DNA from: Phycisphaerae bacterium
GTDB taxonomy: Bacteria; Planctomycetota; Phycisphaerae; Phycisphaerales; SM1A02
Assembly (NCBI GenBank): GCA_002683195.1
Contig: NYSW01000102.1
Coordinates: forward strand, 1 to 25,012
Reading direction: 5' to 3'
Length of the DNA: 25,012 nucleotides
In this document: in pieces, positions 1 through 25,012 of the stretch
Position numbering within the stretch: position 1 is the first letter of the stretch
How the letters are laid out: every line of letters begins with the position of its first letter
Position numbers and translations under genes: made by a program
Notes under the pieces: generated by a model
The model's input: the letters and a program-made list of their open reading frames with translations, nothing else
Told to the model about the DNA's origin: nothing
The model's database searches: none

Positions 1-934
1 CCAGATACGCCCGGACACCGTTGGCCACTTCCATGGCATTGGAATCCGGACGTTGGAAGATGCCGAGCAGAGCCGCCGGGCGATTCTGATAAGTGGCGGT
101 GGAGGTGTAGTTGCTCGCGCCGAGTTCCGCCCGGCCGATGTCCTTGATTTGGACCATGGATCCATCGTCGTCGACCTTCACCACGATCTCTTCGAACTCT
201 TCGGCGCTGCGGAGCTGGCCGAGCGTCTTGAGCTGGTAGGTGTAGGGAACGGCTTCGGGGACCGGAGGGGCGCCGATCATGCCCGCCGCGATGTCGACGT
301 TCTGGTCCTGGATCGCGTTGACCACGTCGTTGGGCGTGATCTCGAGCTCCGACATCCGGTCGGGGTTGAGCCAGATTCGGATCGAGTAGTCCTGGAGACC
401 GAAGTTGGTGACCTGACCGACGCCCGGAATTCGGGCGAGGTCGTTCACCATGTTGATCTCGGCCCAGTTGCCGAGAAAAGCGCCGTCGTATCCCGCGTCC
501 TCGCCACTCAACGTGACGAAGAGCGTGATGTCGGTCTGGGCCTTCTTGATCGAGACCCCGGATCGCTGGGTCACCTCGGGGAGCTGCCCCAGGGCGGTCT
601 GGACCATGTTCTGGATATCCACCGCACCGATGTCGATGTCGTACCCGACGTCGAAGGTGACGGTGATGGCGGCAGAACCGTTGGCGGTCGAGTTGCTGGA
701 CATGTAGATCATGCCCTCGACCCCGTTGATCTGCTGCTCGAGCGGCGTCGTGATGACCCGACTCACAACCTCCGCGCTGGAACCGGGGTAGCCCGCGGTG
801 ACCTGAACGGTCGGCGGCACGATCGCGGGAAACAGCGCGATGGGGAGGCTGAACATCGACAGCCCACCCACCACCAGCATGAGGATGGCGAGCGCGCTCG
901 CGAAGATCGGCCTTGAGATGAAGAAACGGCTCAC
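1..934 (-). CDS. RND efflux pump, HAE1 (AcrB-like) family, N-terminal part; runs off the left edge
   Basis: The minus-strand frame is open from a GTG at 934 to the window edge, giving about 311 residues, so the C-terminal two-thirds lie outside. The start is MSRFFISRPIFAS, the usual HAE1 opening, followed by the first membrane helix. The periplasmic porter region then shows the family pattern: FPAIVPPTVQV, AGYPGSSAEVV, a stretch resembling MNGIDNLMYMSS of AcrB (here NGVEGMIYMSSNS), and IPGVGQVTNFG. RND pumps are proton-driven inner-membrane antiporters that work as trimers with a fusion protein and an outer-membrane channel. The GTG is preceded by GGAGGG at 944-949 with a 9-nt spacer. It lies 34 bp downstream of the fusion-protein gene and is the last visible gene of the operon. 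The substrate cannot be told from the sequence. Confidence 0.95.
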   Translation of the reverse strand, partial: MSRFFISRPIFASALAILMLVVGGLSMFSLPIALFPAIVPPTVQVTAGYPGSSAEVVSRVITTPLEQQINGVEGMIYMSSNSTANGSAAITVTFDVGYDIDIGAVDIQNMVQTALGQLPEVTQRSGVSIKKAQTDITLFVTLSGEDAGYDGAFLGNWAEINMVNDLARIPGVGQVTNFGLQDYSIRIWLNPDRMSELEITPNDVVNAIQDQNVDIAAGMIGAPPVPEAVPYTYQLKTLGQLRSAEEFEEIVVKVDDDGSMVQIKDIGRAELGASNYTSTATYQNRPAALLGIFQRPDSNAMEVANGVRAYL

Positions 935-968
935 GCCGACAGGCCCTCCGTGCGGGGTGTGGAGATGA

Positions 969-2291
969 TCAAGAATCACCTCCCGAATGACGTTTCGCCG
1001 AAGCCGGGTCGTGACCACTGGCCTTGGCGGCAGGAGATTGCGCCGGGTGCGTCCCACCCGCCTTGGTGGCGGAAGGTTTCCCCGCCGGAGTCGGAGCGTT
1101 CGCCTGCTTCGCCGCGGTGGCGGCGTCCTGCAGGAACGTCTTCATGGTCTGGGTCGTGGCCTTCACGGTTCCGCCGGTCCGCAGGGCGAGCGGGTTGCCG
1201 CTCACCACCACCTTGGTTCCGGTCTTGACGCCTCCGACCACCCGCATGCCCTTCCACTGGGCACCGGTCGTGACATCCTGCCGAAGAAGTTTGTCATCCT
1301 CGACCACCCACACGAAGGAGTGCTGGGGGTCCTGGTAGATCGATGCTTCGGGCACCACCACCTGGTTCTTCAATTCACCGAGATCGACGATCAACTCGGT
1401 GACGAGCCCGGGAAGCACCCGGCCATCGGGGTTCGCGAATCGAGCTCGAGCCAGGAACGTCGAGGTGGAGGAATTCGCGGTGTTGTCGACCAGATCCAAT
1501 TCGCCCTTGAGTGGCGTGCCATCGGTCTGTCCCGGAATCGAGATCGAGACCTTCACCGTGGTCGAGGGCCAGAGCTCGAGGAATTCGGGGGCCTCTTCGC
1601 CCGAGGGTTCGAACACCACCCTCATCGGGTCGAGCTGAACGATCGTGGCCAGGGTCGAGGGATCACCCACGCCACCGACCACATTCCCGACGTCGACCAG
1701 ACGTTCCCCGATCCGCCCGGCGAAGGGGGCGCGGACTTCGGTGTAGCCCAGGCGGATCTCCGCCTCGATCCGTGCCGCACGGGCCGATTCGAGCCGGCCC
1801 CTGGCGGTCGCGAGATTGGCGGCGTACCCGTCGAAATCCTGACTGGAGATGGCGCCACTCTCCACCAGCGGAGCGTTGCGTTCGTAATCGGCCCGGGCGA
1901 GGCGAACGTTCGCTTCCGCTTCGAGGACGGCACCATCGGTCTGGAGCAGGTCCGCTTCGTAAGGAGGCTGCTCGATGACGAAGAGGACTTCATCCTCGGA
2001 CACCATCGAGCCTTCTTCGAAGAGTCGTTCCTCGAGGAAACCCTCGACCCGCGCGACCAGATCGACCTGCATCACCGCCTGCGTGGTTCCGGGATACCGC
2101 CGAAGATTCGGGATGTCCTGGGTTTCCGCCGCGACCACGGTGACCGGAAGTGCCGGAGGAGTCGGTTTCGCCGCGGGCTTGCTCCCGCCACAACCCACGA
2201 GGGGCAGGGCCGAGACGGCGGCGACCAACGAGAAGAAGGCGACCGTTCCGAAATATCGGGGGGCAGTCGCGTCGAGCATGGTCCGGGTCAT
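969..2291 (-). CDS. RND efflux membrane-fusion (periplasmic adaptor) lipoprotein
   Basis: This 440-residue protein has a lipoprotein signal with lipobox LVGC (Cys34), so it is probably anchored to the inner membrane on the periplasmic side. The HlyD/AcrA layout is clear. A lipoyl half-motif around residues 75-110 (VDLVARVEGFLEE) leads into an alpha-helical hairpin at about 115-185. The second lipoyl half follows (YTEVRAPFAGRIGERLVDVGNVV), then a beta-barrel (LPGLVTELIVDLG) and a membrane-proximal domain. It bridges the RND pump and the outer-membrane factor. The ATG at 2291 overlaps the upstream stop as ATGA, and AGGAG lies 8 nt before it (2300-2304), which fixes this start. The last 45 or so residues are an unusual Ala/Pro/Lys/Ser/His-rich tail beyond the conserved domains. 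Confidence 0.95.
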   Translation of the reverse strand: MTRTMLDATAPRYFGTVAFFSLVAAVSALPLVGCGGSKPAAKPTPPALPVTVVAAETQDIPNLRRYPGTTQAVMQVDLVARVEGFLEERLFEEGSMVSEDEVLFVIEQPPYEADLLQTDGAVLEAEANVRLARADYERNAPLVESGAISSQDFDGYAANLATARGRLESARAARIEAEIRLGYTEVRAPFAGRIGERLVDVGNVVGGVGDPSTLATIVQLDPMRVVFEPSGEEAPEFLELWPSTTVKVSISIPGQTDGTPLKGELDLVDNTANSSTSTFLARARFANPDGRVLPGLVTELIVDLGELKNQVVVPEASIYQDPQHSFVWVVEDDKLLRQDVTTGAQWKGMRVVGGVKTGTKVVVSGNPLALRTGGTVKATTQTMKTFLQDAATAAKQANAPTPAGKPSATKAGGTHPAQSPAAKASGHDPASAKRHSGGDS

Positions 2292-3781
2292 CCCTGCGTC
2301 TCCTGCGCCGTATTCGGCGAGTCTTCCTTCGAGGCGCGAATCGCCTTTTCCTCGATGTTCCAGGCACCACCGAGCGCCTTGTAGAGTCCCACGACGTTGG
2401 CGGCGACCTGGCCTTCCGCCAGGGCGAGCTGCTGCTCCGCCGCCAGTCCTTCTCGTTCAACTTCCAGCAACGCCTGAAGATCATCGACTCCGGCCTCGAA
2501 ACGATCTCGAGCCAGAACCATCGCCGCGTCGTAACTGTTCACCGTGTCGCGAAGGCGACGACGCTCTTCGAGCGTCGAGGCGAAGGCGATCAGGGCGGTT
2601 TCGACCTCGGCCACCGCTTGCAGGACGGTGGCCTCGTAGGCCAGCAGTGCCTGCTGAGACTGCTCGTTCCGGACCTTCACGACATCTTGCAGCCGGCCTC
2701 CAGTGAAGATCGGCCAGCTGAATTCAAAGCCGAGCACGCCCCCGAGGGCGCTTCGGGTGAACCAATCATCCAGATTGGAGCTCGCGAAGCCACCGGTGCC
2801 CGTGATGCGGAACGCCGGATACAGGGACGCTTCCGCGACGCCCACCGCAGCCGCGGCGACCATGACGGTTCGTTCGGCGGCTCGGACGTCGGGGCGATGT
2901 CGAATGGCGTCAGCCGGAATTCCGACCGCGATCGCGTTCGAGGACTGCGGAATCGGCCGTACTGGATCCATCGATGCACGGAATGCTTCGCGGAGGGGGC
3001 CTGCGGCTTCGCCGATCAGCACCGAGATCCGGTTGACCGCGGCGGCGACCTTCTGTTCGAGGGGTGCAAGCTGGGCCGCCGCGGATTCGTACGCGGCCCG
3101 GAACTGAAGCACTTCCAATTCCATCTTGGTCCCGCGGGCGGCTTCGGCTTCGATGATCTCGAGGGTTTCCTTCCGCGAGCGAACATCTTCCTCGAGGGTG
3201 AGCCCCTGAAGTTGATAGGTCCGGGCCTCAAGGTAGCTCAAGGCCACTTCGGCCCGGATCGAGACCAGCGCGTCACGACGATTCTCGATCTGAACCTGGA
3301 CTTCGCTCTCCGCCCCCTCCATCGAGCGACGGACCCGGCCCCAGAGATCGATCTCCCAACCCAGATCGAGGGTTCCGGTGTAGTACCGGCTGGGTGACTT
3401 GATGTCGCCTCCGGACGTCCGTGAGCCATCGGAGAAGTTCGCATCGACATTGGTATCGACGGTCGGGAAGAGGTCCGAAGCCGCAATCCCATATTCCGCC
3501 CGGGCTTGCCGGATCCGACTCGAGGCGATCCGCAGATCCAGATTCCTGGATTCCGCCAGCGCGATGAGATCATCGAGCATCGGATCATCGAACGTCCGCC
3601 ACCAGGCCTCCGGCTCGTACCGGCCGGGCTCCAGCCCTCCCAACAACTCCGTGTGCCACGAATCCGGCATCACCAGATCTGGCGGCGTGGGATCCGGCCC
3701 GACCATGCACCCAACCGGCACGGTCACCAGCATCGCCGTGACCGCGATGACTCCCGATCTTGTCTTCCGCGATTTGAACAT
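2288..3781 (-). CDS. Outer-membrane efflux lipoprotein, NodT/OprM (TolC-like) family
   Basis: The protein is about 497 residues, the usual length of NodT-type outer-membrane factors. The chosen ATG at 3781 gives a compact lipoprotein signal with lipobox VPVGC (Cys25). An upstream in-frame ATG at 3850 adds 23 residues with no ribosome site, so I do not favour it. Family signatures include MVGPDPTPP after the lipid cysteine, WWRTFDDPMLDDLI, a DLFPTVD strand, WEIDLWGRVRR, and a second repeat with FEFSWPIFTGGRL. It forms the trimeric outer-membrane channel of the RND system and overlaps the fusion-protein gene by 4 nt. The channel gene comes first in this operon; adaptor-pump-channel is the commoner order. 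Confidence 0.94.
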   Translation of the reverse strand: MFKSRKTRSGVIAVTAMLVTVPVGCMVGPDPTPPDLVMPDSWHTELLGGLEPGRYEPEAWWRTFDDPMLDDLIALAESRNLDLRIASSRIRQARAEYGIAASDLFPTVDTNVDANFSDGSRTSGGDIKSPSRYYTGTLDLGWEIDLWGRVRRSMEGAESEVQVQIENRRDALVSIRAEVALSYLEARTYQLQGLTLEEDVRSRKETLEIIEAEAARGTKMELEVLQFRAAYESAAAQLAPLEQKVAAAVNRISVLIGEAAGPLREAFRASMDPVRPIPQSSNAIAVGIPADAIRHRPDVRAAERTVMVAAAAVGVAEASLYPAFRITGTGGFASSNLDDWFTRSALGGVLGFEFSWPIFTGGRLQDVVKVRNEQSQQALLAYEATVLQAVAEVETALIAFASTLEERRRLRDTVNSYDAAMVLARDRFEAGVDDLQALLEVEREGLAAEQQLALAEGQVAANVVGLYKALGGAWNIEEKAIRASKEDSPNTAQETQG

Positions 3782-3931
3782 GGGCGAGATCTTAACCGGC
3801 CCATGGACCCTCGACACCGCCGAAGCCGCCGAGACCCCACAGCATCTCATCGGTCGGCGGTAGGATCAGGGCCGTAGATCGGCGGGGTCGTCCATCCCCC
3901 CGGTACTCCGGCACGCCGAGAGGTCGACACC
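3782..3931. promoter_or_regulatory. Divergent intergenic region between efflux operon and cytochrome/PA14 gene
   Basis: This 150-bp gap separates two divergently oriented start codons (ATG at 3781 on minus, GTG at 3932 on plus), so promoters for both directions probably lie here. On the minus strand a TTAAGAT stretch sits about 11 nt before the efflux start and is a weak match to a -10 box. On the plus strand TAGGAT near 3860 is another weak match. Neither has a convincing -35 partner, and I see no clear operator palindrome. No regulator gene is adjacent. Confidence 0.4.
3918..3923 (+). promoter_or_regulatory. Ribosome binding site supporting a GTG start
   Basis: GAGAGG lies 8 nt before the GTG at 3932. 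It supports a GTG start for the PA14/cytochrome lipoprotein, whose lipoprotein signal begins directly at this codon. Confidence 0.6.
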
Positions 3932-6763
3932 GTGAAGAACCGCCTCCCCCACCGAACGTTGTTTCGGCTCATCGTCCCATGCTCCATCCTGCTCCTTGCC
4001 GGCTGTGGAGACTCCAATCCTGCTTCAAACCCCGGCGACGAGTCGGGAGCTCGTGTTTCCTGGCGTTCATTGCCGGCGGAAAGTCTCGCCGCCGCGTCCA
4101 ACTGCACCGCGTGTCACACGGCGGATGAGGTCACGCTTGCTCGCCTCGGCCCCGCCACCGCACCCGAAATCCTTGGGGATCGGGGAATCGGCAGCCGACT
4201 GTCTCCCGCGGCCATTCGAACCCGAATTAGTGGTCACGGTGCGGATATCGGCCTGCGAATGCCGGATCTGCTCCACGGACTCCCGGAAGAGGAACGGGCC
4301 ATCGCCACCTTGGAACTGGTGCACTTCCTCGCTTCCCAGGGCGGGCCACTCACCCCCCAAGATGCGATGATCGAAGTCGCCACCGCCGAAATCACCAAGG
4401 GCGAAAACCTCTGGAACTCCATTGGCTGCGTCGCCTGCCATGGCCCGGACGCGGGAAAAGGAATCGGGATGCAGGGATTGGCCGCGGCTTGGACCCGTGA
4501 ATCCCTCGCCGATTTTCTGACCGATCCTCTCTCGGTGCATCCCAGTGGACGAATGCCGTCGATGAATCTCTCGGACGTCGAGGCCTCGGACCTCGCCGCC
4601 TTTCTCCTGACCCAACCATCCACATCCATCGCCACCCCGACCGCGACCGTGGCGGCCCGACCCGGCCTGCGGCTCGAGATGTGGAACGAGACCTTCGACG
4701 GCCTCGGACCGATGGATGAGAAGCGTCGGCCGGACCTCGAGGATCGAATCCCGGTCCCCGGGGTGGGTCCGGGGGCTGGCCGGGACGACTTCGGCCTCCG
4801 CCTGAGCGGAGAGATCGAAATCCCCGCCAACGGACGTTGGAATTTCTACCTCAGCAGCGACGATGGTTCCGGCCTCCGGATCGGCGATCAACTGGTCATC
4901 GATCACGGCGGCGTCCATTCTTCCGGCGCGAAGCGCGGAGCGATGAATCTGGAGGCGGGACGGCATCCCATCACCATCTCGATGTTCGAACGAAGTGGTG
5001 GTGAGGAACTCAGTCTTTCCTGGAGCGGCCCCGGGGTGGCTCGCAACCCGATTCCGGCCGCCGCCTTCTCCGCGGATGCCGCGGTGCTGGATCCGGGCTG
5101 GGCACCGTTCGAACTCGACCAGTCGCTGGCCGATGCCGGAATGGAACGCTTCGCTCGGACCGGTTGCGCCGCCTGCCATGCTCCCAGTCTGCCGCGGCCC
5201 CGAGACCTCGCCAACCTTCCCCCACTCGGTTCACTGTCCGCGGGCGGCGGTTGCCTGGCCGAGGTGGTGCCGGTCGGTGCCCCCGACTACGGGTTCACCG
5301 AGGAGGAAAGAGCAGGCCTCGATGATCTCGTTCGTAACGTCGCGTCGCTGGAGGAACCCCTCCCGGCCGATCTTGCCGTCGCCCATGCCATGCACCGGCT
5401 CGATTGCATCGCCTGCCATGCCCGTGAAGACGTCGGCGGCCCGACCCCCGAGGCCATGGCGAGATTCGTGAGCAACGATGATGCGGAACTGGGGGATGAA
5501 GGACGGATCCCTCCCGCCCTGGACGACGTCGGAAACAAGCTGCGACTGACGGCGCTGCAAGAGATCTTCAAAGACGGCAAGAAGGTCCGTCCCTACATGC
5601 AGGCTCGCATGCCGGTCTTCGGATCCGAAGCCCTGGGTGACCTCGCCCTTGATCTGGCGGCGACCGACGCCATCAACCGCGATGCGGCGGAACCGCCCTT
5701 CACTCCCGAACTCGCGGAGATCGGTCATCGGCTGGTCGGAACCGACGGCGTTTCCTGCGTTCAATGCCACACCGCGGCGGGGCATCCCGCCCTCGGCGTC
5801 CCCGCGGTCGATCTCGCCACGATGTACGAGCGTCTCCGGCCGGGCTGGTTTCGCAAGCATCTTCTGGATCCGCAGAAGACCAATCCCGGCACTCGCATGA
5901 CCGCGTTCTGGGGCAACGGAGGAACCGAGCGAATTCTCCCCGACGTTCTCGGAGGTGACCCGGTCAAGCAGGTCGATGCGATTCGTGCCTACCTCGCATT
6001 GGGCGAATCCATGCCGATTCCGCGAGGCGTGATTCCTGATGCGGATGAATACGCCTTGATTCCCAGCGACCGGCCCATCGTCTTCGGTACTTTCATGGAG
6101 GATGTCAGTCCTCGCACCATCGCGGTCGGCCTTCCTCAGAACGTTCACTACGCCTACGACGCGGAACACGGACGACTGGCCCGGATGTGGCGAGGTGACT
6201 TCATGGATGCTCGAGGCACCTGGCACGGCCGAGCCGGCCAGCTGGAGTCACCCGCGGGATCGAGCATGCTCGAGCCCCCTGCGGGACCCGCGATCGCGGT
6301 GCTCGAAAATCGAGCCGCACCGTGGCCCGAAGCCTTCAGTCGGGATGCCGCGGGCATCCGGAACGGGTCCTGGCGATTCGCCGGACGAAGCACGGACCAA
6401 GACGGTCTGCCGGTCTTCCACTCTGAAGTCGATGGCGCCCGAATCAGCGAACGCCCCCACCCCCGCTTGGCGGCGGGCGGTGCACGACTGGTTCGTGAGT
6501 TCACGGTGGCGAGTGATTCCGGCCGTGGCGACCTGTTCGCCCGGGTCGCCGTGGCCTCCTCCATCAAGCCTGCGGGGGGCGAGGGCCGGGATCGTCGATG
6601 GCGAACGGAAGACGGCACGACCTTGACGATTTCGGGGGCCGAGTCTTTCGTCCGCGAGGGTGCCGACGGAACGACCGAACTGTTGATCAAGGTGCCGTTC
6701 CGAATGTCAGGACGGGAAGATGCCATGTTCGAAGGCGTCTTCGAGATCGAAATGGGATGGTGA
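3932..6763 (+). CDS. Multi-heme c-type cytochrome lipoprotein with PA14 domain
   Basis: This 943-residue exported protein starts at a GTG and has a lipoprotein signal ending in LLAGC (Cys25). Five CXXCH heme-attachment motifs are visible, with first cysteines near residues 58 (CTACH), 166 (CVACH), 412 (CAACH), 492 (CIACH) and 609 (CVQCH). Between the second and third lies a PA14-type beta-barrel at about 244-368 (WNFYLSSDDGSGLRIGDQ, then ERSGGEELSLSWSGPG), a fold that often binds carbohydrate. The region after about residue 700 resembles C-terminal domains of planctomycete/PVC oxidoreductase proteins (for example GLPVFHSEVDGARISERP). It is probably an envelope electron carrier serving a dehydrogenase. 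The next gene, 35 bp downstream, encodes a propeller protein of the kind often paired with such cytochromes. The substrate is unknown. Confidence 0.88.
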   Translation: MKNRLPHRTLFRLIVPCSILLLAGCGDSNPASNPGDESGARVSWRSLPAESLAAASNCTACHTADEVTLARLGPATAPEILGDRGIGSRLSPAAIRTRISGHGADIGLRMPDLLHGLPEEERAIATLELVHFLASQGGPLTPQDAMIEVATAEITKGENLWNSIGCVACHGPDAGKGIGMQGLAAAWTRESLADFLTDPLSVHPSGRMPSMNLSDVEASDLAAFLLTQPSTSIATPTATVAARPGLRLEMWNETFDGLGPMDEKRRPDLEDRIPVPGVGPGAGRDDFGLRLSGEIEIPANGRWNFYLSSDDGSGLRIGDQLVIDHGGVHSSGAKRGAMNLEAGRHPITISMFERSGGEELSLSWSGPGVARNPIPAAAFSADAAVLDPGWAPFELDQSLADAGMERFARTGCAACHAPSLPRPRDLANLPPLGSLSAGGGCLAEVVPVGAPDYGFTEEERAGLDDLVRNVASLEEPLPADLAVAHAMHRLDCIACHAREDVGGPTPEAMARFVSNDDAELGDEGRIPPALDDVGNKLRLTALQEIFKDGKKVRPYMQARMPVFGSEALGDLALDLAATDAINRDAAEPPFTPELAEIGHRLVGTDGVSCVQCHTAAGHPALGVPAVDLATMYERLRPGWFRKHLLDPQKTNPGTRMTAFWGNGGTERILPDVLGGDPVKQVDAIRAYLALGESMPIPRGVIPDADEYALIPSDRPIVFGTFMEDVSPRTIAVGLPQNVHYAYDAEHGRLARMWRGDFMDARGTWHGRAGQLESPAGSSMLEPPAGPAIAVLENRAAPWPEAFSRDAAGIRNGSWRFAGRSTDQDGLPVFHSEVDGARISERPHPRLAAGGARLVREFTVASDSGRGDLFARVAVASSIKPAGGEGRDRRWRTEDGTTLTISGAESFVREGADGTTELLIKVPFRMSGREDAMFEGVFEIEMGW

Positions 6764-6785
6764 TTCGCCACCCGGCGACGACTGC

Positions 6786-6791
6786 AAGGAG
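6786..6791 (+). promoter_or_regulatory. Ribosome binding site setting the propeller-protein start
   Basis: AAGGAG is placed 7 nt before the ATG at 6799. This selects that ATG over the longer in-frame opening that begins inside the preceding gene, and the resulting protein starts with a clean signal peptide. Confidence 0.75.
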
Positions 6792-6798
6792 CGAGTCC

Positions 6799-8391
6799 AT
6801 GAATCGAAGCCTGCTAACCGTGACCGTGGCCGTGGCCGCGATCTCCTGCGTTCCGTCCGGATTCCCCGCGCTCGCGAGTCCCGCGGAGGAGTCCGACTAC
6901 TGGACGATTCGGACGCTGCCCGAACCCGAAGGTCTCGTGCTCGAGGTGGGTGGCCTCCTGGCGCTGGGAGGCGGAGAAGTCATGGCATGCACCCGTCGAG
7001 GCGAGGTCTGGGTGATTCAGAACGCCTTCGATCCCGCGGCCACCACCGCGGTGCTGGCCGGCTCCGAAGCGGATGCACCCGATGATGACACCCCTCGGGT
7101 CAGGTACACGCTTTTCGCAGACGGTCTGCAGGAACCTCTCGGGCTCGCGATCCCCCCCGCCGAAGATGTGAAGCGGCAAGCGGCCATCGCCGCCGGACGC
7201 CGGTGGAACGGTCCGGTCTTCGTCTCGCAGCGCGGCGAGATCACCAGGATGGAGGACGTGGACGGTGATCGGTCCATGGACCGGATGGAAACCATCTGCG
7301 ACGACTGGGCGATCAGCGGGAACTACCACGAGTACACCTTCGGTCCGGTGTTCCAGTCCAACGGCGATCTCTGGTTCACCCTCAACCGCCCGTTCGGAAC
7401 CGAACCCTTCGGCAAGAAGGACTGGCGAGGATGGGCGATGCGGATCGGTGCGGATGGAACCATGCAACCCGAGGCCGCGGGATTGCGATCACCCTGTGGG
7501 GTGGCGGTCGGTCCCGACGACCGCGTCTACTACACCGACAATCAAGGCGAGTGGTGCGGCGCTAGCAAGATGTCGATCATCGAGCCGGGAGACTTCCACG
7601 GACACCCGTGGGGAATCGCAAGCACCCGACGTCCGGAATCCAACGTCGAATTCCCCGGGGAGATCCCGGACGGCGTTCCGATGCCCGAGGCCGCGAAGAC
7701 GATCCCCCGATTCAAGATGCCGGTCGTCTGGTTTCCCTACGACAAGTGCGGCAAGAGCCCGGGCGAGGTGGTCTGGGATGTCGACGGCGTGCTCGGCCCG
7801 TTCTTCAAGGGCCAGGGTTTCATGGGTGACCAACACCACGCCGCGATCTATCGAATCTTCACCGAGGAAGTCAACGGCCACGTGCAGGGTGCCGTCTTCC
7901 CCTTCCGGCAGGGATTCCAGTGCGGGATCATCCGGATGGCGTTCGGGGAGGACGGGTCGCTTCTGGTCGGTGAGACCAACCGTGGCTGGGGTGGCAAGGG
8001 AACGGAGATGTGGGGAGTCGAAGCCCTGACCTGGAACGGTGAGACACCGTTCGAGATCCAGAAGATGCAGGCGACGCCCGAAGGCTTCCGCCTCACTTTC
8101 ACCCGGCCGGTCGATCCCGCCACCGCGTCGGAACCCACCAACTACCACCTCAGCAGTTACACCTACCTTCTCCACTCGCCCTACGGCAGCCCCGAGACCG
8201 ACAAGCAGGCGGTGGGCGTGAAACTCGCGCAAGTCTCCGGCGATCTGCTCACCGTCAACCTCGTCTGCGAGCCGCTTCGAGCGGGCTACGTCCACGAACT
8301 CCGACTCGATCAATTGCGAGACGAGGCGGGCGAACCGCTGGTCCACCCGGATGCCTACTACACCCTGATCGAGATCCCGACCGCGGAATGA
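6799..8391 (+). CDS. Secreted beta-propeller protein, glucose/sorbosone dehydrogenase-like (PVC type)
   Basis: The 530-residue product opens with a Sec signal peptide (hydrophobic residues about 5-27, ending near ALAS). Repeating blade-like motifs follow: GGGEVMACTRRGEVWVI, FADGLQEPLGLAI, GPVFVSQRGEITRMEDVDGD, AAGLRSPCGVAVGPDDRVYYTD and FGEDGSLLVGETN. This arrangement matches NHL/PQQ-sugar-dehydrogenase-like propellers. The last 110 or so residues form a beta-rich domain (FRLTFTRPVDPATA, YHLSSYTYLLHSPYGSP, DAYYTLIEIP) commonly found at the end of planctomycete propeller proteins. With the upstream multi-heme lipoprotein it may form an envelope redox pair, the propeller acting on a sugar or similar compound and the cytochrome taking electrons. 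Cofactor use cannot be confirmed from the sequence, and a purely binding role is possible. Confidence 0.8.
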   Translation: MNRSLLTVTVAVAAISCVPSGFPALASPAEESDYWTIRTLPEPEGLVLEVGGLLALGGGEVMACTRRGEVWVIQNAFDPAATTAVLAGSEADAPDDDTPRVRYTLFADGLQEPLGLAIPPAEDVKRQAAIAAGRRWNGPVFVSQRGEITRMEDVDGDRSMDRMETICDDWAISGNYHEYTFGPVFQSNGDLWFTLNRPFGTEPFGKKDWRGWAMRIGADGTMQPEAAGLRSPCGVAVGPDDRVYYTDNQGEWCGASKMSIIEPGDFHGHPWGIASTRRPESNVEFPGEIPDGVPMPEAAKTIPRFKMPVVWFPYDKCGKSPGEVVWDVDGVLGPFFKGQGFMGDQHHAAIYRIFTEEVNGHVQGAVFPFRQGFQCGIIRMAFGEDGSLLVGETNRGWGGKGTEMWGVEALTWNGETPFEIQKMQATPEGFRLTFTRPVDPATASEPTNYHLSSYTYLLHSPYGSPETDKQAVGVKLAQVSGDLLTVNLVCEPLRAGYVHELRLDQLRDEAGEPLVHPDAYYTLIEIPTAE

Positions 8392-8888
8392 ACCCGATGC
8401 CCGAACCAACCGAAGAAGACCGACGATTCATGCGACGAGCGATCGAACTGGGACGCGAAGTCGCGATCGACCAGGGCACCGCCGGACCGTTCGGATGCGT
8501 GGTGGTGAAGGATGGCGAGATCATCGCCGAGGGCGCCAATCGCGTGATCGTGGATGCGGATCCGACCGCGCACGGTGAGATGGTCGCGCTCCGGGCCGCC
8601 TGCCGGGCCCTCGGCACGCATCTGCTGGATGGATGCACGGTGTACACCAGCAGCGAACCGTGTCCGATGTGCTACGCCGCGTGTTGGTGGGCCCGAGTCG
8701 AGCGCATCTGGTGCGCAAGCTCGATCGACGATGCCCAGGCCTACGGTGGGTTCGACGACCGGGCGATCCTCAATGCGCTCGGTCTTCCGTCCACGGAACG
8801 TTCACTGCCGGTCGACCGACTCTGTCAGGATGAGATGCGCGGAGTCTGGCAGGCCTTCCGAGATCGACCCGATCGGCCGCACTATTGA
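8388..8888 (+). CDS. Guanine/nucleoside deaminase, cytidine-deaminase fold
   Basis: The protein has 166 residues, about the length of GuaD-type guanine deaminases. The zinc site is intact: DPTAHGE (His62, catalytic Glu64) and EPCPMCYAA (Cys92 and Cys95). The later DDAQAYGGFDDR segment resembles the AAEIGFDD region of bacterial GuaD proteins, which favours guanine deaminase over TadA. Most GuaD and TadA proteins have HAE where this one has HGE. It would act in the cytosol in purine salvage, converting guanine to xanthine. Its ATG overlaps the propeller stop as ATGA, so the genes are translationally linked despite unrelated roles; ATG at 8397 is an alternative start. Confidence 0.85.
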   Translation: MNPMPEPTEEDRRFMRRAIELGREVAIDQGTAGPFGCVVVKDGEIIAEGANRVIVDADPTAHGEMVALRAACRALGTHLLDGCTVYTSSEPCPMCYAACWWARVERIWCASSIDDAQAYGGFDDRAILNALGLPSTERSLPVDRLCQDEMRGVWQAFRDRPDRPHY

Positions 8889-8916
8889 AGCCGCCTCTTC
8901 TCGATCGACCGGAATC

Positions 8917-9558
8917 ATGGTGAAACGCCGCTGGATCGAATTCGCGTTCTTCTTCTGGATCCTGCCGCTTCTGGTGGCCATGGCTCCGACCAGCGTGCTG
9001 CCGCCGATCCCGATCCTCTGGGCGTGTGCCATCGTCGCCCTGCTGGTCCTGCGTCGCAGTCCTGATTTCGACCGCCGACTCCTCTGGAATCCGGCAGGAA
9101 TCCTCCCCGGCCTGCCGGGGGTGTTCGCCCGATTCGCGTTCTTCGGGCCGCTGATGGTCATGCTGGCGTGGCTGATGGAACCCGAGTGGTTCCTCTCCAT
9201 GCCCCGCGACCGACCTCTCGCCTGGTTGACGGTGATCCTCGCCTACCCCTTCTTCTCGGTGATTCCCCAGGGCATCCTCTACCGCTCCTTCTTCTGCCAT
9301 CGATATCAGCCACTCTTCGGTGGCGGCATCACCATGGTGATCGTGGCCGCGGCGAGTTTCGGATTCGCCCACATCGTGATGCACCGATGGGAACCGATCC
9401 TGATGACCACCGTTGGAGGACTGGTCCTGACCAGCACCCTCCTGCGAAGGCGGAGCGGACTTCTCGCGGACGTCGAACATGCGCTCTACGGTGATCTCGC
9501 CTTCACCCTCGGACTCGGGGTCTGGATCTTCACCGGCGCGGCCCGCGAGGCACTCTGA
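8917..9558 (+). CDS. CPBP (Abi-type) family membrane protein with degenerate first motif
   Basis: This 213-residue polytopic membrane protein has about six hydrophobic segments. It shows the CPBP family pattern: a segment aligned to the EExxxR motif, a later FxxxH motif (FGFAH), and a third motif area (EHALYGD). The first motif reads PQGILYR, so the metal-linked glutamate position holds Gln-Gly, while the Arg is kept. Related proteins often read PQE there. CPBP proteins include Rce1-like intramembrane proteases and non-proteolytic membrane scaffolds; the loss suggests an inactive or altered protease. The ATG at 8917 is 28 bp after the deaminase stop. Its TGA is directly followed by the stop of a candidate minus-strand small ORF. 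Confidence 0.78.
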   Translation: MVKRRWIEFAFFFWILPLLVAMAPTSVLPPIPILWACAIVALLVLRRSPDFDRRLLWNPAGILPGLPGVFARFAFFGPLMVMLAWLMEPEWFLSMPRDRPLAWLTVILAYPFFSVIPQGILYRSFFCHRYQPLFGGGITMVIVAAASFGFAHIVMHRWEPILMTTVGGLVLTSTLLRRRSGLLADVEHALYGDLAFTLGLGVWIFTGAAREAL

Positions 9559-9723
9559 TCATCCGGAATCGGACGGGCGGTGACTCGCGACCACCCTCTG
9601 GGGCTGGGACGCCTTGAAATGTCCGCCGCGTGAATCCTCCGGGTCGACGACCGCGGTGAATCCCACCCGTTCCGGTTCGCGGGCCGGCACCCCCGGCAAC
9701 GCCGCCGCCTTGGATTCGTCCAT
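9559..9723 (-). CDS. Candidate small protein of unknown function, 54 aa
   Basis: A minus-strand ORF starts with ATG at 9723, 30 bp past the aminotransferase stop, and ends with TGA at 9559-9561, immediately abutting the convergent CPBP stop. Its codons end mostly in G or C, like the neighbouring genes, and it fills nearly all of a gap that would otherwise be the largest in the window. The product is hydrophilic with no signal or membrane segment (FTAVVDPEDSRGGHF, HRPSDSG). I recognise no family, and the ribosome site is weak (GGGA). It may be a chance ORF in high-GC DNA; a GTG at 9750 would lengthen it by nine residues. Confidence 0.35.
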   Translation of the reverse strand: MDESKAAALPGVPAREPERVGFTAVVDPEDSRGGHFKASQPQRVVASHRPSDSG

Positions 9724-9753
9724 CGATTCCCGCGGGCGCCGTGCGAACACGAT

Positions 9754-11157
9754 TCAGCGAAACGATTCCCGCAGCACCACGTCCGGTGCGAGGCGGAACA
9801 TCTCCAGCAGACCCCTGACCGCCGCCCCCCGGCCCCGCCGAAGATCCGCGAGGGTCTCCGCGAACGCGGTGACGATCCGGTCGGAGTCTTCATCCTGGAT
9901 CATCAGGGGCGGGACCACCTTGAGCACCGCGCTCGACTTGGCGGTCGACTGCACCAGCACCCGATGATCGGTCAGCATCTTGATCGCCACCGCCTGGGCC
10001 ACGATGGTGGGCGTCCGTTTGGCGAATCCCGGGAGATCGAAGGCCATCGCGGCGGGATCGAGCTCAACCCCGAGCATCAGGCCGCGACCGCGGATCTCCT
10101 TGAGTCCCGGCTCGGTCTTCGCCAACGCCCGCAGGCCCTCGATGATCCGACCACCCTGGATCGCGGCTCGTTCGGTCAGCGCTTCCCGCTCGAGAATCTC
10201 CAGCACCGCGAGGCCCGCGGTCATCGCCAGCGGGTTCTCCCGGAACGTGGATGAATGAACCACCGACCGTTCGATCGAATCGAAGACCGCGTCGAAGACC
10301 GACGCCCGCCCGATGACCGCTCCCACCGGAACCATTCCACCACTCAAGGCCTTCGAGAGGCAGACCAGATCCGGAGTGACTCCATCCCGGTCGCTCGCCA
10401 GTCGGGAGCCCGTCCGTCCCAATCCGGTCTGGACTTCGTCCGCGACCAGCAGCGTGCCGGTTCTTCGACAGATCTCCGCCACTTCGGCGAGGAGTCCCGG
10501 CGGATGTTCGATCACGCCCTTGCCCTGAATCGGCTCGAAGAAGAACGCCGCGATTCGTTCAGTTTGCAGAACCTCGCGCAGGTGCTGCAGGTCACCGAAC
10601 GGAATCTCCTCGCACCCGGGGACCAGCGGTTCGAATCCCTTTCGAAGCCACTCCGCACCGTTGAGGGAGAGGGCACCGAGAGTGAGACCATGGAACGCGT
10701 TCGACCAATGTGCGAAGCCGGAACGACCCGTTGCGCTTCGGGCGATCTTCATCGCCGCCTCCACCGCTTCGGTGCCACTGTTCACGAAGAAGACCCGGTC
10801 TTCCCGGCGATCGATGAAACGCTTGAGACGATCCGCGAGCGCAATGGCCAGGGGTGGAATCTCGAACTGGACCAGCGACGGCGGGGCGATCCGCAGGGCC
10901 TGTTCCAGCGCATCTCGCAGCAACGGATGATCACGACCGACGGAAAGGCATGCGTAGCCACCGATCGCATCGAGGTACCGATCGCCACGTTCATCGACGA
11001 GGTGGGCCCCGTCTCCGGCGACGAATCGCCGCTCGAAGCCGGTGATTCGAAGCAGATCTCGAAATCGCGGATTCAGTTGCGCAGCATCCGCCGGCGAGAC
11101 CGCACCGCCGTACGCATCGAGAAACGACTGCAGATCGAAACCGGTCGGTTCGCTCAT
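9754..11157 (-). CDS. Class III PLP-dependent aminotransferase
   Basis: The 467-residue protein has the full class III (ornithine/acetylornithine/GABA-type) pattern: FFVNSGTEAVEAAMKIAR (phosphate-binding Ser-Gly-Thr near 127-129), AFHGLTLGALSLNG, FFFEPIQGKGV, VADEVQTGLGRTG (Asp240 binds the PLP ring nitrogen) and the Schiff-base lysine at 269 in LSKALSGGMVPVGA. HSSTFRENPLAMTAGLAVL completes it. It transfers an amino group from an omega- or alpha-amino substrate to a keto acid in the cytosol. The N-terminal 45-residue extension and placement resemble putrescine/ornithine-type members, but the substrate is not decidable. Its ATG overlaps the stop of the exported-protein gene upstream (ATGA). 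No direct link to the polyene operon is shown; aminotransferases are not core aryl-polyene genes. Confidence 0.93.
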   Translation of the reverse strand: MSEPTGFDLQSFLDAYGGAVSPADAAQLNPRFRDLLRITGFERRFVAGDGAHLVDERGDRYLDAIGGYACLSVGRDHPLLRDALEQALRIAPPSLVQFEIPPLAIALADRLKRFIDRREDRVFFVNSGTEAVEAAMKIARSATGRSGFAHWSNAFHGLTLGALSLNGAEWLRKGFEPLVPGCEEIPFGDLQHLREVLQTERIAAFFFEPIQGKGVIEHPPGLLAEVAEICRRTGTLLVADEVQTGLGRTGSRLASDRDGVTPDLVCLSKALSGGMVPVGAVIGRASVFDAVFDSIERSVVHSSTFRENPLAMTAGLAVLEILEREALTERAAIQGGRIIEGLRALAKTEPGLKEIRGRGLMLGVELDPAAMAFDLPGFAKRTPTIVAQAVAIKMLTDHRVLVQSTAKSSAVLKVVPPLMIQDEDSDRIVTAFAETLADLRRGRGAAVRGLLEMFRLAPDVVLRESFR

Positions 11158-11960
11158 TCGCTGCGACGTACCTCTCGGAGCACCCCGGCGTGATCGGTGT
11201 CGTCATTGAAGAAGAGGAAGGCCGAGATCTCCCGATCATCGGTGAAGGCGACCGGTCCGACCCCCGACGCGACGAACATCAGGCGGGTGCCGTCCACCGA
11301 TGCCGGGCCCACGCTGCCGTTGAATGAAACGGAGATCAGTCTCGCGTTGTACTCGCCCGCCGGGACCTTGATCCGAAAGCCGCCAAGATCCTCCCAGGTG
11401 CACCGAGCATTGCCGGAGTACTCGACGTCGGCCGGGGAACCAAGATCACTCACCACGATCTTGATCGAATTGGTCGCCTTCATCGTCCCCGGTTCTCGAA
11501 TCACCGGTTCCGCCGGATCGAGACGGACCAACAATCCATTGGGATGGTTGATCGTGATGGCCGACTCGATGGCGCCGTTGGACGTCTCCCGGAGAAATCG
11601 GGTCGATCCGTTCGATTGCACGATGGTCCAGCCCCGGACCTTGGACCCCTTGGTCGTACCCGGCGTTCGTTTCGCGGGCTCGATCGTCCAGCGAGTCGTC
11701 TTGCCCGCGTCCTTCGGCCGATCGTATTCGTACTCCGCCCGCGCGAGGGGGAGCCAATCCTCCGGCTTCACCAGAGGGGCGACGGTGTCGTCGCGATTCA
11801 GAACCACGCCCGGCAGATGGGCGAGCAACTGAGTCCGGACGTCCGCAGGCAGTTTCTCCAGCGGATCGTCGCCGGGTCCGGCCACGGCCGCAGAAGTGAT
11901 TCCACCAAGCAGGATCGATACGAAGAACGCAAGCCCAGTCGCACGCGAAGAGTGATTCAT
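11154..11960 (-). CDS. Exported protein of unknown function
   Basis: This 268-residue protein starts with a typical Sec signal peptide (hydrophobic FFVSILLGGITSAAVA, probable cleavage after AVA). The mature part is beta-rich, with alternating hydrophobic residues and no membrane helices. A stretch reading GGFRIKVPAGEYNARLISVSF, then GVGPVAFTDDREISAFLFF, resembles the end of DUF3108/LolA-like periplasmic proteins, where VPAGxY and GVGxV are common, but I cannot assign the family firmly. The ATG at 11960 is chosen because the signal peptide begins there; the in-frame opening continues upstream to 12005 without a better start. It is divergent from the glycosyltransferase with only 24 bp between start codons and overlaps the aminotransferase downstream. 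An envelope lipid- or polyene-carrier role would fit the neighbourhood but is speculative. Confidence 0.75.
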   Translation of the reverse strand: MNHSSRATGLAFFVSILLGGITSAAVAGPGDDPLEKLPADVRTQLLAHLPGVVLNRDDTVAPLVKPEDWLPLARAEYEYDRPKDAGKTTRWTIEPAKRTPGTTKGSKVRGWTIVQSNGSTRFLRETSNGAIESAITINHPNGLLVRLDPAEPVIREPGTMKATNSIKIVVSDLGSPADVEYSGNARCTWEDLGGFRIKVPAGEYNARLISVSFNGSVGPASVDGTRLMFVASGVGPVAFTDDREISAFLFFNDDTDHAGVLREVRRSE

Positions 11961-11984
11961 GCGAACATGGTACCGAGAAGCCCT

Positions 11985-13097
11985 ATGAATCCCGTGACCC
12001 GCCAACCATCTTCAACCCTCGAACCGTCCACCGACACGACATCGACGGTGATCCTCGTTCCCGTCTACGAGAACGCTGGAACCCTCGAAACGGTGGTCCG
12101 TTCCTGTGCCCGGACCGGACTTCCAGTGATCATCATCGATGATGGCGGTCAAGACGGTTCCGCGGAGATCGCCCTACGGCTGGTGGAGGAAGGAGTGGCC
12201 GAAGCAGTGGTCGAATGCCCACGAAACCTCGGCAAGGCCGGGGCGCTCCGTCTGGGTTTCGACGCGTCGATCGAACGAGGATTCCAGACGGCGATCACCG
12301 TCGATGCCGACGGGCAGCATGATCCGGCTTCGATCCTGCCCCTGATCGAAATGATCGAGCACCATCCGACCATGCTGGTGGTGGGATGTCGCTGGCCACT
12401 GCACCCCGATCAACCTCGTCGGAATCTGCTGGGGCGAACGGTCTCGAACGTCGCGATCCGCGCCCACGCCGGGGTGGCGGTCGGCGATGCGCCATGTGGC
12501 TTCCGCGCCTGGCCGCTGAAGACGACGGTCGGGATCCGGGGCCGCAGCGGTCGCTACGCCTGGGAACAGGAAATGATCACTCGGCTCGCCTGGCACGGTG
12601 CTCCGATCGGATCGATCGACATTCCGGCGATCTACCATCCGCGCGAGACCCGGGTCAGCCATTACCGCTTCGGACGCGACTGGCCCGAAGGGATCGCGAT
12701 CTATCTCCACCTCCTGCTGGTGGCCTTGATTCCAGGCCGGTTCTCGGCTGGCCGTCCGACCATCAGGCGTTTCTCCAGGCTGCTCTCGCCGGGGCCGCTC
12801 CGAGGCCGCCGCCCTGAGACGGCGACCAATCGATGGTTCGCCCTTGCCGCAATGACCGGGGGTCTTGCCGCCGGGCTCCTGCTCCCCGCCTCACCCTGGA
12901 CGTTCGGAATTCTGATCTGGATCGGTTGGCGATGGCACCTCGGACTGGCGGCGATCATGCTCGCCGTTCTGCCCTCGGCGCTGACGATTCCGAGTCTCGC
13001 CGGCGCCCCGTCCTGGATGATCACGGTCGGCGCGGCATGGTTGATCGGCGGTCTGCTTCGAAAGCCGGAAGCGGTGGTGGACCCGGTCGCCCGCTGA
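11985..13097 (+). CDS. Family 2 glycosyltransferase with C-terminal membrane segments
   Basis: The 370-residue protein begins with a GT-A domain of the dolichyl-phosphate-mannose-synthase type: VILVPVYENAGTLETVV (about 22-38), IIIDDGGQDGS (49-59), CPRNLGKAGALRLGF (78-92) and the DxD-like metal site VDADGQHDP (106-114). A conserved aromatic-acidic stretch, GRYAWEQEMITRLAW, follows. Residues 285-358 hold about three hydrophobic helices that would tether it to the cytoplasmic membrane, possibly a DUF2062-like module. It would move a sugar from a nucleotide donor to a lipid-linked acceptor. Glycosyltransferases of this family occur in many aryl-polyene clusters, so it may glycosylate the polyene lipid made by the adjacent operon. 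It lies on the opposite strand and ends 2 bp from that operon's last stop. GAGAAG lies 4 nt before the chosen ATG; ATG at 11967 is possible. Confidence 0.88.
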   Translation: MNPVTRQPSSTLEPSTDTTSTVILVPVYENAGTLETVVRSCARTGLPVIIIDDGGQDGSAEIALRLVEEGVAEAVVECPRNLGKAGALRLGFDASIERGFQTAITVDADGQHDPASILPLIEMIEHHPTMLVVGCRWPLHPDQPRRNLLGRTVSNVAIRAHAGVAVGDAPCGFRAWPLKTTVGIRGRSGRYAWEQEMITRLAWHGAPIGSIDIPAIYHPRETRVSHYRFGRDWPEGIAIYLHLLLVALIPGRFSAGRPTIRRFSRLLSPGPLRGRRPETATNRWFALAAMTGGLAAGLLLPASPWTFGILIWIGWRWHLGLAAIMLAVLPSALTIPSLAGAPSWMITVGAAWLIGGLLRKPEAVVDPVAR

Positions 13098-13099
13098 GG

Positions 13100-14548
13100 T
13101 CACATCGACTCGATGAGACGACCACGAAGGAGTTTGCCGGTCAGGGTTCTCGGCAGGGCATCCGTCAAGTCGAACACGCGTGGTCGCTGGTGAAGCGAAA
13201 GCCGTGTCCGAGACGCGGCCCGCAGGGCATCGATCACTCCAGCGGCCTCGAAACCGTCCGCCAGCACCACCACCGCTCGGACCCGGGTGACGGTCTCGGT
13301 CAACGCCATCGGGACCACCACGATCTCCCCCACTCCCGAAACCTCCCCGAGAATCGCTTCGACCTCGGCCGGATTGACCTTGAGCCCACCGACGTCGAAT
13401 TGGATCTTGGCCCGACCGTTGATGACCACTCGCCCATCGGAATCGATGCGCCCGAGGTCACCGGTTCGAAAGTGACCCTCGAGTCGCCGACCGGGATTCA
13501 CCGGACCACCTCGGACTTCGAGATACCCCTCGAACATCGCATCGCTTCGAACCAGCAGCTCGCCGACTCCGTGCTCCGAGACCACCGGGATCTCGCCCGC
13601 CTCTTCATCGACCTGGGTGCAGATCCGCATCGACACCCCGGGAACCGCCCGATCCTCTCCTCCGAGTCCGAAGGAGATCGTTCCGATCTCGGTGGCCCCA
13701 TACAGGTCCCCCGTTGGACAGTTCCACGCGGCGGCGAAGGCTTCCCGGACCGTCGCGGGAAGCGGGCTGCCGGCGGAATAGGCGAGACGAAGTCTGCTGT
13801 CCCGTCGAGCGACCCGGGTCGCGGCTTCCAACGTCACCGGCACGCCGGGAAACACCGTCACGCCGTTCGACAGGGCGGCGGCACCCCGGGCGAGATCGAA
13901 ACCGGCCCGGAACCGAACCCCGGCCCCCGCTCTCATCGGAGCGAGGACTCCGTGCTCGATCCCGTAGGCATGCTGCATCGGAAGCGTGGCCAGAACGTCA
14001 TCATCGTCGAGGAGACCGAGAACTTCGACCAGCGTCTTGGAGACCCGGTCCAGCCCGGCGGCGGTTCGCAGCGCCACCGCGGGACGACCGGTCGTCCCTG
14101 AACTTCGGAGAAGCAACGAACTTCGCGCGCCTCGGTCGAGCCGGTCCACCCTCGACCGCGAGCCCCCGCCCTCGATCACCCGATGAGTGGGTGTCGAGGG
14201 GTCCTCCCAGATCGACCTGCGATCGGTTTCAAGCACGGCATCGGCCTGATGCGATGACGCCAGACGTCGGCGATCGTCGGGGGAAGTCTCGGTACCGATC
14301 GGAAGAAGACGACGACCGGTTCCGAGGATGGCGATCAATCCCGACCAGTAGGCGGCACCACCAGGGCCGTGAAGAACGACCACTCCGTCCTCGGGAACTT
14401 CGGCGTCGATGACCGCAGCCATGTCCACGGCCGCGGAGAGCACCTCCGAACGGGTGGTGGTTCTGCCGGAATCAACCTCGGTGACCGCCGGTCGATCGGG
14501 ATCCCGATCGACCGAAGCGATGAACTCGTGGATCAGTCCATCTGCCAC
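13100..14548 (-). CDS. Acyl/aryl-AMP ligase (ANL superfamily), aryl-polyene starter activation
   Basis: The 482-residue protein has the ANL core motifs: P-loop SSGTTG (149-154), YGATE (283-287), RTGDLGRID (361-369), NGRAKIQFDVGGLKVNPAEVE (about 377-397) and the C-terminal catalytic lysine at 472 in PRTLTGK. The P-loop lacks the lysine that normally follows (RPAVAL in place of a PK-type sequence). ANL enzymes adenylate a carboxylate and pass it to CoA or a carrier protein. In the xanthomonadin and aryl-polyene pathways a homologous ligase loads hydroxybenzoate on the ACP, and the chorismatase two genes upstream would supply that acid. The start is a GTG at 14548, overlapping the halogenase by 16 nt, with no in-frame ATG nearby. 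It is the last gene of the operon. Confidence 0.88.
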   Translation of the reverse strand: MADGLIHEFIASVDRDPDRPAVTEVDSGRTTTRSEVLSAAVDMAAVIDAEVPEDGVVVLHGPGGAAYWSGLIAILGTGRRLLPIGTETSPDDRRRLASSHQADAVLETDRRSIWEDPSTPTHRVIEGGGSRSRVDRLDRGARSSLLLRSSGTTGRPAVALRTAAGLDRVSKTLVEVLGLLDDDDVLATLPMQHAYGIEHGVLAPMRAGAGVRFRAGFDLARGAAALSNGVTVFPGVPVTLEAATRVARRDSRLRLAYSAGSPLPATVREAFAAAWNCPTGDLYGATEIGTISFGLGGEDRAVPGVSMRICTQVDEEAGEIPVVSEHGVGELLVRSDAMFEGYLEVRGGPVNPGRRLEGHFRTGDLGRIDSDGRVVINGRAKIQFDVGGLKVNPAEVEAILGEVSGVGEIVVVPMALTETVTRVRAVVVLADGFEAAGVIDALRAASRTRLSLHQRPRVFDLTDALPRTLTGKLLRGRLIESM

Positions 14549-15903
14549 GATGGTCGCCCGCGATGTCTTCGTTGGACGCCGCGAATCACACCGGACTTCG
14601 CCGCGGGAAGTTCCACCCCACCTGACTGCAGCAGCGAATGCGGTCGGACCCAGTCGACCACCTGGCGGTATCGGTTCACCTCACGCATCGTTCGCATCAG
14701 TTCCCATCGCCATCGGACCTGGAAGGGAACCCCTTCGAAGATCTCGCCCGCGAGCATGTTCACGACCGCCGCGTCCACTTCCAGCGGTCCGCGTCCACTC
14801 ACCAGCAGTTCCCGGAACGAATGATCGTAGAAGTTGGAGATGAGTGACAGGAAACAGTGCCGAAGCCGCTTGACCCGCCGACCGAAGCTCACGCTCGCCG
14901 CTCTCGCGCTCTGGCGGCCATCTTCGACCGCGACGATCTTCGCCGCCGCCTGCACCCCGCTGTCGATGCCCAGGCTCACGCCGGTCGACCAGACGGGGTC
15001 GATGAATGCGGCCGCATCCCCGATCATGAACCACCCGTCACCCGCGTAGGGAGCACAGTTGTACGAGAAGTCTCCGACCACCTGATTGGTGGCCGGCCCC
15101 TCCGCGCCTCTCATGCGTTCGGTGACGATCGGACACTGCTCGATGCACCATGCGAGTCGTTGTTTCGCGGGGACGGGAATTCGCCGGGCATGCTGTTCAT
15201 CGACCACGACCCCGACACTGGTGGTCTTCTCGTCGATCGGAATCATCCAGAACCACGCTTCCCGGCACATGGCCAGGGTCGCGAATCCAAGGCGGTCGCC
15301 GCTGGGCCGTTCCACGCCTTCGAAATGCTCGAAGTAGGAGACGTTGCGATATCCCTCGAGCAGTTTCCGGGTTCCGAAGTGCCGGCCCAGAACGCACGCC
15401 TGACCGCTCGCATCGATCAACCACGCCGCCCGGACCTCCCCGGAACTCAGGCGGAGCCGGACATCGCCTTGCGCGACATGATCGATGGACTCGACCGATT
15501 CACCGAACCGATAGGTCGCCCCGGCCTCCATCGCGGTATCGGCGAGCATCTGGTCGAAGACCGACCGCCGGATGTTGAACGTCTCCTTGATCGTGTCGCC
15601 GAGCATCCGTTCGAACGGAATGGCGACCGGTTCGCGCCGTCCGTCGCCGAAGGTGATTTCAAGCCCGCGCTTCCTCACATGAGGGAGAGCACGGATCTTC
15701 TCCATCAGACCGAGGCGCTCCATCATCCGATTGGTGTGCGGGAGCATCGATTCACCGATTCGGAACCGCGGAAACGATTCCTTGTCGATCACCAGGACGC
15801 GGCGACCGGCCCGAGCCAGTTCGAGCGCCGCAACGCTGCCCGAGGGACCTGCTCCGATGACGATCACGTCGTAATGTTCGGCGGCGTCGGGACGGGAAAT
15901 CAT
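14533..15903 (-). CDS. Flavin-dependent halogenase (tryptophan-halogenase-like family)
   Basis: This 456-residue protein has an N-terminal FAD-binding GAGPSG (18-22) and the halogenase sequence FPRFRIGESMLP (44-55). Lys78 lies in a KRG context that aligns with the active-site lysine of phenol/pyrrole halogenases. The signature WxWxIP is present as WFWMIP (217-222), and the second FAD motif is GDAAAFIDPVWSTGV. WxWxIP separates halogenases from flavin monooxygenases, so bromination or chlorination of an aromatic ring is the best guess. Xanthomonadins are brominated aryl polyenes, and halogenase-like genes are known in that cluster. The ATG at 15903 is chosen over the longer opening at 15969 because it forms an ATGA overlap with the chorismatase stop and starts just before the FAD motif. 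A flavin reductase partner is not in the window. Confidence 0.85.
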   Translation of the reverse strand: MISRPDAAEHYDVIVIGAGPSGSVAALELARAGRRVLVIDKESFPRFRIGESMLPHTNRMMERLGLMEKIRALPHVRKRGLEITFGDGRREPVAIPFERMLGDTIKETFNIRRSVFDQMLADTAMEAGATYRFGESVESIDHVAQGDVRLRLSSGEVRAAWLIDASGQACVLGRHFGTRKLLEGYRNVSYFEHFEGVERPSGDRLGFATLAMCREAWFWMIPIDEKTTSVGVVVDEQHARRIPVPAKQRLAWCIEQCPIVTERMRGAEGPATNQVVGDFSYNCAPYAGDGWFMIGDAAAFIDPVWSTGVSLGIDSGVQAAAKIVAVEDGRQSARAASVSFGRRVKRLRHCFLSLISNFYDHSFRELLVSGRGPLEVDAAVVNMLAGEIFEGVPFQVRWRWELMRTMREVNRYRQVVDWVRPHSLLQSGGVELPAAKSGVIRGVQRRHRGRPSWQMD

Positions 15904-16865
15904 GCGCCCGAACCATTCAGCGGCCGGAAGCCCGCACATTCGATCTCGACCAGGAGCTCCGGCCGACACAGTCCCTGTTGCCGGATGATCACTCGTGGCC
16001 CCGCGCCGATGGCCGAGAGCACCTGCTCCTCGTGCGAAAGGTCGGGGAGGTAGACCAACCAGTCATCGAGGTCTTCGGGCCTCGCTCCCGGCCAGGCCGC
16101 GTCCACCACCACGGCGAGATTTCGAAGCGTCTCGGTCAGCTGCCCGTCGAATGCTTCGAGGTGAGCGGAATCTTCGCCGACCACACTCGCGGTACCGCTG
16201 ACCAGGAGCCCCTCTCGGCCGCCGACCTGCATGGTCGCCGCTCGGGCGAAGACCGGAGGCGGGTCACCGAAGCGGGACGAATAGGCATCGGGCATCACCT
16301 GGCGGGGATTGTCGATGCATCGGGGGCGTCCCGGGCCGTGCAGCAGATGCACGACGAGGTCCTCGCCTGCATGCCCCACTCCAGATGCCGCCGGGTAGAT
16401 CACCGGTGATCCCATCGAGTCGGTGAACCCGTGGTATCGACCCGCATTGAAGACCATGTAGCGATCTCGATTCTCTCGGACTTCTGCCGTGGCCCGGTCC
16501 GCGGGGTCATTGATCCCGGGAATGAAATTCCAGGCCCGCAGGAGCTGATCCTGGGTGAGACCATCGAGCAGCCGTCGATACGCATCCCGGGTCGCCGCTT
16601 CGAAACACGCGGCTCCCATGGAGGCAGCGCCTTGGACTCGCACCATCCGGTGTCCGAATCGAGGGTCGAGTTCCGAGCAGTCGAGAAACTGGCCGACCCA
16701 CGCCGGGAGATCGGTCCCTGCTCCGGTCGCGGACCAGGGAACCGCCGAACGAGGAGTCGTCCTCGCCGGCACGCGGCGACCTCGAAGCTCGCGGTTCTTT
16801 CCGACCGTCTCGATCTTTTTCACAACTTGTCGAACGTCAGAAGAGGTCCTCATGGATTCGATCAT
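15900..16865 (-). CDS. Chorismatase, FkbO/Hyg5/XanB2-type (hydroxybenzoate-forming)
   Basis: The 321-residue protein matches the chorismatase family: a central FNAGRYHGF (139-147), YPAASGVGH (157-165), DNPRQV (185-190), FARAATMQV (206-214), LLVSGTASVVGEDSAH (220-235) and the C-terminal LLVEIE (304-309). These enzymes combine two YjgF/RidA-like halves and remove pyruvate from chorismate. FkbO-type members make a dihydroxycyclohexadiene acid, Hyg5-type members make 3-hydroxybenzoate, and XanB2 makes 3- and 4-hydroxybenzoate for xanthomonadin. Which product forms here depends on a few active-site residues I cannot assign with certainty. In this operon hydroxybenzoate as polyketide starter is the obvious reading. 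The ATG at 16865 forms an ATGA overlap with the KS-CLF stop and has AAGG about 6 nt upstream. Confidence 0.85.
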   Translation of the reverse strand: MIESMRTSSDVRQVVKKIETVGKNRELRGRRVPARTTPRSAVPWSATGAGTDLPAWVGQFLDCSELDPRFGHRMVRVQGAASMGAACFEAATRDAYRRLLDGLTQDQLLRAWNFIPGINDPADRATAEVRENRDRYMVFNAGRYHGFTDSMGSPVIYPAASGVGHAGEDLVVHLLHGPGRPRCIDNPRQVMPDAYSSRFGDPPPVFARAATMQVGGREGLLVSGTASVVGEDSAHLEAFDGQLTETLRNLAVVVDAAWPGARPEDLDDWLVYLPDLSHEEQVLSAIGAGPRVIIRQQGLCRPELLVEIECAGFRPLNGSGA

Positions 16866-19057
16866 ACCGCCTTGATGGCGGCACTCCCCGACCCACCGGC
16901 TTCATCCCGAGCCCCGATGGTCACGGAAAAATCACCGGTGACCGCGTTTGCGACCGCGAGCAACGGACCGACGGAATGCCGTTCCACCACCTCTTGCCCG
17001 GTCTTCAGATGGTTCCCGGGCGTCGCTCGAGCCACCAGACGATCTCCCGGTCCCTCGCTCGCGTGATCCGCACCGCAAAAGCAGACCTCGCTTTCTGTGT
17101 CCTGCAACGCCATTCGCCAGGCATCGACGGATCCACGCCAGCCCTCTCGAGGCGGCCAGACGATTCGCGTGGATGCCAGATCCGCTCGAATGGTTCCGCT
17201 TCGAGCGGCGGCCGCGGAACGTCGTTCCAGTACCAGTGCAACCGCTCCTTCAGCGGTCGGCCGTTCATCGAGAAGCCTCAGGCGTCGAAGAATGGAGCGA
17301 ATTCGCGGATGGGTCTCTTCGGCCGCGACCACGATCGCCCGATCGGCCTGACCGCTTGCGAGATGCCGCCGGGCCAGATGCAGCGCCTCGATCCCAGCAA
17401 GCCGGGTCCCCGAGGTGGAGAGCGTGAGGCCCTCGATCCCCAGGCCGAGACTCAACTGAGCACTCCCGATGTTGGGGACGCTCTCCGCGAAGTGAAGTGG
17501 ATTGCCGGCACCAAGGCCGTCACGGATCAGCTCGTCGTAGAAGTCGAGGGTGTATTCGGAAGCTCCGAACCTCGTGCCCACGAAGGCCGCGGATGAACGA
17601 ATCTCCGCTTCCCCGAGACCGGCGTCATCCGTGGCCAGTCGCCCCGCCGCTCGAACCAGTTGGGCGAACCGCGCGAGCCGACGAACGGCGCGAGGATTGT
17701 CCAGACCCTCCAATGCTTCCGGTTCGAGACCGAGTTCGCCGTCCCGAATCGAGGCCGAGTTCGAGGAAGGCACGAGAATCCCGACTCCAGTGACCACCAC
17801 GTCATCCAGAGCGTGGATCGGGGGTGCGGACGGCGTCGGTTCCGTGACCGACATCGATTCGATCTCGATCGCGGCATCCGCCCCGCCGAAGCCGAGCGAA
17901 AGCACCACACCCCGATCGACCGTTCGATCCCGGGGCGAGGTCACGAGATCCAGAGTGGGAAAGGACTCTCGATCCGCGGTGGCGTTGGCGGCGCCGGGAA
18001 TCCGACCGGTTTCCATCGACGCGATCAGGACCGAGAGTTCCACCGCCCCGGCCGCCCCGAGGGTGTGGCCGATGCGACTCTTCAGAGCGGTCACCGGAAT
18101 GGACGGAAATCGTTCCCCGAACGCGGCCTGCATCGCGGCATGCTCGGCGGCGTCGTTGGCCGGGGTCGAAGTCGCATGGGCAATCACCAGATCGGGCGGT
18201 GCGACCGCGGCCTCGCGGATGGCTCGGGCCGCACCCCGTCCGTCGGGGATCGGCTGCGTGAGGTGATGGGCGTCGCTCGCCGCACCCCAACCGAGCACCC
18301 GTGCCAGTGGCGAAGCTCCCCGCGCCCGAGCGTCGGGGGCACGCTCGAGCACGAACACGCCGTAGCCCTCACCGACCCTCATGCCTTCACGATCCACGGT
18401 GAAAGGGCGAAGCGGACCCTCTGCGATCAACCGCAGACATGAGAAACCCGCGAAAGCGAACTCGCTGATCGGGTCATAGGCGATGGCGATCGCCAGGTCG
18501 CATTCGTCGAGGAGCAACGCGGTCGAGGCAAGGGCCATCGCACTGACCCCGGACGCACAGGCGGCCGAAATCGTGCTTCCCCCCAGGGGGAGTCCGGTGT
18601 CCCGCAGAGCCGCCCGAGTGACGGTCCCGGTCAGTGATCCTGCATAGTCCGCGAGGTCATCGGTCCGCATCGCGCGTCCGAGGTGACGCATGCCACCAAG
18701 CGTGGTCCCGAAGATCGATTCCACCCGACGCGGGCGTCCAGCATTCATCGGCGGCACGCCATCGCGCAGGCCGGCCTCCTCCATCGCCTGCATGATGGTT
18801 CGCTGAAGGAAACGCTCCGCCCGATCGCCGTCGCCTCCCGGGTGCGGCTCGGCCTCGAACGCCTGGGCAGCTCGGACCGGCTGCGATGGCTCGCCGTCGA
18901 CCGCCATGAAGGTCGATTCGATCGCCGGAGCCGCGTCGATTCGGACCTCGTCGCGAAGCATCGCCTCCAGAATCGCATGGCGCCCCTCTCCGAGGGAGCA
19001 GCAGGCCGCCGCGGCCGTGATGACCACGTCCTCGGAATTCGCCACTGACGGACTCAT
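16862..19057 (-). CDS. Fused ketosynthase/chain-length-factor protein (type II PKS-like)
   Basis: This 731-residue protein carries two thiolase-fold units in tandem. The first (about 10-400) is an active-type beta-ketoacyl synthase: Cys167 in SAACASG, His294 in AHATST, Lys326 and His331 in LKSRIGHTLGAAG, and a C-terminal GFGGADAAI. The second (about 415-731) restarts with VVVTGVGILVPS, the standard KS opening. In it the cysteine position reads STSGTRL (Gly550), and the HGT and KxxxGH motifs are degenerate. That matches a chain-length factor, which shapes the product tunnel without condensing. In aryl-polyene systems KS and CLF are normally separate subunits forming a heterodimer (for example ApeO/ApeC). 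Here a linker of about 20 residues rich in Pro, Ser and Thr joins them. The substrate would be the hydroxybenzoyl-primed chain on the neighbouring ACP. Confidence 0.88.
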   Translation of the reverse strand: MSPSVANSEDVVITAAAACCSLGEGRHAILEAMLRDEVRIDAAPAIESTFMAVDGEPSQPVRAAQAFEAEPHPGGDGDRAERFLQRTIMQAMEEAGLRDGVPPMNAGRPRRVESIFGTTLGGMRHLGRAMRTDDLADYAGSLTGTVTRAALRDTGLPLGGSTISAACASGVSAMALASTALLLDECDLAIAIAYDPISEFAFAGFSCLRLIAEGPLRPFTVDREGMRVGEGYGVFVLERAPDARARGASPLARVLGWGAASDAHHLTQPIPDGRGAARAIREAAVAPPDLVIAHATSTPANDAAEHAAMQAAFGERFPSIPVTALKSRIGHTLGAAGAVELSVLIASMETGRIPGAANATADRESFPTLDLVTSPRDRTVDRGVVLSLGFGGADAAIEIESMSVTEPTPSAPPIHALDDVVVTGVGILVPSSNSASIRDGELGLEPEALEGLDNPRAVRRLARFAQLVRAAGRLATDDAGLGEAEIRSSAAFVGTRFGASEYTLDFYDELIRDGLGAGNPLHFAESVPNIGSAQLSLGLGIEGLTLSTSGTRLAGIEALHLARRHLASGQADRAIVVAAEETHPRIRSILRRLRLLDERPTAEGAVALVLERRSAAAARSGTIRADLASTRIVWPPREGWRGSVDAWRMALQDTESEVCFCGADHASEGPGDRLVARATPGNHLKTGQEVVERHSVGPLLAVANAVTGDFSVTIGARDEAGGSGSAAIKAV

Positions 19058-19503
19058 GATCCCGATTCCGAATCCGATCCCGGGAGGCTGACCGCCACCG
19101 CCCCCAGCGCGACGACGTCACCGCTCACTCGGGCCTCGAACTCGAAACGATGAATCGTCCCCATCGAGCGATCGAGTTCCACCGAGAGTTCGACCTCCGC
19201 CGGGGGTTCCACCGGGCGTTTGAACCGCGCTTCCTGAAGGACGAGCATTCCCCGGCCATCGCCCCCGAACGCCTGATGCGCAACGGCTCCGGCGAGTTGC
19301 GCGGCGGCTTCCACCAGCAGCACCCCGGGGACCAACGGGTGACCGGGAAAATGCCCACGCAGAAAATCCTCGTCTCCCCGGACACGCCAGCAACCTCGGC
19401 CTCGTTCAGGACCGAGTTCATGGATCTGATCGAGGAATCGAAATGGCTCGCCGTGAGGAAGCGAGCGCAAGGCGAGATCGAGCGAGGTCGGATCGGTGGT
19501 CAT
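19054..19503 (-). CDS. 3-hydroxyacyl-ACP dehydratase, FabZ-like hot-dog fold
   Basis: The 149-residue protein has the FabZ pattern: LPHGEPFRFLDQI (about 15-27), then FLRGHFPGHPLVPGVLLVEAAAQLAG with catalytic His51 and Glu65, and a later KFxRPV-type strand (RFKRPVEPPAEVEL). It would dehydrate 3-hydroxyacyl-ACP intermediates to enoyl-ACP, the step that leaves each polyene double bond when no enoyl reductase follows. Aryl-polyene clusters carry such dehydratases (ApeI/ApeP types). Both ends overlap neighbours as ATGA: the ACP stop with this start, and this stop with the KS-CLF start. It belongs to the operon rather than to primary fatty-acid synthesis, since no fabA, fabF or lpx genes are nearby. 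Confidence 0.9.
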   Translation of the reverse strand: MTTDPTSLDLALRSLPHGEPFRFLDQIHELGPERGRGCWRVRGDEDFLRGHFPGHPLVPGVLLVEAAAQLAGAVAHQAFGGDGRGMLVLQEARFKRPVEPPAEVELSVELDRSMGTIHRFEFEARVSGDVVALGAVAVSLPGSDSESGS

Positions 19504-19769
19504 CCGGCTTGCCGAAGCTCTTCGACGAAGTCCACGAAAGCCCCGACCGTGGCCATCGTGTCCCGACCGAGTCGGTCATTGGGAATCTTGATCCCGATTC
19601 GCTTTTCCGTGCCGGTCACCACCATCAGGAGATCGAGGGAATCAAGCCCCAGCTCGTCGCCGACCAATGGTGTGTCCGGACTCAGATTGATCGCCCCGAG
19701 CTTGAGATCGGTTCGGAGCACGTCGCAGACGGTTTCGAAGAGTTCGTTCTGGGAATCGGTCATGGTCAA
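19500..19769 (-). CDS. Acyl carrier protein
   Basis: This small acidic four-helix protein (89 residues from the TTG at 19769, 87 from the ATG at 19763) carries the phosphopantetheine attachment serine in LGLDSLDLL (Ser44 counting from TTG). It would hold the growing hydroxybenzoyl-polyene chain as a thioester for KS-CLF, dehydratase and the absent ketoreductase. An in-frame TAG lies four codons before the TTG, so translation must begin at TTG or ATG; a poorly placed AAGG lies 12 or 18 nt upstream respectively. This is the only real gap inside the operon (17 or 23 nt after the permease stop). High ACP output relative to its neighbours would explain a separate ribosome entry. It overlaps the dehydratase gene by 4 nt. 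Confidence 0.93.
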   Translation of the reverse strand: MTMTDSQNELFETVCDVLRTDLKLGAINLSPDTPLVGDELGLDSLDLLMVVTGTEKRIGIKIPNDRLGRDTMATVGAFVDFVEELRQAG

Positions 19770-19780
19770 GAGTTCGTTCT
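19738..19780. repeat. 13-nt direct repeat at the ACP start
   Basis: The 13-mer AAGAGTTCGTTCT (plus strand) occurs at 19738-19750 and again at 19768-19780, an offset of exactly 30 nt. The inner copy encodes Asn-Glu-Leu-Phe of the ACP and the outer copy spans its start region in the same frame. A short in-frame duplication at the start of the gene is one explanation; chance is another. Confidence 0.6.
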
Positions 19781-19786
19781 ACCTTC

Positions 19787-21061
19787 TCACCGCCAGCGGG
19801 CGACGGCTATCCGGGCTCCGATCAGGAAGATCACGGTGGTGACCGCAATCAGGCCGAGGGCCGGTGCGATCCGTCCAAACATCGAGGCGAGCGTATCGCT
19901 CGGAGTCGTATACCAGAGTACCTGTTGGAGAGCCCCGATGGACCTCGCATTGAAGGCCCAGTCGCCGACCGCCTGCAGGGAGGGAGGCATGAGGAAGGTC
20001 GGGATCATGCTCCCGCCGATGGCACTCAGGACCAGAACCGCGATGGTGCCGATCGTCGTCTGCTGCCGACGGGTCTGGGCGATTCCCGTGATGAACATTC
20101 CCAATCCCGCCGCTCCAGCCGCGATCGCCGGCAGCAGGATCCCCAGGCAGACCAGTTGTCTGAACGAAAAGAATCGGACGTCGAAGACCAGTGCGGCCCA
20201 CGCAAGCATCGCGATGATCTGAGCCATCCCCACCAGGATCGAAAAGAAGAATCGGTTCAGAACCACGGCCCACGGGCCGATTCCCGAGGCTTTCAGTCGA
20301 TCGAGAATGCCGCGTTCATGTTCTTCCAGGAGCCACCCGGTGGTGGACAAGGCACTGAACAGCATGAACATCACCCCGATCGCGGCGGTGTAGTAGGTGA
20401 CCAGCGACGGCCCCCCCGGTCCGACTTCGACCGGCCCCGCTTCGACCGAGACCCTCGTCGCCTTCACGATCGTCTCGACCGCACCGGCAAAGGGACCACC
20501 GCCCGGCTCTTCGCCGGCCGCTTCCATCGAACGAGACAGTGCCGACTGCCGTTCGGTCAGTGGACCAGCCACCATCTCCAGCACCTTGATCTCCCGACCC
20601 AGGAGTTGGGCCGCAAGACCTTCCCAGGCCGAGGCGGCCATCACCCCACGAGCGAACTCCGGGGCGATCGGATTCGCAGGGTCGAAGCGAACCTGCAGGT
20701 CGGGGATCCGTGCCGTCGGATCCGAGATCGCCGCCCCGAATCCGGCCGGGACCACGACACCCGCGGGGAAATTGCCGTCTGCAACCACCGCATCGATGTC
20801 GGCGACGGAATCCCCTTCGATCGAGATCAGATCCAGCCGTTCGGCCTTTCTTGCCGCCGCGGCGAGGGCGGCGGAGGAAGGGCTTTGATCGAGATCGAGG
20901 ATCGCGACCCGAACCTTGTTCTCTCCGTTGCGTCCGAACCCCTGGAAGACCGTCGCGAAGATCGAAAGAAAGACGATCGGCACGATTGCGTACAGAGCGA
21001 ACCCGAGTCGGTCCCGGTGCAACGTGATCCAGGCCATGCGCAGAAGGGCGAAGCGCCTCAT
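19787..21061 (-). CDS. ABC-2 type transporter permease
   Basis: The 424-residue protein has the ABC2_membrane_3 layout: an N-terminal membrane helix (GFALYAIVPIVFLSIFATVF), a large extracytoplasmic domain of about 200 residues (VAILDLDQSPSSAALA, VQVRF-type strands), then five or so C-terminal helices preceded by the coupling-helix sequence LEEHERGILDRLKASGI. The family exports lipids, polysaccharides or drugs with an ATPase subunit. The ATPase, encoded at the right edge four genes upstream, is the likely partner. The ATG at 21061 is chosen because it forms ATGA with the LpxL-type stop and has GAGG 8 nt upstream; the longer opening at 21121 lies inside that gene. In the aryl-polyene operon it would export the finished lipid, in place of the MMPL exporter usual in such clusters. 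Confidence 0.9.
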   Translation of the reverse strand: MRRFALLRMAWITLHRDRLGFALYAIVPIVFLSIFATVFQGFGRNGENKVRVAILDLDQSPSSAALAAAARKAERLDLISIEGDSVADIDAVVADGNFPAGVVVPAGFGAAISDPTARIPDLQVRFDPANPIAPEFARGVMAASAWEGLAAQLLGREIKVLEMVAGPLTERQSALSRSMEAAGEEPGGGPFAGAVETIVKATRVSVEAGPVEVGPGGPSLVTYYTAAIGVMFMLFSALSTTGWLLEEHERGILDRLKASGIGPWAVVLNRFFFSILVGMAQIIAMLAWAALVFDVRFFSFRQLVCLGILLPAIAAGAAGLGMFITGIAQTRRQQTTIGTIAVLVLSAIGGSMIPTFLMPPSLQAVGDWAFNARSIGALQQVLWYTTPSDTLASMFGRIAPALGLIAVTTVIFLIGARIAVARWR

Positions 21062-22059
21062 GATGCGATCCTCGTCTTGGAGGATGAATCGTCCTGCCAG
21101 ACCGGGCGGACATTGAGCCACTGCGTCGGGTGGCAGGAGATCACATCCTGGATCATCGAGACCCAGCGACGTACTCCGGAGTGATTTCCGGGATCTCGAC
21201 GCAGATCACCATCCATGGGAAGTGGCTCCTCCATGCGGAGTGCCAGCCCGCCGTCGGGAAGTCGCCAGTTGAAGACGGGGATCACCGAGGCATCCGCGGA
21301 CTCCGCGAGTTTGAACGGACCCACCGGAATCTCCATCTTTCGACCGAACACCGACAACGGCGTGCCCCGCTGGCCCGGTTGAACGCGATCACCCAGCAGG
21401 GCCACGACTTCTCCGCGGTCCAGACCATCTCGAAGTTCCGCCCAGGTGGCCAATCCGTCATCGACCGCATGACCGATGACCCCGAGCCGTTGTCGGGCGC
21501 GACGTCGCATGTTCTCGAGGGTTCGAATGGGATCACGGTGATAGAGAACGTGGACCGGGGCGTGACGTCCGATGAAGGCCGCCGCAGGCTCGAATTCACC
21601 CATGTGCATCGAGAGCATCACGATGCCTCGCCCATCACGGTCGCGGAAGTGAGTCCGAAACCTGTCCAGACCCTCCACATGGCCGATCCGGTCGAGCAGT
21701 CGCTCCGGTGTCTGCCGGGATGCGATGGCGATACCTTCCATGTATCGCTGCATGTGGTCGAGCACGCCGACGCCATAGGCGTCGATCTCGGCCTCTCCGG
21801 CGTCCGGCCCCAGGATGATGCGGCCGTTCTCCTGCAAAGTCCGCCGCCATGAATCCGCTCGGCGCCAGGTCTCCGCCACCATTCGAGGTCGAAGCCTGGC
21901 GGTGATCGACGGCGCGTGGGCATACCCTCGGAGCAGGGCGGAAACCGCCAGCCGTTCGACCAAGGAGATCCGACGACCTTCCGGGTCCGCTCCGGCGTCA
22001 TCGCGAATGCGAGCCTCGGAGGATGAACGATTCGGAATGCCCGTCGCCGTGGGATTCAC
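21058..22059 (-). CDS. LpxL/HtrB-type acyltransferase (LABLAT family)
   Basis: This 333-residue protein belongs to the Kdo2-lipid-A acyltransferase-like family. Its catalytic site is HMGEFE (His152, Glu157, an HX4E arrangement), followed by LLGDRV (222-226), FGRKMEIPVGPFKLA and IPVFNWRLPDGG. It has no N-terminal signal; the hydrophobic stretch near residues 30-45 would sit at the membrane surface. The enzymes use acyl-ACP to acylate a lipid acceptor. Homologues are standard in aryl-polyene clusters and are thought to attach the polyene chain to a lipid. It starts at GTG 22059, which overlaps the PlsC-type stop as GTGA, with a GGGAG about 8 nt upstream. It overlaps the permease gene by 4 nt. 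Confidence 0.88.
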   Translation of the reverse strand: MNPTATGIPNRSSSEARIRDDAGADPEGRRISLVERLAVSALLRGYAHAPSITARLRPRMVAETWRRADSWRRTLQENGRIILGPDAGEAEIDAYGVGVLDHMQRYMEGIAIASRQTPERLLDRIGHVEGLDRFRTHFRDRDGRGIVMLSMHMGEFEPAAAFIGRHAPVHVLYHRDPIRTLENMRRRARQRLGVIGHAVDDGLATWAELRDGLDRGEVVALLGDRVQPGQRGTPLSVFGRKMEIPVGPFKLAESADASVIPVFNWRLPDGGLALRMEEPLPMDGDLRRDPGNHSGVRRWVSMIQDVISCHPTQWLNVRPVWQDDSSSKTRIAS

Positions 22060-22808
22060 GAGACCGCTCCCTTCGGTTCGGCCCCGATCGGCACGGTCTC
22101 CTCCTCGGAGACCAAAGACAAGGCTTCGACCGCATTCCGCAGGCGGGCGGTGAATTCCCCCGAACTCTCGTCCGCCCCGGCTCGCAGCGCCTCACCGAAA
22201 CGAACCTGCAGGGTGCCCGGCCGAGGCCAACGGACGCCGGGCGGGAGAATCCGCTGGGTTCCATCGATGCAGGCGGGGACCACCGGAAGATCATGTCGCC
22301 GTGCGAGTTCCGCCGCTCCGTGACGAAATCGGCCCATGCGCCCGGTCCGCGAACGGGTCGCCTCGGGAAAGATCATCAGGTTCCAGCCTTCGCCGAGCAT
22401 CGCATCGATGCGATCGATCTGCGAATACTCACCGCCCACTCGATCGATGAGGAGCACGTTCATCGCGCTGCGAATGAACCAGATGACGATCCGCCGGAAC
22501 CATCGCTCCCGTCTCGGCTGACCCGCCCGGGGTACGAAGAAGTCGAGTCCGCCCACCGTTGCCGTCCGGTCTCGACGATTCCCGGGCAGCGCGATGAAGA
22601 TCACCGGGGTGTCGACCAGGCTGTGGTGATTCGAGACCACGATGAACTGTTCGTGATCCTTGAATCGATCTTCACCATCGACCTTCACCGGGACTCGGCA
22701 GACGATCTGGCCGGCATCGTGCATGAAGCGAAGCAGGCCGCGAGCCACACGACGACTGAACCAGCCGGTCGGTACTCCGAACCCTGCGATGTCCGTGCCC
22801 TGGGTCAT
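22056..22808 (-). CDS. PlsC-type 1-acylglycerol-phosphate acyltransferase family protein
   Basis: The 250-residue protein has the four PlsC blocks: HHSLVD (61-66, HX4D active site), an arginine-rich block around 93-112, the substrate-binding FPEATRSRTG (147-156), and VPACIDGTQ (177-185). It normally transfers an acyl chain from ACP or CoA to lysophosphatidate in the inner leaflet of the cytoplasmic membrane. Set inside this operon next to an LpxL-type enzyme, it may use the polyene or a companion fatty acid to build the final lipid; a housekeeping role is also possible. ATG 22808 overlaps the DUF2141 stop (ATGA) and AGGA lies about 5 nt before it. The gene ends 4 nt inside the LpxL-type gene. 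Confidence 0.88.
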   Translation of the reverse strand: MTQGTDIAGFGVPTGWFSRRVARGLLRFMHDAGQIVCRVPVKVDGEDRFKDHEQFIVVSNHHSLVDTPVIFIALPGNRRDRTATVGGLDFFVPRAGQPRRERWFRRIVIWFIRSAMNVLLIDRVGGEYSQIDRIDAMLGEGWNLMIFPEATRSRTGRMGRFRHGAAELARRHDLPVVPACIDGTQRILPPGVRWPRPGTLQVRFGEALRAGADESSGEFTARLRNAVEALSLVSEEETVPIGAEPKGAVS

Positions 22809-23398
22809 GAATCCTGCGTGGTCCCGTTCGACGACGCCTCCGGGGCCCCTCGTCGTTCACGCCGGACTTTCGATCGATCGAGCGACGTTCCCATTCGAAA
22901 TCGAACGACGGTCGTCGGCCCCTGCAGTTCAACCGCCACGTTCTCGAAGGAAGGCAGGCCGAGAATCACGGACTGGTCGTTGGAGAATCCCCAGGGTTCG
23001 GCAGGCAGTCCGATGAAATTCCGCGTCAGGGTCTTGTCTCGTTCGATGTCTATGAAGCCGGAGATCGCGCTGGGGATCGTCCGCACGTCCTCGAAGATCA
23101 CTCGGGTGACCGGGATGACCACCGGGGTCACGATGGACTCGACCCATCGATCCTCTTCCAGAAAATCCTCCGGGGCCTGGAAGACCGCGAGGTAGAGCTG
23201 TTCGTTCTCCCACTGCGCGGTCTCGACCTCGATCACGAGCCGGGTGGTGCCCGCGATCATCTCCGAATCCCCCGCGTCCTTCACCGGGACGCTCTGGCAT
23301 CCCACCGACAAGCCGATGGCGACGCACGAAAGCGTCATCGCGATTCGCGATGCGGGCAGGTGACGGAGAAAATGGTCAACCAGCCGGGGCCGTGGCAC
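22805..23398 (-). CDS. DUF2141-family lipoprotein
   Basis: This 197-residue protein matches DUF2141: a LYLAVFQAPEDFLEED strand-helix (68-83), and the key block RNFIGLPAEPWGFSND (126-141), which in the family reads close to lGiPxEGyGFSNn, followed by LPSFENVAVEL. A short hydrophobic region with the sequence LSVGC gives a possible lipobox (Cys34), although Ser at -3 is not ideal. DUF2141 proteins are exported and of uncertain function, often encoded near membrane-lipid or pigment genes. The start is GTG 23398: it has a strong AGGAG with a 6-nt spacer and lies within the methyltransferase gene (23-nt overlap). An ATG at 23338 is also in frame but lacks such a site. A role in polyene-lipid handling at the envelope is inference from position. 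Confidence 0.82.
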   Translation of the reverse strand: MPRPRLVDHFLRHLPASRIAMTLSCVAIGLSVGCQSVPVKDAGDSEMIAGTTRLVIEVETAQWENEQLYLAVFQAPEDFLEEDRWVESIVTPVVIPVTRVIFEDVRTIPSAISGFIDIERDKTLTRNFIGLPAEPWGFSNDQSVILGLPSFENVAVELQGPTTVVRFRMGTSLDRSKVRRERRGAPEASSNGTTQDS

Positions 23399-24110
23399 GG
23401 AACTCTCCTAGAAGACCACCCGCAGGGCGGTATTCGATTTCGGTGAAACCAGCGTCCCCGAGCTTTTCAAGAACGACTTCACGGGGTGCAAAGGAGGATA
23501 TCGAGTCCCAGAAATGACGCAGGAGATCACGAACCGACAACGACCCGCAGGCCAGGCCGAAGACCCAGGCCCCCACCCCTCTGATCATGAACCTCGTCGC
23601 TCCCCGCCTGAAGGGTGATCGCGGCACCATCATCTCCAGCAGGACCAGGCGTCCACCCGGGCGAAGAACCCTGCGAATCTCCTGAAACGCCTGATCGAGG
23701 TCTTCGACGTATCGGATGGCGTATCCACTGACCACCGCGTCACGACTGCAGTCCTCGACCGGGATGTTGGAAAAGGAACCCGGTCGGATGTCTCGAACCC
23801 CGGCCCGTTCCGCGACCGCCAGCATTTCCGGGCAGGGGTCGACCCCCACGATCGAAGGTGAATCCGGCAGGAAACGCTGCGCCGCCATGGTCAGCACCCC
23901 GGTTCCGCATCCGACGTCGACGAGGGTCGCGTCCGGCGGAAGCTCGAGCGAGATGATCGTGCGTCGGCGATACCAGTTGCTGGTGCCGAAACTGACCAGC
24001 GTGTTGAGTCGGTCGTACCGGTTGGCGGTCCGGGCATACAGGTCCATCACCGCCGGGTCAGCCGCCGGGTGATCACCATGACCGCCTTTCTTGCTGGGAG
24101 CGGCGGGCAT
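23376..24110 (-). CDS. UbiE/MenG-like SAM-dependent methyltransferase
   Basis: The 244-residue protein has a class I Rossmann methyltransferase core: LVDVGCGTGVLT (motif I), VGVDPCPEMLAVAE (motif II), SGYAIRYVEDLDQAF and the LRPGGRLVLLEM strand-turn. The N-terminal DLYARTANRYDRLN resembles the UbiE/MenG opening, and ALRY-type YAIRYV is close to the UbiE FGLRNV. It would methylate a polar aromatic or quinone-like substrate with SAM in the cytosol. Here the likely substrate is the aryl head group or polyene rather than a quinone, since methylated aryl polyenes are known. The ATG at 24110 shares a base with the ATPase stop (TGATG); the opening extending to 24278 inside the ATPase gene is not used. 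Confidence 0.88.
   Translation of the reverse strand: MPAAPSKKGGHGDHPAADPAVMDLYARTANRYDRLNTLVSFGTSNWYRRRTIISLELPPDATLVDVGCGTGVLTMAAQRFLPDSPSIVGVDPCPEMLAVAERAGVRDIRPGSFSNIPVEDCSRDAVVSGYAIRYVEDLDQAFQEIRRVLRPGGRLVLLEMMVPRSPFRRGATRFMIRGVGAWVFGLACGSLSVRDLLRHFWDSISSFAPREVVLEKLGDAGFTEIEYRPAGGLLGEFRATAPAG
23403..23409 (-). promoter_or_regulatory. Strong ribosome binding site for the DUF2141 GTG start
   Basis: AGGAGAG on the minus strand, with its core AGGAG 6 nt before the GTG at 23398, decides that start over an in-frame ATG 60 nt downstream. It lies inside the coding sequence of the upstream methyltransferase. Confidence 0.75.
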
Positions 24111-25012
24111 CACTCTCGAAGATCCCGACCGGTCAATCGAAGGAAGACCTCTTCCAGGCTGGCCTGGTGGAGTCGGATTCCCTCGACGCCGCCCGGCACC
24201 GATTCCAACGCGGTGATCGCGGCCTGAAGTTCGCCCCCGAGACCGGGAAGCGGAACTCGAATCGTCCGACCATCCCAATTCCCCACCGGAGAGACGAAAT
24301 CATCGGACATGCGTCCCACGGGGCGGGCCTCCAGTTCGTACCGGGCGATGCCGTAACTTTCCGCCAGGGCCCCGGTCTCTCCGCGGGCCACCACTCGGCC
24401 GTGATCGATGATCGCGACCGAATCGACCAGGGTCTCCGCTTCCTCGATCAGGTGCGTGGCGTGAAGAATGGTCGCGCCGTCGCGCTGGAGATCGCCGATC
24501 ATCCGCCAGATCGCGGCTCGGGCCTGCGGATCGACACCTTCGGTGGGCTCGTCCAGGAGGAGAAGTCTCGGGCGATGAAGCACGCTGACCGCGAGATTCA
24601 GTCGTCGTTGCATCCCGCCGGAATAGTGGCCGACCAGATCGTCGGCCCGATCTCCGAGCTGGCTGAACTCGAGGGCCCAGTCGACCCGGTCCGATCGATC
24701 CCGGCGCTCGACGCCGAGGAGATCACAGTGAAGACTGAGGTGCTCGCGGGCGGTCATCGCATCGTGCAGGGCGATCCGTTGCGGCACGAAGCCGAGTTCG
24801 GAGGCCCCGGGGCGACCCCGGCCGAACGCGGAGACGATCCCGACGTCCTCACGAAGGAGGCCCGCGATGCACCGCATGAGGGTCGTCTTTCCGGCTCCGT
24901 TGGGACCGAGCAGGGCCGTCCATTCCCCCGGCGCGAGCGAAAGATCGACCCCCGCCAGGGCCTCGAGCCGACCGAACGACTTCCGCACGCCCGACACCAG
25001 CAACGCCGGCGG
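24110..25012 (-). CDS. ABC transporter ATP-binding protein; 5' end lies beyond the right edge
   Basis: The visible 300 or so residues contain a complete nucleotide-binding domain: Walker A GPNGAGKTT, signature YSGGMQRRL, Walker B LLLLDEPTEGVDP and the H-loop ATH. An N-terminal VRKSFGRLEALAGVDLSL and a C-terminal accessory domain (about 100 residues after the H-loop) fit the CcmA/NodI-type ATPases that pair with ABC-2 permeases. No ATG is present before the edge; the frame is still open at 25012 (a TTG at 25003 is unlikely to be the start), so the gene begins outside. It would power the permease encoded at 19787-21061 and may be the first or an early gene of the operon. More operon genes probably lie to the right. 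Confidence 0.93.
   Translation of the reverse strand, partial: PPALLVSGVRKSFGRLEALAGVDLSLAPGEWTALLGPNGAGKTTLMRCIAGLLREDVGIVSAFGRGRPGASELGFVPQRIALHDAMTAREHLSLHCDLLGVERRDRSDRVDWALEFSQLGDRADDLVGHYSGGMQRRLNLAVSVLHRPRLLLLDEPTEGVDPQARAAIWRMIGDLQRDGATILHATHLIEEAETLVDSVAIIDHGRVVARGETGALAESYGIARYELEARPVGRMSDDFVSPVGNWDGRTIRVPLPGLGGELQAAITALESVPGGVEGIRLHQASLEEVFLRLTGRDLRE

Follow-up and report, generated by a model that had tools for sequence, protein, structure and literature searches.

A minus-strand operon and its relatives

The window analysed here, a stretch of 25,012 nucleotides from a Phycisphaerae bacterium, carries between positions 13100 and 25012 of its minus strand an operon of 12 tightly packed genes, the content of which is probably of the aryl-polyene (APE) type (Table 1). 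Matches to Pfam and NCBIfam identify an ABC ATPase, a UbiE-type methyltransferase, PlsC- and LpxL-type acyltransferases, an ABC-2 permease, an acyl carrier protein (ACP), a FabZ-like dehydratase, a ketosynthase-chain length factor (KS-CLF), a chorismatase, a member of the flavin-dependent halogenase family and an AMP-ligase; the operon and all of the domains named in an earlier note on this DNA are therefore present where that note had placed them. To its list can be added a DUF2141 gene and the finding that the KS and CLF are a single protein. On the longest open reading frames, neighbouring genes overlap at 10 of their 11 borders, by 4 to 169 nt, and are separated at the remaining one by a 17-nt gap, with some overlaps shrinking if internal starts are used; the true start of the methyltransferase is likely to be near 24110. 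The operon reaches the edge of the window, where the 5' end of the ABC ATPase is open, its start being outside.

Just outside the operon there are a GT2 glycosyltransferase, the true start of which is internal, at roughly 11960, and a class-III aminotransferase, both syntenic in L002, L039-L043, L048, L050, L053, and L055 (43–72% identity for the aminotransferase), while the L001 locus ends within the GT2. The GC content is 0.63–0.67 throughout the window, so there is no genomic island by base composition. Searches of the window found no Rfam match at gathering thresholds and no tRNA.

Table 1. Genes of the operon and of the adjoining region, with the evidence for each.
Feature	Position	Strand	Evidence
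Class-III aminotransferase	9754..11157	-	PF00202 280 bits
Secreted-looking protein, before the aminotransferase	11154..12005	-	syntenic in L039-L043; no Pfam match
GT2 glycosyltransferase	11544..13097	+	PF00535 61.9 bits; ApeJ 31%; convergent with the operon
AMP-dependent aryl/acyl ligase	13100..14548	-	PF00501 116.7 bits, PF13193 37.6 bits; ApeH match, 25%
Flavin-dependent halogenase-family protein	14533..15969	-	PF04820 83.6 bits; GAGPSG, WFWMIP, FIDPVWSTG
Chorismatase, predicted 3-hydroxybenzoate former	15900..16865	-	PF21168 50.8 bits; fold; residues
Fused ketosynthase-chain length factor, 731 aa	16862..19057	-	KS clade with ApeO/xan KS; fold PfaC KS-CLF
FabZ-like dehydratase	19054..19503	-	PF07977 67 bits; PHGEPF and GHFPG...E motifs
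Acyl carrier protein	19500..19769	-	PF00550 35.6 bits; GLDSL
ABC-2 exporter permease	19787..21121	-	PF12698 93.1 bits
LpxL-type lipid acyltransferase	21058..22059	-	PF03279 66.4 bits; HX4E; like the ApeJ acyltransferase part
PlsC-type acyltransferase, ApeD relative	22056..22808	-	PF01553 69.2 bits; HX4D; ApeD match 23%
DUF2141 protein, candidate periplasmic/outer-membrane lipoprotein	22805..23398	-	PF09912 60.5 bits; lipobox-like Cys (read by eye; no match in a motif scan)
UbiE-type SAM methyltransferase	23376..24278	-	PF01209 85.9 bits; DVGCGTG motif
ABC transporter ATPase (DrrA/NodI-like), 5' end outside the window	24110..25012	-	PF00005 96.7 bits; Walker A GPNGAGKT

The gene order is kept in L001, L002, and L039-L043, with protein identities of 33–78%; the L001 and L002 loci are without the methyltransferase and DUF2141, and the L043 locus ends before the DUF2141 position. 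That the genome is planctomycete-like, as had been proposed, agrees with the organism-named relatives among the 120 matches listed, all of which are planctomycetes, and with L001 and L002 being Phycisphaerales MAGs. Two Lysobacterales loci (L003, L004) were rejected as relatives of the cluster, sharing the chorismatase only, plus one ABC ATPase match in L003. The Phycisphaerales clusters examined are of two kinds, one with LolA/MMPL (type B) and the other with ABC/DUF2141 (type A/A2).

Among 301 Phycisphaerales genomes, the KS-CLF is present in 38 and the chorismatase in 35, with both in 33 (Fisher p 2e-36, without correction for common ancestry). This co-occurrence, together with the recurrence of the gene order in relatives, indicates that the operon is more than a chance arrangement. 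The chorismatase could instead serve some other use, its hydroxybenzoate going into quinone synthesis or a halogenated phenol or acting as a free signal, with the adjoining lipid genes having a separate function. XanB2 of Xanthomonas does also feed coenzyme Q (PMC3949708), and in two genomes (L157, L158) the lipid core is present while chorismatase, halogenase and ligase are absent nearby, which means that the core need not yield an aryl product. However, the ligase, halogenase, chorismatase and KS-CLF genes overlap within one operon and 33/38 of the KS-CLF genomes have the chorismatase, making a separate function very unlikely.

Starter and chain-building enzymes

Genes for the predicted supply and activation of an aromatic starter are encoded, these being the chorismatase and the AMP-ligase. 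The fold of the chorismatase is the two-domain one of Hyg5/FkbO, with matches to the solved chorismatases 5a3k, 5ag3, and 4bps, which rules out the RidA-only protein that the earlier note had considered. At 91 bits against TIGR04444, the FkbO/Hyg5 model, it does not reach the cut-off of 325 and is thus homologous to the curated subfamily without belonging to it. In the fold search there is little to choose between the Hyg5-type structures (3.8e-21) and FkbO (2.0e-20), so the fold is uninformative as to the product. The available text of PMC7170507 gives the CH-II (Hyg5, 3-hydroxybenzoate) residues, the catalytic Glu included, as G164, G231, C318, and E325 of Nat-hyg5, and these correspond to G162, G224, C300, and E307 here. 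As G224, the Cys and the Glu are common to XanB2-like rows too, and FkbO also has G at the 162 place, only the combination is informative; Gly162 is in itself a weak product marker, since of the 22 other Phycisphaerales rows 10 have Ala, Cys or Ser in its place. The tree places the protein outside a clade of 12 Xanthomonadales/Lysobacterales enzymes (XanB2-like, CH-III; support 100/99), rows that come from Xanthomonadales genomes and two Lysobacterales MAGs and include no named XanB2 sequence. From its residues, the chorismatase is predicted to be of the 3-hydroxybenzoate-forming type.

Flavin-dependent halogenases carry the motifs GxGxxG, WxWxIP, and Fx.Px.SxG. All of these are found in the halogenase-family protein, which matches the PDB halogenases 5bul and 3i3l and scores 198 bits against the CmlS model, under its cut-off of 900; halogenation by it is putative.

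In the KS-CLF the KS residues C167, H294, K326, and H331 are conserved in 70/70 aligned rows, and the CLF domain is cysteine-less, with Gly550 at the Cys position in 70/70. The KS belongs to the ApeO/XanK lineage: 19 Phycisphaerales KS, ApeO and xan KS are separated from FabF, FabB, and ApeR (support 98/93), and the Phycisphaerales rows form a clade of their own (100/99), in a tree that contains few named xan KS and no Bacteroidota flexirubin KS. This excludes a FabF, the placement that the earlier note had weighed against its proposal. A cysteine-less CLF alongside a KS, with no ketoreductase (KR) match, might also be expected of a cyclised aromatic type II polyketide (poly-keto) primed by hydroxybenzoate. 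There is, however, no cyclase/aromatase among the domain matches of the operon, a dehydratase is encoded, the KS is not placed with the three Streptomyces KS rows, and the two membrane-lipid acyltransferases suggest a lipid product; such a polyketide is highly improbable.

There is a single dehydratase (87.5 bits against the FabZ model, below the cut-off of 113) and a single ACP among the 12 genes. The ketoreductase ApeQ has no match at 1e-2 in the window and none at 1e-4 in the neighbourhoods of 20 relatives, a search limited at the window edge, beyond which the operon extends by at least the ATPase start. In 6/6 type A genomes the best ApeQ homologue adjoins a FabF-type KS. With no KR match and one dehydratase, the degree of unsaturation is not fixed by the cluster itself, and the product might be an aryl-capped lipid other than a polyene, for example a short aryl acyl chain, hydroxy- or saturated, whose reduction falls to fatty-acid enzymes and which is attached to a membrane lipid. 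The lipid acyltransferases and the exporter would suit such a product. Against this, the KS groups with those of ApeO and xan, which make polyenes, and the domain matches of the operon include no enoyl reductase, so that a non-polyene chain is considered rather unlikely.

Lipid attachment and export

The GT2 is related to the glycosyltransferase part of ApeJ. ApeJ matches the LpxL-type gene in L046, L047, L050, L055, and L058 and not that of the window; in L050 and L055 it matches both the GT2 and the LpxL-type gene, and in the window it matches the GT2.

The ABC ATPase scores 213 bits against the drrA model, below the cut-off of 312. Homologues of the ABC-2 permease are strong in 7/7 type A genomes (43–67% identity), weak in 4/4 A2 genomes (1e-13 to 1e-8), and present in three of nine type B genomes (G099 at 2e-46, off-cluster; G185 and G303 weak). 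The L050 and L053 loci are without ABC genes, related pumps being on other contigs. Genome-wide, MMPL is found in 9/9 type B and 0/11 type A/A2 genomes (1e-20), and DUF2141 in 0/9 type B and 10/11 type A/A2. The swap is therefore clean for MMPL and DUF2141, and not for the ABC pump.

The type B loci have LolA (10/10) and MMPL (9/10) alongside the same KS-CLF and chorismatase. With the LolA, lipoprotein and MMPL of L046 as probes, nothing in the window matches at 1e-2; E. coli ApeL is an unfair LolA probe, being too distant to find even the type B LolA. DUF2141 is also found without KS-CLF in 6 of the 25 genomes that have it, and in G001 and G002 it is elsewhere in the genome, away from the other mapped operon genes, with an exception to such isolation in L154, where weak halogenase and ApeQ matches are near it. 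The association of DUF2141 with the operon is for these reasons a correlation.

It is possible, and put forward here tentatively, that the Phycisphaerales have a second, LolA- and MMPL-free route for polyene lipids to the outer membrane, by way of the ABC-2 pump and a DUF2141 lipoprotein, and that the chain-building and lipid-attaching core works with or without the aryl-starter cassette. If true, this would make DUF2141 a lipid carrier of a new class, and the core would build polyene lipids in general, using the ketoreductase of fatty-acid synthesis.

Proposed pathway and comparison with known systems

The xan/arc clusters for xanthomonadin and arcuflavin (gene content from PMC3949708, Table 1; Xanthomonadales loci L080-L089 used for comparison) have in common with the window a chorismatase, AMP-ligase, ACP, dehydratase, KS, CLF-like protein, halogenase, acyltransferases, GT2 and methyltransferase. 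The window differs in its fused KS-CLF, its one dehydratase, its ABC-2 pump and DUF2141, the absence of any KR, LolA or MMPL match, and a chorismatase outside the Xanthomonadales clade. Of the earlier claim of a xanthomonadin-type aryl-polyene operon, the aryl-polyene part is supported by the KS lineage and the two-domain chorismatase, while these differences speak against the strict xanthomonadin type.

The APE cluster of E. coli CFT073 (apeA-apeR) is like the window in having a KS of the ApeO clade, CLF, ACP, ligase, dehydratase, ApeD- and ApeJ-like functions and a methyltransferase. Its own features are separate ApeO, ApeC, and ApeR, two ACPs, two dehydratases, a KR, a thioesterase, LolA, RND/MMPL, and the LolB-like ApeN, and chorismatase and halogenase are not annotated. 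Only five of its 18 proteins match the window (1e-2; 23–35% identity), two of them hitting the same KS. Type B Phycisphaerales (e.g. L046, L047, L049) share the fused KS-CLF, chorismatase, ligase, ACP, dehydratase and LpxL, with a halogenase in 3/10 loci, but have their own LolA, lipoprotein and MMPL, no DUF2141 and no ABC permease in the locus. The KS-CLF of PfaC, which belongs to the large multidomain system of a PUFA synthase, likewise has both domains in one chain and is the best PDB fold match (6riw) to the KS-CLF model (AF2, pLDDT 92.7), but at only 16% identity. ApeO and ApeC, in contrast, are separate proteins in the available account of PMC8358021. Celluxanthenes were set aside as a parallel, as that account of them which is available (PMC12144888) gives an iterative type I PKS origin.

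The operon is probably, at about 0.7, one for the biosynthesis and export of an APE-type lipid in the Phycisphaerales. This reading is supported by the domains, the synteny, the KS tree, the KS-CLF model and the fold and residues of the chorismatase, by the LolA/MMPL of the sister type B clusters, which are the usual APE export genes, by the ApeJ matches to GT2 and LpxL, and by the ApeQ homologues beside a FabF-type KS. It is weakened by the small number of E. coli APE matches, by the single dehydratase and the single ACP, each of which is present twice in the E. coli cluster, and by the lack of a KR match, given that in Lysobacter, from the available text of PMC3691225, deletion of the cluster KR abolishes the pigment.

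What the computation shows is which genes are encoded and syntenic, the ancestry of the KS, the folds of the KS-CLF and the chorismatase, the residues of the active sites and, across the searched genomes, the mutually exclusive occurrence of MMPL and DUF2141. The product, the order of steps, a FabG acting in trans, and the roles of DUF2141 and the aminotransferase are inferred. The chorismatase would convert chorismate to 3-hydroxybenzoate, which the AMP-ligase would load onto the ACP, and the single-chain KS-CLF would extend this starter with malonyl units. A FabG ketoreductase borrowed from fatty-acid synthesis, with the dehydratase of the cluster, would then give a conjugated double bond per unit. 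The aryl end may be modified by the halogenase-family enzyme and the methyltransferase, and the PlsC and LpxL acyltransferases and the GT2 would attach the chain to a lipid or glycolipid. Export of the product would fall to the ABC-2 pump, and the lipoprotein-like DUF2141 protein would take over the part of LolA/MMPL in carrying it toward the outer membrane. The genes thus look suited to making a polyene-like membrane lipid that is tipped with a ring and is akin to the yellow Xanthomonas pigments.

The earlier note knew of no characterised cluster of this composition in PVC bacteria. Nothing contradicting this was found in the literature covered, which includes the available text of PMC8882080, PMC9259500, and PMC10132072, with subscription journals mostly outside its scope; for planctomycetes it gave only predictions and counts. 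One arylpolyene cluster each has, however, been predicted for Phycisphaera mikurensis (PMC8882080) and the verrucomicrobium Oceaniferula flavus (PMC9865893), as stated in the available text of these papers, so the novelty lies in the architecture. A conserved planctomycete branch with a fused KS-CLF, no cluster ketoreductase and a swapped export set would reveal a rewiring of the pathway. DUF2141, a domain of unknown function, would gain a testable role, and a halogenated or methylated polyene lipid would be predicted for the Phycisphaerales.

Gene content of the operon

The genes under study form a single tightly packed block on the minus strand, in which 10 of the 11 gene borders overlap and the remaining one is a gap of 17 nt. 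Domain matches bear out the operon and the families that the earlier note had named within it, and the verdict is that the operon is of the aryl-polyene lipid type and varies a kind of cluster already known. The label "xanthomonadin-type" is judged too strong, since nothing in the window matches the aryl-polyene (APE) ketoreductase ApeQ or the LolA and MMPL export proteins of the Phycisphaerales locus L046 at 1e-2.

The GC content of the window is even (0.63–0.67). A GT2 gene on the opposite strand ends 2 nt from the ligase, and beyond it are genes for a secreted-looking protein and then a class-III aminotransferase. The aminotransferase is likely to be part of the cluster, since in the related loci L050, L053, and L055 it has GT2 on one side and the dehydratase(-ACP) genes on the other.

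Features of the window, with operon genes in order from 25012 downwards
Positions	Strand	Feature
25012 (open end)–13100	minus	Operon: ABC ATPase, UbiE-type methyltransferase, DUF2141, PlsC, LpxL, ABC-2 permease, ACP, FabZ-like dehydratase, KS-CLF, chorismatase, flavin-dependent halogenase family, AMP-ligase
2–3850	minus	RND efflux trio: AcrB-like pump (cut at window edge), membrane fusion protein, outer-membrane factor
3932–9558	plus	Gene group starting with a 943-aa cytochrome c protein (several CxxCH sites, PA14 domain)
6598–8391	plus	After the cytochrome c protein: protein with weak ScyD/ScyE and DUF7133 matches
8388–8888	plus	Cytidine-deaminase family gene
8554–9558	plus	CAAX-protease-like gene

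Ketosynthase and chorismatase

The fused ketosynthase-chain length factor (KS-CLF) was aligned in 70 rows, the window and 69 homologues picked among the 120 matches listed. C167, H294, K326, and H331 of the KS half are kept in all 70, as is Gly550 at the cysteine position of the CLF half. AF2 models the protein with high confidence (pLDDT 92.7, pTM 0.94), and the top PDB match of the model is the single-chain PfaC KS-CLF 6riw (TM 0.76 by query, 16% identity). That the KS is not FabF was checked in an ML tree of 39 selected rows, with partial and repeat rows excluded and no flexirubin KS. The Phycisphaerales KS (19 rows, 100/99) group with CFT073 ApeO, one ApeO-like KS from Xanthomonadales, and three xan KS, and a 98/93 branch parts this group from the FabF, FabB, ApeR, Streptomyces, and tandem KS rows.

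In 6/6 Phycisphaerales genomes searched with E. coli FabF (G001, G002, G050, G067, G115, G153; loci L126–L138, L144, L146), two divergent ketosynthase genes stand in tandem, separate from the KS-CLF; in G115 this pair was recovered in part. Those of G002 and G067 branch apart from the KS-CLF of the window in the KS tree. Proteins like the fused KS-CLF occur elsewhere too: in a type II cluster on Streptomyces plasmid NZ_CP106799 (L109), an annotated beta-ketoacyl synthase family protein of 784 aa contains two KS-like domains.

The chorismatase model best matches the solved chorismatases 5a3k and 5ag3, both Hyg5, and 4bps FkbO, with RidA-like proteins far below, so that its assignment as a chorismatase and not a RidA-only protein stands. 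Its Gly162, Gly224, Cys300, and Glu307 align with the residues that PMC7170507 names for CH-II. In 12 Xanthomonadales/Lysobacterales rows Gly224, Cys, and Glu are as in the window and position 162 is Ala in ten, Gly and Cys in the other two; among 22 other Phycisphaerales rows it is Gly in 12 and Ala, Cys, or Ser in 10. A tree of 42 rows, made from the window, 33 of 34 loci, and 8 of 41 database homologues, places the window with L039–L043 (97/94) and L001/L002 (100/99) and parts it from the 12 Xanthomonadales/Lysobacterales rows (100/99). The predicted product, 3-hydroxybenzoate, is only a prediction because, according to PMC3949708, sequence alone does not fix it.

Distribution and types of cluster

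Among the 120 matches listed of 3734, the organism-named KS-CLF relatives are all planctomycetes, mostly Phycisphaerae, in agreement with the planctomycete-like origin proposed earlier. Two Phycisphaerales MAG contigs, L001 and L002, have the order of the window from ABC ATPase to ligase (38–54% identity), but both lack the methyltransferase and DUF2141 there. GT2 and the aminotransferase are present in L002 too; the L001 contig is cut inside GT2.

The chorismatase was matched at 1e-3 in 45 of 301 genomes from the order to which G002 (the Phycisphaerales bacterium carrying L002) belongs, and in 35 of these the match reaches 3.1e-20 or better. Among the sorted matches listed, the KS-CLF profile is found in 38 genomes at 2.4e-112 or better, followed after a gap by FabF-type matches (9.6e-86 and weaker). 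The two occur together in 33 genomes, KS-CLF only in 5, and chorismatase only in 2 (Fisher p 2e-36, a value that takes no account of common descent). KS-CLF is near the chorismatase in 20 of the 22 neighbourhoods examined of the 45 (L001, L002, L039–L058), being at the edge or reversed in five of these (L045, L054, L057, and L058, with continuations L116–L119; L051, inverted). Of the two misses, L052 is a 7.8-kb contig with KS-CLF pieces on other contigs of the same genome, and L056 has KS-CLF ~10 kb further along the same contig.

Five KS-CLF genomes have no chorismatase match at 1e-3, and neighbourhoods were examined in four of them (G198, G103, G107, G244), the fifth being G250. L157 (G198) and L158 (G103) have KS-CLF, ACP, dehydratase, LpxL, PlsC, GT2, and aminotransferase; within ~20 kb nothing matches the chorismatase, the halogenase, or the ligase at 1e-4. 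L157 additionally has DUF2141, ABC genes, and a polysaccharide deacetylase gene, a similar one being seen by eye in L158. L160 (G107) has ACP, dehydratase, LolA-like, LpxL, and KS-CLF in 17 kb, within which starter genes are absent; L159 (G244) is a 5.4-kb contig.

The Phycisphaerales clusters are here labelled as types A, A2, and B. Type A (the window, L001, L002, L039–L044, of which L043 and L044 are truncated at contig ends) is the type with the ABC genes. In type A2 (L048, L050, L053, L055) the order differs, and the genes are DUF2141, PlsC, LpxL, KS-CLF, chorismatase, halogenase, ligase, methyltransferase, GT2, aminotransferase, and dehydratase, with ACP except in L055, where the contig ends, and ABC genes in L048 and L055 only. 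Type B (L045–L047, L049, L051, L052, L054, L056–L058) is marked by matches to L046 LolA (10/10 type B loci versus 0/10 type A/A2 among L039–L058) and MMPL (9/10, L051 being the exception, versus 0/10); the Pfam check of these proteins covers L046 alone (41.6 and 128.6 bits).

Whole genomes show this division as well (20 in all: 7 type A, 4 A2, 9 B; G286 and G275, with cut clusters, excluded). L046 MMPL is matched at 1e-20 in 9/9 type B genomes versus 0/11 A/A2; in G039, the genome of L051, both MMPL genes are far from the cluster. DUF2141 is present in 10/11 A/A2 genomes versus 0/9 B, the one miss being G292, where the contig stops short of where the gene would be expected. G001 and G002 have it elsewhere in the genome. 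Across the 301 genomes 25 have DUF2141, 19 of them with KS-CLF. The ABC permease is distributed less cleanly among the types than MMPL and DUF2141. Read by eye, the DUF2141 proteins inspected have a hydrophobic stretch and then a lipobox-like Cys that follows Gly or Ala; a simple lipobox motif scan found no match in that of the window.

Ketoreduction and the polyene reading

By domain calls for its 12 genes the operon has a single dehydratase; E. coli ApeI and ApeP matched no Phycisphaerales locus and are therefore poor probes. ApeQ has no match at 1e-4 in the neighbourhoods of 20 relatives, and Xanthomonadales loci L080, L082, L083, L086, and L088 each have one (42–46% identity). In six type A genomes the top ApeQ homologue adjoins a FabF-type KS and for this reason is most likely FabG. 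FabG would then act in trans as ketoreductase for the polyene chain, which is a real weak point of the polyene reading and also its main test, since Lysobacter with the ketoreductase deleted is white according to PMC3691225. Arylpolyene clusters had been predicted in Phycisphaerae before, one being counted for P. mikurensis in PMC8882080.
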